NCBI RefSeq assembly: GCF_013778305.1
Contig: NZ_JACEIC010000002.1
Span: 1,181,708-1,245,707, forward strand
DNA from: Nocardioides agri
Lineage (GTDB): Bacteria; Actinomycetota; Actinomycetes; Propionibacteriales; Nocardioidaceae
Length of the DNA stretch: 64,000 bases
Reading direction: 5' to 3'
The translations under genes and the position numbers were made by a program. How positions within the stretch are numbered: position 1 is the first letter of the stretch; every line of letters begins with the position of its first letter. The notes below the pieces were generated by a model. It saw only the letters and a program-made list of their open reading frames with translations, did not search any database and was not told the origin of the DNA. Of the stretch, positions 1 to 64,000 are shown one piece after another.

Positions 1-2
1 GG

Positions 3-443
3 GACAGTCGGGTCGAGAAGGTCGCGGTCGTCGAGATCGAGCAGGCGCTCGTCGACTGGATGCGCGACGGCACGATCCCGCACGGCCCCGCGATGCTGGC
101 CGACGAGCGGGTCACGATCGTCGTGGCGGACGTGGCGGTCGCGCTGGCCGAGGCGAAGCCCGCGTCGTACGACCTCGTCCTGCTCGACGTCGACAACGGC
201 CCGGACTACCTGGTGCACGACGTCAACGCGACGCTCTACGAGGACCCGTTCCTCCAGACCGCGCGCCGGGTGCTGCGGCCGGGCGGCGTGCTGGCGGTGT
301 GGTCGGCCTCCGACTCCGCGGAGCTGGCCGACCGGATGCGGCGCGTCTTCGGCAACGCCCACGGCTACGCCCACGACGTGCTGCTCCAGGACCGCGACGA
401 GAAGTACTGGCTGTTCGTCTCGCGGGTAACGTCCGAGGCATGA
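3..443 (+). CDS. Spermidine synthase-like methyltransferase, C-terminal part
   Basis: The gene runs in from the left edge, so its N-terminus is missing; the frame is open from base 3. The visible 146 residues have the second half of a Rossmann methyltransferase: an acidic strand end in [10 protein letters not shown], then [18 protein letters not shown], then [13 protein letters not shown]. The DVDNGPD segment followed by a Tyr-rich loop is typical of the spermidine synthase-like family in actinobacteria, which usually lacks proven polyamine activity. Its stop overlaps the fumarase start in an ATGA junction, so the two genes are probably translationally coupled. True aminopropyl transfer is uncertain. 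Confidence 0.75.
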
Positions 444-1828
444 GCCAGGGAGACTTCCGGGTCGAGCACGACAGCATGGGCGAGGTCCGCGTGCCCGCCG
501 ACGCCCTGTGGCGGGCGCAGACGCAGCGAGCGGTGGAGAACTTCCCGATCAGCGGTACGCCGATCGAGCCCGCCCTCGTCCACGCGATCGGTCGGGTGAA
601 GGCCGCTGCGGCCCGCGTCAACGGCGAGCTCGGCGTGCTCGACGCCGCCAGGTCCCAGGCGATCGAGGCCGCGGCCACCGAGGTCGTCGACGGCCGGCAC
701 GACGACGCGTTCCCGATCGACGTCTTCCAGACCGGCTCCGGCACCAGCTCCAACATGAACGCCAACGAGGTCATCGCCACGCTCGCCGGCCGCGCCGGCA
801 CCGATGTCCACCCCAACGACCACGTCAACGCCAGCCAGTCCAGCAACGACACGTTCCCGACCGCGATCCACGTCGCGGCCGCCCTCGCCGTCGTCGACGA
901 CCTGCTGCCGGCGCTCGACGTGCTGGCGAGCAGCCTCGAGCGCCGCGCCGAGGAGTACGCCGGCCTCGTGAAGTCCGGGCGCACCCACCTGATGGACGCG
1001 ACGCCGGTGATGCTCGGCCAGGAGCTCGGCGGGTACGCCGCCACCGTCCGCTACGCCGCGGAGCGGCTCGAGTCGGTGCTCCCCCGGGTCCGCGAGCTCC
1101 CCCTGGGCGGCACCGCGGTGGGCACCGGCATCAACACCCCGCCGGGGTTCGCCCAGCGGGTGATCGCCGTGCTCGCCGAGACCACCGGGCAGCCGTTCAC
1201 CGAGGCGCGCAACCACTTCGAGGCACAGGGCACCCGCGACTCGCTGGTCGAGCTCAGCGGCGTCCTCAAGACCTACGCCGTCGGACTCACCAAGATCTGC
1301 AACGACCTGCGCTGGATGTCCTCGGGGCCGACGACCGGGCTCGCCGAGATCCACCTGCCGGACCTCCAACCGGGGTCGAGCATCATGCCCGGCAAGGTCA
1401 ACCCGGTCATCCCGGAGGCGACGCTGATGGTCTGCTTCCAGGTCGTCGGCAACGACGCCGCCGTGACGGCTGCCGGCGCGAGCGGCAGCTTCGAGCTCAA
1501 CGTCGCGATGCCGGTCATCGCGCGCAACGTGCTGGAGTCGGTGCGGCTCCTGGCCGCGGTCTCGCGTCTCCTCGCCGAGCGCTGCGTCGACGGCATCACC
1601 GCCGACGCCGACAGGATGCGCCAGTACGCCGAGTCCTCGCCGTCGGTCGTCACCCCGCTCAACAAGCACATCGGCTACGAGGCCGCGGCCAAGGTCGCCA
1701 AGCGGGCGCTCGCCGACGGAGCGACGATCCGCGAGACCGTGATCGCGATGGGCTACGTCGAGCGCGGCGAGCTCACCGAGGCCGAGCTCGACGAGGCGCT
1801 CGACGTGGAGTCGATGACGCGGCCCTGA
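440..1828 (+). CDS. fumC: Class II fumarate hydratase
   Basis: Reversible hydration of fumarate to malate in the TCA cycle, a cytosolic homotetramer. The 462-residue length fits the class II family. The superfamily signature [11 protein letters not shown] lies at residues 312-322 and carries the mobile catalytic Ser loop; the [14 protein letters not shown] and [12 protein letters not shown] substrate-binding segments are intact upstream. The ATG at 440 is chosen because it overlaps the previous stop by 4 nt and leaves the usual short N-terminus ([19 protein letters not shown]). The gene is 7 nt from the convergent transglycosylase gene. In M. tuberculosis fum lies near phoH2, as here. Confidence 0.96.
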
Positions 1829-1835
1829 CCGGGGG

Positions 1836-2522
1836 TCAGTACCAGCCGTGGCCCTCGGAGTGCGCCCACGCGCCGCACGGGCTGCCGTAGCGGTCCTGGA
1901 TGTAGCCCAGCCCCCAGGTGATCTGGGTGACCGGGTTGGACTCCCAGTTGGGGCCGGCCGACGCCATCTTCGAGCCGGGGAGCGCCTGCGGGATGCCGTG
2001 CGCGCCAGAGGAGGAGTTGTGGGCGCTCGCGCTCCAGTTGCTCTCGCGGGTCCACAGCGAGTCGAGGCAGCCGAACTGGTCCGCACCGAAGCCGAACTGC
2101 GGCATCAACGCCCGCGCGATGTCGCGCGGGTCGCCGTCGCTGAGGTCCACCGAGGCCGTGCGGGCCGGACCGCTGTCGGCGGAGAGCACGCTGGCCTTCG
2201 AGGACTTGGCGGCCCGCCGTACGGCGGAGCGGGAGACCGTCTCGCGATCGAGGGTGCCGGCGACGGGGGCCGCCGCCCGCGGCTCGGACCGGGGGTCGAT
2301 CGAGCCGTCGGCCTTCGCGACGCTGCCGCTGACGTGCTGGGCGGTCGGCGCCACCTGCGTGGGCGCGTCACCGAGGGAGCCGCCGGCGACCGCGATGCCG
2401 GTGACCGCAGCCGCGACCGAGCCCATCGCGAGCCCGTTGCGCACGGCCGGCGCCAGGGCACGGCGGGGCGAGGGCTCGGCGACGTGGCGGTGCTTGGGTA
2501 CGTATTTCGCGCGCTTCGACAA
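1836..2522 (-). CDS. Membrane-anchored or secreted transglycosylase-like protein
   Basis: A 228-residue exported protein. A basic N-terminus is followed by a hydrophobic segment at about residues 31-48 (LAMGSVAAAVTGIAVAGG), a disordered Ala/Ser/Pro linker to about 130, and a C-terminal lysozyme-like domain. In that domain CLDSLWTRESNW offers a candidate catalytic Glu160, then SSGAHGIPQALPGSKMA and a final WGLGYIQDRYGSPCGAWAHSEGHGWY, typical of the actinobacterial SLT/aggregation-promoting-factor group. Two Cys (151, 216) could form a disulfide. The likely role is peptidoglycan cleavage at the cell surface. Its start is preceded by the 7-bp direct repeat at 2586-2603. Confidence 0.85.
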   Translation of the reverse strand: MSKRAKYVPKHRHVAEPSPRRALAPAVRNGLAMGSVAAAVTGIAVAGGSLGDAPTQVAPTAQHVSGSVAKADGSIDPRSEPRAAAPVAGTLDRETVSRSAVRRAAKSSKASVLSADSGPARTASVDLSDGDPRDIARALMPQFGFGADQFGCLDSLWTRESNWSASAHNSSSGAHGIPQALPGSKMASAGPNWESNPVTQITWGLGYIQDRYGSPCGAWAHSEGHGWY

Positions 2523-2585
2523 GGGCTCGACTCGGGGTAGGCGACTCTGGGCTGTTCGCGACTCGCGACGCCAGAGCAGCGCCTA

Positions 2586-2603
2586 GATCACGAAACGATC
2601 ACG
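2586..2603 (-). promoter_or_regulatory. 7-bp direct repeat upstream of the transglycosylase gene
   Basis: On the minus strand CGTGATC occurs twice with GTTT between, an 11-bp period or about one helical turn. It lies 64 nt upstream of the transglycosylase start. Spaced direct repeats of this kind are typical of response-regulator sites; the binding protein is unknown. Confidence 0.35.
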
Positions 2604-2647
2604 GGCCACCATGCCTGACGAGTCGGGTGGTTGCAAACCGAACGACC

Positions 2648-2699
2648 GAGGTCGGTGGAACTCCGCAACCTCATTGGTCACAGGAGTCCCACCGACCTC
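2648..2699 (-). terminator. Hairpin terminator after phoH
   Basis: Two 17-nt arms (2648-2664 and 2683-2699) pair with a single mismatch around an 18-nt loop, starting 8 nt past the phoH stop. There is no T-tract, as is common for actinobacterial terminators. It separates phoH from the transglycosylase gene transcribed in the same direction. Confidence 0.7.
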
Positions 2700-2707
2700 A
2701 GAAGTGA

Positions 2708-4072
2708 CTACAGCGTCACGTTCTCCAGCATCTCGGTGACCAGCGCCGCGATCGGCGACCGCTCGGAGCGGGTGAGCGTGACGTGCGCGAAGAGCGGGTG
2801 CCCCTTGAGCTTCTCCACCACCGCGACCACGCCGTCGTGCCGGCCGACCCGCAGGTTGTCGCGCTGGGCGACGTCGTGGGTGAGGACGACCTTGGAGTTG
2901 GCGCCGATCCGGGAGAGCACGGTGAGCAGCACGTTGCGCTCGAGCGACTGGGCCTCGTCGACGATCACGAACGCGTCGTGCAGCGACCGGCCCCGGATGT
3001 GGGTGAGCGGCAGGACCTCGAGCATGCCGCGGTCGAGCACCTCGTCGATGACGTCGCGGGTGGTGATCGCCCCCAGCGTGTCGAAGACGGCCTGCGCCCA
3101 GGGCGACATCTTCTCCGACTCCGAGCCGGGCAGGTAGCCGAGCTCCTGGCCGCCGACCGCGAAGAGGGGCCGGAACACGACGACCTTCTGGTGCTGGCGG
3201 CGCTCCATGACGGCCTCGAGGCCGGCGCAGAGCGCGAGCGCGGACTTGCCGGTGCCGGCCCGGCCGCCCAGCGAGACGATGCCGACGTCGGGGTCGAGCA
3301 GCATCTCCAGCGCGATCCGCTGCTCGGCGGACCGGCCGTGGATGCCGAAGGCCTCCCGGTCACCGCGCACCAGGTGGACCTGCTTGTCCGGCCCGACCCG
3401 GCCCAGCGCCGTACCGCGGTCGGAGAGCAGCACCAGGCCCTGGTGGCACGGCAGATCACGCGCGTCGGCGAGGTCGAGCACCCCGTCGTCGTAGAGCTCG
3501 TCGAGGTCGGCGGCGGCCACCTCGAGCTCGGCCATGCCGGAGTAGCCGGTGTCGGAGTCGCTGATCGCCTCGGCGCGGTACTCCTCGGCGTCCAGGCCGA
3601 CGGCGGAGGCCTTGATCCGCAGCGGCAGGTCCTTGGAGACCAGCGTGACCGCGTGCCCCTCGTCGGCCAGGTTGCGGGCCACGGCGAGGATGCGGGTGTC
3701 GTTGTCACCCAGGCGGAATCCCGACGGCAGCGCCTCCGGATCGGTGTGGTTGAGCTCGACCCGGATGGTCCCGCCCTCGTCGCCGACCGGGATCGGCTCG
3801 TCGAGGCGCCCGTGGCTGACGCGCAGCTCGTCGAGCGTCCGGAGCGCCGTGCGGGCGAAGAAGCCCAGCTCGGGGTGGTGCCGCTTGCCCTCCAGCTCGG
3901 TGATGACCACGACCGGGAGCACGACCTCGTGCTCGGCGAACCGGCGCAGGGCGCCGGGGTCGGCCAGGAGCACGCTGGTGTCCAGGACGTAGGTCCGCAC
4001 ACCCGGCGCGGATTTCGCGCGCGCGGCGGCGGTGGAGGCGGAGCGCTGTGACTTCGGAGCCTGGGTCGGCAC
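2708..4072 (-). CDS. phoH: PhoH family protein: PIN domain fused to PhoH ATPase (PhoH2 type)
   Basis: A 454-residue fusion of an N-terminal PIN RNase domain (about 25-165) and a PhoH P-loop ATPase (about 235-454), the PhoH2 architecture described as an RNA-unwinding RNase. In the PIN part, [12 protein letters not shown] supplies the first acidic residue (Asp31), ITELEGK the second, and LGDNDTRIL the third cluster. In the ATPase, Walker A is GGRAGTGKS at 269-277 and Walker B is VIVDEAQ with DE at 372-373. The 265-bp region upstream (4073-4337) has no supported gene and should contain its promoter. A terminator hairpin follows. Confidence 0.95.
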
Positions 4073-4337
4073 GATGACACCCCTTCACAGGCCGGGCGGG
4101 CACTCCGCGTCCGGCCGTCCTCTCACGCAGACGGACCGGAGCGGGCCCGAGCGCCGGAGTGCCGGCTCCCGTCAGCGCGCCAGCGAGGCGATCCCCGGTG
4201 GTGCGCTGTGCAGTCGTGAGTTCTCACGAACGGGCCTCCCGATACGAAGAGCTTCCCCACTCCTCGATACCCGCGAAAGTACGCCGCCATGCGGCGCGTT
4301 CCGGGACGACACGCCCGAACGCGAGGTGAACGCTGCG

Positions 4338-5141
4338 CTACGCCCCGTAGCGGCGCTCCCGGAGCGCGTACGCCCGGATCGCGCGCAGGAAGTCGATGCG
4401 CCGGAAGTCCGGCCAGTAGGCCTCGCAGAAGTAGAACTCCGACTTCGCGCTCTGCCACAGCAGGAAGCCGCCGAGGCGCTGCTCGCCCGAGGTGCGGATC
4501 ACCAGGTCGGGGTCGGGCTGGCCCTTGGTGTAGAGGTGCTCGGCGATGTGCTCGACGTCGATGACCGTCGCGAGCTCCTCCATCGACATGCCCTTGGCCG
4601 ACGCCTCCTGGAGCAGCGAGCGCACGGCGTCCGCGATCTCCCGGCGGCCGCCGTAGCCGACGGCGACGTTGACGAGCATCCCGTCGACGTCGCGGGTGGC
4701 CTCCTCGGCAGCTTTGAGACGCTGGGTGAGCGAGGTCGGCAGCAGGTCGAGGGCACCCACCGGGTGGATCCGCCAGCGCTGCTGGTCGGCGAGGGAGGCG
4801 ACGGCCTCACCGATGATCTCCAGCAGGGGCGCGAGCTGCTCCTCCGGCCGGTTGAGGTTGTCCGTCGACAGCAGCCAGAGGGTGACGACCTCGATGCCGA
4901 CCTCGTCGCACCAGCCCAGCAACGGCTCGATGTTGGCCGCCCCGGCCCGGTGCCCGTGCGCGGTGTCGCGGCCGACGGCCTTCGCCCAGCGCCGGTTGCC
5001 GTCGAGCATGACGCCGACGTGCTTGGGCACGTCGTCGGGCATGCGGCGCAGCATCCGGGCCTCGTACGCCGGGTAGAGCACCCCTCGCACGCCGCGCTTC
5101 CAGTCCACCACCCCCTGATGGTAGCGAGCGAGCGGCGTCAC
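4338..5141 (-). CDS. uppS: Isoprenyl transferase (cis-prenyltransferase, UppS family)
   Basis: A 267-residue cytosolic cis-prenyltransferase that chain-extends allylic diphosphates with IPP to make polyprenyl carriers for cell-wall synthesis. The diphosphate-binding motif GVMLDGNRRWAK places the catalytic Asp at residue 47; LWLLSTDNLNRP and the C-terminal RTSGEQRLGGFLLWQSAKSE motif with its Arg/Ser set are intact. Adjacent trhA and nearby phoH resemble the neighbourhood of Rv1086, the short-chain (Z)-farnesyl diphosphate synthase of M. tuberculosis, so a short-chain product is plausible. The GTG start at 5141 is used; an internal start would lose only a basic leader. It diverges from trhA. 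Confidence 0.93.
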   Translation of the reverse strand: MTPLARYHQGVVDWKRGVRGVLYPAYEARMLRRMPDDVPKHVGVMLDGNRRWAKAVGRDTAHGHRAGAANIEPLLGWCDEVGIEVVTLWLLSTDNLNRPEEQLAPLLEIIGEAVASLADQQRWRIHPVGALDLLPTSLTQRLKAAEEATRDVDGMLVNVAVGYGGRREIADAVRSLLQEASAKGMSMEELATVIDVEHIAEHLYTKGQPDPDLVIRTSGEQRLGGFLLWQSAKSEFYFCEAYWPDFRRIDFLRAIRAYALRERRYGA

Positions 5142-5209
5142 ACGGCCGTTGCCGTGACGTGCACCTCCCGTGGCGTTTCCGTGACCCTTCGCCGGGTAGG
5201 TTCGGATGC

Positions 5210-5929
5210 ATGAACCAGGCCATGCGAGCGGGACTCGACCACCTGCAGGACGCGGTGGCCGACCTCACGGCCGACATCAAGCCGCGGCTGCGCGGCTGGC
5301 TGCACCTCGCGACGGCGCCGCTGACGCTGGCGGCCGGCATCGTGCTGATCGCGCTCTCGCCGAACGCCGCCACGCGGACCGGCTCGGCGCTCTTCACCGG
5401 CTCGGCGCTCGTCCTGTTCACGGTGTCGGCGATCTACCACACCGGCACCTGGTCACCCCGGACGTGGGCGTTCCTGCGCCGCTTCGACCACGCCAACATC
5501 TTCGTGCTGATCGCCGGCTCCTACACGCCGTTCGCCCTCATCCTCCTCGACGGCACCCAGCAGGTCGTGCTCCTCGCGACGGTCTGGACGGGCGCGGTGC
5601 TCGGGGTCGGCTTCCGGGTCTTCTGGACCGACGCCCCGCGCTGGCTCTACGTGCCGCTCTACATCGCGCTCGGCTGGGCCGCGGTCTTCTTCATCCCCAG
5701 CTTCTTCGACGGCGCCACCCGCCTCGGGGTGGGCGTCGGCATCGCGACCTTCACGCTGATCGTGGTCGGCGGCGCGCTCTACACCTTCGGCGGGGTCGTC
5801 TACGGCTTCAAGCGCCCCAACCCGTGGCCGCGCTGGTTCGGCTTCCACGAGGTGTTCCACACCTTCACGATCCTGGCGTTCGTCGCCCACTACGTCGGCG
5901 TCTCGCTGGCGACGTACTCCCTGCGCTGA
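5210..5929 (+). CDS. trhA: Hemolysin III / PAQR family membrane protein
   Basis: A seven-helix integral membrane protein of the hemolysin III (TrhA) family, linked in other bacteria to membrane energetics rather than real haemolysis. The 239-residue length fits. Family motifs include SAIYHTGTW near the end of the second helix and FDHANIFVLIAGSYTPFALI, with conserved Ser, His and Asp residues that form the predicted metal site, and a last segment with FHEVFHTFTILAFVAHYVGV. ATG 5210 is preferred over the in-frame GTG 5159, because the extra 17 residues are Pro/Arg-rich and unlike the family. It is convergent with the MFS gene, 21 nt apart. Confidence 0.92.
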   Translation: MNQAMRAGLDHLQDAVADLTADIKPRLRGWLHLATAPLTLAAGIVLIALSPNAATRTGSALFTGSALVLFTVSAIYHTGTWSPRTWAFLRRFDHANIFVLIAGSYTPFALILLDGTQQVVLLATVWTGAVLGVGFRVFWTDAPRWLYVPLYIALGWAAVFFIPSFFDGATRLGVGVGIATFTLIVVGGALYTFGGVVYGFKRPNPWPRWFGFHEVFHTFTILAFVAHYVGVSLATYSLR

Positions 5930-5950
5930 CCGCGGCCGCCGAGGAGCGGG

Positions 5951-7210
5951 CTAGGCGACGAGCGTGACGGCCTCGGAGGGGGTCGGGAGGGGCGCGCGCC
6001 GGGCGACGACGCCGACCGCGGTGCCGGCGAGCGCGAACACGATCGCGAGGAACGCCCAGCCCGGCATGCCCCGGTCGACCGCCGTGGCCGTCACGAGGGC
6101 CGGCGCGAGCATCGACGCCACGGCGTACCCGGTCGCCGAGAGGCCCTGGTAGCGGCCCGCGCTGCGCGGGTCGGCGAGCTCGAACGCCAGGCCCCACGCG
6201 CCCGCCTCGCACCACACCTCGGCCCAGGAGCCCAGCAGCTCGGCGAGCACGAGGACCACGATCGCGACGACGACGCCGGCGCTCCCGGCCGCGCCGTACA
6301 GCAGGCACGCGGCGGCGAGCAGCAGGCTCCCGCGGCGCACGGTGCGGCCGGCGACCACGACGTCGTGGGTGCCGCGGGCGGCGCGGACCTGGAAGAGCGC
6401 GACGAAGACGGTGTTGACGACGAGCAGCACCGAGATCATCACCTCGGGCGCCTCGGTGCGGGTCGCGATCCAGAGGGGGACGCCGACGCTGGTCACGCCG
6501 AACTGCATGGCGATCACGGAGCTGAGCCCGACCGTCGTGACGTAGGTGCGGTCGCGCAGCGGCGACGGGCCGGGCACCCGGTCGGGCACGAGGTGCGCGT
6601 CCATCGCGACCCCGAAGCCGGCCACGCGTGCGCGCAGGCCGGCCAACGGCACGGTCGCGAGCGCGGCGAAGAGCCCGACGGCGACCATCGTGACCTGGTA
6701 CGCCGTGGCCGTGCCGACCAGCAGCGCGAGCGCCGCGATCACGGTGCCGAGGCCGATGAACACGTTGGTGATCACCCGGAGCCGGGCCCGGATGCCGACC
6801 CGCTCGGCGCCGGTGAACCAGCGCGCCTGCACGGTCGCCTTCGCGGTGCCCTGCAGGCTGCGGCTGCCGACCGCGACGCAGGCGACCAACGTGAACGTCA
6901 GCGCGTCGTCGGCGAAGACGTAGGCGAGCAGCGCCAGGCCCTGCACGGCGTTCGCCCACAGCTGGAGGCGGTCGGCGCCGACCCGGTCGGCGGCGTACCC
7001 GCCGGCGAACGAGACGACCACGCCGACCGCGCCGGCGACCGTGAGACCGATGCCGACCGTCGTCGCCGCCAGGCCGATCACGCGGGTGAAGTAGAGCGCG
7101 CTGACGCTGTAGAAGAGGCCGGTCGAGAGCGAGGCCGTCATCGTCGCGATGGTCAGCGCGCGCTGCACCGGATCGGCGGGATGGAGGAGGCGGATCAGTC
7201 GGTCGAGCAC
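5951..7210 (-). CDS. MFS transporter
   Basis: A 419-residue major facilitator superfamily protein with about twelve hydrophobic segments. The helix 2-3 loop contains GGYAADRVGADRLQLW, a GxxxDRxGxx-type signature. The substrate is unknown; the length and family suggest drug or metabolite efflux. The divergent ArsR-type gene 56 nt away, with a small inverted repeat between them, suggests that this pump is the regulator's target. The region marks the start of an accessory stretch absent from the Rv1084-Rv1085c neighbourhood of mycobacteria as I remember it. Confidence 0.85.
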   Translation of the reverse strand: MLDRLIRLLHPADPVQRALTIATMTASLSTGLFYSVSALYFTRVIGLAATTVGIGLTVAGAVGVVVSFAGGYAADRVGADRLQLWANAVQGLALLAYVFADDALTFTLVACVAVGSRSLQGTAKATVQARWFTGAERVGIRARLRVITNVFIGLGTVIAALALLVGTATAYQVTMVAVGLFAALATVPLAGLRARVAGFGVAMDAHLVPDRVPGPSPLRDRTYVTTVGLSSVIAMQFGVTSVGVPLWIATRTEAPEVMISVLLVVNTVFVALFQVRAARGTHDVVVAGRTVRRGSLLLAAACLLYGAAGSAGVVVAIVVLVLAELLGSWAEVWCEAGAWGLAFELADPRSAGRYQGLSATGYAVASMLAPALVTATAVDRGMPGWAFLAIVFALAGTAVGVVARRAPLPTPSEAVTLVA

Positions 7211-7244
7211 GGGAACGTTCTCTCACGGCTCGGCGGACGCCCAC

Positions 7245-7260
7245 CAACGATGTAGCGTTG
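7245..7260. promoter_or_regulatory. Inverted repeat in the MFS/ArsR divergent promoter
   Basis: CAACG and CGTTG arms flank ATGTAG. A possible -10 box TAGCGT (7252-7257) lies only 9 nt before the ATG at 7267, so the regulator mRNA would be almost leaderless. The arrangement fits an autoregulated ArsR operator controlling both genes. The arms are only 5 bp, so chance is possible. Confidence 0.35.
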
Positions 7261-7266
7261 TGCTTC

Positions 7267-8244
7267 ATGGTCGGGTGGATCGAGTACGAGCTTGCCGGCG
7301 CCGACCTCGGCGAGGTGCGGTTCGCCCTCTCCCCGATGAACGAGCTGGCGCTGTCCCTGCGCACGTGGCGCGAGCCCGGCCGCTACCCGCTCCAGCTGCC
7401 GTGGCTGCAGCTCACCCAGGATGCCCGCGCCTCCCTGGACGGCGAGATGCTGCTGGCCCTCACCAACGACAACCTGTGGACCCCGGACTTCCTCACGCCG
7501 CGGCCGTGGTCGCCGCTCACCCGCTTCGACGACGAGCTCGCCGCCCTGGCGGCGACCCCGCTCGACGTCGTCCGCGACGACATCGCCGAGGTGCACCCCG
7601 ACCCCGCGCTCCGGCCCGCCGCGCTCCAGGGGCGCCGCGACCGGGTGCTGCGCCGGATCACCAGCGCGCTCTCGGCGTACTGGACCGCCTGCTTCGAGCC
7701 CTGGTGGCCGCGGATGCGGGCGGTCCTGGAGGCGGACATCGTCTTCCGGGGCCGGACGATCGCCCGCGACGGCCTGGCCGCGATGTTCGCCGACCTCTCG
7801 CCCCGGATCCGGCTGGTCGACGGGGTCGTGCGCTGCGAGATGACCTCGAAGATCGGGTTCCGTCGCAGCACCGCCGGCGAGGGCCTCACCCTCGCGCCGA
7901 CCCTCTTCACCCGCAACGCCACCGCCCCCATCTCCGCCGAGGAGGCGCCGCTGATCCTGTACGGCGCCCGCGGCGCCGGCACCCTCTGGGAGAGCGACCG
8001 CTCCCCGGCGCCGCACGCGCTCGCGGGCCTGATCGGCGAGCCGCGCGCACGGCTGCTCGCGGTCCTCGACTCCCCCGCGTCCTCCACCGAGCTCGCGATC
8101 CGCCTCGGCGTCACGACCAGCGCGGTCAACCAGCACCTGCGCGCGATGCGCGACGCCGGCCTGCTCTCCGCCGCCCGGCACGGTCGGTCGGTGCTCTACC
8201 TGCGGTCGGGGCTGGGCGACGAGCTGGTGCGGGTGGGCGCCTGA
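7267..8244 (+). CDS. ArsR-type regulator with DUF5937-like N-terminal domain
   Basis: A 325-residue transcription factor. The first 240 residues (WIEYELAGADLGEVRFALSPMNELALSLRT...) match the actinobacterial DUF5937 type found in large ArsR-like proteins; the C-terminal 75 residues are a winged helix (LLAVLDSPASSTELAIRLGV, TTSAVNQHLRAMRDAGLL, GRSVLYLRS). No ArsR-type Cys metal site is visible in the helix region, so the signal is probably organic. The ATG at 7267 is chosen over TTG 7258 because it gives the common start MVGWIEYEL. It is divergent from the MFS gene that it probably controls. Confidence 0.85.
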   Translation: MVGWIEYELAGADLGEVRFALSPMNELALSLRTWREPGRYPLQLPWLQLTQDARASLDGEMLLALTNDNLWTPDFLTPRPWSPLTRFDDELAALAATPLDVVRDDIAEVHPDPALRPAALQGRRDRVLRRITSALSAYWTACFEPWWPRMRAVLEADIVFRGRTIARDGLAAMFADLSPRIRLVDGVVRCEMTSKIGFRRSTAGEGLTLAPTLFTRNATAPISAEEAPLILYGARGAGTLWESDRSPAPHALAGLIGEPRARLLAVLDSPASSTELAIRLGVTTSAVNQHLRAMRDAGLLSAARHGRSVLYLRSGLGDELVRVGA

Positions 8245-8251
8245 CCGTCCG

Positions 8252-8800
8252 TCAGGCAGCGCGGAGGATCTCGTTGGTGAACCAGCTCCCGAGCCGTCCG
8301 CCGCGGTGCCGGCTGCGGACGACGATGCCGACACCGAGGTCGAGAGCGAGGTCGACCCCGTCCGGCAGCTCGCCAGCCTCCGCGCGCCAGTCGTCGCCGT
8401 GCTCGAGGCGCTGCGAGACCTCCGACCAGACGAGCGGGCAGCACGAGCACACCGGGTCGTAGCCGGGCACGGCGCGGGCGACGAAGGCGACGACCGGCCG
8501 ACCGCAGAGCTCCTCGATGCGCACGTCGCTGAGCTCGACACCCTCGCCGAGCTCGTAGGGGTCGAGCATCGCCGACCACTCGTAGTTGGTGGCGTAGGGC
8601 TCCAGGGGGCGCACCGACCACGACGACGGCGGCGCGCCGCGCTCGTGGATGCGCCGGCCGTCCTCGAGCCGGATCCCGTCGAGCTCGCCGTGGCGCAGCG
8701 TGACCCGGAAGTCGAGGTGGCTCGAATGGTGGACGAGCTCGAGCTCGGACCAGCGCTCGGGAACCGACCGCGCCAGCAGGCGCACGTCCTCAGGTGTCAC
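8252..8800 (-). CDS. Conserved hypothetical protein
   Basis: A 182-residue soluble protein with no recognised family. It is acidic, begins MTPEDVRLLARSVPERWSELELVHHSSHLDFRVTLRHGELDG, and has a CSCC cluster in DPVCSCCPLVWSE that might bind a metal. The convergent stop is 7 nt from the DUF5937 regulator's stop, and its start is 26 bp from the 34-bp palindrome that also precedes the small ArsR gene. It could therefore share that operator. Codon use matches the neighbours, so it is a real gene of unknown function. Confidence 0.7.
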   Translation of the reverse strand: MTPEDVRLLARSVPERWSELELVHHSSHLDFRVTLRHGELDGIRLEDGRRIHERGAPPSSWSVRPLEPYATNYEWSAMLDPYELGEGVELSDVRIEELCGRPVVAFVARAVPGYDPVCSCCPLVWSEVSQRLEHGDDWRAEAGELPDGVDLALDLGVGIVVRSRHRGGRLGSWFTNEILRAA

Positions 8801-8826
8801 GGCGCGAGGCTACTGGAGACTCGGCG

Positions 8827-8860
8827 CCTAGACAGGCAAGTGTTCACTTGCCTGTCTAGG
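8827..8860. promoter_or_regulatory. Perfect 34-bp palindrome, probable ArsR operator
   Basis: The 16-bp arm CCTAGACAGGCAAGTG (8827-8842) is followed by TT and its exact reverse complement (8845-8860). It ends 4 nt before the GTG start of the ArsR regulator and lies 26 nt from the start of the divergent gene. Position and symmetry fit an operator that represses both genes; as a hairpin in RNA it would also hide the 5' end. Confidence 0.75.
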
Positions 8861-8864
8861 CGGT

Positions 8865-9152
8865 GTGGTCGACGTGTTCAAGGCGCTGTCCGACCCGACC
8901 CGGCGAGCGATCCTCGACGAGCTGACCCAACGGGACGGCCAGACGCTGTTCGAGCTGTGCGGTCGGCTGACCACCCGGCACGGGCTCAGCTCCTCGCGGC
9001 AGGCGATCTCGCAGCACCTGGAGGTCCTGGAGTCCGCCGGTCTCGTCACGTCCCGCCGCGAGGGCCGCTACAAGTTCCACCACATCGACCCAGAGCCGCT
9101 CCGGCCGATCCTGACCCGCTGGCTGGAGCCACCCACGACACGGAAGGACTGA
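8865..9152 (+). CDS. ArsR family winged-helix regulator
   Basis: A 95-residue compact ArsR/SmtB-type repressor: DVFKALSDPTRRAILDELTQRDGQTLFELCGRL, the recognition helix region SSSRQAISQHLEVLESAGLV, and the wing TSRREGRYKFHHID. It lacks the CxC metal motif of classical ArsR, like the subgroup paired with VOC or SRPBCC proteins. The GTG start at 8865 lies 4 nt after the perfect palindrome, leaving no room for a Shine-Dalgarno, so the mRNA may be leaderless. It is followed after 1 nt by a VOC gene, a common pairing in which both form one autoregulated operon. Confidence 0.9.
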   Translation: MVDVFKALSDPTRRAILDELTQRDGQTLFELCGRLTTRHGLSSSRQAISQHLEVLESAGLVTSRREGRYKFHHIDPEPLRPILTRWLEPPTTRKD

Positions 9153-9153
9153 C

Positions 9154-9543
9154 ATGAGGATCACCTTGACCAGCGTCCCGGTGGACGACCAGACCCGGGC
9201 CGAGCAGTTCTACACCGAGGTGCTCGGGTTCGCCGTACGCCACGACGTCCCGGTCGGCGAGCACCGGTGGCTGACCGTCGTCTCCCCGGACGACCCGGAC
9301 GGCACCGAGCTCCTCCTCGAGCCGGCCGCGCACCCCGCCCTCGGGCCGTTCCGCGACGCCCTCGTCGCCGACGGCATCCCCTACACCCAGTTCACCGTCG
9401 ACGACGTCGCCGCCGAGCACGAGCGCCTGGCGGCGCTCGGGGTCCGGTTCACCCAGGAGCCGACCGAGATGGGGCCGGTCACCACCGCGGTCTTCGACGA
9501 CACCTGCGGCAACCTGATCCAGATCGTCACGCCGGCCCAGTAG
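9154..9543 (+). CDS. VOC family (glyoxalase/bleomycin-resistance-like) protein
   Basis: A 129-residue protein with two beta-alpha-beta-beta-beta modules. The first has MRITLTSVPVDDQTRAEQFYTEVLGF, the second YTQFTVDDVAAEHERLAALGVRF, ending VFDDTCGNLIQIV. These are the marks of the vicinal oxygen chelate fold. It begins 1 nt after the ArsR stop and is probably co-regulated through the palindrome at 8827-8860. The substrate is not predictable; toxin, antibiotic or metabolite modification are the usual roles. Confidence 0.88.
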   Translation: MRITLTSVPVDDQTRAEQFYTEVLGFAVRHDVPVGEHRWLTVVSPDDPDGTELLLEPAAHPALGPFRDALVADGIPYTQFTVDDVAAEHERLAALGVRFTQEPTEMGPVTTAVFDDTCGNLIQIVTPAQ

Positions 9544-9552
9544 CCGGCTCGA

Positions 9553-10038
9553 TCAGCGGCGCTCGGCCAGGAAGGCCTCGAGCGTCTCGACGACGAGTCG
9601 GTGGTCGTCGCGCTGGGGCAGGCCCGAGACCGCGACGGTCCCGACACAACCGGTGCCGCGCACCAGGACGGGGAAGGCGCCGCCGTGGGCGGCGAAGTCC
9701 GACGGGTCCAGCCGCGCGTCCACGTCGAACGACTTGCCGTCGACCCGGAACTGCTCGCCCACGCGCAGCGAGGAGCGGCCGTAGCGGTCGACCACCGCGC
9801 TCTTGCGGCGGAGCCAGTCGTCGTTGTCGGCGGACGAGCCCGGGAGCGCGGCGTGGAACAGGCGCTGGCTGTTGCGACGGATCGAGATCGCGACCGGGAG
9901 CGCCGCCTCCAGCGCCGCCTCACGGAGGGCGCACCCGAGCGCCCAGGCGGTCTCCTCGTCGAACCGGTCGAAGACCAGCCGCGCCTCCTGCGCCGCCAGC
10001 TCGTCGAGCAGCTCCCGGTCGTTGTCGACCCGTTCCAC
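9553..10038 (-). CDS. UPF0303 / GlcG-HbpS-like heme-degrading domain protein
   Basis: A 161-residue protein of the UPF0303 family, related to HbpS/GlcG proteins. The pattern RFDEETAWALGCALREAALEAALPVAISIRRNSQRLFHAALPGSSADNDDWLRRKSAVV and the later GGAFPVLVRGTGCVGTVAVSGLPQRDDH are the family's fold marks. Related proteins bind heme or small ligands; catalysis is unproven. Convergent with the VOC gene, 9 nt apart. It has its own short upstream region (10039-10099). Confidence 0.85.
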   Translation of the reverse strand: MERVDNDRELLDELAAQEARLVFDRFDEETAWALGCALREAALEAALPVAISIRRNSQRLFHAALPGSSADNDDWLRRKSAVVDRYGRSSLRVGEQFRVDGKSFDVDARLDPSDFAAHGGAFPVLVRGTGCVGTVAVSGLPQRDDHRLVVETLEAFLAERR

Positions 10039-10099
10039 GTGGTCCCCTCTCGTCGACGACGAAGCGTGCGTCAGTCTGCCCGGGACCGGGTGCGGGTGG

Positions 10100-10702
10100 T
10101 CAAGCCGGCGGACGCACCCGGTAGCGGAGGTGCAGCACCCGGTCGCCCTGGATGACGACGTACGGGTCCTCGAGCAGGTGCTGGCCTTCGATGGGGCCGA
10201 AGTACCGCTTGCCGCGGCCGAAGACGACCGGCACGACGTCCATCGCCACCTCGTCGACGAGTCCCAACGCGAGGGCCTGCCCGCCGACGTGGCCCGCGCA
10301 CACGGCGACGACCCGGTCGCCGGCGCGGCGCTTCGCCTCCTCGACGGCAGCGGTCACGTCGTCGAAGAAGGGGACGTCGGCCTCCGGGTGCCAGCCGTCG
10401 GGCTTCGGGCGGCTCGACACCACGATCAGGTGGTCGCCCGCGGGCGGCTCGGCCTCCCAGCCGTTGGTGAGGTCGAAGAGGCGGCGCCCCTGGATGGTCG
10501 CGCCGATGCTGCCCCACATCGAGCGGACGTAGTCGACGGAGCGGCTGCTGATCCGGAACGGGTCGTGCCGCTCCTCCCCCGCCGTGCCGGTGATGGGCTG
10601 GTCGCCGTTGAAGTACCACTCGAAGAGCGGGCCCACGTCGTCGTGCTCGTCGGCGATGAAGCCGTCGACGGACACCACCGCGTGCGTGATCACCGTGGCC
10701 AT
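10100..10702 (-). CDS. RibD C-terminal / dihydrofolate reductase family protein
   Basis: A 200-residue NADPH-dependent reductase-like protein of the RibD C-terminal group: VITHAVVSVDGFIADEHDDVGPLFEW at the N-terminus, GATIQGRRLFDLTNGW in the middle, and VCAGHVGGQALALGLVDEVAMDVVPVVFGRGKRYFG near the end. This group is common in actinobacteria, and its substrates are mostly unknown; it is distinct from the housekeeping DHFR. It starts 1 nt after the peptidase E stop, so the two form an operon. Confidence 0.88.
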   Translation of the reverse strand: MATVITHAVVSVDGFIADEHDDVGPLFEWYFNGDQPITGTAGEERHDPFRISSRSVDYVRSMWGSIGATIQGRRLFDLTNGWEAEPPAGDHLIVVSSRPKPDGWHPEADVPFFDDVTAAVEEAKRRAGDRVVAVCAGHVGGQALALGLVDEVAMDVVPVVFGRGKRYFGPIEGQHLLEDPYVVIQGDRVLHLRYRVRPPA

Positions 10703-10703
10703 G

Positions 10704-11381
10704 TCAGGACCCTCCCGTCGCGGGCTGGAAGTACCGCCAGTGGCCCTCGGTGACGACGTCGACCTCGCCGTCGACGACCCGGATCGCGGTGTCGTCGCAG
10801 ATCGCGTACGCCGGAGCGCCGAGCTCGGCCGCCCACTTCTCCGCCGCCGCCATCGTGTTCTCGGACAGCGCGGGGTGGTCCACGTGCGGGAAGATCGAGA
10901 AGTCGACGACGCCGAGCGTGCGGTCGTCGTCCTCCGCGCGGTAGAGGAAGTCCGTGCCGATCCGCGGGGTCAGCACCATGCTGCCGGCGCTGAAGCCGAC
11001 GTAGACCGTGCCCGTCAGTGACGGGAGGAGGTCCGCGAGCCCCGACTCCCGCATCCACCGCGCGAGGTAGGGCGCATCGCCGCCGTTGACCAGCAGGACG
11101 TCGGCCTCCTGCACCCAGGCGACCCAGCGGTCCCGGTCGATGCTGGGCAGCGCGGTGAGCTCGAGCACGCCGACCGACTTCCAGCCCAGCTCGGTCATCG
11201 GCTGCTCGGACCGGCCCGCGATGAACTGCCACGGACCGACCGGCGATCCGTGCGGGTTGCCGTAGCCGGCGGTCGGGATGCAGAGGGCGGTGGCGTCCTC
11301 GACCGGCTTGCCGAGCAGGTCGAGCAGTGCCTGGTGGATCGTCGGGTTCTTGATGCCTGCCGACGTGAGCAGCAGCCGCAC
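10704..11381 (-). CDS. Peptidase E family (S51) protein
   Basis: A 225-residue class-I-glutamine-amidotransferase-fold serine peptidase; family members cleave alpha-aspartyl dipeptides. The nucleophile elbow is GFSAGSM, with a preceding VLLVNGGDAPYLARWMRESGL segment that matches the NGGN-type loop; the SPVGPW and DFSIFPHVDHP segments provide the candidate catalytic His. The substrate may differ from Asp-X. It is followed after 1 nt by the RibD-like gene. Upstream are a short palindrome (11411-11425) and a 12-bp tandem repeat (11436-11507). Confidence 0.87.
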   Translation of the reverse strand: MRLLLTSAGIKNPTIHQALLDLLGKPVEDATALCIPTAGYGNPHGSPVGPWQFIAGRSEQPMTELGWKSVGVLELTALPSIDRDRWVAWVQEADVLLVNGGDAPYLARWMRESGLADLLPSLTGTVYVGFSAGSMVLTPRIGTDFLYRAEDDDRTLGVVDFSIFPHVDHPALSENTMAAAEKWAAELGAPAYAICDDTAIRVVDGEVDVVTEGHWRYFQPATGGS

Positions 11382-11410
11382 GGCGCCTCCCTGGGTCGAG
11401 CTGGATGATG

Positions 11411-11425
11411 CGGTACGACGTACCG
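11411..11425. promoter_or_regulatory. Short palindrome upstream of peptidase E
   Basis: CGGTAC and GTACCG flank GAC, 30 nt upstream of the peptidase E start, within the expected promoter. A small operator is possible; 6-bp arms are weak evidence. Confidence 0.3.
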
Positions 11426-11435
11426 ACCCGGGCCG

Positions 11436-11507
11436 ATCGCCAGAGTCATCGCCAGAGTCATCGCCAGGGTCATCGCCAGGGTCATCGCCAGGGTCATCGC
11501 CGGACCC
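11436..11507. repeat. Tandem 12-bp repeat, about six copies
   Basis: Five near-identical units of ATCGCCAG(A/G)GTC are followed by a degenerate sixth unit, ending 4 nt before the PIG-L stop. The first two units have A and the next three G at one position. It lies between two minus-strand genes. Read on the minus strand it gives an open ATG-containing frame, MTLA repeated, that is not in frame with either neighbour. Confidence 0.85.
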
Positions 11508-11511
11508 ATCG

Positions 11512-12294
11512 TCAGTCGGCGTCGCCCCCGGCCAGCCGCATCGCCTCCAACGCGATCGGGGGCGGCGCGTGGAAGTCGAAGGCCTTGAACAGCACCGCGT
11601 GGCGGACGCCCATCCGCCGGCCGCTCAGCGCCGTGATGCCGGTGATCATCATCCGGGGCGGGGGGTGCCCGGGGATGCCGGCGAGGTACTGGCCGTGCGC
11701 CTCGAGCGACGCGATCCCGCGGTCGAGCGCCTCGCCGGTGACGTCGACGCCGTGCGTGGGCGCGTCGTCGCCGCCGACCAGCAGCCAGCGCGGCGACCAC
11801 GGCTCGAGCCCCTCGTCGAGCAGCTCGGGGAAGACCCACCTGTTTCCGGCGTCGCGCAGCGCGTCGACCGCTGCCAGGCCCGCGACCCGGTGGTCGGCCT
11901 GGTTGAGGCCGGCCACGAACACGACGTCCCACGAGCCGACCACGACGGCGTCGGGCCGGTACCGCCGGATCGCCCGCGCGATGTCGCGGCGCAGCTCCAG
12001 CGAGTAGACGAGCACGCCGTCGGGATGGTCGAGGAACTCCACCTGCGACACCCCGACCGCCTCGGATGCCGCGATCTGCTCGCGCACCCGGAGCTCGGCC
12101 GTCTGCGCGGGCGGGCTGGCGTCCATCCCTGCCTCGCCGCGGGTCAGCAGCAGGTAGGCGACGTCGACGCCCCGGCTGGTCCACGCCGCGACCGCCGACG
12201 ACGTGCCGTACTCCACGTCGTCGGGATGGGCCACGACGCAGAGGACGCGCGCGAACGCGTCGTCCGGGAACGGCGGCAGCAGGTCTTCGCTCAT
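11512..12294 (-). CDS. PIG-L (LmbE-like) family deacetylase
   Basis: A 260-residue zinc-dependent N-acetylglucosaminide deacetylase-fold protein, the fold shared with MshB and Mca. The zinc motif is VAHPDDVEYG near residue 20; a later NQADHRVAG supplies the third ligand His. It could act on a sugar conjugate or a mycothiol-type thiol, but it is not Mca, which is at 49466-50350. It ends just before the 12-bp tandem repeat. The start at 12294 gives MSEDLLPPFPDDAFARVLCVVAHPDD. Confidence 0.9.
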   Translation of the reverse strand: MSEDLLPPFPDDAFARVLCVVAHPDDVEYGTSSAVAAWTSRGVDVAYLLLTRGEAGMDASPPAQTAELRVREQIAASEAVGVSQVEFLDHPDGVLVYSLELRRDIARAIRRYRPDAVVVGSWDVVFVAGLNQADHRVAGLAAVDALRDAGNRWVFPELLDEGLEPWSPRWLLVGGDDAPTHGVDVTGEALDRGIASLEAHGQYLAGIPGHPPPRMMITGITALSGRRMGVRHAVLFKAFDFHAPPPIALEAMRLAGGDAD

Positions 12295-12344
12295 CTCGCG
12301 AGGCTAGCCTCGGCGAGGGTCAGCGCGACAGGTCGGAGCGGTGG

Positions 12345-12809
12345 TCAGTACTCACCCTTGACGACGAAGTAGGTGCCGCGGATGGTGCCGGCGAGCTTGG
12401 ACTTCTGCCGCGCGAACTTGAACCGCTCGGCCAGCTCCTCGGGCACCTCCATGCCGTCGGAGAGCTTGAAGCCGACGGCGCGCTTGCCGCCCTCCTCCAG
12501 GGTGTACATGACGTTGATCGACAGTCCGGACTCGTAGAAGACGTAGGACCAGCGGATGCCGTCGACCTCGAACTCCGTCGCCTCCAACGCCGGCGACGCG
12601 ATCACCAGGTCCCGCTCCTCCCGGAGGACGCGGTGGACGTGGTCGACGACGTCGTTCGCCTCGCTCGCCGGCTCGACCGTGAAGACGTGGTCGTACTTGT
12701 TCTTGAAGTAGCGGGCCTCGTTGGCCCGCAGTCCCGCCAGCGCCTCGGCGACCGGAGAGGACTCCAGCCCGACGGTGGACACGTTCACGAAGTCGACGAC
12801 GTAGGACAT
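12345..12809 (-). CDS. Conserved hypothetical protein
   Basis: A 154-residue soluble, charged protein beginning MSYVVDFVNVSTVGLESSPVAEALAGLRANEARYFKNKYDHVFTVEP. It alternates predicted helices and beta strands (IRWSYVFYESGLSINVMYTLEEGGKRAVGF), with a basic C-terminus. No family is recognised. It is divergent from the Zn-ribbon gene, with the palindrome at 12826-12841 between the two starts, so the pair may share regulation. It is a typical actinobacterial accessory gene. Confidence 0.7.
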   Translation of the reverse strand: MSYVVDFVNVSTVGLESSPVAEALAGLRANEARYFKNKYDHVFTVEPASEANDVVDHVHRVLREERDLVIASPALEATEFEVDGIRWSYVFYESGLSINVMYTLEEGGKRAVGFKLSDGMEVPEELAERFKFARQKSKLAGTIRGTYFVVKGEY

Positions 12810-12825
12810 GGCGCCACGCTAGCGC

Positions 12826-12841
12826 GATCGGGTACCCGATC
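12826..12841. promoter_or_regulatory. 16-bp perfect palindrome in a divergent spacer
   Basis: GATCGGGTACCCGATC sits in the 35-bp gap between two divergent starts (12809 and 12845). It ends 3 nt before one ATG, so bound protein would block that promoter or transcript. No matching regulator is evident nearby. Confidence 0.5.
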
Positions 12842-12844
12842 CTC

Positions 12845-13042
12845 ATGTACTTCGACTCGAAGCCCTGTGCCGTCTGCGGTTCCGAGGTCCGGCTGGAGCC
12901 CCACCGGCCACCGACGGACGCGGGCGAGGGCCCCGTCGGCCCCGCGGACGGCGTGGTCGGCACCGCGGACCCGACCGTCGACGACCGCATCTGCACGAAC
13001 CCGGACTGCCCCACCCACCGGTCCGCCACGATGGACCCGTGA
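12845..13042 (+). CDS. Small zinc-ribbon-like protein
   Basis: A 65-residue protein with two Cys pairs, CAVC (residues 8-11) and CTNPDC (about 50-55), the second followed by PTHRS. This is a treble-clef or zinc-ribbon spacing. The middle is Pro/Gly/Asp-rich and probably unstructured. The stop overlaps the next gene's GTG in a GTGA junction, so it is coupled to the inositol-monophosphatase-like gene. No function is recognised. Confidence 0.65.
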   Translation: MYFDSKPCAVCGSEVRLEPHRPPTDAGEGPVGPADGVVGTADPTVDDRICTNPDCPTHRSATMDP

Positions 13043-13833
13043 CGAACCCCGAGACCGAGATCGCCCTGGCCGCCGCGACGGCAGGCGCGGACGTCGTACG
13101 CGCGGCGTACGGCGGCGCGGTGACCCGGCACGCGAAGGGCGGCCTCGACTTCGCGACCGACACCGACGTCGCCGCCGAGCGGGCGATCCTGGGCGTCATC
13201 GCCACCGCCCGCCCGGACGACGCGCGGGTGGGCGAGGAGTCCGGTGCGAGCGAGGGGACGACGGGCCGGACCTGGCTGGTCGACCCGCTGTGCGGCACCC
13301 TCAACTTCGCCGCCGAGACGCCCCTCGTGGCGGCCAACGTGGCACTGCGCGACGGAGCGGCCACACTCGCCGCGGCATCTGCCGACCCGGTGACCGGCGA
13401 GCTGTTCTGGGCGGACGCCTCCGGCGCGTTCTGCCGCCGTGGGGGCACCGATGCGCCGCTCCGCCCGTCGGCCTCATCACGGCTCGTCGACGTCAACTGC
13501 GACGGCCCCCTCGACCGTCCGTTCGTGGGCGGCCAGCTGGTCGCCGACCCGGCGTTCCGCGCCGCGTTCGGCCCGCGGGTGGTCTCCTCGACGATCGCGG
13601 TCGCCTGGGTCGCGGCCGGTCGCCGCGCGGGCTACGTCACCGACGGCCGGCTGGCCGACAGCGTGCACTTCGCGGCCGGCACCGGGATCTGCGAGGCCGC
13701 CGGTTGCGTCGTCACCGACCTCGCCGGCGCGCCGTGGCGCACCGGCCGCGGCTTGATCGCGGCGGCCGACGCCGAGACGCACGCGCAGCTGCTCGAGCTG
13801 GTCCGGCCCCACCTCGCGGCGTCGCCGGGCTGA
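13039..13833 (+). CDS. Inositol monophosphatase-like protein with altered metal sites
   Basis: A 264-residue protein of the inositol monophosphatase superfamily: VGEESG retains the Glu pair, and WLVDPLCGTLNFA corresponds to the family motif WxxDPxDGTxNF. The second Asp of that motif is Cys here (codon TGC). The C-terminal WDxAAG motif reads VHFAAG, so its Asp is His. Both changed residues bind catalytic Mg in the canonical enzyme, so activity is doubtful or altered. The GTG start overlaps the stop of the upstream zinc-ribbon gene. Other residues look well conserved, so it may be a non-catalytic or differently metallated homologue. Confidence 0.85.
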   Translation: MTNPETEIALAAATAGADVVRAAYGGAVTRHAKGGLDFATDTDVAAERAILGVIATARPDDARVGEESGASEGTTGRTWLVDPLCGTLNFAAETPLVAANVALRDGAATLAAASADPVTGELFWADASGAFCRRGGTDAPLRPSASSRLVDVNCDGPLDRPFVGGQLVADPAFRAAFGPRVVSSTIAVAWVAAGRRAGYVTDGRLADSVHFAAGTGICEAAGCVVTDLAGAPWRTGRGLIAAADAETHAQLLELVRPHLAASPG

Positions 13834-13967
13834 CTGGGTGTCCCGGGTGCGCGGGTGCGCGGGTCGCGGCCTCGAACTCGCTCTCACGTGGGTGTCGTAT
13901 CGGCCCACCGCTGTTCGTAGCGTAGGTAGTGGCGGGCACCAGGTCCGCTCGACGAAGGGGAGCAGCG

Positions 13968-14342
13968 ATGCCTCACTACCTCATCTACTTCAACCAGCAG
14001 TGGGTCGGCGACCACGACGAGGCGTGGTTCGAGAGCCGCGTCGACCCGTCCACCGCCGTCGTCAGAGACATGCAGGACCAAGGTGTCCTGGTGTACGCCG
14101 GCGGACTGGTCGAGGAGCTCGAGGAGGCGGCAAGCGCGGACGCCACGAGTGGCGAGCTGCTCGTCACCGACGGGCCCTTCGCGGAGACCAAGGAGTGGCT
14201 CGGTGGGCTGACCATCGTGGACGTGCCCGACGACCAGGCCGCTCGCATGTGGGCGGGGCGGGTGGCAGAGGGGTGCGGCTGGCCGCAGGAGGTACGCCGC
14301 TTCAAGGCCGGCTCGTTGCAGGCGCTCGCGGTCGGTGGGTGA
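13968..14342 (+). CDS. YCII-related (DGPF) domain protein
   Basis: A 124-residue single-domain YCII/DGPF protein. The signature TDGPFAETKEWLGG is complete. The fold is a ferredoxin-like dimer, often found near ECF sigma factors, but none is next to this gene. The ATG at 13968 is preferred because AAGGGGAG ends about 7 nt upstream; an in-frame GTG farther upstream gives an Arg-rich extension. Convergent with the aldehyde dehydrogenase, with a strong hairpin between them. Confidence 0.88.
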   Translation: MPHYLIYFNQQWVGDHDEAWFESRVDPSTAVVRDMQDQGVLVYAGGLVEELEEAASADATSGELLVTDGPFAETKEWLGGLTIVDVPDDQAARMWAGRVAEGCGWPQEVRRFKAGSLQALAVGG

Positions 14343-14356
14343 GCGGACGCAACCGC

Positions 14357-14400
14357 ACGTCATACGGACGGTGGAAGCGGACGCACTGTCCGTATGACGT
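14357..14400. terminator. Bidirectional hairpin between convergent genes
   Basis: Perfect 13-bp arms (ACGTCATACGGAC and its complement) flank an 18-nt loop at 14370-14387. It lies 14 nt after the YCII stop and 11 nt from the aldehyde dehydrogenase stop. It serves both strands. There is no T-run. Confidence 0.75.
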
Positions 14401-14411
14401 CTCCCGCCGCG

Positions 14412-15896
14412 TCAGCGCTTCTTGCCGCGACCGTGCAGCAGCCCGAGGACCTGGGTGAACTGCTTCTCGGCCTTCTCGGTGCGGTCGAAGGTCGTGACGT
14501 TGACCATCGGCTTGAACCGCTGCCGCGCGATCGCCTTGGGGTAGGTGAACTCCCGGAGCCCGTCGGGGCCGTGGATGCGCCCGAAGCCGGACTCCCCGAC
14601 GCCGCCGAAGGGCAGGCTCGGCACGCCGGCGAAGCTGATCACGCCGTTGACGGCCGACATCCCCGACCGGACCCGCGCTGCGATCGCCATGCCGTTGCGC
14701 TTGCTGAAGACCGTGTTGCCGAGGCCGTAGCGGGTCGCGTTGGTGAGCGCGATCGCCTCCTCCATGTCGCGCACCTTGGCGATCGTCATCGTCGGGCCGA
14801 AGGTCTCCTCCTGCACGGCGAGGGAGTCCTCGGGTACGTCGACCAGGATCGTCGGCTGGACGAACCGGTCGCCCACGGCGTCGGCGCCGCCGACCACCGC
14901 GCGGCCGCCGCGCGCGAGGGCGTCGTCGACGTGGCTGCGGATGAGGTCGAGCTGCTTGGGCATCGTGATCGGGCCGACCTTGCCGTCGGCGGAGGCCTCG
15001 AGCCCGCGCGCCTTGGCGGTGATCGTCGAGACGAACTCGTCGTACACCTTCTCGTGCACGTAGACGCGCTCGACGCCGATGCAGGTCTGGCCGGCGTTCG
15101 AGCAGGCGCCCCACAGCGCGGCGTCCGCGGCGGCGGTGACGTCGGCGTCCGCGTCGACGATCACCGAGTCCTTGCCGCCGGCCTCGATCACCACGGGCGT
15201 GAGGGTCTCGGCGCAGGCGGCCATCACCTTCTTGCCGGTCGCGGTCGAGCCGGTGAACGCGAGCTTGTCGACGCCGGAGCGGCAGAGCGCGTTGCCGGTC
15301 TCGCCGAGTCCGGTGACCAGCTGCAGCACCGGGCGGCCGACGACGTCCTGGAAGACCTGCACCAGCCACGCGCCGACACCGGGGGTGAACTCACTGGGCT
15401 TGAAGACCACCGCGTTGCCGGCCGCGAGCGCGTAGGCGATCGAGCCCATCGGCGTGAAGACCGGGTAGTTCCAGGGCCCGATGACGCCGACCACGCCGAG
15501 CGGCTTGTACTCGACGGTGGCGGCCTGGTTGACCATCAGCATCCCCGACGGCACCCGACGACGGCCGAGCACCTTCTTGGCGTGCCCGGCGGCCCAGGCG
15601 ATGTGGTCGACCGCGAGCCCGGCCTCGAGCACGGCGTCGGGGACCGGCTTGCCCATCTCGCGATGGACGAGCTCGGCGAGCTCGGGCAGCCGCTGGGTGA
15701 TGGCGGTCTTCCAGGCGTTGAGGTGCTCCTTGCGCTGCGCATAGCCCAGTGCGGACCACCACAGCGCCTCGTCCCGGGCGCGGGCGACGGCGGCGCGCAC
15801 CTCGTCCTCGGTCTGGATCGGGTGGGTGCCGACCACGTCGCCCGTCGCGGGGTTGAGCGACTCGAACGTCTGCGGTCGCGCGATTGCCTCGGTCAT
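14412..15896 (-). CDS. Aldehyde dehydrogenase, succinate-semialdehyde type
   Basis: A 494-residue NAD(P)-dependent aldehyde dehydrogenase. The general base lies in VIEAGGKDS and the nucleophile in GQTCIGVERV; FKPSEFTPG and FTGSTATGKKV are the cofactor-binding segments. Overall pattern and length resemble actinobacterial succinic semialdehyde dehydrogenases of the GabD2 group, but substrate assignment by sequence alone is weak. The ATG at 15896 is chosen over an upstream in-frame start that adds 14 Arg/Thr-rich residues. It starts 25 nt after the DUF255 gene, in the same direction. Confidence 0.92.
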   Translation of the reverse strand: MTEAIARPQTFESLNPATGDVVGTHPIQTEDEVRAAVARARDEALWWSALGYAQRKEHLNAWKTAITQRLPELAELVHREMGKPVPDAVLEAGLAVDHIAWAAGHAKKVLGRRRVPSGMLMVNQAATVEYKPLGVVGVIGPWNYPVFTPMGSIAYALAAGNAVVFKPSEFTPGVGAWLVQVFQDVVGRPVLQLVTGLGETGNALCRSGVDKLAFTGSTATGKKVMAACAETLTPVVIEAGGKDSVIVDADADVTAAADAALWGACSNAGQTCIGVERVYVHEKVYDEFVSTITAKARGLEASADGKVGPITMPKQLDLIRSHVDDALARGGRAVVGGADAVGDRFVQPTILVDVPEDSLAVQEETFGPTMTIAKVRDMEEAIALTNATRYGLGNTVFSKRNGMAIAARVRSGMSAVNGVISFAGVPSLPFGGVGESGFGRIHGPDGLREFTYPKAIARQRFKPMVNVTTFDRTEKAEKQFTQVLGLLHGRGKKR

Positions 15897-15921
15897 GACG
15901 GTCACAGTAGTGCTGTCACGG

Positions 15922-17919
<1,998 letters not shown>

Positions 17920-18288
17920 GTGATGATGAGTGCAGGGCGGACCGTGGCGTGCGTGCCCACTCGCATTCGTCCGTCCATGGTGTCAGACCGTGCCGTTGTG
18001 CCTCGCCCACACCGAGGCGCATCGAGTGCGTGACCGATCGCGCGGCGCGCTGTCCTGGGACCTCGGCGCCGAGCTGGCCGTCGTCGAGCTGCAGGGTGCT
18101 CGTGCACGGCATCGGATGAGTCGGCCACCCTGGCCAACGGATCGCGGAGACCCAGGAGCTAGCGACAGACAGGGATCAGCCCGAGCCTGGCTACTCGGGT
18201 GGGGCATTCGAGCTATTGACCGTGCCAAGCCACTGTGCCAGCGTCCCAATACGGAGCCTTCCGGATAGGCACCTGCTCGGGGGTGGTG
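17920..18288. other. Intergenic region, 369 bp, divergent promoters
   Basis: No supported gene. It lies between the DUF255 gene (minus strand) and the LuxR gene (plus strand), so it should contain both promoters. A TTGACC sequence at 18216-18221 could be a -35 element, but no good -10 box follows at 17 bp. A plus-strand reading frame across it is Arg/Trp/Cys-rich without a family and was not accepted. Confidence 0.5.
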
Positions 18289-19152
18289 ATGGTCGAGCAT
18301 CACTGTGGGCGGACCAGCGAGCACGGCAGCGAGCCAGAGGACGCACTCGTGCTCGCAGCCCAGGCCCGGTTGCACCCGGCCGTGCTCTCGGTGACGCTCG
18401 AGGTGTTGCATGCGATCGCGGAGGGGGTCCCGAGCAAGGTCGCACTGTGCCGGTGCCTCGCTCGCGCGACCGAGGCGGCCGTGGTGGCGCATGTCGAGCT
18501 GGATCCGACCGCGGGCACGATGAGCATCGTCTCGTGGCCTGGCCAGGCCGACCTGGTGCGGGCCCAACCCTTTCTGGACACCCTGCCGGCGGTCGTGCCC
18601 CACCTGATCGGGATGCTCTCGGTCGATCGCCACGCGCGCCGGCTGTCGGCGGAGTTCCACCAGCTGGGTTGGCAGGCGACCGTGGCGGCGATGCTGCTGG
18701 AGGACGTGCTCGGCTGCAGCGACGTCGCTGAGGTGCCCCTCGATGTCGGCGGGCCCGAGCTGCGCCTGGTCGTGCTCGGCAGCCGCGACCACTTGTGCGC
18801 ACCCACGGTCCAGCTGCTCGACTGCCTGCGGGGTCCGCTGTCCGACCTGATCCGGATCGCCGCACCTGACGCCGCGGCGCCGGATCACCGCATCGCCCCG
18901 TCATCCGGCCTCACCCAACGCGAGATCGAGGTGCTGCGGCTGATGGCAGAGGGGCTCCTCGCCCGCACCATCGCGCTCCGCCTCCGGGTCTCCCCGCGGA
19001 CAGTCCACAAGCATCTCGGGAACATCTACCGCAAGCTCGACGCCCACGACCGTCTCGTCGCCGTACGCCGCGCCGAGGGCCTCGGCCTGCTCGACCGCGC
19101 GACCGGTGACCGACCCGCGCTGGCCGACGGGCTCCTCACGCTGTGGTGGTAG
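18289..19152 (+). CDS. LuxR-type transcriptional regulator
   Basis: A 287-residue regulator with a C-terminal LuxR/FixJ helix-turn-helix at about 207-262 (LTQREIEVLRLMAEGLLARTIALRL, VSPRTVHKHLGNIYRKLDAHDR). The N-terminal 200 residues have no receiver Asp pattern or autoinducer signature; they read as an alpha/beta GAF-like sensor containing several Cys. ATG 18289 is chosen with GGGGG about 8 nt upstream; the in-frame GTG 18235 gives an unlikely leader. It sits 139 nt upstream of the sheath gene and is the obvious candidate regulator. LuxR genes border Streptomyces contractile clusters too. Confidence 0.9.
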   Translation: MVEHHCGRTSEHGSEPEDALVLAAQARLHPAVLSVTLEVLHAIAEGVPSKVALCRCLARATEAAVVAHVELDPTAGTMSIVSWPGQADLVRAQPFLDTLPAVVPHLIGMLSVDRHARRLSAEFHQLGWQATVAAMLLEDVLGCSDVAEVPLDVGGPELRLVVLGSRDHLCAPTVQLLDCLRGPLSDLIRIAAPDAAAPDHRIAPSSGLTQREIEVLRLMAEGLLARTIALRLRVSPRTVHKHLGNIYRKLDAHDRLVAVRRAEGLGLLDRATGDRPALADGLLTLWW

Positions 19153-19200
19153 TTCTACGCATAGCGACCCCCTGCACGGCACAAATAGCGTGACGTGGGC

Positions 19201-19218
19201 GCCGGTCGTCCGACCGGC
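19201..19218. promoter_or_regulatory. 18-bp palindrome upstream of the sheath gene
   Basis: GCCGGTCG and CGACCGGC flank TC, 73 nt upstream of the sheath ATG and 48 nt after the LuxR stop. Its size matches LuxR-type operators. It may also act as a short terminator of the LuxR message. Confidence 0.5.
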
Positions 19219-19270
19219 ATCCGCGCGGAGAACGTCTGCGCGGCCGGATCATCGGGGCCGGCGGACAGGT

Positions 19271-19291
19271 CGACCCCCGCGGGGAGGGTCG
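19271..19291 (+). promoter_or_regulatory. Sheath ribosome binding site inside a hairpin
   Basis: CGACCC (19271-19276) can pair with GGGTCG (19286-19291), enclosing the GGGGAGGG Shine-Dalgarno that immediately precedes ATG 19292. An overlapping CCCCGCGGGG palindrome offers a second pairing. The structure could limit sheath translation until opened. Confidence 0.5.
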
Positions 19292-21331
19292 ATGCTGCAG
19301 TTGACGTATCCCGGGGTCTACACCCAGGAGAAGAGCTCGGGGGTCCGCACCATATCCGGTGCCAGCACCTCGGTGGCCCACTTCATCGGGCCGACGCGGA
19401 CCGGAATCGACAACCGGCCCGTGCGCTGCCTCAACTACGGGGACTTCGAGCGGCAGTTCGGAGGTCTGCACCCGCAGAGCTCGTTGTCCTACTCCGTCCT
19501 CCACTTCTTCGCGAACGGCGGGTCTGAGGCCTTCGTGACCAGACTCCCGGTCAGCGGGTCGGCGGCCGCGAGCTCGGTGGTCCCCGGCGCCGGTGCCGGC
19601 GCGACCGCGCTCACCGTGACCGCGTTGGGGACGGGCGCGACGGGCAATGGGATCTTCCTCGAGATCGACTCCTTCGACATCGGCGCCGATCCCTTCAGCG
19701 CGACCGCGGACACCAAGCGGTTCAACCTCACCGTCGTCGACTCCGTGACCGGGACCGTCGAGCGCTTCACCGACCTCACCACCGCCTCGGGCAACGCCAG
19801 GACCGCCGATTCCGTGGTCAACGACCCGGCGACGGGCTCCCGGCTGGTGAAGGTGGCGATGGCCCCGCGCGACGCGGCCGGCCCGGCCCCGACGGGCACG
19901 GTCTACAAGATCGGCGCCGGCCCGGCCACCGCCACCATCGCCGCCGATCTCAAGCTGGTGCTGACGATCACCCGGCGCCAGACGGACGGGACGGCGGACG
20001 CGGCCAACACCGTGACCGCCCTCGAGGTGGTCGCGCTGCCGAGCGGATCGCCGACACCGGCGAGCCCGCGTGAGCTCGTCGCCCGCGTGGTCGGCGCGAT
20101 CAACCAGACGCTGCGCGCCACACCCGCCGAGTTCGGGAAGCTGGCCGGCGCGGAGGTGCAGGGCGAGCTGTTCGAGGGCGGCACACAGTTCCGGTTGTCG
20201 CTGACCCGTCCGACCGGCCCCGCGGGCACGGCACGCGTCCACGACGCCACCGTCACCTTCGCCGGCCCCGCGAGCGGGCCATCCTTGAGCGCCGCCTACA
20301 ACATGGGGTCGGTCGCAACGCCGCACGTGTCCTCGGGCCCGTCGCGGATCCGGCTCGGCATGCCGATCGCCGGCCTGGTCACGACGGCCACCGCTGGTCT
20401 CGACGGCGCTGCGCACGGCCAGCCGTCCGACACGGTCTTCAAGAACGCCGTCACCGCCCTCGACGGGCCTGACCCGTTCTTCAACCTGCTGTGCCTCCCG
20501 GACCTCGTCCGGCCGTCGACGACCGATCCCGCAGTGGCGCAGCACAGCAACGTGGTGGCGGTGTACGCCGAGGCGGCGCGGGTGTGCGCCAAGAAGTTCG
20601 CCTTCCTCGTCGTCGACCCACCACCGCAAGTCAACGACGTGGGCTCTGCCGAGCAGTGGAAGACCATGCAACTGGGCTTCTCCTCCAGCCATGCAGGCGC
20701 CTGGTTCCCGCGCGTCCGGGTCGACGACCCGCTCCAGCCGGGCTCGATCATCAGCCACCCGCCTTCGGGGGCGATCGCTGGCGTGATCGCCCGGACCGAC
20801 GCCCAGGTCGGCGTGTGGCAGGCACCGGCCGGGACCGAAGCGGTTCTGGCAGGCGTCTACGGACCCGCGGTGTCGATCTCCGACCCGGAGCACGGCCTGC
20901 TCAACCCCGTCGGGCTCAACGTGATCCGGCAGTTCCCGATCTACCAGACCGTCGCGTTCGGCTCACGCACCGTGGACGGGTCCAACGCCCTCGGCAGCGA
21001 GTGGAAGTACATCCCGGTGCGGCGCACCGCCGACTACATCCTCCGGTCCCTGTCCGAGGCTCTCCGGTGGGCCGTGCACAAGCCCAACGGGGAAGAGCTC
21101 TGGTCGCAGCTGCGCCTCAACTGCACCTCGTTCATGCAGGGCCTCTACCGCCAGGGGGCTTTCAAGGGAACCTCGGCCCGGCAGGCCTACTTCGTGGCTT
21201 GCGATGCGAGCACCACCACCCAGGTGGACATCGACGCCGGCGTGGTCAACATCGCCATCGGCTTCGCGCCGCTCAAGCCGGCTGAGTTCGTCGTCATCAC
21301 GCTGCGCCAGATCGTGCAGCCGGCGGCCTGA
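19292..21331 (+). CDS. Contractile tail sheath protein (Afp2/Cis2-like)
   Basis: A 679-residue sheath subunit that forms the contracting outer tube. The N-terminus LQLTYPGVYTQEKSSGVRTI is the canonical sheath start, which exchanges strands with neighbouring subunits; GPTRTGIDNRPVRCLNYGDFERQFGG and LSYSVLHFFANGG follow. The C-terminal sheath domain covers about 560-679 (IPVRRTADYILRSLSEALRW, WSQLRLNCTSFMQGLYRQGAFKG, GFAPLKPAEFVVITLRQIV). Residues about 100-400 form variable surface domains. It is the only sheath gene in the cluster, unlike Afp with three. It has a strong ribosome binding site, within a hairpin. Confidence 0.95.
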   Translation: MLQLTYPGVYTQEKSSGVRTISGASTSVAHFIGPTRTGIDNRPVRCLNYGDFERQFGGLHPQSSLSYSVLHFFANGGSEAFVTRLPVSGSAAASSVVPGAGAGATALTVTALGTGATGNGIFLEIDSFDIGADPFSATADTKRFNLTVVDSVTGTVERFTDLTTASGNARTADSVVNDPATGSRLVKVAMAPRDAAGPAPTGTVYKIGAGPATATIAADLKLVLTITRRQTDGTADAANTVTALEVVALPSGSPTPASPRELVARVVGAINQTLRATPAEFGKLAGAEVQGELFEGGTQFRLSLTRPTGPAGTARVHDATVTFAGPASGPSLSAAYNMGSVATPHVSSGPSRIRLGMPIAGLVTTATAGLDGAAHGQPSDTVFKNAVTALDGPDPFFNLLCLPDLVRPSTTDPAVAQHSNVVAVYAEAARVCAKKFAFLVVDPPPQVNDVGSAEQWKTMQLGFSSSHAGAWFPRVRVDDPLQPGSIISHPPSGAIAGVIARTDAQVGVWQAPAGTEAVLAGVYGPAVSISDPEHGLLNPVGLNVIRQFPIYQTVAFGSRTVDGSNALGSEWKYIPVRRTADYILRSLSEALRWAVHKPNGEELWSQLRLNCTSFMQGLYRQGAFKGTSARQAYFVACDASTTTQVDIDAGVVNIAIGFAPLKPAEFVVITLRQIVQPAA

Positions 21332-21345
21332 GGAGGGCAGCAGAC

Positions 21346-21867
21346 ATGGCACAGTTCTCAGTCAACGCGCAGCGGTTGGACCCGTACAAGAACTTCAAGT
21401 TCCGCGTGAAGTGGGATGACCGCTACGTCGCCGGCGTGTCCAAGGTGTCGCTGCTCAAGCGCACGACCGAGGTCGTCAAGCACCGCTCCGGCGGGGACCC
21501 CTCGACGTCGTTCAAGTCGCCGGGCCGCACCGAGTACGACGCCATCACCCTCGAGGCCGGCGTCACCCAGGATCTGGAGTTCGTGAAGTGGGCCAACAAG
21601 GTCTGGAACTTCGGCTCTGGGCTCGGCGGCGAGGTGTCCCTCGCGGACTTCCGCAAGGACATCATCGTCGAGCTCCTCAACGAGGCGGGGCAGGTCGCCC
21701 TCTCCTACGCCGTCTTCCGGTGCTGGGTCTCGGAGTACCAGGCACTGCCTGACCTCGACGCCAACGCCAACGCGGTGGCCATCTCCAAGCTCAAGCTCGA
21801 GAACGAGGGCTGGGAGCGCGACTACGCCGTACTGGAGCCCGGCGAGCCCACCTTCGTCGAGCCCTGA
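21346..21867 (+). CDS. Tail tube protein (T4 gp19 / Afp1-like)
   Basis: A 173-residue inner-tube protein of the T4 gp19 family. FSVNAQRLDPYKNFKFRVKWDDRYVAGVSKVSLLKRTTEVVKHRSGGDPSTSFKSPGRTEYDAITLEAGVTQD is the characteristic tube opening, and a final VAISKLKLENEGWER segment gives the subunit-interface strands. It follows the sheath by 14 nt with GGAGG as its own ribosome binding site, as expected for the second most abundant subunit. Only one tube gene is present; Afp and PVC have separate Afp1 and Afp5, so one protein must fill both positions here. Confidence 0.95.
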   Translation: MAQFSVNAQRLDPYKNFKFRVKWDDRYVAGVSKVSLLKRTTEVVKHRSGGDPSTSFKSPGRTEYDAITLEAGVTQDLEFVKWANKVWNFGSGLGGEVSLADFRKDIIVELLNEAGQVALSYAVFRCWVSEYQALPDLDANANAVAISKLKLENEGWERDYAVLEPGEPTFVEP

Positions 21868-21872
21868 TCGCC

Positions 21873-22607
21873 ATGATCGGGCCGACTGCTCCCGACCTGG
21901 TCCGCTGGTGGCCACCGCCGGCCACCGGCTCCGCGCACGAGCGTGTGATGAGCCTGCTCGTCGCGCTCGACGGGCCGGCCGCGGCACGGGTCACCCTGGG
22001 CACGCACCACCGCGAGCTGCTCGCGCTGCACCGCGACCTCCTGGGGACGACGCTCGAGGCCGTGGTCACCTGCCGGCACTGCGGCACCGACAGCGAGTTC
22101 CCGGTGCCGGCGGAGGCGGTGCTCGACCTGCCGGCACCCGTGCCGGGGAACGTGGTTGCGGTCGAGGTCGGTGGCGCACGCGAGACCTTCCGGTTGCCGA
22201 CGGTCGAGGACCTGGACGCCACCCGCGGCCTGGCCTACGACGATGCCGTACGCCGCCTGGCTGTGCGCACCCACGTGGGCGGTGCGGCTCCGGCCCTCGA
22301 CTCCGGGGACATCGCCCGGCTCACTGCCGCCTGGGACGAGGCCGACCCGGCAGGCGACGTCACCGTCGACGTCGACTGCGTGGGCTGCGGCGTCCCCCTG
22401 GCTGTCTCGGTCGACCCGGCCGAGTTCGTCGCCCGCGATCTCGACCGGTTCCTCGACCGCCTGGTGCGCGAGGTGCACGCGCTCGCGACCGCATACGGCT
22501 GGACCGAGGACGCGATCCTCGCCTTGCCCACCAGCCGGCGTCGTCGCTACCTGGAGCTCGTCGACACCCGGGCCGCGGCGAGATCCCTGACGGCGGTCTC
22601 GTCGTGA
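21873..22607 (+). CDS. T4 gp26-like baseplate hub assembly chaperone
   Basis: A 244-residue protein with the layout of the gp26-like family seen in many contractile clusters: LVRWWPPPATGSAHERVMSLLVALDG at the N-terminus, two Cys pairs (CRHC and CVGC) that look like a zinc ribbon, and the C-terminal DRLVREVHALATAYGWTEDAILALPTSRRRRYLELVDTR. The last segment is the most conserved part of the family. Related T4 proteins help to assemble the hub and are not in the particle. It starts 5 nt after the tube stop. Confidence 0.8.
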   Translation: MIGPTAPDLVRWWPPPATGSAHERVMSLLVALDGPAAARVTLGTHHRELLALHRDLLGTTLEAVVTCRHCGTDSEFPVPAEAVLDLPAPVPGNVVAVEVGGARETFRLPTVEDLDATRGLAYDDAVRRLAVRTHVGGAAPALDSGDIARLTAAWDEADPAGDVTVDVDCVGCGVPLAVSVDPAEFVARDLDRFLDRLVREVHALATAYGWTEDAILALPTSRRRRYLELVDTRAAARSLTAVSS

Positions 22608-23446
22608 CCGAGCACCCCGGCTATCTCGACGCGCTCGCCCGGGCCGCCGGCTGGGAGCGCCCGGCGGACGACCTGGCCGACGCCGCGCGACCGCGACCCC
22701 GGTCCCGCTTCGAGCCCGACGGGCCGCCGGACCTGGCCGGGGACGACGTCGCCTGGGCCGAGACCGCAGTCGAGGCCGACGCGTCGGGTCGGGCCGCCCA
22801 GCCGACACCTCCGAACACGCGACAGGCCGACTCGGAGCAGCCGAGCGAGGACGTGCCTCCGGTCGACCGCCCCGAGCTGCCGGCCACCACGGCCGAGCCG
22901 GCCGCCCCGCCCGTGGCGGCAGCTCCGCAGCGGGTCGCCGCGCAGCCCGCGACCGAGGAGGTGGCCGCACGCGAGCCCGCCCCGGCGCCGACGTACGTCG
23001 AACCGCCGAAGCCTTCCGGGCTGCCCACCGCACCAGTCCCGGACACCCGCGACCGCGCGCCCGCAGAGCCGGCCACGCCGTACCCCCAACCCGAGCCCGA
23101 GCCCGCCCGGGAGCCACGAGAGCCTCACCCGACGGCGACGGAAGCTGTGCCCGTGGACTGGTCCGACCGGGCCTCGCCGCACGAGCCTGGTCCGGCTCCC
23201 GAGCTCGCCCACGAAGCTCGTCTGGTCGCGCGGCCTGAGCAGGTGGTCGCCACCGAGGAGTCCGCGCCCGCCGAGCCCGAGGCCGACGGCGGTCCGACCG
23301 TCGTCGTCGAGATCGGTCGCATCGAGGTCAGACTGGCATCCGAGCCGGGCGCCGCCCCGCGGCCCGCAGCCATCCGCCCGCCGCCGGGCCCGTCGCTCGC
23401 CGACTACCTGCGCGACCGGTCGGCCGGCGAAGGACGACCGGCATGA
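22604..23446 (+). CDS. Proline-rich contractile-cluster protein, Afp6-position
   Basis: A 280-residue protein with short ordered ends joined by a long, disordered Pro/Ala/Glu linker (about 40-235). N-terminus: EHPGYLDALARAAGWERP. C-terminus: VVVEIGRIEVRLASEPG followed by PPPGPSLADYLRDRSAG, a pattern (IGRIEVR then a Pro-rich run and SLADYL) I know from small proteins in many eCIS clusters; no function is assigned. The GTG start overlaps the previous stop by 4 nt. It might link the cap or wedge parts or act as an adaptor. It should not be taken as a tape measure, as it lacks long helices. Confidence 0.7.
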   Translation: MTEHPGYLDALARAAGWERPADDLADAARPRPRSRFEPDGPPDLAGDDVAWAETAVEADASGRAAQPTPPNTRQADSEQPSEDVPPVDRPELPATTAEPAAPPVAAAPQRVAAQPATEEVAAREPAPAPTYVEPPKPSGLPTAPVPDTRDRAPAEPATPYPQPEPEPAREPREPHPTATEAVPVDWSDRASPHEPGPAPELAHEARLVARPEQVVATEESAPAEPEADGGPTVVVEIGRIEVRLASEPGAAPRPAAIRPPPGPSLADYLRDRSAGEGRPA

Positions 23447-24174
23447 GCGCCCGCTTCGCGATCCCGGCGACGACCTTCGTGCTGCGCGGGATCGTCCAGG
23501 AGCGGCTCAACCTGTCCTACCCGGCGACGCTGACGGCACCTGTGGTGTCGGTGGAGCCCCCGCCGCGCCCGTCGCCGACCAACGGCAATCCCGCGGGTGG
23601 CGGCGCCGCGCAGCCGGAGCCCGCCCGGCTCCACCTCTTCTGCCACCACGTCGCGCTCAACCCGGCGTGGCGCAACATGTACGAACCCCACGTCGACTCC
23701 GCCGGCAAGCGCATCGGTCCGTCCCCGCTGGCCGTCGACCTCCACTACCTCCTGGCCGCCACCGGACTCGACCTCGAGCGCGAGGTGCTCCTCGGTCTCG
23801 GGATCGCCGCGCTCAACCGGTTCGGCGTCGTGCCACGACCCAAGATCGCCGCGATACTGGGCGCTGTCGCGGTGCCGGGGACGCCGGCCAGGATCACCGA
23901 CCTGATCCCCGACGAGCAGCTCCAGGATCCGCAGGAGCAGCCTCAGCAGATCACGATCAGCCAGCAACCGGTCGACCTGGACATGTCGACGCGGATCTGG
24001 TCGGCGTTCCAGTCACCACTGCGGCCCTCGGCGTACTTCCTGGTCACCACCGTGTTCCTCGAGGTCGACGAGACCCTGCCCGCGACGAAGGACGTGGACG
24101 ACCTGAAGATCGGCGTCCGGCCCGACGTCAGCGGCGCGGATGCGGACCCGGCCGACGTGGTGACGACGTCATGA
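23443..24174 (+). CDS. DUF4255 cap protein (Afp16/Pvc16-like)
   Basis: A 243-residue protein of the DUF4255 family, which terminates the tube distal end in Afp and PVC particles. Family marks are VLRGIVQERLNLSYP at the N-terminus, HLFCHHVALNPAWRN, PLAVDLHYLLAATG and EVLLGLGIAALNRFGVV, then the acidic C-terminal strand pair LDMSTRIWSAFQSPLRPSAYFLVTTVFLEVD. A short Pro-rich insert at about 30-55 breaks the first strand pair. It overlaps both neighbours by 4 nt. Confidence 0.92.
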   Translation: MSARFAIPATTFVLRGIVQERLNLSYPATLTAPVVSVEPPPRPSPTNGNPAGGGAAQPEPARLHLFCHHVALNPAWRNMYEPHVDSAGKRIGPSPLAVDLHYLLAATGLDLEREVLLGLGIAALNRFGVVPRPKIAAILGAVAVPGTPARITDLIPDEQLQDPQEQPQQITISQQPVDLDMSTRIWSAFQSPLRPSAYFLVTTVFLEVDETLPATKDVDDLKIGVRPDVSGADADPADVVTTS

Positions 24175-26147
24175 CCACGACAGACCGACGCTCCTGCCTC
24201 GAGGTCAGCCGCGAGGCAGCCCTGGTCGCCCTGGCCGGCGCGCCCGACGCGTTCGCGGACTGGTGGCGCTGGTGGGAGGCGCAGGACGGCGACGCCTCGG
24301 TACGCCGCCTGGTCGCCGGCTTCGCCCTGTCCCGCCCCGAGGCAGAGTTGGTCGCGCTGCTGCTGGCCGCCGCCGCGAGCGAGCCGGTCGCCCGGGCGGT
24401 GTCCACGGCCGTCGACACCGAAGGTGGCGTCGGTGGGGCGGGGTTGCCGCTGTGGCTGGCCTGCCGCGTGGTGGCCGGGCTCGACGCCTCCGCCCTGGCG
24501 CGGTCTGCGCCGTTGCTGCGCCTCGGTCTGGTGGAGATCACCGAGGGGGCGCCCCGGATCGAGACCCGGATGCGCCTGGTCGACGCGCTGGTCGACCGGC
24601 TGCTCGGCGACCCCGTGCTCGACCCGGTGCTGACCGCGCGCATGCAGCTGCTGCCGGATGCGCCGCCGGGGATGCGCGAGCCCCAGCAGGGAGACCAGGA
24701 CCTCGCGGCCGTCTCCACGGCGAGCCGACGCCTGGCCGAGGAGCTGTCCACTGCGCTCGGCACCCGAGGCCCTCTCGGCGTGCCGCCCCTGGTCCTGGCC
24801 CGTCGGTCCGGGACCGCGGAGCTCGGTCGCGCCCTCCGGACACTCGGGTTGCTGCCGTGGTCGCTGGCGGCCACCTCCCTGCCCGACGACCCCGACGAGA
24901 TCGAGTCCCTGGCGCTGCGCTGGAGCCGGGAGGCGGCTCTCGACGCGATCGCGCTCGTTGTCCACGACGACGCGGTCGGGTCACGTCCTGCGCTCGGCAG
25001 CTTCCTGGACCGGGTGCTCGGGCACGTCGTCCTCACCGCACCCCAGGCGCCAGCGGAGCTGTCCCGCGGTGTCCATGTCCTGACCGAGCGGCCGGACGGC
25101 CCCGACGCGATGCTGCTGCGGTGGGCGCGGGAGCTCGGACCGGAGCGGACCCGTCGGGTCGGTCCGGCGCTCGGTCCGGTGGCAGCCCACTTCCGGCTCG
25201 ACGAGCCGACGGTGGCCCGCACCGCGGCCACCGCCGGCCCGGCCATCGACGCGGCCGGAGACGACACCGAGATGGCGGCGGCGGCGCTCTGGCACGTCGC
25301 CGCGCGCGCCGTCACCCCCGTTCCCCGGCCCGGCATCCGGATCGTCGAGCCGGCGTACACGTGGGAGGACCTGGTCCTCCAGCCCGAGACCGAGGCCACG
25401 CTCCGTCGGGTCGAGGCACACGTGCGGTTCGCCGCCCGGGTCCTCGACGACTGGGGCTTCGCGGCGCGGCTCGGGGGGCGCGAGGGCTGGCGCGGACGCG
25501 GCGTTGCGGCACTCTTCGCAGGGCCGTCGGGCACCGGAAAGACGATGGCGGCGGAGGTGATCGCGGCTTCGCTCGACCTGCGGGTGATGTCGATCGACCT
25601 GAGCCAGGTGATCTCGAAGTTCGTGGGCGAGACCTCCAAGAACATCGCCGCGGCCTTCGACGAGGCCGAGCGCTCGGGCGCCGTGATGGTGTGGAACGAG
25701 GGCGACGCGGTGTGGGGCACCCGCGGCGGCGTGGGGAACGCCGTCGACCGGCACGTCAACGCCGAGGTCGGCGACCTCCTCCAGCGCATCGAGGAGTTCT
25801 CCGGGTTCACGCTCGTCACCACCAACCTGCGGCAGGCGATCGACCCGGCCTTCCTGCGCCGGTTCCGGTTCGTCGTCGACTTCCCGGTCCCGTCCGAGGC
25901 CGAGCGCCTGCGGCTGTGGCGCTCCGCCTTCCCCGCGGCCACCCCGGTCGAGCCGCTCGAGTGGGAGCGGCTGGCCGGCCTGCCGCTGACGGGCGGCTCG
26001 ATCCGCAACGTCGCCCTCGGCGCGGCCTTCCTCGCCGCGTCGGCCGGGACGTCGGTGACCCGCACGATGATCGAGGCCGAGCTCGGCCAGGAGATGCGCA
26101 AGCAGGACCTGCCGATGCCGCGACTGACCTGGTCGGAACCGTCGTGA
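24171..26147 (+). CDS. AAA+ ATPase (Afp15/Cis15-like) with altered Walker B
   Basis: A 658-residue AAA+ ATPase of the type encoded in nearly all eCIS clusters, thought to help assembly. The N-terminal 380 residues are alpha-helical and contain no recognised motif. Walker A is GPSGTGKT at 451-458. Walker B reads VMVWNEGDAVW: the Asp of the usual DEADAL is Asn509 while Glu510 remains. Sensor 1 (VTTNLRQAIDPAFLRRF) and the arginine-finger region are intact. The N change could slow Mg-dependent hydrolysis. It overlaps both neighbours by 4 nt. Confidence 0.93.
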   Translation: MTTTDRRSCLEVSREAALVALAGAPDAFADWWRWWEAQDGDASVRRLVAGFALSRPEAELVALLLAAAASEPVARAVSTAVDTEGGVGGAGLPLWLACRVVAGLDASALARSAPLLRLGLVEITEGAPRIETRMRLVDALVDRLLGDPVLDPVLTARMQLLPDAPPGMREPQQGDQDLAAVSTASRRLAEELSTALGTRGPLGVPPLVLARRSGTAELGRALRTLGLLPWSLAATSLPDDPDEIESLALRWSREAALDAIALVVHDDAVGSRPALGSFLDRVLGHVVLTAPQAPAELSRGVHVLTERPDGPDAMLLRWARELGPERTRRVGPALGPVAAHFRLDEPTVARTAATAGPAIDAAGDDTEMAAAALWHVAARAVTPVPRPGIRIVEPAYTWEDLVLQPETEATLRRVEAHVRFAARVLDDWGFAARLGGREGWRGRGVAALFAGPSGTGKTMAAEVIAASLDLRVMSIDLSQVISKFVGETSKNIAAAFDEAERSGAVMVWNEGDAVWGTRGGVGNAVDRHVNAEVGDLLQRIEEFSGFTLVTTNLRQAIDPAFLRRFRFVVDFPVPSEAERLRLWRSAFPAATPVEPLEWERLAGLPLTGGSIRNVALGAAFLAASAGTSVTRTMIEAELGQEMRKQDLPMPRLTWSEPS

Positions 26148-26368
26148 CCGCCCCGCGCGAGCTGCGCGTCCAGGTGGGCACCCTGCGGGTGGTGGGTGGC
26201 TCGACCATCGAGGCCCGGCGCATCGCCGACGCCCTGCCGGTTGCGCTCGAACGCGCGCTCGCCGGCCGACGGGCCACCGCGCCCGGACCCGCGGACCTCG
26301 TGGCGGACGCCGTCGCCAGCCGGGTCCGCCGCGAGTCGAGCGACGCCTGGGCGGAGGTGGGCCCGTGA
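26144..26368 (+). CDS. Small conserved contractile-cluster protein
   Basis: A 74-residue protein, GTG start, that overlaps the ATPase stop and the DUF4157 start by 4 nt each. Visible features are an N-terminal strand pair (ELRVQVGTLRVVG) and an amphipathic helix (ARRIADALPVALERALAGR) followed by a short C-terminal helix. The VQVGTLRVVG strand resembles the VEIGRIEVR strand of the Afp6-position protein. It is too short to assign; a chaperone or adaptor for the protein encoded next is possible. Confidence 0.65.
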   Translation: MTAPRELRVQVGTLRVVGGSTIEARRIADALPVALERALAGRRATAPGPADLVADAVASRVRRESSDAWAEVGP

Positions 26369-29300
26369 GGCAGCTGACCCAGGCGGTGCGCCCGGCCCCG
26401 GTGACCGCGAGGCCGGTGCCGCGTGCCACGGCGCGCCCGGTCTCGAAGGCGGCGGCTCCGGCCGCTCCGGCCTTCGTGACCCCACCGGTCGCCTCCGTCC
26501 TCGCGGAGGAGGGTCGCCCCCTGCCCGCGCCGGTGCGCTCGGAGATGGAGACGGCGCTCGGCCACGACCTCGGCTCGGTCCGCGTGCACGACGGCGCCGG
26601 CTCCGCGCGCGCAGCAGAGGAGGCCGACGCTCGCGCGTTCACGGTCGGCGACCACGTCGGCTTCGGCAGTGCCGGCTTCCACCCCGAGACGCCGGAGGGG
26701 CGCGGTCTCCTCGCCCACGAGCTGGTCCACGTCCTCCAGGGCGGCGCCTCCGACCACGCGCGCGCCGAGGCGGAGGCGGCCTCGGCCGTCGCGAGCCTCG
26801 CCCGCGGCGAGCGGCCCACGTTCACCCGTCACCGGGGGCGGGCCACCCTGCACCGCGCCCCCAACGACGCACCGGCGCCGCCATCCGTGCCGGCGCCGCC
26901 GCCCGCGTCGGCCCCGGGTGCGGCCGCCGCGCCCGCGATCACGCCCACGCAGCCCGCGCCTGCCGGGATCCCGGCGGTGCGCCTGCCGACGGGCCTGAAC
27001 GTCGTCACCGACACCCCTCCGGGCATCGGCACCACCGAGCTGGTCGTCCAGGTCCCCCAGTTCTCGCTGCCCCTGGAGAAGGGCGCCGGGCCGTGGGTCC
27101 AGCAGGCCTACAACGATGCCGGGAACGGCGGCCGGCTGGTGTTCAGTCCTCTCATCGAGGGCGGCTCGGTCGCGGCGTACAAGGAGGGCACGGAGGACTA
27201 CAAGTCCGTCTGGCTCAACAAGTTCGGGTTCACCAGCACCGCCGCGATGGCCAACGCCTTCACCTCCTCGACCGACCCCGCCGTCCGTGCCAGCCTGCAG
27301 GACCCGGCGGTCCGCGACACCGTCCACAAGCTGCGGACCAACCTGAGGGACGCCCACTGCGACATCGACCACATCGTCGAGAAGCAGATCGGCGGGACGT
27401 CGATCCCGTCCAACCTGCAGCTGCTCACCAGCAGCAAGAATCAAGCCTCCGGACGGCAGACCTACCAGTCGCTCGTCGCGCTCGTGAACGCGATCCGCGC
27501 ATCCGACATGCGGGGCCCCAACGTGCGGAACCTGCAGATCCGCCTCCGTGCCGCCACCGTCCCGCAGGGCACCAGCGATCCCAGCTTCGTCATCGAGGAC
27601 CACCTGCGCGCCGGGCGGGTTGTGGGCCGCGCCGACGTGCAGGCGCAGGCCGCTGGCAAGCCGGTCAGCCTCCGGGCCGGCGGCATGTCGGAGACCGCGC
27701 AGCTGCGCGACACCGGCGACACGACCCTCGACAGCATGAACCGGCGACTGGTCCCAGCGATGCGACTGACCACCTACCGACGAGGTGCCCAAGGCGCCAA
27801 CAGCGCCCAGGACACCATCCTGGCCGAGCTCGACAGCCGGGCGATGCGGGCGAGCGGCTCGGGAGCGGGAGTGCGGCTCGTCGCCCGGCGCCCCGCGGCG
27901 TCGGCCGGTGACGGTCCGCCCGCCGCCACCCAGCCGCCTCAGGGCGCGGCGCCGGAGCCGACCGCAGCGCCGGCGGGCGAGACCCGCGAGCTGCGCCTGG
28001 AGGACCGCAACCAGCGGCTGAACTTCTTCTATCCCTACCTGAGCCCGGGCGAGCTCACCCAGCTCTCGCTCGATGAGCAGGGCAGCCTCAGCGGCACCGG
28101 CTTCATCCGACCGACGATCCCGATCTTCGAGCGGCTCAACGTCACCTTCAGCCGCGACACCCTCGCCCTGGTCGCCCCGCTCGACAAGGACAAGCTGCGA
28201 TCGCCGTTCCCGGCCGGCTTCCGCTTCACCGGCGGCGAGCTCGCGTTGCAGCTCTCCCCCGAGCTCATCCCGCGCGGCAACCTGACGTTCTCGGTCGGCC
28301 CCGCCGCGCAACCGCTGATCAACGGGGCGCTCTCGGTGACGATGACCAGCGGCGTCCTGGTCGCCAGCGGCGACCTCACCCCTGCGCGGCCGATCCCCGG
28401 CATCAGCTCGGCCTCCGGCAATGTCACCTGGCGTTCGGACACCGGCTGGCAGGGGGCCATCCGGGCCACCTCGTCCTCGATCCCCAACACCACGGCCAAC
28501 CTCGTGCTCGGGTTCCGCACCGAGGGCCAGCGGTTCGCGCCGTACGCGGAGGGAGGGCTGGTCAGCCGGGTGCGCAACGCCGAGCTCGGGCTCAACGCCT
28601 CGTGGCACGGCGGTCCCGTCAGCTATCGCGGCCACGCCGTGGTCGAGCGGCCCCTGCCCATGGTGGATCGGATCCGTCTCGACGGCAGCTACGGCGAGCG
28701 CGGGCTGCACCTGCACGGCAACGCGCCGATCCGCTGGCGCAACATCGACTCGAGCATCGACCTGAACTACGACCGGCGCCCGGACGAGGCCGAGGGCCGC
28801 TTCTCGGGAACCGCCACCTTCGCGATCCGCACGCCGAAGGCCGAGGGCAGCGCGACGCTGACCTACGACGACCAGGGCCGGTTCACCGGCCGCGGGATGG
28901 TCGCCTATCAGGTGACCCCCAACCTGCGACCCCAGCTCGGCATCGAGCTGACCGCCGACCGCCGCGTGAAGCTGACCGGCGAGGTGCGGCTCAACGACAT
29001 CGAGCTGACGCGGCGGTGGCCCTCGGCCGAGGGCGGCCGCATCTCGATCATCAGCGGCCTCGGGGTGAAGTTCAGCATCCCTACGCCGGTGCCGGCTGTC
29101 ACCGCGTACGGCGAGATCCGGGGCTCGCTCGGGCTCGGGTACGGCGTCGGGCCGGTGATGCTGCGCGGTGTCATCTTCACCGGCGAGCTCTACCCGTTCG
29201 AGGACGACCCGCAGGTCCGGGCCCGGCTCCGCGGCAGCTTCGTCGTCCCGGCCTACGCCGAGCTGTACGGCACGTTCGGCGCCTACATCGGGCTCGAGGT

Positions 29301-29706
29301 CGCGCTGGGTGCGGTGGGTGCCAAGGGCGGCGTCGAGATCACCCCCCGGCTCCGGATCAGTGCCGAGGGCGGGATCGCCGTGGACGCGGACTACGACTCG
29401 GGCGGCTTCAGCTTCGCCGCCGAGGCCTACGCGTCCGGGCAGCTGACCGCGGCGGCGACGGTCAACCTGGTGGCCGACCTGTACGCGGCGTACGGCCTCT
29501 TCTCGCACCGGTGGACGTACCAGGCGGCCTCGGTCAGCGCTCAGATCGGCCCGACCGTCCGCCTCACGATCGGCCGGATCGCGATGTCGAAGACCGGCGA
29601 GATGACCTGGCCCAGCCTGTCCCAGGTCCGGATGGAGCCACAGAACATCGACCCGCTCGCGGTGGTCCGCGACATGCTGCGCCGAGGGGAGGCCCGAGAG
29701 ACATGA
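26365..29706 (+). CDS. Large DUF4157 (eCIS core) protein with HNH-like nuclease motif; putative cargo
   Basis: An 1113-residue protein. Residues 45-125 are a DUF4157 domain, the eCIS core domain: SEMETALGHDLGSVRVHDG and LLAHELVHVLQGG, with HExxH-type HELVH at 118-122. A Pro/Ala linker (165-205) follows. Residues 230-380 hold an HNH-like motif: CDIDHIVEKQIGG, SNLQLLTSSKN, with Asp335-His336 and Asn350, Lys358-Asn359 as candidate catalytic and metal residues. Residues 540-1113 are a long beta-rich region of Gly-rich alternating strands, like the C-terminal domain of known large DUF4157 proteins. Nothing suggests a signal peptide. A cytoplasmic cargo or toxin of the particle is the best reading; structural roles remain possible. 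Confidence 0.85.
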   Translation: MRQLTQAVRPAPVTARPVPRATARPVSKAAAPAAPAFVTPPVASVLAEEGRPLPAPVRSEMETALGHDLGSVRVHDGAGSARAAEEADARAFTVGDHVGFGSAGFHPETPEGRGLLAHELVHVLQGGASDHARAEAEAASAVASLARGERPTFTRHRGRATLHRAPNDAPAPPSVPAPPPASAPGAAAAPAITPTQPAPAGIPAVRLPTGLNVVTDTPPGIGTTELVVQVPQFSLPLEKGAGPWVQQAYNDAGNGGRLVFSPLIEGGSVAAYKEGTEDYKSVWLNKFGFTSTAAMANAFTSSTDPAVRASLQDPAVRDTVHKLRTNLRDAHCDIDHIVEKQIGGTSIPSNLQLLTSSKNQASGRQTYQSLVALVNAIRASDMRGPNVRNLQIRLRAATVPQGTSDPSFVIEDHLRAGRVVGRADVQAQAAGKPVSLRAGGMSETAQLRDTGDTTLDSMNRRLVPAMRLTTYRRGAQGANSAQDTILAELDSRAMRASGSGAGVRLVARRPAASAGDGPPAATQPPQGAAPEPTAAPAGETRELRLEDRNQRLNFFYPYLSPGELTQLSLDEQGSLSGTGFIRPTIPIFERLNVTFSRDTLALVAPLDKDKLRSPFPAGFRFTGGELALQLSPELIPRGNLTFSVGPAAQPLINGALSVTMTSGVLVASGDLTPARPIPGISSASGNVTWRSDTGWQGAIRATSSSIPNTTANLVLGFRTEGQRFAPYAEGGLVSRVRNAELGLNASWHGGPVSYRGHAVVERPLPMVDRIRLDGSYGERGLHLHGNAPIRWRNIDSSIDLNYDRRPDEAEGRFSGTATFAIRTPKAEGSATLTYDDQGRFTGRGMVAYQVTPNLRPQLGIELTADRRVKLTGEVRLNDIELTRRWPSAEGGRISIISGLGVKFSIPTPVPAVTAYGEIRGSLGLGYGVGPVMLRGVIFTGELYPFEDDPQVRARLRGSFVVPAYAELYGTFGAYIGLEVALGAVGAKGGVEITPRLRISAEGGIAVDADYDSGGFSFAAEAYASGQLTAAATVNLVADLYAAYGLFSHRWTYQAASVSAQIGPTVRLTIGRIAMSKTGEMTWPSLSQVRMEPQNIDPLAVVRDMLRRGEARET

Positions 29707-30359
29707 CCACGTTCCCGCGATCTCCGCGCACGCTGCGCGGCGGCTTCATCGTGATGGACGCCGACGGCCTCGCCGTGCGACGGACCGTGCCGTTCCAGTA
29801 CAACCCCGACACGCTCACCAGGTCGCTGGCACCCCGCGGCGCAACGGCCGACGCCGGTGACCGGCTCGAGCCGACCCGCCTGGTCGGGCCACCCGCGGAG
29901 ACGATGAAGCTCGAGATCGCGCTCGATGCCACCGACCGGCTCGAGAAGCCGGCCCAGAACGCCGCGACCGCGGCCGAGGGCATCGCCGCCGACCTCGCCG
30001 AGCTGGAGACGATGGTGTCACCGGCCGTGGCCGACCTGGAGGCCGCGGAGGCCCTGACCAGCCGGGGGACCCTGGAGATCCTGCCGCTGCCCTCGCCGCT
30101 GCTGCTCCTGGTGCTCGGCGCCAATCGCGTGGTCCCGGTGCGAGTCACCGAGTTCGCGATCACCGAGGAGGCCTTCGACACCCGGCTCAACCCCGTGCTG
30201 GCCCGGGTCAGCCTGGGCCTGCGGGTGATGACCACGGACGACCTGCCGTTCGGTTCCAAGGGCGCTGCGCTCTACCTCACCGCGGCTCGGCGACGCGAAC
30301 GACTCGCGGCCCGCCGCGGCGCCGGTGTCCAGGCCCTCGGACTGAGGGGGGCGCCATGA
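29703..30359 (+). CDS. CIS baseplate protein, Afp7 N-terminal-like
   Basis: A 218-residue baseplate protein. It begins with FIVMDADGLAVRRTVPFQYNPDTLTRSLAPRG, a motif shared by the first half of Afp7-like proteins that bind the tube-hub junction; a central amphipathic stretch and a strand (LLVLGANRVVPVRVTEFAITEEAFDTRLNP) follow. It ends in an Arg-rich tail. The LysM-like half is a separate gene next to it, so the Afp7 protein is split in two here. Overlaps neighbours by 4 nt each. Confidence 0.85.
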   Translation: MTTFPRSPRTLRGGFIVMDADGLAVRRTVPFQYNPDTLTRSLAPRGATADAGDRLEPTRLVGPPAETMKLEIALDATDRLEKPAQNAATAAEGIAADLAELETMVSPAVADLEAAEALTSRGTLEILPLPSPLLLLVLGANRVVPVRVTEFAITEEAFDTRLNPVLARVSLGLRVMTTDDLPFGSKGAALYLTAARRRERLAARRGAGVQALGLRGAP

Positions 30360-30676
30360 GCACGCCGTTCCCTCCGTCGAGCCGCTACGCGCAGGTTCCG
30401 GTACTGACCCGCACCCTGGCCGACGGGACCGTGGTCCGCTACCTCGCCCGGAGGGTGCTGCCGCCCGTCGAGCGCTTCCAGCCTCTGGAGATGGTCCGTC
30501 TCGACGGCACCGAGCGCCCCGACACCCTGGCTGCAGAGTCCTATGGCGACCCGCTGCTGTGGTGGCGGATCGTGGACGCCAGCGGCGAGGCAGACCCGCG
30601 CGACCTCACCGGGATCGAGGGCCGGCTGGTCCTGATCCCCCTGCCCCTGGAGATCACCGACGATGGCCGCGCTTAG
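30356..30676 (+). CDS. LysM-like / gpX-type baseplate protein
   Basis: A 106-residue protein corresponding to the C-terminal LysM half of Afp7 and to the tail protein X type. The motif AESYGDPLLWWRIVDASGEADPRDLTGIEGRLVLIPLP has the YGDPxLWWxIxDxNG core and a terminal strand. It probably binds the hub and contacts the tube. It overlaps the upstream gene by 4 nt and the downstream hub gene by 14 nt, the only longer overlap in the array. Confidence 0.85.
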   Translation: MSTPFPPSSRYAQVPVLTRTLADGTVVRYLARRVLPPVERFQPLEMVRLDGTERPDTLAAESYGDPLLWWRIVDASGEADPRDLTGIEGRLVLIPLPLEITDDGRA

Positions 30677-31781
30677 CTCCGTGACGCTGTCGGTCCAGAT
30701 CGGGCCGATCGCAGTCTCCGCCGCACCGACCGCGGTGGTCGACGCGCTCGACGGCGCCACGGTGACGCACGCGGTCGGAGCACGGTCCGGGTTCCAGCTC
30801 AGCCTGACCTACTCCAAGACCTCCCCGATCGCGCGGACCCTGCTGCCCTCGGGCTTCTTCGACCCGATGGTGCGGGTGATGCTGATCGCCACCGTGCGCG
30901 GCGTCTCGACCGTGCTGGCCGACGGCCCGATCAAGCGGCAGGACGTCACCGCGACGACCCGCCCCGGCCAGTACCGGCTGGTGCTCACCGGCGAGGACGT
31001 CTCCGGCTACATGGACCTCGTGGACCTCACCGGTCTGCCCTACCCGGCCATGCCGCCCTTCGCCCGGGTCGCCCTGATGCTCGCCAAGTACGCCGCATTC
31101 GGCGTCGTGCCCGTGACGATCCCCGCTCCGTTCGCGGCGACCGAGAACCCCGTCGAGGGCTACCACCACCAGCAGGGCACCGACCTGGAGTACGCGACCA
31201 AGCTCGCCCGCGAGGCCGGCTACGACTTCCACGTCTCCCCCGGGCCGGTACCCGGGGCGAACACGGCGTACTGGGGCCCGCCGATCCGGGTCGGCCTGGT
31301 GCAGCCGGCGCTGAGCATCGACCTCGACCACGCCTCGAACATCGACAGCATGAGCTTCTCGGCCGACGGCAATGCGGCCGTCCTGCCCTACGGCTTCGTC
31401 AAGGTCGCCGGCTTCTCGGTGCCGGTCCCGGTGCCGGACATCGGCGTCCTCAAGCCGCCGCTGTCGGCGCGCCCGCTCGTGCCCGCCAAGACCAAGCAGC
31501 TGGAGACCGAACGCATGAAGCTCCCCGACGTCCTGATGGGCCTGCTCGCCGGCCGTGGCGGCACCGACCCCGTGACCGCGACCGGCTCCATGGATCTCAC
31601 CCGCTACGGCCGGCCGCTGTCGGCGCGCTCGCTGGTCGGCGTCCGCGGCGCCGGCAACGCCCACGACGGTGTGTGGTTCGTCAGGTCGGTCACGCACACC
31701 CTCGGTCGGGGCAAGTGGAAGCAGAACTTCCAGCTCTCCCGTGACGGCCTCGGCTCGCTCGTCTCGACGGTGACGCCATGA
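30663..31781 (+). CDS. Hub protein (gpD / gp27-like, Afp8 N-terminal half)
   Basis: A 372-residue tail hub protein of the gpD/gp27 type. ATVTHAVGARSGFQLSLTYSKTSP, DGPIKRQDVTATTRPGQYRLVLTGEDVSGYMDL, and GTDLEYATKLAREAGYDF are the repeating late-control domains; the last segment ends ARSLVGVRGAGNAHDGVWFVRSVTHTLGRGKWKQNFQLSRDGLGS, typical of the C-terminal jelly-roll of gpD. It forms the trimer that links tube and spike. In Afp this is fused to the OB-fold spike; here the spike is a separate gene with a 4-nt overlap. Confidence 0.9.
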   Translation: MAALSSVTLSVQIGPIAVSAAPTAVVDALDGATVTHAVGARSGFQLSLTYSKTSPIARTLLPSGFFDPMVRVMLIATVRGVSTVLADGPIKRQDVTATTRPGQYRLVLTGEDVSGYMDLVDLTGLPYPAMPPFARVALMLAKYAAFGVVPVTIPAPFAATENPVEGYHHQQGTDLEYATKLAREAGYDFHVSPGPVPGANTAYWGPPIRVGLVQPALSIDLDHASNIDSMSFSADGNAAVLPYGFVKVAGFSVPVPVPDIGVLKPPLSARPLVPAKTKQLETERMKLPDVLMGLLAGRGGTDPVTATGSMDLTRYGRPLSARSLVGVRGAGNAHDGVWFVRSVTHTLGRGKWKQNFQLSRDGLGSLVSTVTP

Positions 31782-32293
31782 CCGCGGGACCGGCCTTCTT
31801 CGGGAAGTACCGCGCGACGGTGCTCACCACGACCGATCCGATGGTCCAGGGGCGGATCATGGTCCAGCTGGCCGACCGCTACGGGCCGTTCCCGTCCACC
31901 TGGGCGCTGCCGGCCGTCCCGTTCGCCGGCAAGGGCATGAGCGGGGTCGTGGCCCTGCCCCAGGTCGGCAGCATGGTCTGGGTCGAGTTCGAGGCCGGCG
32001 ACCCGGACTACCCGATCTGGAGCGGCGGCTTCTGGCCGGACGCCGCCGGTTTCCCCGTCCTCGCCCTGGCGGGAGCCACCCCGGTGGCGCCCAACATCCA
32101 CTTCCAGACGACCACTGGGGTCTCGGTGACCTTGTCGGACCTGCCCGCCAAGCAGGTGCAGGTGATGACGCCGACCGGGGCCATGCTGGTGATCGGGGCC
32201 AGCGGGATCACGATCAGCAACGGTCAGGGCGCCTCGATCGTCATGTCCGGACCGTCCGTGATCATCAACGGCGGCGCGCTGGTCGTGACCTGA
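31778..32293 (+). CDS. Spike protein (gpV / gp5 OB-fold-like, Afp8 C-terminal half)
   Basis: A 171-residue spike base. Residues 1-90 are an OB fold of the phage baseplate V/gp5 type (GKYRATVLTTTDPMVQGRIMVQLADRYGP, VVALPQVGSMVWVEFEAGDPDYPIWSGGFW); the C-terminal 80 residues are short beta repeats (VQVMTPTGAMLVIGASGITISNGQGASIVMSGPSVIINGG), consistent with a triple-stranded beta-prism needle. The needle is short, so the tip protein (PAAR-like, downstream) probably caps it directly. Confidence 0.92.
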   Translation: MTAGPAFFGKYRATVLTTTDPMVQGRIMVQLADRYGPFPSTWALPAVPFAGKGMSGVVALPQVGSMVWVEFEAGDPDYPIWSGGFWPDAAGFPVLALAGATPVAPNIHFQTTTGVSVTLSDLPAKQVQVMTPTGAMLVIGASGITISNGQGASIVMSGPSVIINGGALVVT

Positions 32294-32305
32294 GACGAGA
32301 CGACG

Positions 32306-32650
32306 ATGCCCGGACCTGTCCTCCACGCCAGCGCCACCGTCAGCTGCCCGCACGGTGCGCCGCTCGCCATCGTGCCGTCAGCGCCCCGGGTGACGGTCAC
32401 GGGACTGCCGGTGGCGGTGCTCACCGACCAGGGACCGGTCGCCGGGTGCCCGTTCACCGTCCCGGTGGGGGCCGCGACCAAGCCGCAGCCCTGCGTCAGC
32501 ACGCGCTGGATGCTCGGCGCCACGCGCGTGACGTCCGGCGGGCAGCCGGTGCTGATCAACCCGGTCGGTGCTCTCTGCCTCTCGGCCGAGCAGATCCCCG
32601 GCGGTCCCCCGACGGTCTCCTCCAGCCAGACCCGCGTGGTGGCGACATGA
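32306..32650 (+). CDS. PAAR-like spike tip protein (Afp10-like)
   Basis: A 114-residue protein with the pattern of PAAR-like tips: a beta-rich domain with SCPHGAPL at the start and repeated strand/Pro-Gly turns (APRVTVTGLPVAVL, GPVAGCPFTVPVG). Four Cys and a His (residues about 15-17, 48, 62) could bind the tip metal ion. A C-terminal Ser/Thr-rich tail of 25 residues has no homologue known to me. It starts 12 nt after the spike stop, one of the few non-overlapping junctions, and overlaps gp25 by 4 nt. Confidence 0.82.
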   Translation: MPGPVLHASATVSCPHGAPLAIVPSAPRVTVTGLPVAVLTDQGPVAGCPFTVPVGAATKPQPCVSTRWMLGATRVTSGGQPVLINPVGALCLSAEQIPGGPPTVSSSQTRVVAT

Positions 32651-33021
32651 GCCGACTCTCGTTCCCCTTCGGTCCTACCCCGCTCGGACGCTCGGCGGTG
32701 GTCGACTACGGCAGCGACGCCCATGTCCGGCAGCTCCTGGAGCTGCTGATCTTCACGGTGCCGGGCGAGCGCGTGATGCGTCCCGAGCTCGGGAGCCCGG
32801 TGCGGCAGATGGTCTTCGGGCCGCTGGGCGGCCCGACGTCGCTCGCTCTGGAGGCTGCGCTCCAGGCCACGGTGCAGCAGTGGCTCGGCCATGTGCTGAC
32901 CCTCGTCGACCTGACCGTCACGGTGTTCGACGAGGACGCGGCGCTCGAGGTGTCGGTCACCTACGAGACCGTCCGCACCCGATCCACCGGCCAGGTGCGA
33001 GTCCGCAAGGACCTCACATGA
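32647..33021 (+). CDS. gp25/GPW-like baseplate wedge protein (Afp9-like)
   Basis: A 124-residue gp25-family wedge protein: SFPFGPTPLGRSAVVDYGSDAHVRQLLELLIFTVPGERVMRPELGSPVRQMVF is the canonical gp25 signature with the GERVMRPELG motif. It joins the wedge to the first sheath ring and starts contraction. Start ATG 32647 overlaps the PAAR-like stop by 4 nt and its stop overlaps the next start by 4 nt. Confidence 0.93.
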   Translation: MSRLSFPFGPTPLGRSAVVDYGSDAHVRQLLELLIFTVPGERVMRPELGSPVRQMVFGPLGGPTSLALEAALQATVQQWLGHVLTLVDLTVTVFDEDAALEVSVTYETVRTRSTGQVRVRKDLT

Positions 33022-35525
33022 CCGGCCGCTATGTCTGCTGCGACGAGCGCCGCCGGGCCTTGCTGGCCGATCCCGCCGCCCCGGCCGGCATCTCCGGCAT
33101 CGACTACCTGGAGGTCCAGCAGGGCAACCCGGTCTCGAACCCGACCGTGATCACGATCGTGCTGGTCAAGCCGCTCACGCTGCCGGCGGCCCAGCTCACG
33201 AGGGACAACATCCGGATCACCGGCGGCGTGCGCTTCCCCGCCCCACGGGTCGACACCGTGCAGGCCCTTCCCGGGGCGGGCACCGTGGCGTCGTACCAGG
33301 TGACGATCCCGGGCGGCCAGCAGACCGACTTCTCGGCGTACCGACTCGAGGTGGTCGCCGGGCCGGGACAGAGCAACCCGCCCGCGTTCCTGGACCCGCA
33401 CCTGTCGTCGGTCGAGTTCAGCTTCAAGGTCGACTGCGGCAGCGAGCTCGACTGTGCCGAGCCGCCTCGACCGACCGGGGCCGGGCCGGTGGACGACCCC
33501 GAGTTCGACTACCTCGCGCGCGACTGGGAGGGCTTCCGGCGGCTGATGCTGGACCGGCTGGCGGTGCTGGTGCCGGGATTCCGCGAGGACGACGCCGTGG
33601 ATCTGACCACGACCGTCATCGAGGCCCTGGCCTACCGGCTGGACCAGCAGAGCTATCGCCTCGACTGGACGACGACCGAGGCGTTCCTCGACACGGCCCG
33701 CAGTCGCACGTCCCTGGTGCGGCACGCCCGCCTGGTCGACTACGTGCCGGCCGAGGGCGCCAGCGCACGCACCTTCGTGAGCCTGGGCTTCCGGGCGTCA
33801 GCAGCGTTCCCGGACGGTCAGCTCCTGCCCGCGCACACTCCGGTCCTGCCGCGGCAGGCCGATCTGCCGACGGTGGTGACCGCGCCCGAGTACGCCACCT
33901 GGCTGCGCGCCACCCCTGACCTGCCGGTCGCGTTCGAGACGCTCGCGCCGATCGGCCTCTGGCAGTGGCGGTCCCGGATCGCCCTCCACACGTGGGGGGA
34001 CGAGGAGTGCTCTGTGCCCCGTGGGGCGATCGGCCTCACGCTGGTGGACGACAGCGGGGGCGGTCCCGGCGCGCTCCGGCCGGGCGACCTGCTCCTGGTC
34101 GAGGAGATCGCCTCCCCCGAGACCGGTGAGGGGGCAGACGCGGACCCGCAGCACCGGTTCGTCGTCCGGCTCACCTCCGCGATCCCCACACACGATGTCC
34201 TCTTCCCCGCACTCTCGCTGGTCGAGGTGGGCTGGGACGAGGCCGACGCGCTGCCCTTCGACCTGGTCGTCTCGCGCCGCGTGCAGGGCCCGAGCGGGCC
34301 GCCGGTCCGGGTCGTCTGCGGGGCGGTCCGCGGCAACGTCGTCCTGGCCGAGCACGGAGTCACCCTCCCCCCGGTGACCTCGCTGGGCCTCACGCCCGCG
34401 AGCACGGCCGACCTGTCGCCGAGACTGGACCCGCCCGCGCCCGAGCCCGGCAGCCGCTGGGAGCCACGCGTCCGGGCGTCGGGCCCGCTGGCCCGGGTCT
34501 CGCCCCACGGCCCTGCCGACCTGCCTCGGCTCACCGCGACCGTCCTGCTGGCGGCGACCGGAGGGCCACCGGCGATCCGCCTGCGTGACGCCTTCTCCAC
34601 CTGGACGGCCCGCACCGACCTGCTGGCGACCGGCGCGTTCGGCCGCGACTTCGTGGTCGAGACCGACGCCACCGGCGCGCCGACCCTCCGGTTCGGCGAC
34701 GGGATCCACGGGCTCGGTCCGACGGTGCGGGCCCCACTCGGGGTGGAGGGCCGGTTCGGGTGCGGCACCGGCGGCAACCTGGGCGCCGGCGCGCTCGGCC
34801 ACGTCGTCGTACCGGCCGCCCTCGGGCAGCTGCCCGTGCAGGACGTCACCAACCCCGTGCCCGGGCGCGGAGGTGCGGCGCCCGAGAGCGCTGCCGTCGT
34901 GCGGGCGGTCGCCCCGGAGGCCTTCCGTCACCCGCAGCGGGCCGTCACGGCCGACGACTACGCGGTCGCGGCGCGCGAGCACCCGGACGTGTCGAACGCG
35001 ATGGCGGTCGCACGGTGGACCGGCGCCTGGCAGACGGTCGTCGTCCACGTCGACCGAGCAGGTGGACGCCCGGTCGACGCGGCGTTCCGGACGTCGCTGA
35101 TGGCCCACCTCGAGGCCTACCGCCTGGCCGGGTTCGACGTGGCGGTGAAGGCGGCGAAGCTGGTCCCGCTCGACGTGGAGCTCTCGATCTGTGCGCTCCC
35201 GGGTGAGATCCGCGGCGTGGTCGGCCAGCGGGTCCGGGCGGCTCTCACACCGGTGGCTCCCGACGGCGGCTTCGGCTTCTTCCACCCCGACCGGTTCACC
35301 TTCGGCACACCGCTCTACCTGTCCGCCCTGATCGCCGCGGTGATGGCGGTGCCCGGAGTCCAGAGCGTCACGCCGGTCGTCTTCCAACGGTTCGCCCGGC
35401 TCTCGCAGGGCGAGCTCGGACTCGGCGTCATCAAGCCGGACGCCACCGAAGTGCTCGAGCTGCGGGATGACCCGAACTTCCCCGAGCGCGGGCGGCTGCG
35501 GATCACGATGGGAGGTGGCCGATGA
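33018..35525 (+). CDS. Baseplate J-like wedge protein (Afp11-like)
   Basis: An 835-residue putative baseplate assembly protein. The gpJ-like C-terminal core is residues about 630-820: AVTADDYAVAAREHPDVSNAMAVARW, QTVVVHVDRAGGRPVDAAFRTSLMAHLEAYRLAGFDVAVKAAKLVPLDVELSICALPGEIRG. The N-terminal half starts with a short Cys-rich leader (MTGRYVCCDERRR) and a fold specific to Afp11-type proteins. Arms of this kind hold the tail fibres. The 4-nt overlaps on both sides suggest that it is made in equal amounts with its partner. Confidence 0.88.
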   Translation: MTGRYVCCDERRRALLADPAAPAGISGIDYLEVQQGNPVSNPTVITIVLVKPLTLPAAQLTRDNIRITGGVRFPAPRVDTVQALPGAGTVASYQVTIPGGQQTDFSAYRLEVVAGPGQSNPPAFLDPHLSSVEFSFKVDCGSELDCAEPPRPTGAGPVDDPEFDYLARDWEGFRRLMLDRLAVLVPGFREDDAVDLTTTVIEALAYRLDQQSYRLDWTTTEAFLDTARSRTSLVRHARLVDYVPAEGASARTFVSLGFRASAAFPDGQLLPAHTPVLPRQADLPTVVTAPEYATWLRATPDLPVAFETLAPIGLWQWRSRIALHTWGDEECSVPRGAIGLTLVDDSGGGPGALRPGDLLLVEEIASPETGEGADADPQHRFVVRLTSAIPTHDVLFPALSLVEVGWDEADALPFDLVVSRRVQGPSGPPVRVVCGAVRGNVVLAEHGVTLPPVTSLGLTPASTADLSPRLDPPAPEPGSRWEPRVRASGPLARVSPHGPADLPRLTATVLLAATGGPPAIRLRDAFSTWTARTDLLATGAFGRDFVVETDATGAPTLRFGDGIHGLGPTVRAPLGVEGRFGCGTGGNLGAGALGHVVVPAALGQLPVQDVTNPVPGRGGAAPESAAVVRAVAPEAFRHPQRAVTADDYAVAAREHPDVSNAMAVARWTGAWQTVVVHVDRAGGRPVDAAFRTSLMAHLEAYRLAGFDVAVKAAKLVPLDVELSICALPGEIRGVVGQRVRAALTPVAPDGGFGFFHPDRFTFGTPLYLSALIAAVMAVPGVQSVTPVVFQRFARLSQGELGLGVIKPDATEVLELRDDPNFPERGRLRITMGGGR

Positions 35526-38110
35526 CCGGCGAGGCGGGATGCGGGTGCGGGACCGGTACGACGTGCGGCTGCGATGACACGGCACAGGCGGGCCGGCTGC
35601 CCGGCGACCCGGCGGCGTACGCGCACCGCGCGATCCTGGAGCGGATGCTCGACCACGTGGCACACGCCGAGGTCGGCGGGCATCGGCCGCTGCTCGGCTG
35701 GACCACGCGCGCGCTCGACGACCCGGGGATCGCCCTTCTCTCGGCGCAGGCCGGCGCCGCGCACGTGATCGCGTGGAACCTCCACCGCCAGCACGCCGAC
35801 ACGACGCTGACGCGCGGCGACGATGCCGAGGCCCTCCAGCTCCTCACTCGGCTCCTCGGCCACCGGAGGCGCCCGGCACTGGCCGCAACCACGATGCTGT
35901 CGTTCGCCGTCTCCGAGATCGAAGGCGCCCCCACCCGGGCCACCATCCCCGCGGGGACCAAGGTCAGCACGATCCCCGCGCCCGGAGAGAAGCCCCAGGT
36001 GTTCGAGACCGACGCGGACCTCGACGCCCGCCGGGCCTGGAACAGCCTCAGCCCGGTGCGTGCACCCCAACCCCAGACCGTCGCCGTCACCACGACGGCG
36101 CTGGTCGTCACGGGAGTCGGCCACGCCGTCCGTACCGGTGACCATCTCCTGGCCTGGCAGGGCCAGTCCGGCAGCCAGACGACCTGGGTGCTCTTCCGGG
36201 TCGCCGCCGTCACTACCGACGACGACGCGCAGGTCCCGACCTCGACCGTCACCGTGTCCGGGGGTCGCACGTGCGCCGCGGACAGCTACGTCACGTCCGG
36301 CGCCACCCAGGGGACGGTCATCCTGCTCGCCGACCGGGCCATGCCGTTCGGCGCGACTGCTCCCGACATCAGCTTCATGCCGGAGTCGGTACGGATCGCG
36401 AAGGGGGATTCGGCGACCGCTGCCGCTACGGCCTGGAAGGACTTCACTGTCTTCAAGGGCACGAAGCTCGACCTCGACACGGTCCACGCTGCTGCCGCCG
36501 CGGGTCGAGTCGCGCTCCTGGACGGCTCGAACTCCGTCCTGACCCGCATCACGGCGGCGGTCGACACCGCCCGCAGCGACTTCGGCCTGTCCGCTCGCTG
36601 CACGCGACTCAGTCTCGCGCAGACCAGCGCGGGCAGCGTCGACCCCAGCGCGTCGCCGCTGAAGGAGATGGACAGCGAGGTCCGGACCCTGTCCATCTAC
36701 CTCGAGACCGGACGGCTCGCTCTCGTGGTGCCGCTGGCCGACCCGGAGCTGCCGGTGACCGGCGCCGCACCGGCCCAGCACCCCGCACTGCCGGCGACTG
36801 CGCAGGCGGATCGGTTGTACGTCCTCGGCACCCACGAGCTGCCGCCGGGGCGACGCGTGATCCTCAGCGGCGTCGACACCACGACCGGCGCGGTGGCGAC
36901 GGAGCCGGCCGCGGTCGCGAAGGCGACGGCGGCGACCGCAGGTGGAGTGACCGCAACGTTGCTGCAGCTGGAGAGCACGCTGCAGCACAGGTTCCGCGCC
37001 TCGACCCTGTCGGTGCTGGCGAACTGCACGGTCGCCTCCCAGGCGGAGTCGGCGCCGCCGATCCCTGGAGCGTCCGGCGCCGAGCCGGGAGCCGAGATCC
37101 TCGGTTCCGGCGACCCCGGCGTCGGGCTGCCCCGGTACCCGCTCAGGCGTCCGCAGCTGGCCTACCTCCCGGCCGCCGGCCCCACCGGCTTCGCGCCCGC
37201 GATCCAGGTGCGCGTGGACGGCCGGGCGTTCGACCTCGTCGCCACGCTTCCAGGCGACAACCCGACGAGCCGCGACTTCCGGGTGCTGGCCCGGGGCGAC
37301 GACGGCGCCGAGGTCCAGTTCGGCGGCCGGCTGCCCTCGGGGATCGGCAACGTCACCGCCCGGTATCGCACGGGCGGTGGAGCGGCCGGCAACCTCGACG
37401 CCGGACGGCTGGTGCAGTCCCTCACACCCGTGACCGGTGTCAGTTCCGTGACGAACCCCGTCCCGGCCGAGGGCGGGAGCGACGCGGAGACCGACTCGGA
37501 GATGCGCGAGACTGCGCCTCGGGCCATCCGCACGCTCGGGCGAGCCGTCGCCCTCAGCGACTTCGCGGCCTTCGCCGAGGGTTACCGCGGCGTCGGACGC
37601 GCCGACGTCGCCGAGTTGCGCCTCCACCGCGCCCGCACCATCGTCGTCACGATCGCGACGACGACCTTCGCGGCCCCGGCGGCCGGCTCCGACCTGATCA
37701 CCGGTCTGAGCGACGCGATCCTTGCCGCTGCTCCCCCCGGCACCAAGGTGCTCGTCGCCGGCTTCGTCGACCTGGTCATGTCGGTCGGCGTTGCGTTCGC
37801 CCACGACCCCGCGCACCGGCGCCCGGACGTCGAGGATCGGGTGCGGGCCGCGCTCCTCGCGCGGTTCGGGGCCGCCGCCCGGCCGTTCGCGCGGGCCGTC
37901 CACCGCTCCGAGGTCCTGGCCTGCGTCCAGGACGTCGAAGGCGTCGTGGCCGCCCGCCTCGTCTCGTTCTCCGCCATCGGGGTCGTCGAGGACGCCCAGG
38001 GCCGCCTGCCCTGTCCCGGGCCCGAGGCGTCGAGCACCGGATTCGTGCCCGCGCGCCGCCTGTCGCTGGCCGCCGCCGGGATCCTTCCCTTCCAGGAGCT
38101 GACGCCATGA
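35522..38110 (+). CDS. Second baseplate J-like wedge protein (Afp12-like)
   Basis: An 862-residue protein of the same putative-baseplate-assembly family. It has a typical domain order: N-terminal core (about 40-130), a long insert with Ser/Thr-rich strands, and the C-terminal gpJ-like core (PAEGGSDAETDSEMRETAPRAIRTLGRAVALSDFAAFAEGYRGVGRADVAELRLHRARTIVVTIATTTF). The first 20 residues carry a dense Cys/Gly cluster (CGCG, then CGC), unusual for a cytosolic wedge protein, and might bind a metal. It heterodimerises in the wedge with the Afp11-like protein. Confidence 0.88.
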   Translation: MTGEAGCGCGTGTTCGCDDTAQAGRLPGDPAAYAHRAILERMLDHVAHAEVGGHRPLLGWTTRALDDPGIALLSAQAGAAHVIAWNLHRQHADTTLTRGDDAEALQLLTRLLGHRRRPALAATTMLSFAVSEIEGAPTRATIPAGTKVSTIPAPGEKPQVFETDADLDARRAWNSLSPVRAPQPQTVAVTTTALVVTGVGHAVRTGDHLLAWQGQSGSQTTWVLFRVAAVTTDDDAQVPTSTVTVSGGRTCAADSYVTSGATQGTVILLADRAMPFGATAPDISFMPESVRIAKGDSATAAATAWKDFTVFKGTKLDLDTVHAAAAAGRVALLDGSNSVLTRITAAVDTARSDFGLSARCTRLSLAQTSAGSVDPSASPLKEMDSEVRTLSIYLETGRLALVVPLADPELPVTGAAPAQHPALPATAQADRLYVLGTHELPPGRRVILSGVDTTTGAVATEPAAVAKATAATAGGVTATLLQLESTLQHRFRASTLSVLANCTVASQAESAPPIPGASGAEPGAEILGSGDPGVGLPRYPLRRPQLAYLPAAGPTGFAPAIQVRVDGRAFDLVATLPGDNPTSRDFRVLARGDDGAEVQFGGRLPSGIGNVTARYRTGGGAAGNLDAGRLVQSLTPVTGVSSVTNPVPAEGGSDAETDSEMRETAPRAIRTLGRAVALSDFAAFAEGYRGVGRADVAELRLHRARTIVVTIATTTFAAPAAGSDLITGLSDAILAAAPPGTKVLVAGFVDLVMSVGVAFAHDPAHRRPDVEDRVRAALLARFGAAARPFARAVHRSEVLACVQDVEGVVAARLVSFSAIGVVEDAQGRLPCPGPEASSTGFVPARRLSLAAAGILPFQELTP

Positions 38111-40566
38111 GCACCACGCCGGACGTGTCGCCGAGCCGGGTCGCAGCGGTCGGCGCGGAGCTGTACGCCCTCCTGCCCGCGCACGTGCGGCAGGTCGACC
38201 TGGCTGCCGGCAGCGCGCTCCAGGCCCTGCTGGAGGTGCTCGCCCGCTCCAGCACCGAGCTCGACGTCGAGCTCGAGGCCTACTACGACGCCTTGTTCGT
38301 CGAGACCGCCGACGCCGCCAACCTGCCCGGCGTGGCGGCGCTGGTCGCCGCGATCCCGCTGCAACCCATGCCACCAGGGGCCGCCCTCGACCAGCGGGCG
38401 TACGTCGCCAACACGGTCCGCTACCGACGCGGCAAGGGCACCGCGCGCGTCCTGGAGGCATTGGCGCGCGACGTGTCCGGCGACGGGGCGGCCGCCGTGG
38501 AGTACTTCCTCCGCGTCGCCCGTCTGCAGCACCTGCTCGACGTCCGGCCCGAGCGGCCGGCAACGGGATCGCTGGTCGACGGCGACACGCACGCCCACGC
38601 CGGCGGCTTCCAGGACCGGCTGCCACGGCTGCTCGATGTCCGGGACGTCGTGGCGACCCACAACCACCCGTCGGGGCGGTTCGGGATCCTCTCGGTCGGC
38701 GTGCACCTGATCCGCCCGGTGGTGCCGGTGTTCCCTGCCCCACCGGTCGGGACCGCCCTGCCGGCCAGTGACCTGTCGGGCGTGCCACAGGCTCACACCT
38801 GGCCGGTGTCCGGGGGCACGACCGGTCACTTCCAGCTGGCCGCCCAACCCGGCGCCCCGCTCCGCCTCTTCGCCCCGGACCGGGTCGCCGATGCCGCCGG
38901 GACGCGGCCGGAGGGCCGCGACCTCGCCGACCGGCTGCGCCGGCTGCCGCTGCACCGCGAGACCGACGAGCTGCGACGGGCGGCCGTCGAGGGGCGGGCG
39001 CCCCGGCTCACGGGTCGCCCGTGGTTCGACGAGAGCGGTCAGCCCTTCCGGGTCTTCGTACGGCGCGCCGGCGAGACGACCTTCGCCGCCGTACCGCCAG
39101 CGCAGCTGCGGATCGCCAACCTGGAGGCCAAGCCGCTGGCCCGACCGCCGGCCACCCTGCCGGTGGTCTGGTACCAGCCGGGCGCGACCCAGGCGACCCG
39201 CACGACCGACTCGGCTCCGATCACCTGCGCCGTCGACCCGGTCACCGGTCGCGTCGTCACCGCGCTGCCCCCCACGGGAGTCCCGGAGGTCACAGAGGTG
39301 CGGGTCGCCTATGCGACCGCCCACGGCCGTCCGATCGGAGCGGGCGCGCAGGAGCGTGGCGCCGCCGACCAGCCGTTCGAGATCCGCGACGACGGCCCGG
39401 TGACCGACCTGGTGTGGGTGGTCGACACGTCGCGGCCGACGGGCGGCTCGGCGCAGACCGCCCACCGGACCGTCTCCACGTTGGCCACTGCTCTCACCGA
39501 GGTCGCGGCCGCCGGCGCGAACCGCCGCAGCTTCGTCATCCTGGCCCGGTGCGACGTCGAGTCGGTGTCGGCGGCGGCCGGGACGCTCGACATCGAAGTG
39601 CCGCCGGAGTCCGAGGTGCATCTCGTGGCCGCGGAGTGGCGCGCTCCGGTGGCCGCGCCGGGCGTCCCGGGCGACCCCGCCCTCCGCGGCTTCGTCGTAC
39701 GCCGGGAGCGGAGGTTCACCGTCCACGGCACGGTCCGGGTGCAGCGTGGGTCAGGACCGGCCACGGCCGAGGCGGGCCGGCTGGTGGTGGACGGCGTCGA
39801 GTTCACCGGCGGCATGAGGCTGGCGGTCCGCTCGGTCTCCGACCTCGACCTGCGGCACACCACCCTCCGGTCGCCGGGAGGGGCGGCCCTGACCGCGACC
39901 GGGCAGCTCACGGACGTGACGGTCAGGATCACGCACTCGCTGTGCGGGCCGATCCGCCTCGGCTCCACGGCCATCGAGGTGAGCGGCGACCTCACCCTGT
40001 GTGACTCGGTCGTGGCGGCCGACGGCGTCGCCGCCGGGGACACCTTGGCCGCACCCGGACTCGACTGCTGCCTGCGCAACGTCACCGTGCTCGGCACGTC
40101 GCAGCTCCGGGAGCTCACCGCCACCAATGTGCTGTTCGCCGCGCCGTTGACCGTCGCTCGTCGCCAGTCCGGCTGCGTGCGCTTCAGCTTCGTCCCCGAC
40201 CTGTCGTCCGCACCCCGGCTCTACCGATGCCAGCCCCAGCTGGCGCTGGCAGCCGCTCGCCAGGCGAAGGGCGCGCCGCTGGGCGTCAGCGAGGCACAGC
40301 GGGTGCGGCTCTCCGTCGAGCCGGTCCTCCTGGATCGCTCACTCGACGAGCCGACGGTGGCGATGCTGCACGAACTCTGCCCGGACGCGATCCGGCGGGG
40401 CGGTGAGGACGAGGCCGAGATGGGGGCGTTCGCCGTCGCCGCCCACGGCATCGTCCGCGCCAACCTCGCGTCGCTCTTCGACGACTTCGTCCCGTCGGCA
40501 CTCATGGCCGGAGTCATCGACGACACCCGCTCGAACGCTGTCGCACAACGGAGGAACACGCCATGA
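38107..40566 (+). CDS. Tail protein I-like / beta-helix baseplate or fibre protein
   Basis: An 819-residue protein. The N-terminal 140 residues (AVGAELYALLPAHVRQVDLAAGSALQALLEVLARSSTELDVELEAYYDALFVETADAANLPGVAALVA, VRYRRGKGTARVLEALARDVSG) match the gpI-like tail proteins that sit at the baseplate rim. The rest is variable: a region with Pro-rich strands (about 210-330) and, at about 500-670, regular turns of short strands with repeated LRHTTLRSPGG-like and LTDVTVRITHSL segments typical of a right-handed beta-helix. The C-terminus has a conserved RLYRCQPQLALAAAR motif. It may bear or be a receptor-binding arm. Confidence 0.75.
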   Translation: MSTTPDVSPSRVAAVGAELYALLPAHVRQVDLAAGSALQALLEVLARSSTELDVELEAYYDALFVETADAANLPGVAALVAAIPLQPMPPGAALDQRAYVANTVRYRRGKGTARVLEALARDVSGDGAAAVEYFLRVARLQHLLDVRPERPATGSLVDGDTHAHAGGFQDRLPRLLDVRDVVATHNHPSGRFGILSVGVHLIRPVVPVFPAPPVGTALPASDLSGVPQAHTWPVSGGTTGHFQLAAQPGAPLRLFAPDRVADAAGTRPEGRDLADRLRRLPLHRETDELRRAAVEGRAPRLTGRPWFDESGQPFRVFVRRAGETTFAAVPPAQLRIANLEAKPLARPPATLPVVWYQPGATQATRTTDSAPITCAVDPVTGRVVTALPPTGVPEVTEVRVAYATAHGRPIGAGAQERGAADQPFEIRDDGPVTDLVWVVDTSRPTGGSAQTAHRTVSTLATALTEVAAAGANRRSFVILARCDVESVSAAAGTLDIEVPPESEVHLVAAEWRAPVAAPGVPGDPALRGFVVRRERRFTVHGTVRVQRGSGPATAEAGRLVVDGVEFTGGMRLAVRSVSDLDLRHTTLRSPGGAALTATGQLTDVTVRITHSLCGPIRLGSTAIEVSGDLTLCDSVVAADGVAAGDTLAAPGLDCCLRNVTVLGTSQLRELTATNVLFAAPLTVARRQSGCVRFSFVPDLSSAPRLYRCQPQLALAAARQAKGAPLGVSEAQRVRLSVEPVLLDRSLDEPTVAMLHELCPDAIRRGGEDEAEMGAFAVAAHGIVRANLASLFDDFVPSALMAGVIDDTRSNAVAQRRNTP

Positions 40567-43094
40567 CGATCCGCAACGACGCCACTCGTCAGACCATCCG
40601 CGCCACCGACCTTCGCACGGCCCGGGCGGTCGTACCCCGGCAGGGACAGGCACTGCTCGACACCGACCTCGACCAGCAAGCCCGGCACACTCTCACCCGC
40701 ATCGAGGCCGAGACGGCCGACACCCTCGGCTCTCCGGGCCGGTTCGTCGTCCCGGCCGGCTCCACCGCGTTCGCGATCACGGTGGCTGCGACTCCGTCGG
40801 CCTGCAGTATCGGCGGCGGCCGTGGCTATCTCGGCGGCTGGCTGCTGGAGAACCCCTCCACGTGCACGCTCGGCGTCACCCAGCCGCACCCGCGGGCCGA
40901 CGCCGCCGTGGCCGGTCCGGTCGCCATGGTCGTCAAGGCGCTGATCCGCCACGTCGACCCGGTCGAGGAGACGGCGTACGCCGACCCGGCGCTGGGTGAC
41001 GCCCAGGCGGCGGGACGGTCCCTGGTCGACTGGCAGGTCTTCCCCTTCGCGCCGAGCGGTGCCTGGCCGTCGCCCAGCTGCGCCACGGTCACCGGACAGG
41101 CCGACTGGCAGCGCCTGGTCGCGCCGTCGACGGGCACCCTCGCCGTCGTACCTGACGCCGCGCCGCCCTCGACCGACCCGTGCAGCCTGGCGCCGGCCGG
41201 GGGCTACTCACGCAGCGACAACCTCTGCTTCCGCATCGAGGTCGACGGGGGCATCGCCCGCAACGACTTCCCGGACATCGACGGTCCGCGGTTCGGGCTG
41301 GCCGGACTACGGGTGAAGATGTCGCGCCGCAACGCGTCGCTGATGGTCCGCGTCAAGGGTGCCAGCGGAACCGAGGTCACCGTCGAGCCACCGGCGCTGG
41401 ACCCGCACAACTGGTTCGCCACCGGCATGTACGCCGAGCTGGTCTCGGCGCACGACGACGTGGACCCTCGCGCGGCGGTCGCGAGCACGCGGATGTTCCA
41501 GGTGGCCACCGCGAGCGACAGCGTGGTGACCCTGGACTCGACCGCGGCCGCCATGCTCAGCGGTCTGACGGGCACCTGGTACCTCCGGCTCTGGGACACC
41601 TTCCCCGACGGGTCAGGGACGCAGACCGTCACGACCACGGCGGCAGCACCGGCCGTGTCGCAGGACATCGACCTCGGTGACGGCGTCAAGATTCGTCTGG
41701 GGGCCGGCAGCGGCGGGCCCGCGTCCACCACCTTCCGCCGGGGTGACCACTGGACGTTCGCCGGTCGCTCCGACGGCACCATCGACTGGCCGGCAGGCAG
41801 TCCGCAGGAGCTGCCGCACGGCCCCGACACGCGCTACGCCCCGCTCGCCGTGCTCAACGGCGCGAGCCCGTTCGAGGACTGCCGGATCCCCGCAGCATCC
41901 CTGACCGACCGCAGCCTGCTCTTCCGCGGTGGCGACGGCCAGGCCGTGATGGTCCCGCCCGGCGGTGGCTTCGTCGGCCTCCCCTCGCCGCTGCGGGTAG
42001 CGGTGATGCGTGGCCGGACGCCGGTCGCCGGGGCACGGCTCAGGTGGAGCACCCCCGCCGCGCCGGTGTCGCCGCCGTCCCAGATCAACGGTCAGCCCGT
42101 GTCCACCGCCGCCGTCGTGGAGGTGAACACCGGCACCGACGGGGTCTGCCAGGTCCAGTGGAGCATCGACAGCGCCACGTCGGCGTCCGCCCAGCGGGTC
42201 CAAGTCACGTTGCTCGACGGCACCGGCAACCCCGAGGGCGCGTCCCTGGTGTTCACCAGCCAGTTCTCGACCGCCGCCAACACCAGCTACCAGCCCGGCG
42301 CCTGCAAGGTGCTGAACAACTCGACGACCGTCCAGGAGGCGCTCGACGAGCTGTGCGCCAATCTGGGCCACGGACCGGAGGAGGAGCCCGAGACGCTCAG
42401 GATCACGTCGATCGTGCTGCTCGGCGATCGGACCGAGGACACGCTCCTGGAGAAGGAGCTCATCCTCAACGGCAAGGAGGTGGAGTACGACGCCTTCCTC
42501 GACAGCATCGTCATCGGGATCTCCGGCAACGCGCTCGAGTGCACCCCCGAGCCGTGGGACCCGATCGTCGAGGTGGAGCTCGACCTTCCCTATCCGACGA
42601 CCGACCCGGACCGCTGGTACTGGGGCAACGCCAGCATGGACCCCGGCAGGGGCGGTGGCATCCGGGGATTCTTCGGTTTCCAGCGGATGCGCCTCGCCGG
42701 CGAGGTGTTCACGAAGGTGCGAGCACGCACCCCCCGTGACCGGGACATCGAGCGGCTCGACCGCGGCCTGACCTGGACGCCCGGCGGCTGGGCCCGGAGG
42801 TTCCTCGAGACGGCGCCCCAGCACCGGTTCGGCTACGCCCCTGCCGTACTCGTCGAGGAGATGAAGGAACTCGAGTGGGAGTTCGAGGAGGAGCCCAGGA
42901 CTCTCTGCCGGCTCCGCGTCCGCTCGGCGCACGTCTGGGCCAAGGGAGAGCGGTCCGAGCGTGCCTGGCTGAACGCCGAGCACCTGGGGACCTCCGACGG
43001 ACTCACCGCACGCGAGCTGCTGCTGGGCGAGCGTGACCCGCAACGGGCCGCCGACTTGGACATGTTCTTCTACCTGCGATTGCCGCGCGGGTGA
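40563..43094 (+). CDS. DUF6519-type protein
   Basis: An 843-residue protein with an N-terminal DUF6519-like domain: RAVVPRQGQALLDTDLDQQARHTLTRIEAETADTLGSPGRFVVPAG and SIGGGRGYLGGWLLEN correspond to the family's QQGRVQLDADWNEQ and GRYYVDGILCEN motifs. The middle (about 230-560) is beta-rich with Trp/Thr-rich strands; the C-terminus (about 590-840) is acidic, with a distinct domain around LEKELILNGKEVEYDAFLDSIVIGISGN. DUF6519 genes accompany baseplate-adjacent genes in several eCIS clusters; a fibre or tip-shell role is an inference. It ends the overlapping array. Confidence 0.75.
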   Translation: MTIRNDATRQTIRATDLRTARAVVPRQGQALLDTDLDQQARHTLTRIEAETADTLGSPGRFVVPAGSTAFAITVAATPSACSIGGGRGYLGGWLLENPSTCTLGVTQPHPRADAAVAGPVAMVVKALIRHVDPVEETAYADPALGDAQAAGRSLVDWQVFPFAPSGAWPSPSCATVTGQADWQRLVAPSTGTLAVVPDAAPPSTDPCSLAPAGGYSRSDNLCFRIEVDGGIARNDFPDIDGPRFGLAGLRVKMSRRNASLMVRVKGASGTEVTVEPPALDPHNWFATGMYAELVSAHDDVDPRAAVASTRMFQVATASDSVVTLDSTAAAMLSGLTGTWYLRLWDTFPDGSGTQTVTTTAAAPAVSQDIDLGDGVKIRLGAGSGGPASTTFRRGDHWTFAGRSDGTIDWPAGSPQELPHGPDTRYAPLAVLNGASPFEDCRIPAASLTDRSLLFRGGDGQAVMVPPGGGFVGLPSPLRVAVMRGRTPVAGARLRWSTPAAPVSPPSQINGQPVSTAAVVEVNTGTDGVCQVQWSIDSATSASAQRVQVTLLDGTGNPEGASLVFTSQFSTAANTSYQPGACKVLNNSTTVQEALDELCANLGHGPEEEPETLRITSIVLLGDRTEDTLLEKELILNGKEVEYDAFLDSIVIGISGNALECTPEPWDPIVEVELDLPYPTTDPDRWYWGNASMDPGRGGGIRGFFGFQRMRLAGEVFTKVRARTPRDRDIERLDRGLTWTPGGWARRFLETAPQHRFGYAPAVLVEEMKELEWEFEEEPRTLCRLRVRSAHVWAKGERSERAWLNAEHLGTSDGLTARELLLGERDPQRAADLDMFFYLRLPRG

Positions 43095-43199
43095 CCTGAT
43101 GAACCGTCTCGGGGCGGCGGAGCCCCACGTCGTACGCCTGAGCCGAGCCGCGGGCCAGCTCTCCGATCGTGACCTGCACCCGGTCCCGAGGAGATCACG

Positions 43200-43733
43200 A
43201 TGAGTTCCGCGAGTGGAGAGGGCGACCCGTACAGCGGGACGCCGGTGGACGACGGCTCTCCGCCAGAGCCGTTCTGGGTGAAGGCGGAGTGGCGGGAGGT
43301 CCTTCCGGACACGGTTCTCGCCCATCACGCGTTTCGGCTCAGCGGCAAGCAGAGCTGTGAGAGGAGGTGGAGGTACCAGCGCATCGCTCTACTCGCCGTC
43401 ACCGCGTCGATCCCGGTGGTGGCCGCATCGGACGGACCCTTGGTCGTCCTCGCCGCCCTCGGCGCCATCGCCACGTTCCTTGCTGGTGTCGGCGACCTGT
43501 TCCATTGGCACGACAACTTCATTCGCGAGAACCGGTCGCTGATGCAGATCCAACGCGAGCTGGTCCTGTGGAAGACCGGGCGTCCGCCCTATCGATGCCT
43601 CAAGGTCGCGCCCGGTGACTCGACGCCAGACGACGCCGCGGAACTCCTGGTGAGGGTGGAGGACATCGTCCAGACCGAGGGAGAGGGTTGGGCGACCTCC
43701 GTCGCACGCGCTGACGACAAGCAGGCCGGCTGA
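43200..43733 (+). CDS. DUF4231 (SLATT-like) two-helix membrane protein
   Basis: A 177-residue integral membrane protein: an N-terminal cytosolic segment with HAFRLSGKQSCERRWRYQRI, two transmembrane helices at about 62-77 and 80-101 separated by a tight turn, then a helical C-terminus (FHWHDNFIRENRSLMQIQRELVLWKTGRPPYRCLK). That layout is the DUF4231/SLATT family, whose members are proposed pore or membrane effectors in conflict systems. GAGGAG lies about 7 nt upstream. It follows the array by 105 nt and could be coregulated with it, perhaps as a membrane contact or effector. Confidence 0.8.
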   Translation: MSSASGEGDPYSGTPVDDGSPPEPFWVKAEWREVLPDTVLAHHAFRLSGKQSCERRWRYQRIALLAVTASIPVVAASDGPLVVLAALGAIATFLAGVGDLFHWHDNFIRENRSLMQIQRELVLWKTGRPPYRCLKVAPGDSTPDDAAELLVRVEDIVQTEGEGWATSVARADDKQAG

Positions 43734-43991
43734 GGGCGCCCGGCGTCCGCCTGGGCTCTCGTGTGACGGTCGAGACCCACGCAAACGCCCTGGGCGCCAG
43801 TTTGCTCGGGTCCCGGCCGCACCGAGCGTGTTGCGGAGATCCGGGACATCTTCGTGCGCACTGGGTCGTCACGGCCGCGTCGTACCCGCGACCCGGCGCT
43901 TCCTCCCCGATTGGGTATGGACGGACTTTCCTGCCACCACCGGAGCGGGCGCTACTGCAAACTGGCAACCCCCGCACCTTGGAGGGCCCGA

Positions 43992-45044
43992 TTGCCGTAC
44001 ACCCTTGATAACCGCCTTGTGGTCGGGGTCGCCTCGAGTGCGTTGTTCGACCTCGCCGAGTCGGACCGCGTGTTGCGACGCGATGGCGAGCAGGCGTACC
44101 GGCGCTACCAGGAGGAGCACCTACAGGACCCGCTTCAGCCGGGAATCGCCTTCTCGTTCATCAGACGGCTCCTGTCGCTCAACGATCTCGCCGACGACGC
44201 CGACCACCTCGTCGAGGTGATCGTCATGTCGCGCAACGACCCAGATACGGGCCTACGCGTCATGGAGTCCATCGCGCACCACGGACTGCCCATCACCCGA
44301 GCGATCTTCATGCAAGGGCGTGCACCGTTCGCGTTCGTCCCCGCCTTGAACGTCTCGCTCTTCGTGTCCGCAGACGACGACATGGTCCGAAGCGCGAACC
44401 AACGGGGCTTGCCGGCCGGCCGTGCGCTCCCCTCGGCAACCGTCGACGACGATGATGAGCTCCGAATCGCCTTCGACTTCGACGGCATACTCGCCGACGA
44501 CAGGTCCGAACAAGTCAAGCAGGAGAGCGGACTGCCAGAGCTCCACCACCATGGGACCGCTCATGCCGGGTCTGCCCATGACCCCGGGCCACTTCAACCC
44601 TTCTTGTTGAAGATCGCCAAGATCCAGGCGACCGAGCGCGAGCGCAAGCTGGCGGACCCCGACTACCGCATGCGCCTGCACATCGCACTCGTCACCGCGC
44701 GCCATGCTCCCTCCCACAAGCGAGCGATTCAGTCACTCAAGTCGTGGGGCGTCATGGTCAACGACGCCTTCTTCCTGGGCGGTATCGACAAAGGGGCCGT
44801 CATCAGTGTTCTGCGACCCCACATCTACTTCGACGACCGACAGGGTCACCTAGCGTCCACCTCGACCTCCGCCCCCGCGGTCCAGGTGCCGTTCGGCACG
44901 GTGAACGGGGCGCCAGAGCATCGGGAAGCAAACGGAGTTGCAGGCGTGGACGAGCGGGTGGTGGGCAGCGCGGGCGGTCGGCATCGTGCCCAGCTGGACG
45001 AGCGACCTTCCACCGCGAGTCACCCCGGCGCCGCCCGTTCTTGA
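43992..45044 (+). CDS. Cytosolic 5'-nucleotidase, cN-I type
   Basis: A 350-residue protein of the NT5C1 (cN-I) family, which hydrolyses AMP or other 5'-mononucleotides. Motifs: VVGVASSALFDLAESD near the start, SRNDPDTGLRVMESIAHHGL, and the HAD-type IAFDFDGILADD followed by RIHIALVTARHAPSH-like and FDDRQGHL segments. The TTG start at 43992 fits a GGAGGG 5 nt upstream and the family's DNRLVVGVASSALFDLAES beginning. Its base composition looks less GC-rich than the flanking cluster. It may be a horizontally acquired accessory gene; a link to the contractile system is not shown. Confidence 0.85.
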   Translation: MPYTLDNRLVVGVASSALFDLAESDRVLRRDGEQAYRRYQEEHLQDPLQPGIAFSFIRRLLSLNDLADDADHLVEVIVMSRNDPDTGLRVMESIAHHGLPITRAIFMQGRAPFAFVPALNVSLFVSADDDMVRSANQRGLPAGRALPSATVDDDDELRIAFDFDGILADDRSEQVKQESGLPELHHHGTAHAGSAHDPGPLQPFLLKIAKIQATERERKLADPDYRMRLHIALVTARHAPSHKRAIQSLKSWGVMVNDAFFLGGIDKGAVISVLRPHIYFDDRQGHLASTSTSAPAVQVPFGTVNGAPEHREANGVAGVDERVVGSAGGRHRAQLDERPSTASHPGAARS

Positions 45045-45083
45045 CGTCCATGCTGTCGCCGACGTCGAGCTGGCGGCTGGCGC

Positions 45084-45218
45084 TCAGGCGACCAGGGCGA
45101 CGTCGTCCTGGTCGAGGCCGGCGAACAGCACGGACAGCGGACGGACGTGGGAGCAGTCGCAGCCGTGGCCGCAGAACTCGCAGAGGCCCACGTCGCAGGC
45201 CGAGCAGTACTCGCCCAT
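45084..45218 (-). CDS. Cys-rich microprotein
   Basis: A 44-residue protein with a dense metal-binding-like cluster: CSACDVGLCEFCGHGCDC, six Cys within 18 residues, then CSH-VRPLSV. ATG 45218 has AAGGAG at a spacing of about 8 nt, so the start is good. It begins 14 nt after the DUF1918 stop, in the same direction, so it forms a two-gene operon with it. It is too short for most annotation pipelines. The function is unknown; zinc binding is likely. Confidence 0.7.
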   Translation of the reverse strand: MGEYCSACDVGLCEFCGHGCDCSHVRPLSVLFAGLDQDDVALVA

Positions 45219-45232
45219 GGGGCGCTCCTTGG

Positions 45233-45472
45233 TCAGACGAGGACGGGGGCGACGACGAGGCGGGGCTCGTCCTCGAGGGGGTACGCCGGCCCGGCGTGCG
45301 CGATGAAGTCGTCCGGGCTCGGGTAGAGCAGGTCCTCCTGGCCGGTGTCCGTCCATCGCACCCAGTACGGGGGACGCCCGTCGCTGTAGTCGCCGGAGAT
45401 CACCACTGCGTCACGCGTGCCGTCCGCGTGCTGGTCGTGCACGTGGATCCGGTCACCCTTGAACGCGTACAT
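45233..45472 (-). CDS. DUF1918 domain protein
   Basis: A 79-residue protein, DUF1918 family: MYAFKGDRIHVHDQHADGTRDAVVISGDYSDGRPPYWVRWTDTGQEDLLYPSPDDFIAH. The fold is a small SH3-like barrel; actinobacterial members often stand alone. It leads the microprotein operon. Its promoter is expected in the 126 bp upstream (45473-45598), where nothing else was recognised. Confidence 0.87.
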   Translation of the reverse strand: MYAFKGDRIHVHDQHADGTRDAVVISGDYSDGRPPYWVRWTDTGQEDLLYPSPDDFIAHAGPAYPLEDEPRLVVAPVLV

Positions 45473-45598
45473 CCTCGAGATCCTTCGCCTTTCCGTGGTT
45501 CGTGGCCGCGGGCGCGGTGCCCGTCGATCTGCTCACGTATCCACCCTGCTGGACCGGCGCTCGTGGCGGCAGGGGCGAACGGCGGTGGCCGTGGGACT

Positions 45599-46681
45599 TC
45601 AGTCCCGAGCCCCGACGTAGGTGCCCCGCCCCGTGGGCAGCGGCAGGTCGAGGGTGGTGACGATCCCCGGGCCGGCCGCGCGGACGTCGGGGATGGCGTT
45701 CACGATGCGGCCGCAGGCGGCGACGATCGCGGCGTGGTTGTGGTCGCCGTGCTCGCTGCTCGGCACGATGTCGACCACGTAGCTCGGCTCGCCGGTGATC
45801 TCGACCCGGTAGGCGCCGCCGCCGCTGGTCGGTCGCGCCCAGTCCGGGCGCAGGTCGTCGCGGGTGCGGGTGACGTGCTCGACGACGATCGCGGCGTGGC
45901 CGGCCACCATCCCGGTGATCGAGAACTTCAGGGCGGCGATCGTGCCCTGCTCGATCCGACCGGCCGCGATGTCGTAGGACTCCGGCGCCGGCTCGGCCTC
46001 CCAGTGCTCCACGACCTCGTCGACCTCGATGCCGAGTCCGGCGGCGATCATCCGGATCGCGGTGCCCCACGCGAAGCCGAGCACCCCCGGCAGGAACAGC
46101 AGCGGCGTCTCGCCGATCGGCCGGCCGAAGCCCATCAGGTCGAACATCACCTCCGCGCCGTCGTACGTCGCGTAGTCGGCGAGCTCGTAGCAGCGGACCT
46201 GCTCGATCCGCTGGCAGGTGCTGGCCAGCGCCAGCGGCAGCAGGTCGCTGGCGAACCCGGGGTCGACCCCGGTGACGTAGACGGTCGCACCACCCGCCCG
46301 CGCAGCGGCCTCGACCTTGCCGATCACCGTGTCGGGCAGGGTGCCCCAGGGGAACTGCAGCGTGCCGGGGGCGGACCCCACGACGTCGATGCCGGCCTCG
46401 AGCAGACGGCGCACGTCGCCGGTCGCCTCGACGGGACGGGTGTCACCCATCGCGCAGTAGACGACGCACTCCGGCGCGGCGGCGATCAGCTCGTCGAGGC
46501 TGCCGACGGCTCGCACACCGGTCACGGCGTCCAGCCCGGCCAGTTCGCCGGCGTCGGTGCCGACCTTGCCCGGGTCGGTCGTGCTGACCGCGACCAGCTC
46601 GAAGCGGTCGTCGGCGATCAGCTGGCGCAGCGTCAGCCGGCCGGCGTTGCCGGTGGCGACTTGGGCGACGCGAATGGTCAT
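45599..46681 (-). CDS. Dihydrodipicolinate reductase-like / NAD(P)H-dependent oxidoreductase
   Basis: A 360-residue Rossmann protein: IRVAQVATGNAGRLTLRQLI at the N-terminus is a GxxGxxG nucleotide motif, with VYCAMGD and GIDVVGSAPGTLQFPWG as family segments. This group, often called dihydrodipicolinate reductase-like or amine dehydrogenase, is common in actinobacterial steroid and lipid gene sets; the real substrate is unknown. The ATG at 46681 faces the SDR gene across a KstR-type palindrome, so the two are probably co-regulated. Confidence 0.8.
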   Translation of the reverse strand: MTIRVAQVATGNAGRLTLRQLIADDRFELVAVSTTDPGKVGTDAGELAGLDAVTGVRAVGSLDELIAAAPECVVYCAMGDTRPVEATGDVRRLLEAGIDVVGSAPGTLQFPWGTLPDTVIGKVEAAARAGGATVYVTGVDPGFASDLLPLALASTCQRIEQVRCYELADYATYDGAEVMFDLMGFGRPIGETPLLFLPGVLGFAWGTAIRMIAAGLGIEVDEVVEHWEAEPAPESYDIAAGRIEQGTIAALKFSITGMVAGHAAIVVEHVTRTRDDLRPDWARPTSGGGAYRVEITGEPSYVVDIVPSSEHGDHNHAAIVAACGRIVNAIPDVRAAGPGIVTTLDLPLPTGRGTYVGARD

Positions 46682-46695
46682 GTCCGTCTCATTTC

Positions 46696-46709
46696 TAGAA
46701 CCTGTTCTA
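46696..46709. promoter_or_regulatory. KstR-type operator
   Basis: TAGAACCTGTTCTA fits the published KstR consensus TnnAACnnGTTnnA at every fixed position and is a perfect palindrome. It lies between divergent starts 46681 and 46731. A -10-like TATCTT (46718-46723) ends 7 nt before the SDR ATG, so the transcript may be leaderless and the palindrome would cover the -35 region. Confidence 0.7.
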
Positions 46710-46730
46710 GCCGGTGCTATCTTGCCACGC

Positions 46731-47483
46731 ATGGGACGCGTGGACGGCAAGGTCGCCCTGATCAGCGGCGGCGCCCGCAACATCGGCGGCGCGAGCGCCC
46801 GGATGCTGGTCGCGGAGGGGGCGCAGGTCGTCATCGGCGACGTGCTCGACGCGGAGGGTCAGGCGCTCGCCGACGAGCTGTGCCGGGTCTCGCGGGGCGA
46901 CCACGCGCGCTACGTGCACCTCGACGTCACCTCCGAGGAGGACTGGGCGGCAGCGGTCGAGCTCACCACGTCGGCGTACGGCCGGCTCGACGTGCTCTTC
47001 AACAACGCCGGGATCTTCAACGGTGGCCAGCTCCAGCGCTACAAGCGCGAGCACTGGCAGCAGATGCTCGACGTCAACCTGACCGGTGCCTTCCTCGGCA
47101 TGAAGGCCGCGGCGGACGCCATGATCGCGGCGGGCGGCGGCTCGATCATCAACACCTCCTCCATCGAGGGGCTGCGCGGCACCCCGTGGGCGCACGGGTA
47201 CGTCGCGTCGAAGTGGGGACTGCGCGGGCTCACGAAGTCGGCCGCGATGGAGCTCGCCCCGCACGGGATCCGGGTGAACTCGCTCCACCCCGGACGCATC
47301 AGCACGCCGGCGACCGACCAGATGCCGGAGGACCTGATCCCGATCCCGCTCGGCCGCCCAGGTCGGGTCGAGGAGGTCGCGGCGTTCGTGCTCTTCCTCG
47401 CCAGCGACGAGGCCACGTTCACGACGGGCTCGGAGTTCACGATGGACGGCGGCACGGTCATGCACATCCCGACCAAGATCTGA
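46731..47483 (+). CDS. SDR family oxidoreductase
   Basis: A 250-residue short-chain dehydrogenase/reductase: GKVALISGGARNIGGASARML nucleotide motif, DVTSEEDW, NNAGIFNGG, and the catalytic Ser-Tyr-Lys set in NTSSIEGLRGTPWAHGYVASKWGLRG. The C-terminal ASDEATFTTGSEFTMDGG is the family end. A 3-hydroxysteroid or 3-hydroxyacyl substrate is plausible from context. ATG 46731 follows the KstR-type operator; the stop overlaps the next ATG by 1 nt (TGATG). Confidence 0.92.
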   Translation: MGRVDGKVALISGGARNIGGASARMLVAEGAQVVIGDVLDAEGQALADELCRVSRGDHARYVHLDVTSEEDWAAAVELTTSAYGRLDVLFNNAGIFNGGQLQRYKREHWQQMLDVNLTGAFLGMKAAADAMIAAGGGSIINTSSIEGLRGTPWAHGYVASKWGLRGLTKSAAMELAPHGIRVNSLHPGRISTPATDQMPEDLIPIPLGRPGRVEEVAAFVLFLASDEATFTTGSEFTMDGGTVMHIPTKI

Positions 47484-49120
47484 TGTCGCCGTCGCTCGAC
47501 CCGGCGACGCCGGTCCTCGTCGGCGTCGGCCAGCACTCCGAGCGCATCGACGACCCCGGCTACGCCGGGCTGTCGGCCGCCGACCTGGCCGGGCGTGCCG
47601 CCGCGGCAGCGCTCGTCGACACCGGCGCGGACGCGGACGCCCTGGCCGCTGCCATCGACACCGTCGCCGGCGTCCGGCAGTTCGAGGTCTCGACCCCGAT
47701 CGCGGAGGCGCCGCTGGGCCGCGCCGACAACTACCCGCGGGCGGTGGCCCGACGCATCGGTGCCGACCCGGGCCACGCGATGCTCGAGGTCGCCGGCGGC
47801 CAGGCGCCGCAGCAGCTGGTCACCGAGATGGCCGCCGCGATCGCCGCCGGCAGCCGGGAGGTCGTCCTGCTGGTGGGCTCCGAGGCGATCTCGACGACCC
47901 GCCACCTGGCCGAGCGCGACCCGAGGCCCGACTTCACCGAGACCGTCGGCGGCCAGCTCGAGGACCGGGGGCTCGGCCTGCGCGGCCTGGTCTCCTGGCA
48001 GACCGTCATCCACGGCCTGCTCGACGCGCCCGTGCAGTACGCGCTGTTCGAGAACGCGCGCCGGGCCCGCCTCGGCCTCTCCCGTGAGCAGTACGCCGCG
48101 GGCATGGGCGCGCTCTTCGCGCCGTTCACCGAGGTCGCTGCGGCCAACCCGCACGCGGCCGCACCGACCGTGCGCACCGCCGCCGAGCTGGTGACCCCCT
48201 CCGAGCGCAACCGGGCCATCGTCGATCCCTACCCGCGCTTCCTGGTCGCCCGCGACCAGGTCAACCAGGGCGCCGCGGTGCTGCTGACCTCCGTCGGCGC
48301 GGCCCGGCGGCTCGGCGTCCCCGAGGACCGCTGGGTCTTCCTGCACGGCCACGCCGACGTGCGCGAGCGCGACTTCTTCGAGCGCGCCGACCTCAGCCGC
48401 TACCCCGCGGCCGGGCTCGCCGTGCGCCACGCCCTCGAGGTCGCCGGGGCCGACCTCGCCGACGTCACCCACCTCGACCTCTACTCCTGCTTCCCGGTCG
48501 CGGTCACGTGCGTCCTCGACGAGCTCGGGCTCCCGCCCGACGACCCGCGCGGCCTGACGCTGACCGGCGGACTGCCGTTCTTCGGTGGCGCCGGCAACAA
48601 CTACTCGATGCACGCGATCGCCGAGGCCGTGGCCCGGTGCCGCGCCGACCGCGACGCGCTCGCCCTGGTCGGCGCCAACGGCGGCATGATGTCGAAGTAC
48701 TCCGTCGGCCTCTACTCCGCCCGACCCGTGGCATGGCGGCCGGACCGGAGCGCCGAGGTGCAGGCCGAGATCGCCTCGTGGCCGGCGCCGGCGCTCGACC
48801 CGCACCCCGAGGGCTGGGCGTCGATCGAGACCTGCACGGTGCGCTTCGGACGCGCCGGACGTCGTACGGCGATCGTGGTGGGTCGGCTCGAGGAGACCGG
48901 CGCCCGGTTCATGGCGAACGCCCTCGAGGACGACGACGAGATCCTGGACCTGCTCGAGGGCCCCGAGCCGCTCGGCCGGCGGATCTACGTGCGCGGCGGC
49001 ACGGACCGGCACCGGGTCACCACGACCCGCGAGCGCATGGACGCGCTCCGCCCTGGCACCGGCCCGGTCGACTGGACCGAGGTCGACCAGCGAGCTGCCG
49101 AGTTCGAGTCCTCGCTCTGA
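47483..49120 (+). CDS. Thiolase-like acetyl-CoA acetyltransferase (TLP1 type)
   Basis: A 545-residue thiolase-like protein with a C-terminal OB-like TLP1 extension, as in many actinobacterial lipid or steroid clusters: PVLVGVGQHSERID at the start, EVAGGQAPQQLVTEMAAAI, and GGLPFFGGAGNNYSMHAIAE near residue 370. The position of the nucleophilic Cys of thiolases is not Cys here (EVAGG), and the C-terminal CxG motif is GGAGN, so it probably does not perform classical Claisen thiolysis. YSCFPVAV carries a Cys. It is the second gene of the SDR operon. Confidence 0.85.
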   Translation: MSPSLDPATPVLVGVGQHSERIDDPGYAGLSAADLAGRAAAAALVDTGADADALAAAIDTVAGVRQFEVSTPIAEAPLGRADNYPRAVARRIGADPGHAMLEVAGGQAPQQLVTEMAAAIAAGSREVVLLVGSEAISTTRHLAERDPRPDFTETVGGQLEDRGLGLRGLVSWQTVIHGLLDAPVQYALFENARRARLGLSREQYAAGMGALFAPFTEVAAANPHAAAPTVRTAAELVTPSERNRAIVDPYPRFLVARDQVNQGAAVLLTSVGAARRLGVPEDRWVFLHGHADVRERDFFERADLSRYPAAGLAVRHALEVAGADLADVTHLDLYSCFPVAVTCVLDELGLPPDDPRGLTLTGGLPFFGGAGNNYSMHAIAEAVARCRADRDALALVGANGGMMSKYSVGLYSARPVAWRPDRSAEVQAEIASWPAPALDPHPEGWASIETCTVRFGRAGRRTAIVVGRLEETGARFMANALEDDDEILDLLEGPEPLGRRIYVRGGTDRHRVTTTRERMDALRPGTGPVDWTEVDQRAAEFESSL

Positions 49121-49150
49121 GTCCCTGACACTCCTCGCGGGAGCCGGCCC

Positions 49151-49453
49151 TCAGTCGCGGGTGTCGTCGCCGGGCTCGGTCCGCTGCTCGGCCGACCGCT
49201 CGACCGGGGGCTCCACCGGCAGCGACACCGCGGGCTTCCTGTCGGACGGGTCGTAGAGGCCGGCCTCCTCGGCGGCGTCGACCTTGCGCAGCTGCTTGAC
49301 CAGGCTCCAGCCGAGGAACGCGACCGCGAGGATCAGCCCGATGAAGATCCCGAACGCCAGCCATCCGGCCTTCACGTCCTCGGGCTCGGGCGTCCGGTCG
49401 GCGAAGGACACGACGGCGGTCAGGACGTGCGGGAGGGCGGTGAGCACCTGCAT
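49151..49453 (-). CDS. Small single-helix membrane protein (Rv1083 position)
   Basis: A 100-residue protein with one transmembrane helix at about residues 30-53 (GWLAFGIFIGLILAVAFLGWSLVKQL) and a charged, Pro-rich cytosolic tail with YDPSDRK. It lies 12 nt downstream of mca in the same direction, as in mycobacteria where a small gene (Rv1083) follows mca. The role is unknown, but the linkage with mca is conserved. Confidence 0.8.
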   Translation of the reverse strand: MQVLTALPHVLTAVVSFADRTPEPEDVKAGWLAFGIFIGLILAVAFLGWSLVKQLRKVDAAEEAGLYDPSDRKPAVSLPVEPPVERSAEQRTEPGDDTRD

Positions 49454-49465
49454 GCGGCCAGTCTC

Positions 49466-50350
49466 TCAGGCGGGGTCGGTGATGCCGGCGAAGAGGTCGT
49501 CCTCGGGGGTCCGGGTGGTGATGCGGCTCTCGACGAGCTCGAAGTCCTCGGTCGGCCAGACCTCGGTCTGGATCTCCCGCGGGATCGCGAACCAGAAGCC
49601 GTCCGGGTCGATCTGCGTGGCATGCGCCAGCAGCGCCTGGTCGCGGACCCCGAAGTAGTCGGCGCACGGGACCCGGGTGGTGATCCGGGCGTCCCACTCC
49701 GGCTCCGGCTTCCACTCCTTGAGCCGCTCGGCGTACGGCGACTCCAGGCCGTGCTCGAGCATCGCCTCGTGCAGCGCGGTCATCTTCGGCCGGTTGAACG
49801 AGTGGTGGTAGTAGAGCTTGGAGACCTCCCACGGCTCCCCCAGCTCCGGGTAGCGCTCCGGGTCGGCCGCGGCGTGGAACGCCTCCACGCTGATCTCGTG
49901 GCACTTGATGTGGTCGGGGTGCGGGTAGCCGCCGCGCTCGTCGTACGTCGTCATCACGTGCGGCCGGAACTCGCGGATCAGCCGCACGAGCGGTGCCGCG
50001 GCCTCCTCGAGCGGCACCAGCCCGAAGCAGCCCTCGGGCAGCGGCGGCTTCGGGTCGCCCTCCGGCCAGCCGGAGTCGACGAAGCCCAGCCAGTCCTGGC
50101 GGACGCCGAGGATGTCGCGCGCCCGCTCCATCTCCTGCCGCCGGATCTCGGTGATGTTCGCCAGGATCTCGGGGCGGTCCATCTTGGGGTTGAGGATCGA
50201 CCCACGCTCGCCGCCGGTGCAGGTCGCGACGTGCACGTCGACGCCCTCGGCGACGTACTTCGCCGTGCTGGCCGCGCCCTTGCTCGACTCGTCGTCGGGG
50301 TGGGCATGAACGTGCATGAGCCGGTAGCCGGCGCGGGGGTGCTGCGTCAC
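49466..50350 (-). CDS. mca: Mycothiol S-conjugate amidase
   Basis: A 294-residue zinc amidase that cleaves mycothiol S-conjugates during detoxification. The zinc motif is LMHVHAHPDDESSKGA with His17 and Asp20; the third ligand lies in GGYPHPDHIKCHE. Length and the DIDHIK-like C-terminal half distinguish it from MshB: the ending WFAIPREIQTEVWPTEDFELVESRITT is Mca-specific. It diverges from the DUF4307 gene with a 29-nt spacer. It also shows that the organism makes mycothiol, which supports actinobacterial origin. Confidence 0.95.
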   Translation of the reverse strand: MTQHPRAGYRLMHVHAHPDDESSKGAASTAKYVAEGVDVHVATCTGGERGSILNPKMDRPEILANITEIRRQEMERARDILGVRQDWLGFVDSGWPEGDPKPPLPEGCFGLVPLEEAAAPLVRLIREFRPHVMTTYDERGGYPHPDHIKCHEISVEAFHAAADPERYPELGEPWEVSKLYYHHSFNRPKMTALHEAMLEHGLESPYAERLKEWKPEPEWDARITTRVPCADYFGVRDQALLAHATQIDPDGFWFAIPREIQTEVWPTEDFELVESRITTRTPEDDLFAGITDPA

Positions 50351-50379
50351 CCGGCAATCGTAGATGGGACGATGCCGCC

Positions 50380-50778
50380 GTGAGCCAGCCGACCGACCTC
50401 GCCGACCGGTACGGCGCGCCGTCGCCGTGGGGCCGGGGCGTCCTGATCGGGGTCGTCGTGGTGGTCGCGGCCGCCTTCCTGGGCTGGCTCGGCTGGACGA
50501 TCTGGGAGCAGTCGACGCCCGACGCGCGGTCGGAGCTGGTGGGCTACGACGTGGTCGACGAGCACGCCGCGACCGCGACCGTCGACGTGCGGCTGCGGAC
50601 CGGTGACGTGGTCGCGACCTGCCGCCTGCGCGCGTACGCCGAGGACCACTCGGTCGTCGGAGAGGCGACGTTCACCCCGGAGGACGGCCGCAACGAGGTC
50701 GACGTGCGCACCGAGCGGAGGGCGACGTCGGTCGAGCTCCTCGGCTGCACCACGCCGGACCAGCGCCGAGCCCGCTGA
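50380..50778 (+). CDS. DUF4307 membrane protein
   Basis: A 132-residue protein with one transmembrane helix at about 20-43 and an extracytoplasmic beta domain (TATVDVRLRTGDVVATCRLRAYAEDHSVVGEATF). The helix and the strand pattern identify DUF4307, whose gene lies between greA and mca in mycobacteria (Rv1081c). GTG start at 50380. Function unknown. It may share the greA transcript; the 179-nt spacer suggests a separate promoter. Confidence 0.88.
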   Translation: MSQPTDLADRYGAPSPWGRGVLIGVVVVVAAAFLGWLGWTIWEQSTPDARSELVGYDVVDEHAATATVDVRLRTGDVVATCRLRAYAEDHSVVGEATFTPEDGRNEVDVRTERRATSVELLGCTTPDQRRAR

Positions 50779-50809
50779 TCAACGACCTGCGCCGTCCCGG
50801 TCCGGTTGT

Positions 50810-50815
50810 TACAGT
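50810..50815 (+). promoter_or_regulatory. Possible greA -10 element
   Basis: TACAGT lies about 143 nt upstream of the greA start within the 179-nt gap after DUF4307. The -35 region is not convincing, so this is a weak call; the long leader may carry regulation. AGGAG at about 8 nt before the ATG is the greA ribosome binding site. Confidence 0.3.
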
Positions 50816-50957
50816 GGACGTTCTGACGCACCCCCGCAGGGCCGTCGCGCAACGGTCCGCACGTTCGTGCACTGCCGTTTAGCGGCACACCGGCGGGGGC
50901 ACCCCACGGAGACGGCGGAACGGTTCGTCGCACCTCGTAGCTAGCAGGAGTTACCCC

Positions 50958-51467
50958 ATGACGCAGGCAGCAGAGCAGGGCAAGATCTGGCTCACCCAGG
51001 ACGCCTTCGACAAGCTCACCCAGGAGCTCGAGGACCTCAAGGGTCCCCGGCGCCAGGAGGTCATCGCCCGCATCAGCGCCGCCCGCGACGAGGGTGACCT
51101 CAAGGAGAACGGCGGCTACCACGCCGCCCGCGAGGAGCAGGGCAAGCTCGAGGGCCGGATCCGTCAGCTCGAGGACATGCTGCTGCGCGCCGAGGTCGGC
51201 GAGACGCCGCCGGACGACGGGGTCGTCGAGCCCGGCATGAAGGTCACCTACAGGTTCGTCGGCGACGACGACGACGAGACCGAGACCTTCCTGCTCGGCG
51301 CCCGCGAGATGGAGGACGCCGCCGGCGGCCTCAAGGTCTACTCCCCCCAGTCGCCGCTCGGCGCCGCGATCATGGGCGCGACCAAGGGCGACACGGTCTC
51401 CTACGAGGCCCCCAACGGCAAGACCCTCGAGGTCGTCATCGTCGACGCGGTGCCGTTCACGGGCTGA
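50958..51467 (+). CDS. greA: Transcription elongation factor GreA
   Basis: A 169-residue protein that enters the RNA polymerase secondary channel and stimulates cleavage of backtracked RNA. The N-terminal coiled coil is ITLTQDAFDKLTQELEDLKGPRRQEVIARISAARDEGDLKENGGYHAAREEQGKLEGRIRQLEDML-like, with the acidic tip DEGDLKEN holding the catalytic residues; the C-terminal FKBP-like domain ends SYEAPNGKTLEVVIVDAVPF. Actinobacterial length. Confidence 0.96.
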   Translation: MTQAAEQGKIWLTQDAFDKLTQELEDLKGPRRQEVIARISAARDEGDLKENGGYHAAREEQGKLEGRIRQLEDMLLRAEVGETPPDDGVVEPGMKVTYRFVGDDDDETETFLLGAREMEDAAGGLKVYSPQSPLGAAIMGATKGDTVSYEAPNGKTLEVVIVDAVPFTG

Positions 51468-51483
51468 TCGGCTCCCGGGCTGA

Positions 51484-52695
51484 TCACTCGTACACGCGGT
51501 AGCCGCGCTCGCGCAGCCGCGTGAGCACCTGCTCGGCGTGCGGCTCGCCGCGCGTCTCGAGCTGGAGGCGCACCTCGACCTCGTCGACGTGCAGCGTCGG
51601 CGAGATCCGCTCGTGCACGACCTCGATGACGTTGGCGCCGACCGCGCTGACCTCACCGAGGAGCTGCGCGAGGCCGCCGGGGACGTCGGGGATGCAGACC
51701 CGCAGGTTGAGGTAGCGCCCGGCCGCGGCCATGCCGTGCCGGATGACCTTGCCCAGCAGCAGCGGGTCGATGTTGCCGCCGGAGAGCACCACGACCGTGG
51801 GCGTCTCGAAGCGGGTGGGGTCGTCGAGCATCGCGGCCACGGCCGCGGCGCCGGCGGGCTCGACGAGCAGCTTGGCGCGCTCGAGCGTCGCGAGCACGGC
51901 CCGGGCGAGCCCGTCCTCCGAGACCGTGAGGATCTCGTCGACGTGGTCGCGCACCGCGGCGAACGTGATGTCGCCGGGCCGCCCGACCGCGATGCCGTCG
52001 GCCATCGTGCTCATCGACGGCAGCGCGACCGGCTCGCCCTTCGCCAGCGAGCCGGGGTACGCCGCGGCGCCCGCCGCCTGCACCCCGACCACCCGGACGT
52101 CCGGGCGCAGCGCCTTCACGGCGATCGCGATGCCGGCCAGCAGGCCGCCGCCGCCGGTCGGGACGAGCACGGTCTGCACCTCGGGGCACTGCTCGAGGAT
52201 CTCGAGGCCCACGGTGCCCTGGCCGGCCACGACGTCGACGTGGTCGAAGGGGTGGATGAGCACCGCGCCCGTGCGCTCCGCGAACGCGTGCGCCTCGGCC
52301 AGCGCGTCCTCGAGGTAGCGGCCGTGGAACACCACGTCGGCGCCGTACCCGCGGGTGGCCTTCTCCTTCGGGATGGGCGCGCCCTCCGGCATGAAGACGG
52401 TGGCCGGGATGCCGAGCTGCTGCGCCGCGAGCGCGACGCCCTGCGCGTGGTTGCCGGCCGACGCCGCGACCACGCCGCGCGCCCGCTCCTCGGGGGAGAG
52501 CCGGGAGATCCGGATGAAGGCACCGCGGGCCTTGAACGAACCGGTCCGCTGGAGGTTCTCGCACTTCAGGGACACCGGTCCGCCGGTCAGCGTGGAGAGC
52601 CAGTGCGACTCCTCCATCGGTGTCAGGATCGACACCCCCGCCAGCTCCTCGCGGGCGGCCTCGATCTCGGCCAGCCCGACGGTCGCCTCACTCAT
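51484..52695 (-). CDS. ilvA: Threonine ammonia-lyase
   Basis: A 403-residue PLP enzyme that deaminates threonine to 2-oxobutanoate in isoleucine synthesis. The PLP Lys lies in GSFKARGAFIRI; a GGGG-like phosphate-binding run (VPTGGGGLLAGIA) and the ACT-type C-terminus (LNLRVCIPDVPGGLAQLLGEVSAVGANVIEVVHERI) are intact. The single ACT domain corresponds to the catabolic or short biosynthetic form and suggests allosteric control. The AI-2E transporter gene starts 8 nt into its N-terminal codons and reads the same way. Confidence 0.94.
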   Translation of the reverse strand: MSEATVGLAEIEAAREELAGVSILTPMEESHWLSTLTGGPVSLKCENLQRTGSFKARGAFIRISRLSPEERARGVVAASAGNHAQGVALAAQQLGIPATVFMPEGAPIPKEKATRGYGADVVFHGRYLEDALAEAHAFAERTGAVLIHPFDHVDVVAGQGTVGLEILEQCPEVQTVLVPTGGGGLLAGIAIAVKALRPDVRVVGVQAAGAAAYPGSLAKGEPVALPSMSTMADGIAVGRPGDITFAAVRDHVDEILTVSEDGLARAVLATLERAKLLVEPAGAAAVAAMLDDPTRFETPTVVVLSGGNIDPLLLGKVIRHGMAAAGRYLNLRVCIPDVPGGLAQLLGEVSAVGANVIEVVHERISPTLHVDEVEVRLQLETRGEPHAEQVLTRLRERGYRVYE

Positions 52696-54055
52696 CGTGC
52701 GACTCCTCCCGAGGCACCTCGACGGTCGACCCCATCTCCTCGTAGTCCTCGGCGAGCTCCTCGACGGGATCGTCGTCGCCGACGCTGGTGTTGGCGGCCA
52801 GGTGCTGCACGACGGCGTTGAGCGACGCCGCCAGGGGCACGGCGATCAGGGCGCCGGCGATGCCGGCGACGAGCACGCCGCAGCCGATGGCGACGATGAC
52901 GCCGAGCGGGTGCAGCGAGACCCACCGACCCATCAGGAACGGCTGCAGGACGTGGCCCTCGAGCTGCTGCACGCCGATGACGACGGCGAGCATCAGCAGT
53001 GCGGTGACCGGTCCCTGGTCGACCAGCGCGACGAGCACCGCGACCGTGCCCGCGACCGTGGCGCCGACCATCGGCACGAACGCGCCGAGGAAGACCAGCA
53101 CGCCGATGGCCAGCACGAACGGCACGCCGAGCACCGCCGCGCCGATCATGACGCCGGCCGCATCCGTGGCCGCGACGATCACCGTCGCCCGGACGAACTG
53201 GGTCAGCGAGATCCAGGCGACCCGGCCGGAGCTGTCGGCGTGCTCGCGGGCGGCGCGCGGGGCGATCCGCACCAGCCAGGCCCAGATCCGCTCGCCGTCG
53301 GCGAGGAAGAAGTAGGTCGAGAACAGCACGATGAAGAACCCGGCCAGGACGTGGCCGACGGCCGTGCCGACCTCGGTGATCGAGCTCAGGCCCACGCCCT
53401 CCTGGGTGCGGTCGGTGATCGCCTTCTGGATCCGGTCGATGTACTCGTTGATCTGCGAGTCGCTGGCGTTCAGCGGCCCGTTCTTGAGCCAGTCCTTGAC
53501 CTCGTCGAGGCCCTGGACGGTCTGGTCCGCGAGGTCGGTCGCACCGTTGGCGACCTGCTGGCCGGCGAAGGTCAGCAGCGCGACGACGAAGGCGATGCCG
53601 GCGAGGACGACGAGCAGGGCGGCGAGCCCGCGCGGCATGACCCGGTCGAGGCCGTCGACGACGGGGATGACCAGCGCCGAGATCAGCAGCGCGACCGCGA
53701 TCGGGATCGTGACCACGGCGAAGAACGCCACCAGCCAGAGCACGAGGTAGGCGGCGGCGGCGATCACCAGGAAGCGCCACGCCCAGGCGGCGGCGAGGTC
53801 GACGCCCCACGGCACCTCGGCGCGGCTGAAGTTCGACGGCCCGCCCACGACGGGGGACGGCTGGGCGCGACGCTCGTCGCGCCGCAGCGCCCACTGGTGG
53901 GCCAGCCGGGTGGCGATGCCCTCGTCGGTCTCCCCCACCGCGCCGTCGCCGGCGCGGTGCCGCAGGCCCGGCAGCGGGAGCCGGCGCCGATGAGCCTCCG
54001 CGCCCCCGTCCGGTGGGACGGCGGGCTCGGTCGGCTCGTCAGCGTCGTTGCTCAC
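52688..54055 (-). CDS. AI-2E family transporter
   Basis: A 455-residue permease of the AI-2E (PerM/TqsA) family with a long, Pro/Arg-rich N-terminus (1-100) that is disordered, eight or so hydrophobic segments, and the family motif VLVFLGAFVPMVGATVAG. Members transport autoinducer-2 or act as cation antiporters; the substrate is not known. It overlaps the ilvA start by 8 nt, so the genes are in one operon. The tail PVEELAEDYEEMGSTVEVP is acidic. Confidence 0.9.
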   Translation of the reverse strand: MSNDADEPTEPAVPPDGGAEAHRRRLPLPGLRHRAGDGAVGETDEGIATRLAHQWALRRDERRAQPSPVVGGPSNFSRAEVPWGVDLAAAWAWRFLVIAAAAYLVLWLVAFFAVVTIPIAVALLISALVIPVVDGLDRVMPRGLAALLVVLAGIAFVVALLTFAGQQVANGATDLADQTVQGLDEVKDWLKNGPLNASDSQINEYIDRIQKAITDRTQEGVGLSSITEVGTAVGHVLAGFFIVLFSTYFFLADGERIWAWLVRIAPRAAREHADSSGRVAWISLTQFVRATVIVAATDAAGVMIGAAVLGVPFVLAIGVLVFLGAFVPMVGATVAGTVAVLVALVDQGPVTALLMLAVVIGVQQLEGHVLQPFLMGRWVSLHPLGVIVAIGCGVLVAGIAGALIAVPLAASLNAVVQHLAANTSVGDDDPVEELAEDYEEMGSTVEVPREESHDE

Positions 54056-54080
54056 GGCGACAACGTACCCAACCGTCCCG

Positions 54081-55244
54081 CTAGGCCAGCGCCCGCTCCA
54101 GGTCCGCGATGAGGTCGTCGGCGGTCTCGATGCCCACGCTGAGCCGCACCAGGTCGGCGGGGACCTCCAGATCGGTGCCCGCGACGCTGGCGTGGGTCAT
54201 CCGGCCCGGGTGCTCGATGAGCGACTCGACGCCGCCGAGCGACTCGCCCAGCGTGAACACCTCGGTGCGCTCGCAGACCTGGAGCGCGTGGGACTCACCG
54301 CCGGTCACCCGGAAGGAGACCATGCCGCCGAAGCGCTTCATCTGGCGCTGCGCGACCTCGTGCCCGGGGTGCGTCTCCAGGCCGGGGTAGATCACGTCGC
54401 CCACCTTCGGGTGGCTGGTGAGGAAGTCGACCACGCGCTCGGCGTTGTCGCAGTGGCGGTCCATCCGCACGGCCAGCGTCTTGAGCCCCCGCAGGGTCAG
54501 CCAGGAGTCGAACGGGCCGGCCACCGCGCCCATCGCGTTCTGGTGGAAGCCGACCTTCTCGGCGAGGTCGAGGTCCTTGACGACGAGCGCGCCGCCGACG
54601 ACGTCGGAGTGCCCGCCGCAGTACTTCGTCGTCGAGTGCACGACGGCGTCCGCGCCGAGGGTCAGCGGCTGCTGGAGGTAGGGCGAGGCGAAGGTGTTGT
54701 CGACGACCAGCAGCGCGCCGGCGTCGTGGGCGATGCCGGCGAGCGCCGCGATGTCGCCGATGTTGAGCAGCGGGTTGGTCGGCGTCTCCACCCAGACCAC
54801 CTTCGTCTGGCCGGGACGGATCGCCGCCGCCACCTTCTCGAGGTCGGAGACCGGGGCCGGGCTGTGCTCGAGCCCCCAGACCTTCTCGACCTTGTCGAAG
54901 AGCCGGAACGTGCCGCCGTACGCGTCGTCCGGGATCACCACGTGGTCCCCCGGCCGGCAGATGCTGCGGACCAGCGTGTCCTCGGCGGCCAGGCCGGAGG
55001 CGAACGCGAACCCGCGCTCCCCCTCCTCCAACGCCGCGATGTTGCCCTCCAGCGCCGTGCGGGTCGGGTTGGCCGAGCGGCTGTACTCGTAGCCGCCGCG
55101 CAGGCCGCCGACGCCGTCCTGCTTGTACGTGCTGGTCGCGTAGATCGGCGGGATGACCGCCCCGGTCGCCGCGTCCGGCTCGTACCCCGCGTGGATCGCA
55201 CGCGTCTCGAAGCCGGACTTGTTGCGGTGCTGCTGCTCGCTCAT
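54081..55244 (-). CDS. metB: Cystathionine gamma-synthase/lyase
   Basis: A 387-residue PLP enzyme of the Cys/Met metabolism family: ETRAIHAGYEPDAATGAVIPPIYATSTY, GFAFASGLAAEDT, and STTKYCGGHSDVVGGALV with the Schiff-base Lys. The C-terminus LIEHPGRMTHASV is typical. Position beside greA and the match to Rv1079 support the cystathionine gamma-synthase name; lyase activity cannot be excluded. The start at 55244 gives MSEQQHRNKSGFETRAIHAGY. Confidence 0.93.
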   Translation of the reverse strand: MSEQQHRNKSGFETRAIHAGYEPDAATGAVIPPIYATSTYKQDGVGGLRGGYEYSRSANPTRTALEGNIAALEEGERGFAFASGLAAEDTLVRSICRPGDHVVIPDDAYGGTFRLFDKVEKVWGLEHSPAPVSDLEKVAAAIRPGQTKVVWVETPTNPLLNIGDIAALAGIAHDAGALLVVDNTFASPYLQQPLTLGADAVVHSTTKYCGGHSDVVGGALVVKDLDLAEKVGFHQNAMGAVAGPFDSWLTLRGLKTLAVRMDRHCDNAERVVDFLTSHPKVGDVIYPGLETHPGHEVAQRQMKRFGGMVSFRVTGGESHALQVCERTEVFTLGESLGGVESLIEHPGRMTHASVAGTDLEVPADLVRLSVGIETADDLIADLERALA

Positions 55245-55327
55245 CCCTCGAGGCTAGCGGCCGGGAACGTCCGGGCGCCCATCGGTGTTGGAGACTGTGC
55301 ACGATCACTCCGAGAGAAGGAGACCCC

Positions 55328-55978
55328 TTGTTCCTCAGCCGCAAGAACCAGCTGGTCGCCCCCGACGAGGCCCTGGCGGGCCGCGACGGGCGACAGTTCG
55401 CGATCGCCGACAAGCACCGTGTCCTGGACGCACCGGTGGTGACCGACGAGGTCCCCGCCGGCTACGAGGTGGCGCTGTTCGGGCTCGGCTGCTTCTGGGG
55501 CGCCGAGGAGATCTATTGGCAGGTCCCGGGCGTCTGGTCGACCTCGGTCGGGTACGCCGGCGGCACGACGCCGAACCCGACCTACGAGGAGGTCTGCTCG
55601 GGCCTGACCAACCACACCGAGGCCGTGCGGATCGTGTTCGACCCGACGCGGGTGTCCTTCGCCGACCTGGTGAAGACGTTCTTCGAGGTCCACGACCCGA
55701 CCCAGGGCTTCCGCCAGGGCAACGACGTCGGCACCCAGTACCGCTCCGCGATCTACTGGACCACGCCCGAGCAGGAGCAGGTGGCCCGCGACCTCACCAA
55801 GGTCTACGGCGACGAGCTGAAGCGCCGCCGCCTCGGCGACATCACGACCGAGATCCGGCCAGCCAGCGAGACGCCGTACTTCTACGCCGAGGACCACCAC
55901 CAGCAGTACCTCGCGAAGAACCCGCACGGCTACCGCTGCCACGCCAACACCGGCGTGCGCTTCCCGGCCGACGCCTGA
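55328..55978 (+). CDS. msrA: Peptide methionine sulfoxide reductase A
   Basis: A 216-residue MsrA that reduces Met-S-sulfoxide. The catalytic motif GCFWGAEE holds the active Cys; downstream RIVFDPTRVSFADLVKTFFEVHDPTQ and GTQYRSAIYWTTPEQE are family marks. A TTG start with GAGAGAAGGAGA just upstream gives the correct N-terminus; no ATG fits. A longer N-terminus than E. coli is common in actinobacteria. Confidence 0.95.
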   Translation: MFLSRKNQLVAPDEALAGRDGRQFAIADKHRVLDAPVVTDEVPAGYEVALFGLGCFWGAEEIYWQVPGVWSTSVGYAGGTTPNPTYEEVCSGLTNHTEAVRIVFDPTRVSFADLVKTFFEVHDPTQGFRQGNDVGTQYRSAIYWTTPEQEQVARDLTKVYGDELKRRRLGDITTEIRPASETPYFYAEDHHQQYLAKNPHGYRCHANTGVRFPADA

Positions 55979-55999
55979 CCGAGGCGTCGGTCCCGTCCC

Positions 56000-56314
56000 G
56001 TGGCAGCCAGCGACTTCCCGGTCATCACGCTCTGCGGCTCGATGCGGTTCCGTGACGAGTTCGCGCGCCTCGACGCCGAGCTGACGCTGGCTGGTCACGT
56101 CGTGCTGACCCCGACCGCCCTGGATCCGGCCACCGAGCTCGACGCGGAGGACCGCGCCCGGCTCGACCGGATCCACCTGCAGAGGATCGCGATGGCCGAC
56201 GAGGTCCTCGTCGTCAACGTGGGCGACTACGTCGGGGACAGCACCCGTCGCGAGATCGAGTACGCACGGTCACGCGGGCTCGCCGTGAGCTTCTTGGAGC
56301 CCCACGACGAGTAG
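56000..56314 (+). CDS. Nucleoside 2-deoxyribosyltransferase-like protein
   Basis: A 104-residue Rossmann-like protein: VITLCGSMRFRDEFARLDAELTLAGHVVLTPTAL, then MADEVLVVNVGDYVGDSTRREIEYARSRGLAV. GSMRF, the VGDSTRREI loop and an Asp pair are typical of the deoxyribosyltransferase fold, which breaks N-glycosidic bonds. The substrate is unknown. GTG start; it follows msrA by 21 nt. Confidence 0.75.
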   Translation: MAASDFPVITLCGSMRFRDEFARLDAELTLAGHVVLTPTALDPATELDAEDRARLDRIHLQRIAMADEVLVVNVGDYVGDSTRREIEYARSRGLAVSFLEPHDE

Positions 56315-56320
56315 CGCGCG

Positions 56321-57085
56321 TCAGGGCAGCGTGACGAACTGCCCGAGGAAGGCCCGCGCCGACGCGGTGTCGAGGCGGTAGTCCACGTTGGTGGCCCGGC
56401 ACACGGCGTCCCCCGTGATGGTGATCGCGGCGACGATGTCGGTCGTCCCCAGGAAGTTCGGACCTCCGGAGTCGCCGTAGCAGGTGCCTCCGTTGCCGGT
56501 GCTGGCGTTCATCGAGATCCGCAGCCAGGTCTTGTTGACGGAGTTCAGCTCGCCGCTGGCGACCATCCTGCGGTCGTCGTAGAGGTACTGGTGCCCGCCG
56601 GGCTCGTTGGTCACCTCGTAGGCGCCGTAGCCCACGGACGTGAAGCGCTGGGTGCTGGAGAGGTCGGAGAGCGACCCGGCGGCGGGCAGCCGCGCGGGAG
56701 TGATGCCCTTGACCGCCTTGTCGAGGACGACGACCGCGATGTCGTGGGCGTCGCTCTGGTTGCCGGGGTAGAGCGGGTCGGCGTGGAACGTGCCGGGGTA
56801 GGCGCGGTCGCCGGCCTCGTAGTCGCTGTCGAAGGTCACGGCCACCCGCTCTCCCACCGTGGCGCAGTGCGCGGCGGTGAGGAACACGGTCGGCGAGATC
56901 AGCGTGCCGGAGCAGTAGATCCAGGTGCCGTCGGAGTACTGGGTCGGTGACACCAGCCCACCCACCGCGGGATGCCCGGCGCCGTCGAAGGTGCCGTTGG
57001 TGATCGCCGACGCGGGCGAGCCGGTCAGAAGGCCCCCCGAGACGACGCTGACGATCATGAGCAGCGTGAGCAGGCAACGGCGCAT
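56321..57085 (-). CDS. Secreted trypsin-like serine protease
   Basis: A 254-residue protein with a Sec signal peptide (RRCLLTLLMIVSVVSGGLLTGSPASA, cleavage after the Ala-Ser-Ala). The S1 triad is present: TAAHC, AHDIAVVVL, and CYGDSGGP. The N-terminal ITNGTFDGAGHPAVGG could follow activation. Several Cys may form disulfides. ATG 57085 excludes an unlikely Arg-rich upstream segment. The gene shares direction with the quinoprotein gene, and a terminator separates them. Confidence 0.9.
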   Translation of the reverse strand: MRRCLLTLLMIVSVVSGGLLTGSPASAITNGTFDGAGHPAVGGLVSPTQYSDGTWIYCSGTLISPTVFLTAAHCATVGERVAVTFDSDYEAGDRAYPGTFHADPLYPGNQSDAHDIAVVVLDKAVKGITPARLPAAGSLSDLSSTQRFTSVGYGAYEVTNEPGGHQYLYDDRRMVASGELNSVNKTWLRISMNASTGNGGTCYGDSGGPNFLGTTDIVAAITITGDAVCRATNVDYRLDTASARAFLGQFVTLP

Positions 57086-57158
57086 GGCGACCCCCCAGGA
57101 CAGCGGAACAGGACCCCCACCCTCTGTCGCTCGTCCGGGTAGGTCAAGGGGCCGGTGC

Positions 57159-57190
57159 GGCCTCGGGCGGGACCGGGCCCGCCCGAGGCC
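57159..57190 (-). terminator. Hairpin terminator after the quinoprotein gene
   Basis: Perfect 13-bp GC-rich arms (GGCCTCGGGCGGG and complement) around a 6-nt loop, starting 14 nt after the stop. No T-run, as is usual here. Confidence 0.8.
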
Positions 57191-57204
57191 TTCCTGGCAA
57201 CCCC

Positions 57205-58758
57205 CTACTTGCCACTCACCGAGAAGGCGTAGAGCGCCTGCCCGGGGAGCTCGAACCCGAGGTTGTAGCCGGTGCCCCAGTAGAGCGCTCCGTCGACGGC
57301 GGCCGCGCCGCTGTAGCAGAAGTCGCCCGAGGCGTGGTCCCACAGCTGGGTTCCGTCGCTGGCCTTCATGGCGTACATGTGGCCCGCCGTGTCACCGGAG
57401 CAGGCGTACACCACACCGGCCGCCACCGTCACCGCTCCGGAGGCCGTCGCTGCCGCCGGGTTGGCGCGGTTCCAGATCACCCGTCCGGTGGCCGCGTCGA
57501 GCGCGGCCCAGCCGCCGTAGTTGACCGTGGTGCCGTCGAGCAGCGTCCACGGCTTCCGGTCGGTGTTGGCCGAGGCCACGTAGATCCGGACGCCATCGGT
57601 GGCCGACCCCCACTGCAGGCCGCCGGCGAGGCCTCCGGGCGCCGCCTGCGTCTTCCAGACGACCGCACCGGTGTCGGGGTCGAGCGCCCAGAAGATGCCG
57701 GACTTCTGCCCCGCACCGACGAGCTCCCTGCCACCCGCCTTCCACAGCATCGGGGCCTGCGCGAAGTCGTAGTCGGGGCCGGCGTTCGTCGGGCACCCCT
57801 CGACCGGGTCGTCGTAGCCGGGGACGGGGATGCCGCAGGCGACGTTCCACGCGTCGACAGGCAGCGCCCGCGTGGACCACTTCACCGCGCCGGTGTTCAT
57901 GTCGAGCGCGACGATGGCGTCGAACATGTCGTCGGCCGGCACGCAGGCCGCTCGCTGCGGATCGGACGTCGCGGCCGCGACACAGGCGGTCACCGCGTCA
58001 GGGATCGAGTAGTTGTTGCCTGTGGCGATGTAGACGGTCCCGCGCTTCGAGTCCACCGCTGGTGAGCTGCCCCACACGGCTGCACCCGTGTAGCCGGCCG
58101 GGGCCATGTAGGTCTTCCACTTCACGGCGCCGGTCGTCAGGTCGAGCGCCATGAAGAAGCCGCGGAAGGTCAGCGGGAAGCCGAACCGCGCGAGCAGCTC
58201 CTCGTTGGACGCGGCGCCGATGTAGACGGTGTTGCCGACGATGGTCGCCGACTGGGTGATGATCGGGTACCCGCCCGCGATCGTGGTCTTCCACAGCAGA
58301 CCGCCGTTGCGCTTGTCGACGGCGTAGACCCAGCCGTCCGGGCTGAAGACCTTTCCGGCCTGGTCACCGAAGACCAGCGTGTTGCCTGAGACGGCCGGGG
58401 TGGCCCGCGAGTAGTCGCCGGGGGGTGCGCCGTAGTCGGCGCTCAGGTTCTTCTGCCAGATGGTCGCGTGCGTGGCGGCGTCGATGGCGTACAGGTTGCC
58501 CGCGTCGTCGGGGACGTAGACGACGCCGTTCACCACGGCCGGGGTCGCCGAGATGTTGCCGGCGGTCGGGACCTTCCACTTCACCGCCAGCTTCGGGGCA
58601 CCACCGACGCCGATTGTGCTGTCGGCGCTCCTCGAGTTGCTGAGGTCGTGGCCGGCGTTCGGCCAGCTCCCCTGAGCAGCGAAGGCGGCGGATGCCGTGA
58701 ACAGCACTCCCGTCGCCACCAGCGCACCTGCGGCCCCGGACAGACTCCTCCAACGCAT
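57205..58758 (-). CDS. Secreted PQQ-type beta-propeller protein (quinoprotein-like)
   Basis: A 517-residue exported protein with a signal peptide (MRWRSLSGAAGALVATGVLFTASAAFA, cleaved near AFA-AQ). The mature part consists of eight-bladed propeller repeats, such as NLYAIDAATHATIWQKNL, WVYAVDKRNGGLLWKTTIAGG, FMALDLTTGAVKWKTYM and IVALDMNTGAVKWST. It contains several Cys and a GGWAALDAATGRVIWNRA strand. A PQQ alcohol-dehydrogenase-like fold is clear; the calcium and PQQ ligands could not be checked, so enzyme activity is unproven. ATG 58758 has GGGAG at a good spacing. Confidence 0.85.
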   Translation of the reverse strand: MRWRSLSGAAGALVATGVLFTASAAFAAQGSWPNAGHDLSNSRSADSTIGVGGAPKLAVKWKVPTAGNISATPAVVNGVVYVPDDAGNLYAIDAATHATIWQKNLSADYGAPPGDYSRATPAVSGNTLVFGDQAGKVFSPDGWVYAVDKRNGGLLWKTTIAGGYPIITQSATIVGNTVYIGAASNEELLARFGFPLTFRGFFMALDLTTGAVKWKTYMAPAGYTGAAVWGSSPAVDSKRGTVYIATGNNYSIPDAVTACVAAATSDPQRAACVPADDMFDAIVALDMNTGAVKWSTRALPVDAWNVACGIPVPGYDDPVEGCPTNAGPDYDFAQAPMLWKAGGRELVGAGQKSGIFWALDPDTGAVVWKTQAAPGGLAGGLQWGSATDGVRIYVASANTDRKPWTLLDGTTVNYGGWAALDAATGRVIWNRANPAAATASGAVTVAAGVVYACSGDTAGHMYAMKASDGTQLWDHASGDFCYSGAAAVDGALYWGTGYNLGFELPGQALYAFSVSGK

Positions 58759-59034
58759 TGGGAACTCCCTTGCTCGTAGCGGGTGTCCCCCTTGGACGAA
58801 CATGGTGCGTGACCCGAGCTCTCGGTTCGGTCTACTCCCGGGCAGGGAACGGCGACAACCCCTGGCGGGCCCGCCGCCGAAAGATGACATGCCCGGGCGA
58901 CTCCGCATGGGCTGTCTGGGTAGGCCTTTTGTGACTAGTCCCCTATCTGGAGCGTCAGGCACGTCTGATGACTCGGGCGGCAGAGCCCGGCGTACCCAAT
59001 GGCCGGGCAACCAGCGGTTTGGAACAATCGAGAC
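58759..59034. other. Divergent intergenic region, 276 bp
   Basis: It separates the quinoprotein and ABC1-kinase starts and should contain both promoters. No hairpin, repeat or coding frame was recognised beyond ordinary GC-rich sequence. Confidence 0.4.
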
Positions 59035-60351
59035 GTGACCGAGCTGCCCCGCAAGGCCGTGGCGCGGACGGCGAGGCTCGCCGCCCTGCCGATCGGGTAC
59101 GCCGGCCGCAGCGCGCTGGGGCTCGGCAAGCGGATCGGCGGCAAGCCGGCCGAGGCCGTGATGAGCGAGATCCAGCAGCGCACCGCCGAGCAGCTCTTCC
59201 GCACCCTGGGCGAGCTCAAGGGCGGCGCGATGAAGTTCGGCCAGATGCTGTCGGTGATGGAGTCGGCGTTCCCCGAGGAGATGGCCGGTCCCTACCGGGA
59301 GCACCTGACGCTGCTCCAGGACGCTGCTCCCCCGATGCCGACGTCGACCGTGCGCGAGATCCTCGCCGCCGACCTCGGCGCGGACTGGCAGGAGCGGCTG
59401 GTCTGGCTCGACGGCGGACCGACCGCTGCGGCCTCCATCGGCCAGGTCCACCGCGGGCGGTGGGTCGACGGGCGCGACGTCGCGGTGAAGGTGCAGTACC
59501 CCGGGGCCGGGGACGCGCTGCGCTCGGACCTGAGGGCGATCGCTCGGGTGGCGAGGACCGCGGCGCCACTGGTGCCGGGGCTCGACCTGAAGCCGCTGGT
59601 CGAGGAGCTGCAGGCCCGGGCCGCCGATGAGCTCGACTACGCGCTGGAGGCGTCCGCGCAGCGCGCGTTCGCCGAGGCCTTCCGCGACGACCCGGCGATC
59701 GTGGTGCCCGACGTGGTCGCCGTCGGCCCGACGACGCTGGTCACCGAGTGGCTCGACTCGCCCGCCTCGCTTGCGTCGGTCATCGCGACCGGCTCGCAGG
59801 AGGATCGCGACCACTACGGCGAGCTCTTCGTGCGGTTCCTCTTCTCCGGGCCGGCGCGCACCGGGATGCTGCACGCCGACCCGCACCCCGGCAACTACCG
59901 CGTGCTGCCGGACGGGCGCCTCGGCGTGCTGGACTTCGGCGCGGTCGCCCGCCTGCCCGATCAGGGCCTGCCCGAGGCCATGGGCCGGCTGCTGCGGATC
60001 GCGGCCGAGGGAGACGAGGAGCGCTTCGTCGACGGGCTGCGCGACGAGGGGTTCATCAAGGAGCGGATCCAGGTCGACGCCGGGCAGGTGCTCGACTATC
60101 TCGCTCCGTTCGTGGAGCCGACGAAGGTCGAGCGGTTCCGCTTCAGCCGGGAGTGGATGCGCACCCAGTTCGCGCGGGTCAACGACCCGCGCAGCCAGGC
60201 GTACACCGTCGGGATGAAGCTCAACCTGCCCCCGTCGTACCTCCTCATCCACCGCACCTGGATCGCCGGCCTGGGCGTGCTGTGCCAGCTCGAGTGCGAG
60301 GCGCCGTTCCGGCAGATCCTCACCGAGTCGCTGCCGGGCTTCGCCGACTGA
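59035..60351 (+). CDS. ABC1 kinase family (UbiB/AarF-like) protein
   Basis: A 438-residue atypical kinase. Family marks are a KxGQ-type motif in GELKGGAMKFGQMLSVM, AAASIGQVHRGRW and the Ala-rich loop, LVEELQARAADELDYALEA, HADPHPGNYRVLPDGRLGVLDFGAVARL. These proteins are ATPases linked to quinone or lipid biology. GTG 59035 gives VTELPRKAVARTARLAALPIGYAGRSALG and is preferred over the in-frame ATG 58999 that adds MAGQPAVWNNRD without family support. It diverges from the quinoprotein gene. Confidence 0.93.
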   Translation: MTELPRKAVARTARLAALPIGYAGRSALGLGKRIGGKPAEAVMSEIQQRTAEQLFRTLGELKGGAMKFGQMLSVMESAFPEEMAGPYREHLTLLQDAAPPMPTSTVREILAADLGADWQERLVWLDGGPTAAASIGQVHRGRWVDGRDVAVKVQYPGAGDALRSDLRAIARVARTAAPLVPGLDLKPLVEELQARAADELDYALEASAQRAFAEAFRDDPAIVVPDVVAVGPTTLVTEWLDSPASLASVIATGSQEDRDHYGELFVRFLFSGPARTGMLHADPHPGNYRVLPDGRLGVLDFGAVARLPDQGLPEAMGRLLRIAAEGDEERFVDGLRDEGFIKERIQVDAGQVLDYLAPFVEPTKVERFRFSREWMRTQFARVNDPRSQAYTVGMKLNLPPSYLLIHRTWIAGLGVLCQLECEAPFRQILTESLPGFAD

Positions 60352-60398
60352 CGAAAGCGGGTATTGCCGAGCGGTGCCGGCGGGAGCACGCTGGACGG

Positions 60399-60791
60399 AT
60401 GCCACTCACTGACAGCGTGGCCTCCGTGATGCTGCCGACGCGGGACGCATCACGCGCCCAGGAGTTCTACGAACGACGTCTCGGGCTGCCCCTGCAGGGC
60501 ACGAACGACGCCGCAGGCGAGACGGCCTTCCGCCTCGCCGGCGGCTCTCTGCTGGTGCTCCGGCTGCTGCCGGACGCGACGCCGGCCCCCAACACCGCGG
60601 TGAGCTTCGAGGTGTCCGACATCGCCGCCGCGATCGCCGACCTCGAGTCCCGGGGCGTGACCTTCGAGGACTACGACCAGCCCGACTTCACCACCGTCGA
60701 CCACGTCTTCGACGACGGGTCCGTGAAGGCGGCCTGGTTCCTCGACCCCGACGGCAACATCCTCTGCGTCCATCAGCCGCACGGTGGTTGA
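60399..60791 (+). CDS. VOC family protein
   Basis: A 130-residue two-module glyoxalase-fold protein: SVASVMLPTRDASRAQEFYERRLGLPLQG and AVSFEVSDIAAAIADLESRGVTFEDY, ending WFLDPDGNILCVHQPH. Metal ligands are only partly visible. It begins 47 nt after the ABC1-kinase gene; the ATG at 60399 has GGACG rather than a strong ribosome binding site. Confidence 0.87.
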   Translation: MPLTDSVASVMLPTRDASRAQEFYERRLGLPLQGTNDAAGETAFRLAGGSLLVLRLLPDATPAPNTAVSFEVSDIAAAIADLESRGVTFEDYDQPDFTTVDHVFDDGSVKAAWFLDPDGNILCVHQPHGG

Positions 60792-61017
60792 GGTCCGGAG
60801 CTAGGACGCCGAGCCCCTGACGGTGGCTTGCGGGTCGACTCGGGTGGGCCGCCGACAGGCAGCAAAGCGGGTGAGGTGGGCTCGGGGTTGCGGTCGCCTC
60901 CCGGGCTTCCGCGCCGCCTGCTTCGTCCCGGAAATTGTGCCTGTGGATTGTCCACATACCGGGCAAACACTGGGTTTTGGGGACCTGACTGTCGGTGGTC
61001 GGTGCTTGGATTTGTCT

Positions 61018-62250
61018 ATGACAGCGATCGCCACCCCGAGACACCGAGTGTCGGTGGCGACCGCCCATGTCCACCAAGAGCTCGACGCCGTCGCCGGGGC
61101 GTTGGTGTGGTCGATGGACGCGTCCGAGACCGCCCAGACCCTCACCGAGCTCTCCCGCGCCAAGGCCCAGATCGCCGAGCTCGAAGCCAGAGTCGCCGCC
61201 CATGCCGACGACCTCCACGTGGGCCAGGACGTGGCCGCCTCCAGCGCCGCGAACTGGCTGGCGCACCAGACCAAGCAGACCCGGACCGAGACCAACCGGA
61301 CCGTGCGGCTCGGGCACGACCTCGAGCTGCACCCGCTCATGAGAGCGTCGCTCGCTGCCGGCCGGGTCTGCGTCGACCAGGCCCGCGTGATCATCCAGGC
61401 GGTCGACCGGCTCCCCGCCGACGTGCAACCCCGGGCCGAGCAGCACCTGCTCGCCGAAGCCGCGCATCACGACGCGAAGGCGCTGCGGGTCCTGGGCAAG
61501 CGGCTCTACGAGGTGATCGACCCCGACGCCGCCGACGCCGACGAGGCCGTTCTGCTGGCGCGTGAGGAGGCCGCGGCGATGAAGGCGTGCCGGCTCACCC
61601 TGCGCGACGACGGCCACGGGCAGACCCACGGCCGGTTCACCATCCCCACCTTCCACGGTGCCGCGCTCCGCAAGATGCTCGCCGCGCTCACCGCCCCCAA
61701 GCACCAACGCGCCGCCCACGGCGCGGGCGTGGACCGGCCGCCCTGCCCCGAAGCCATGGGGCAGGCGTTCTGCACGCTGATCGAGCGCTACCCGGTCACG
61801 CAGCTGCCCAAGCTGGGCGGCCTCAACGCCACCCTGGTCGTCACCATCACCGAAGACTCCCTGATGGGACGGGTGCAGCAGGCCGGCGTGCTCGACACCG
61901 GCGACCGCATCTCCCCCGGTATGGCGCGGCGGCTGCTGTGCGAGGCCGGCGTCATCCCGGTCGTCCTGGGCGGGGACTCGATGCCCATCGACGTCGGCCG
62001 GGAGCGGCGCTTCCACCCGAAGTACCACCGGGTCGCGATCCTCACCCGCGACCAGGGCTGCCGCGCCGAGGGCTGCGACCGCCGACTCGGCCTCCACACC
62101 CACCACGAGACCCGGTGGGCCGACGGAGGGACCACCACCGTCGATCAGGGCATCAGCCTGTGCTCCTGGCACCACGCCCGCATCCACGACAGCGCCTACG
62201 AGGCCCGGACGCAGCCCACAGGCAAGGTCACCTTCCACCGGCGGACGTAG
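61018..62250 (+). CDS. DUF222 HNH endonuclease
   Basis: A 410-residue actinobacterial DUF222 protein with a C-terminal HNH domain (LTRDQGCRAEGCDRRLGLHTHHETRWADGGTTTVDQGISLCSWHHARIH). The Cys pairs and the HH..H motif are intact. Such genes occur in several copies per genome and are possibly mobile or regulatory. ATG 61018 is chosen: the upstream open frame is Arg/Cys-rich and outside the family. No flanking repeat or target duplication was seen. Confidence 0.9.
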   Translation: MTAIATPRHRVSVATAHVHQELDAVAGALVWSMDASETAQTLTELSRAKAQIAELEARVAAHADDLHVGQDVAASSAANWLAHQTKQTRTETNRTVRLGHDLELHPLMRASLAAGRVCVDQARVIIQAVDRLPADVQPRAEQHLLAEAAHHDAKALRVLGKRLYEVIDPDAADADEAVLLAREEAAAMKACRLTLRDDGHGQTHGRFTIPTFHGAALRKMLAALTAPKHQRAAHGAGVDRPPCPEAMGQAFCTLIERYPVTQLPKLGGLNATLVVTITEDSLMGRVQQAGVLDTGDRISPGMARRLLCEAGVIPVVLGGDSMPIDVGRERRFHPKYHRVAILTRDQGCRAEGCDRRLGLHTHHETRWADGGTTTVDQGISLCSWHHARIHDSAYEARTQPTGKVTFHRRT

Positions 62251-62464
62251 ACCGGAGATCTAGATCCACCAGGTGCATCAGAATCTCCGCTGGAACGCTC
62301 GCGCGCCCGACCGCAGGTCGGCGTCCTCCCGATAGGCGCCAACTCGTCCGGAGGCGGCCGGGTCAAGGGCGGCGGAGCCGCCGTAGGGAACCCTTGACGC
62401 GGTCGTCGGAGGACGAACAATGGCGCCCCGGGAGGACGACGACACCCACCAGGAGCACAGACGG
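62251..62464. other. Intergenic region without recognised features
   Basis: A 214-bp gap between the HNH gene and the convergent DinB gene. It contains a GATCTAGATC palindrome near its start and GC-rich sequence. No gene was supported. Confidence 0.4.
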
Positions 62465-62977
62465 TCAGTCCCCGACCGCCCCGTCGATCGACTCGCGGAT
62501 CAGGTCGGCGTGGCCGTTGTGGCGGGCGTACTCCTCGATGAGGTGCAGCAGGATCCAGCGGAGGCTGAAGGGCTCGCCGGTCCGAGGTGATGTGATCACG
62601 GAGAGGTCGTCGAGCTCGGCGCCCGCGATGACCGTGTCGGCGTCGGCGACCATCTCGTCGTAGAGCGCCCAGACGCGCTCGGGGCCGTCGTCCGCGGCGG
62701 TGTGCCACTCCCAGTCCTGGTCCGCCTCCCAGTCGGCGGACCGCCACGGCTCGCTGAGGCCCTCGCCGGTGAACCGTTCGCGCAGCCAGGCGTTCTCGAC
62801 GAGGCCGAGGTGCTTCACCATCCCGCCGAGCGTCATGTCCGATGGCGGGAGCGCGGTGGCGAGCTGCTCGGCGTCGAGGTCGCCGGCCTTCTGGCGCAGC
62901 GTGGCGCGCTGGTAGTCCAGGAAGGCCAGCAGCATCGTGCGCTCGTCGCCGTGGGTCGGTGGGTCGGTGCGGGTCAT
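62465..62977 (-). CDS. DinB family (DUF664-type) protein
   Basis: A 170-residue four-helix-bundle protein: TMLLAFLDYQRATLRQKAGDLDAEQLATALPPSDMTLGGMVKHLGLVENAWLRERF and RWILLHLIEEYARHNGHADLIRE, with conserved His residues (MVKHLGLVE; HLIEEYARHNGHAD) that give the three-His metal site. It may be a thiol S-transferase or metal-dependent enzyme. ATG 62977 overlaps the stop of the following VOC gene by 4 nt. Confidence 0.9.
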   Translation of the reverse strand: MTRTDPPTHGDERTMLLAFLDYQRATLRQKAGDLDAEQLATALPPSDMTLGGMVKHLGLVENAWLRERFTGEGLSEPWRSADWEADQDWEWHTAADDGPERVWALYDEMVADADTVIAGAELDDLSVITSPRTGEPFSLRWILLHLIEEYARHNGHADLIRESIDGAVGD

Positions 62978-63708
62978 CGGGGCTTCCTCCGGGTGACGCA
63001 GTAGGTCGTGCCGACGGGGTCGCTGAGCACGACCCACCACTCGTGCCGGGCAACGACGCTGGCGCCGAGCGCGACGTGCCGCTCGACCTCGGCGTCGCGG
63101 TCGTCCGAGGAGAGGTCGAGGTGCGCGCTGACGGCACCGGTCTCGTCGTCGAGCCGCTGGATCAGCCACCGCAGCGGCTGGTCGTCCGGGACCTCGAGAC
63201 GCGCGAACTCCCGGTCCACGTCGGGGTCGAACTCCCACCCGGTCAGGGCGCGCCAGAACTCCACCTCCACGTCGTACGCCGAGGGCGGGATGTCGAGGCA
63301 CACCTGGTCGACCTGCGAGCGGCCGCCGGGCCAGCTGGCCGGAGCCGGCCGCCGGCTGCCGGGGTGCGGCACGAAGCAGAACACGAACCCGCCGGGCGAG
63401 CGCACCACGACGTAGCCGGCCTCGTGCCGGACCAGGACGTGCCCGCCCAGCTCGACGGCCGCCTCGGCGGCGTGGACGGGGTTGGCGACGTGCAGGTCGA
63501 GGTGGAGGCGGCCCGCACCCTCATCGAGGCCCTGCACCTTGAGGTAGCCGTCGCCGTCCAGCGGCACCAGCGTGGCGAACTCGCCGTCGTCGCCCCGCCG
63601 CGGGGACAGCTCGAAGCCGGTGACGCCACGCCAGAACTCGATGCCCCGCTCCAGGTCACCGGGGGGGAAGTCGAGGAACGCGGTGACCCAGGTCGGCGAG
63701 GTCGTCAT
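62974..63708 (-). CDS. Two-domain VOC family protein
   Basis: A 244-residue protein with two VOC-type halves: WVTAFLDFPPGDLERGIEFWRGVTGFEL and QVDQVCLDIPPSAYDVEVEFWRALTGWEF. The repeated FPPGxxxxxxEFWRxxTG pattern shows an internal duplication. The substrate is unknown. Its start overlaps the stop of the FMN-binding-type gene by 4 nt, so three genes (FMN, VOC, DinB) form an operon. Confidence 0.88.
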   Translation of the reverse strand: MTTSPTWVTAFLDFPPGDLERGIEFWRGVTGFELSPRRGDDGEFATLVPLDGDGYLKVQGLDEGAGRLHLDLHVANPVHAAEAAVELGGHVLVRHEAGYVVVRSPGGFVFCFVPHPGSRRPAPASWPGGRSQVDQVCLDIPPSAYDVEVEFWRALTGWEFDPDVDREFARLEVPDDQPLRWLIQRLDDETGAVSAHLDLSSDDRDAEVERHVALGASVVARHEWWVVLSDPVGTTYCVTRRKPR

Positions 63709-64000
63709 GCGACCGCCTTGTGCAGCACGGCGCCGGTGGGGGTGACCCGCACGTCGTCGCCCTCCGCCACCGCGGTGCCGTCGACGAGCAGCGTCATGCC
63801 GCGGCTCTCGGTCGGCGGGAAGAGCAGCGTCACCGCCGGGTTGACGCCGACGTTGCGGAGCGAGCCGCGGCCGGGAGCGGGCACCAGCAGCGTGCCGTCC
63901 TCGGCGCTCGCCCGCACCGAGACCGCCTTCACCAGGCCGTCCTTCGCGGTCAGCAGGTAGCCGCGGTCGAACTCGCGCAGCCGGTCCGCGATCTCCGCCA
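63705..64000 (-). CDS. Pyridoxamine 5'-phosphate oxidase/FMN-binding-type protein, N-terminus missing
   Basis: The gene runs past the right edge; its start lies outside. The visible part has FDRGYLLTAKDGLVKAVSVRASAEDGTLLVPAPGRGSLRNVGVNPAVTLLFPP, like the split-barrel FMN-binding group of pyridoxamine phosphate oxidase-like proteins: a strand, a basic Arg, and a NVGVNPAVTLLF segment. It is the first gene of the FMN-VOC-DinB operon. Confidence 0.72.
   Translation of the reverse strand, partial: AEIADRLREFDRGYLLTAKDGLVKAVSVRASAEDGTLLVPAPGRGSLRNVGVNPAVTLLFPPTESRGMTLLVDGTAVAEGDDVRVTPTGAVLHKAVA

What the first reader, a model, noticed from the sequence alone, without database searches (positions are those of the whole stretch)
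26365..29706. Putative cargo: DUF4157, HNH-like nuclease motif and long beta-rich C-terminus
One protein joins the eCIS core DUF4157 domain (HELVH at 118-122), a CDIDHIV...SNLQLL...SKN segment that has the HNH nuclease pattern, and a roughly 570-residue Gly-rich beta region. It sits in the centre of the operon, between the ATPase and the baseplate genes. Known DUF4157 proteins are thought to be eCIS-associated toxins. The nuclease would be an obvious DNA-cleaving payload.
Basis: partly seen in the sequence, partly recalled or inferred. Interest (0 to 1): 0.9.

Follow-up and report, generated by a model that had tools for sequence, protein, structure and literature searches.

The report
Nuclease cargo of a bacterial syringe
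In the middle of a gene cluster for a phage-tail-like injection particle lies a gene for one large protein that joins the particle's cargo-marker domain, a predicted DNA-cutting (HNH) domain and a long predicted beta-sheet with one greasy face; relatives from distant bacteria keep all three parts in this order, so it is likely a DNA-cleaving payload with an unusual fixed companion module.

Summary
Window 26365-29706 (+) encodes a 1113-residue protein with an eCIS_core/DUF4157 domain (52-127, E 6e-26), an HNH motif at 332-363 and a beta-rich part at 541-1107. HNH is more than chance: PHROGs HNH E 1.9e-4, IscB profile E 0.0027 (Pfam HNH only below its cut-off), a ββα fold in a confident model (pLDDT 92.9), and the motif in 122 of 125 relatives; the other three begin behind it. 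Within the nuclease module the only invariant columns of 75 rows are one Trp and seven motif positions. The gene sits in the same slot (AAA ATPase, small gene, this gene, tube-initiator-like gene) in Cellulomonas, Streptomyces, Maritimibacter and Sphingomonadales loci; related particles carry other DUF4157 proteins there, so it is a cargo slot. Best reading: a dedicated DNase cargo, probably released by its own DUF4157 peptidase. DUF4157-nuclease fusions are known (Zhang 2012; Tme 2024). Different here: the nuclease is internal, not swapped in the sampled relatives, and paired with a 31-strand meander whose hydrophobic face, in three of the four longest strands, has 1 charged residue in 2967 cells. 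DNA cleavage, loading and the beta-module's role are untested.

The parts
26365..29706 (+). DUF4157-HNH-beta protein, 1113 aa (P0001)
   Evidence: open frame; 125 relatives
26365..26511 (+). poorly conserved N-terminal leader (residues 1-49); residues 1-37 pLDDT under 50
26518..26745 (+). eCIS_core/DUF4157 domain (52-127) with HExxHxxQ at 118-125; Glu135 just behind
   Evidence: H118 E119 H122 Q125 E135 invariant in 69 sequences
26872..26979 (+). Pro/Ala-rich linker (about 170-205), inferred release site
   Evidence: 181-204 pLDDT under 50; cleavage is inference
26980..27900 (+). nuclease module (206-512)
   Evidence: model pLDDT 92.9, pTM 0.86
27358..27453 (+). HNH (HNN-type) motif 332-363: D335 H336 E339 N350 N359 G363
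   Evidence: 69 of 69 sequences; invariant in 75 rows; profiles
27985..29685 (+). amphipathic beta-meander module (541-1107)
29215..29586 (+). four longest predicted strands (951-979, 984-1010, 1015-1041, 1046-1074), the first three strongly one-sided, the fourth not
26144..26368 (+). 74-codon small gene between ATPase and cargo; similar small genes (by eye) precede non-HNH cargo elsewhere
   Evidence: no Pfam or PHROGs match
24171..26147 (+). AAA ATPase
   Evidence: PF00004 E 1.4e-20
29703..30359 (+). tube-initiator-like protein
   Evidence: CIS_tube E 0.013, below cut-off
30356..30676 (+). gp53-like baseplate protein
   Evidence: PF11246 E 0.0086, below cut-off
30663..31781 (+). hub-like tail protein
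   Evidence: PHROG 52 E 1.5e-5
31778..32293 (+). spike/injector OB-domain protein
   Evidence: Phage_base_V E 1.7e-17
32647..33021 (+). gp25-like baseplate wedge
   Evidence: PHROG 5026 E 3.6e-10
33018..35525 (+). Baseplate_J protein 1 (start inferred)
   Evidence: PF04865 E 1.8e-8 on the longer ORF
35522..38110 (+). Baseplate_J protein 2
   Evidence: PF04865 E 2.6e-17
19106..21331 (+). contractile sheath
   Evidence: Phage_sheath_1C E 7.3e-13
21346..21867 (+). tail tube (gp19)
   Evidence: PF06841 E 2.3e-43
23443..24174 (+). Pvc16-like terminator
   Evidence: PF14065 E 2.3e-26

Best explanation
The gene at 26365-29706 encodes a 1113-residue protein that joins an eCIS_core (DUF4157) domain, a predicted HNH nuclease module whose catalytic-position residues are invariant in the aligned relatives, and a predicted amphipathic beta-module, and it is likely the dedicated DNA-cleaving cargo of the contractile injection particle encoded around it. 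Shown here: domain order, conservation, the confident ββα model, the fixed operon slot and the one-sidedness of most of the predicted beta-strands. Inferred steps: (1) the leader and DUF4157 domain dock the protein on the spike/tube-initiator end of the growing particle, with the adjacent AAA ATPase and small gene helping to load it; (2) the intact HExxHxxQ-E zinc-peptidase site cuts in the Pro/Ala linker (about 170-205) and frees the nuclease plus beta-module during or after ejection; (3) the beta-module, with one hydrophobic and one charged face, shields or carries the nuclease at or across a membrane; (4) the HNH centre (D335, H336, N359 as metal and base positions, N350 structural, assigned by analogy with Cas9, recalled) cuts DNA in the target cell.
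Confidence: 0.72

Rival explanations
1. It is a particle part first (tape-measure-like or baseplate-organising protein in the slot just upstream of the tube initiator), and the HNH domain trims or guards DNA inside the producer during assembly or lysis.
For: Fixed architecture and fixed position in the operon across Actinomycetota and Alphaproteobacteria; no separate tape-measure gene recognised by Pfam in the operon genes scanned (a missing hit is weak evidence).
Against: Syntenic particles carry other DUF4157 proteins in the slot, so the particle type does not need this one; a beta-rich body is unlike a coiled-coil tape measure.
Confidence: 0.13
2. A special case of the cargo reading, not exclusive of it: it acts on the producer's own kin, as Tme does in S. 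davawensis: the nuclease nicks genomic DNA and the beta-module makes a passage, giving extracellular DNA release or programmed lysis and helping development.
For: Same slot and same DUF4157-plus-nuclease plan as Tme (PMC11126660, passages); no immunity gene found.
Against: Relatives occur in Sphingomonadales and Maritimibacter, which are not known to me to sporulate, so the developmental role has no parallel there; body and nuclease type differ from Tme.
Confidence: 0.25
3. The HNH segment is a degenerate fold kept for DNA or protein binding, without catalysis.
For: Sub-threshold Pfam score.
Against: All catalytic-position residues invariant in 75 rows of 20-92% identity; within the 307-residue module only W283 and seven motif positions are invariant.
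Confidence: 0.05

Closest known systems
Tme of Streptomyces davawensis (BN159_7576; PMC11126660, passages read)
   Different: Tme has predicted transmembrane helices, coiled coils and a basic segment with an EndA-like nuclease at the C-terminus; here an HNH motif of another type sits in the middle and a beta-meander follows
PVC-metallopeptidase toxins with HNH/EndoVII tips (Zhang et al. 2012, PMC3482391; section 13 read whole, otherwise passages)
   Same: DUF4157 (the same domain, PMC8213781 passage) with HExxHxxQ-E at the N-terminus; HNH-fold nucleases (Tox-HNH with a DHxxE clade, Tox-HHH, Tox-LHH) listed with it; a notable proportion lacks immunity genes
   Different: there the toxin is described as the variable C-terminal tip; here the nuclease is internal and followed by a conserved ~550-residue beta-module
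AlgoCIS cargo Cgo1/Cgo2 (PMC8894135, passages read)
   Same: disordered N-terminus, DUF4157, shown to fill the tube lumen
   Different: different C-terminal domains; no HNH described in the passages read
HNH domains of IscB and of HNH-type Cascade
   Same: profile and fold resemblance at the DH..N..N core
   Different: no RuvC, guide-RNA or Cascade parts matched in this protein

Membership tests
eCIS_core (DUF4157) cargo proteins | DUF4157 domain with HExxHxxQ-E zinc-peptidase signature | tested here: met
   (90.8 bits, cut-off 22); H118 E119 H122 Q125 E135 invariant in 69 sequences; HExxHxxQ in 114 of the 125 relatives, 116 of which have the domain
eCIS_core (DUF4157) cargo proteins | encoded in or next to an eCIS operon | tested here: met
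   sheath, tube, Pvc16, AAA, spike, baseplate genes around it
eCIS_core (DUF4157) cargo proteins | carried in the particle and ejected | not testable with these tools
   needs purified particles
HNH endonuclease superfamily | curated Pfam HNH cut-off reached | tested here: not met
   15.2 bits against 21.4; PHROGs, which has no curated cut-off, E 1.9e-4
HNH endonuclease superfamily | ββα-metal core with DH...N...H/N positions | tested here: met
   model; conservation
HNH endonuclease superfamily | structural match to solved HNH nucleases | tested here: inconclusive
HNH endonuclease superfamily | metal-dependent cleavage of nucleic acid | not testable with these tools
   bench test
Polymorphic toxins (swappable C-terminal tip) | toxin at the extreme C-terminus, varying between close relatives | tested here: not met
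   nuclease core at 332-377 of 1113; same three parts in 116 of 125 relatives, 6 without DUF4157, 3 starting behind the motif
[quoted passage not shown]
Tme-like tape-measure effectors | transmembrane helices and coiled coils related to phage tape measures | tested here: not met
   no 19-residue window reaches a mean hydropathy of 1.6 (maximum 1.35); model is beta-rich behind residue 539; no tape-measure profile hit
Tox-HNH-CIDE clade | DHxxE pattern (PMC3482391, passage) | tested here: met
   D335-H336-x-x-E339; pattern in 122 of 125 relatives; a pattern alone does not make it a member
Tox-HNH-CIDE clade | groups with the clade in a tree or profile comparison | not tested
   no sequences of that clade were fetched
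Outer-membrane beta-barrel / lipid-transfer beta proteins (LptD, TamB, MTP) | closed barrel or groove of matching topology | tested here: inconclusive

The most novel reading that the evidence does not exclude
A contractile-particle cargo that brings its own membrane-crossing device: an HNH DNase permanently fused to a meander of about 30 strands that folds into a hydrophobic-faced beta-tube, so that the particle only breaches the envelope and the cargo itself completes delivery of the nuclease; this DNase-plus-beta-tube unit would define a particle lineage spread between monoderm and diderm bacteria.
Probability: 0.3. Interest if true: 0.82.

Novelty: new variant of a known kind. Interest (0 to 1): 0.56.

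Why it matters
How cargo of these particles reaches the cytoplasm after puncture, and what DUF4157 does, are open questions. Here one design (docking peptidase, nuclease, amphipathic beta-module) is kept in a fixed slot in two phyla, which makes both questions testable with a single protein and point mutants. It also shows a second plan, beside the helical Tme, for a nuclease coupled with a possible membrane module in the slot upstream of the tube initiator. The paper search for DUF4157 together with HNH returned 2 papers, neither describing this architecture in the passages read; most subscription journals, and preprints, are not in that library.

Tried and rejected
Spike OB-fold for residues 197-272: phmmer hit to chain 7aef_q, E 0.23 (deposited name Phosphoserine phosphatase SerB, recalled by me as an AlgoCIS spike chain); rejected, since the confident model puts a helix at 243-254 and the family profile did not repeat the hit at E up to 5. 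Tagatose aldolase, LetB and RMD5 hits of the profile (E 0.22-3.2): not significant. Internal repeats in the beta-module by hhalign of halves: probability 17% or less in 4 comparisons. Viral fold library: two hits E below 0.001 with TM under 0.1, uninformative. Phage records: no match. PADLOC: none at E 0.01. Small gene 26144-26368 as nuclease immunity: dropped, because similar small genes precede non-HNH cargo in L008, L024, L026 (judged by eye). Simple outer-membrane pore: not favoured, because the hydrophobic face runs the full 27-29 residues of three long strands, more than a membrane needs (inference). No nuclease module with another body was found; a beta-module without HNH motif only in 3 proteins starting behind it (P0124, P0128, P0134), in 125. 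The 8 of 31 strands left out of the face composition count were those with weak alternation, and faces were assigned by hydrophobicity, so that count is biased upward; the shuffle test used all 31 strands, and there the fourth long strand (1046-1074) was not above its shuffles (498 of 2000 reached it); its two faces carry 157 of 966 and 154 of 1035 charged cells. In one search my first frame for the first Baseplate_J gene was wrong (12 stops in the query); one search repeats the comparison with gp25 and the J gene apart.
Full report
Observation. The frame 26365-29706 (+) is open and gives 1113 residues. GC at third codon positions is 0.94 in this frame, as in the other genes here. The reverse frames also hold long ORFs, as expected at 69-76% GC, but this frame has relatives. 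The real neighbours, once frames are chosen by homology, are the AAA ATPase 24171-26147 (PF00004 E 1.4e-20), a 74-codon gene 26144-26368 and a tube-initiator-like gene 29703-30359 (CIS_tube E 0.013, under its cut-off). Sheath, tube, Pvc16, spike, gp25-like and two Baseplate_J proteins make up an eCIS operon headed by a LuxR-type regulator gene at 18235-19152.

Domains. eCIS_core lies at 52-127. The HNH segment is weak in Pfam (E 0.025, under the cut-off) but supported by IscB (E 0.0027) and PHROGs HNH (E 1.9e-4) and endonuclease VII (E 0.0029). Among 41 diverse sequences scanned one by one (window protein and 40 relatives), 41 have eCIS_core, 21 Pfam HNH, 2 HNH_5 and 22 IscB at E up to 0.1.

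Conservation. The first search gave 259 proteins, of which 120 were listed. I aligned 69 sequences (A1: the window protein and 68 relatives), leaving out P0005, P0031, P0041, P0052, P0074, P0075 and everything from P0077 on. In all 69, D335, H336, E339, N350, N359 and H118, E119, H122 are unchanged. Mean identity to the window protein is 71% for 326-380, 65% for 206-275, 63% for 901-1080, 51% for DUF4157 and 24% for the leader. With divergent members added (75 rows, 20-92% identity to the window's module), the only invariant columns of the 307-residue module are W283 and D335, H336, E339, G344, N350, N359, G363 (columns outside the module could not count there, because the first row is a fragment). 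In 41 full-length rows 26 columns are invariant, among them these eight, H118 and H122 of DUF4157 and eleven of the beta-module. D335-H336-x-x-E339 is the DHxxE pattern that Zhang et al. give for the Tox-HNH-CIDE clade (PMC3482391, passage); I did not test membership of that clade further.

Pairing. I searched with the beta-part alone (87 hits) and with the nuclease module alone (91 hits). Together with P0003-P0084 these are 125 proteins. 116 have DUF4157, HNH motif, nuclease module and beta-module. 6 have motif, module and beta-module but no DUF4157 (P0031, P0041, P0074, P0075, P0126, P0137). 3 start behind the HNH motif (P0124, P0128, P0134). None has a nuclease module with a different body. 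P0041 and P0137 lie on contigs of 1.5 Mb and 470 kb and begin at the residue equivalent to 213 and 211, right at the module border; whether a separate DUF4157 gene precedes them could not be checked. The 38 listed hits P0085-P0122 carry no HNH motif and match over 7-17% of the query. Each search scored only the roughly 8000 candidates sharing most words.

Slot. In L002 (Cellulomonas humilata), L004 (Maritimibacter), L005 and L006 (Sphingomonas and Sphingomonadales MAGs) and L043 (Streptomyces plasmid NZ_CP108040.1) the order sheath, tube, Pvc16, AAA, small gene, this protein, tube initiator, gp53-like, hub, spike, gp25, two J proteins is the same as far as each locus reaches; the small gene matches by BLAST in L002, L006 and L043 and only by eye in L004 and L005. 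Of the 36 other loci (L007-L042; L007, L008, L011, L014, L017, L024, L025, L026) have AAA, DUF4157 and tube initiator in this order at lower identity, with no nuclease-module hit at E 1e-5; the slot of L011 holds four DUF4157 genes. In L017 and L026 my ORF picking did not resolve the slot genes cleanly. I scanned 10 slot proteins from five of these loci: all 10 have eCIS_core, one TGL and one OmpA over their cut-offs, one M35-like and one DUF4347 under theirs, the others nothing else of note. This is a cargo slot, and the protein studied is one fixed occupant of it.

Distribution. Of 296 genomes of the class, 2 have the nuclease module, one of them this genome; none of the 14 other same-genus genomes listed has it. 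The genome has one DUF4157 match. The scatter suggests horizontal spread; one relative operon is on a plasmid.

Mechanism. Steps shown by sequence or model: parts, order, conserved sites, slot. Steps inferred: docking through DUF4157 (Sle2 co-elutes with the tube initiator SlpT2, PMC13277306, passage; Tme is enriched with spike and tube initiator, PMC11126660, passage), self-cleavage (proposed for this peptidase by Zhang et al., section 13 read; but Cgo1 toxicity did not need its metalloprotease motifs, PMC8894135, passage), membrane passage by the beta-module, DNA cleavage. I rate HNH fold with an intact centre at about 0.93, cargo at 0.85, and the membrane role of the beta-module at 0.35.

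Novelty. DUF4157 (as PVC-metallopeptidase) with an HNH-fold toxin was listed in 2012 and a DUF4157 endonuclease was characterised in 2024. New here are the internal HNN-type nuclease, its tie to the beta-module and the fixed slot. Searches for print descriptions. I read passages of 9 of the listed papers (and one section of PMC3482391); none of these passages describes this architecture; the rest I saw as listings only.

Noticed in passing
window 43200-43733: A 177-codon DUF4231 gene (E 1.1e-5, over its cut-off) follows the eCIS operon; no such gene is annotated behind the operon of the Streptomyces plasmid L043. DUF4231 relatives are recalled as small membrane (SLATT-like) proteins, so it could be an accessory effector or lysis gene.
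   Followed up: no
window 26144-26368; L002, L004, L005, L006, L043, L008, L024, L026: A small gene of 66-101 codons with a loose shared pattern (partly judged by eye) sits between the AAA ATPase and the first DUF4157 gene, with HNH and non-HNH cargo alike; P0079 carries a similar-looking stretch at its own N-terminus. Possibly a loading adaptor.
   Followed up: partly
L011 5438-15476: Four DUF4157 genes in the cargo slot of an Ardenticatenaceae MAG, a cargo array.
   Followed up: partly
window 7258-8244 and 15922-17919; L054, L055: These two genes are close neighbours in two same-genus genomes but 7.7 kb apart here, and the eCIS operon starts just beyond the second: a rearranged, probably inserted region.
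   Followed up: partly
P0041 (Agromyces), P0137 (Rhizobium): Relatives on long contigs begin exactly at the nuclease module without DUF4157; a split gene or a start-site error.
   Followed up: no
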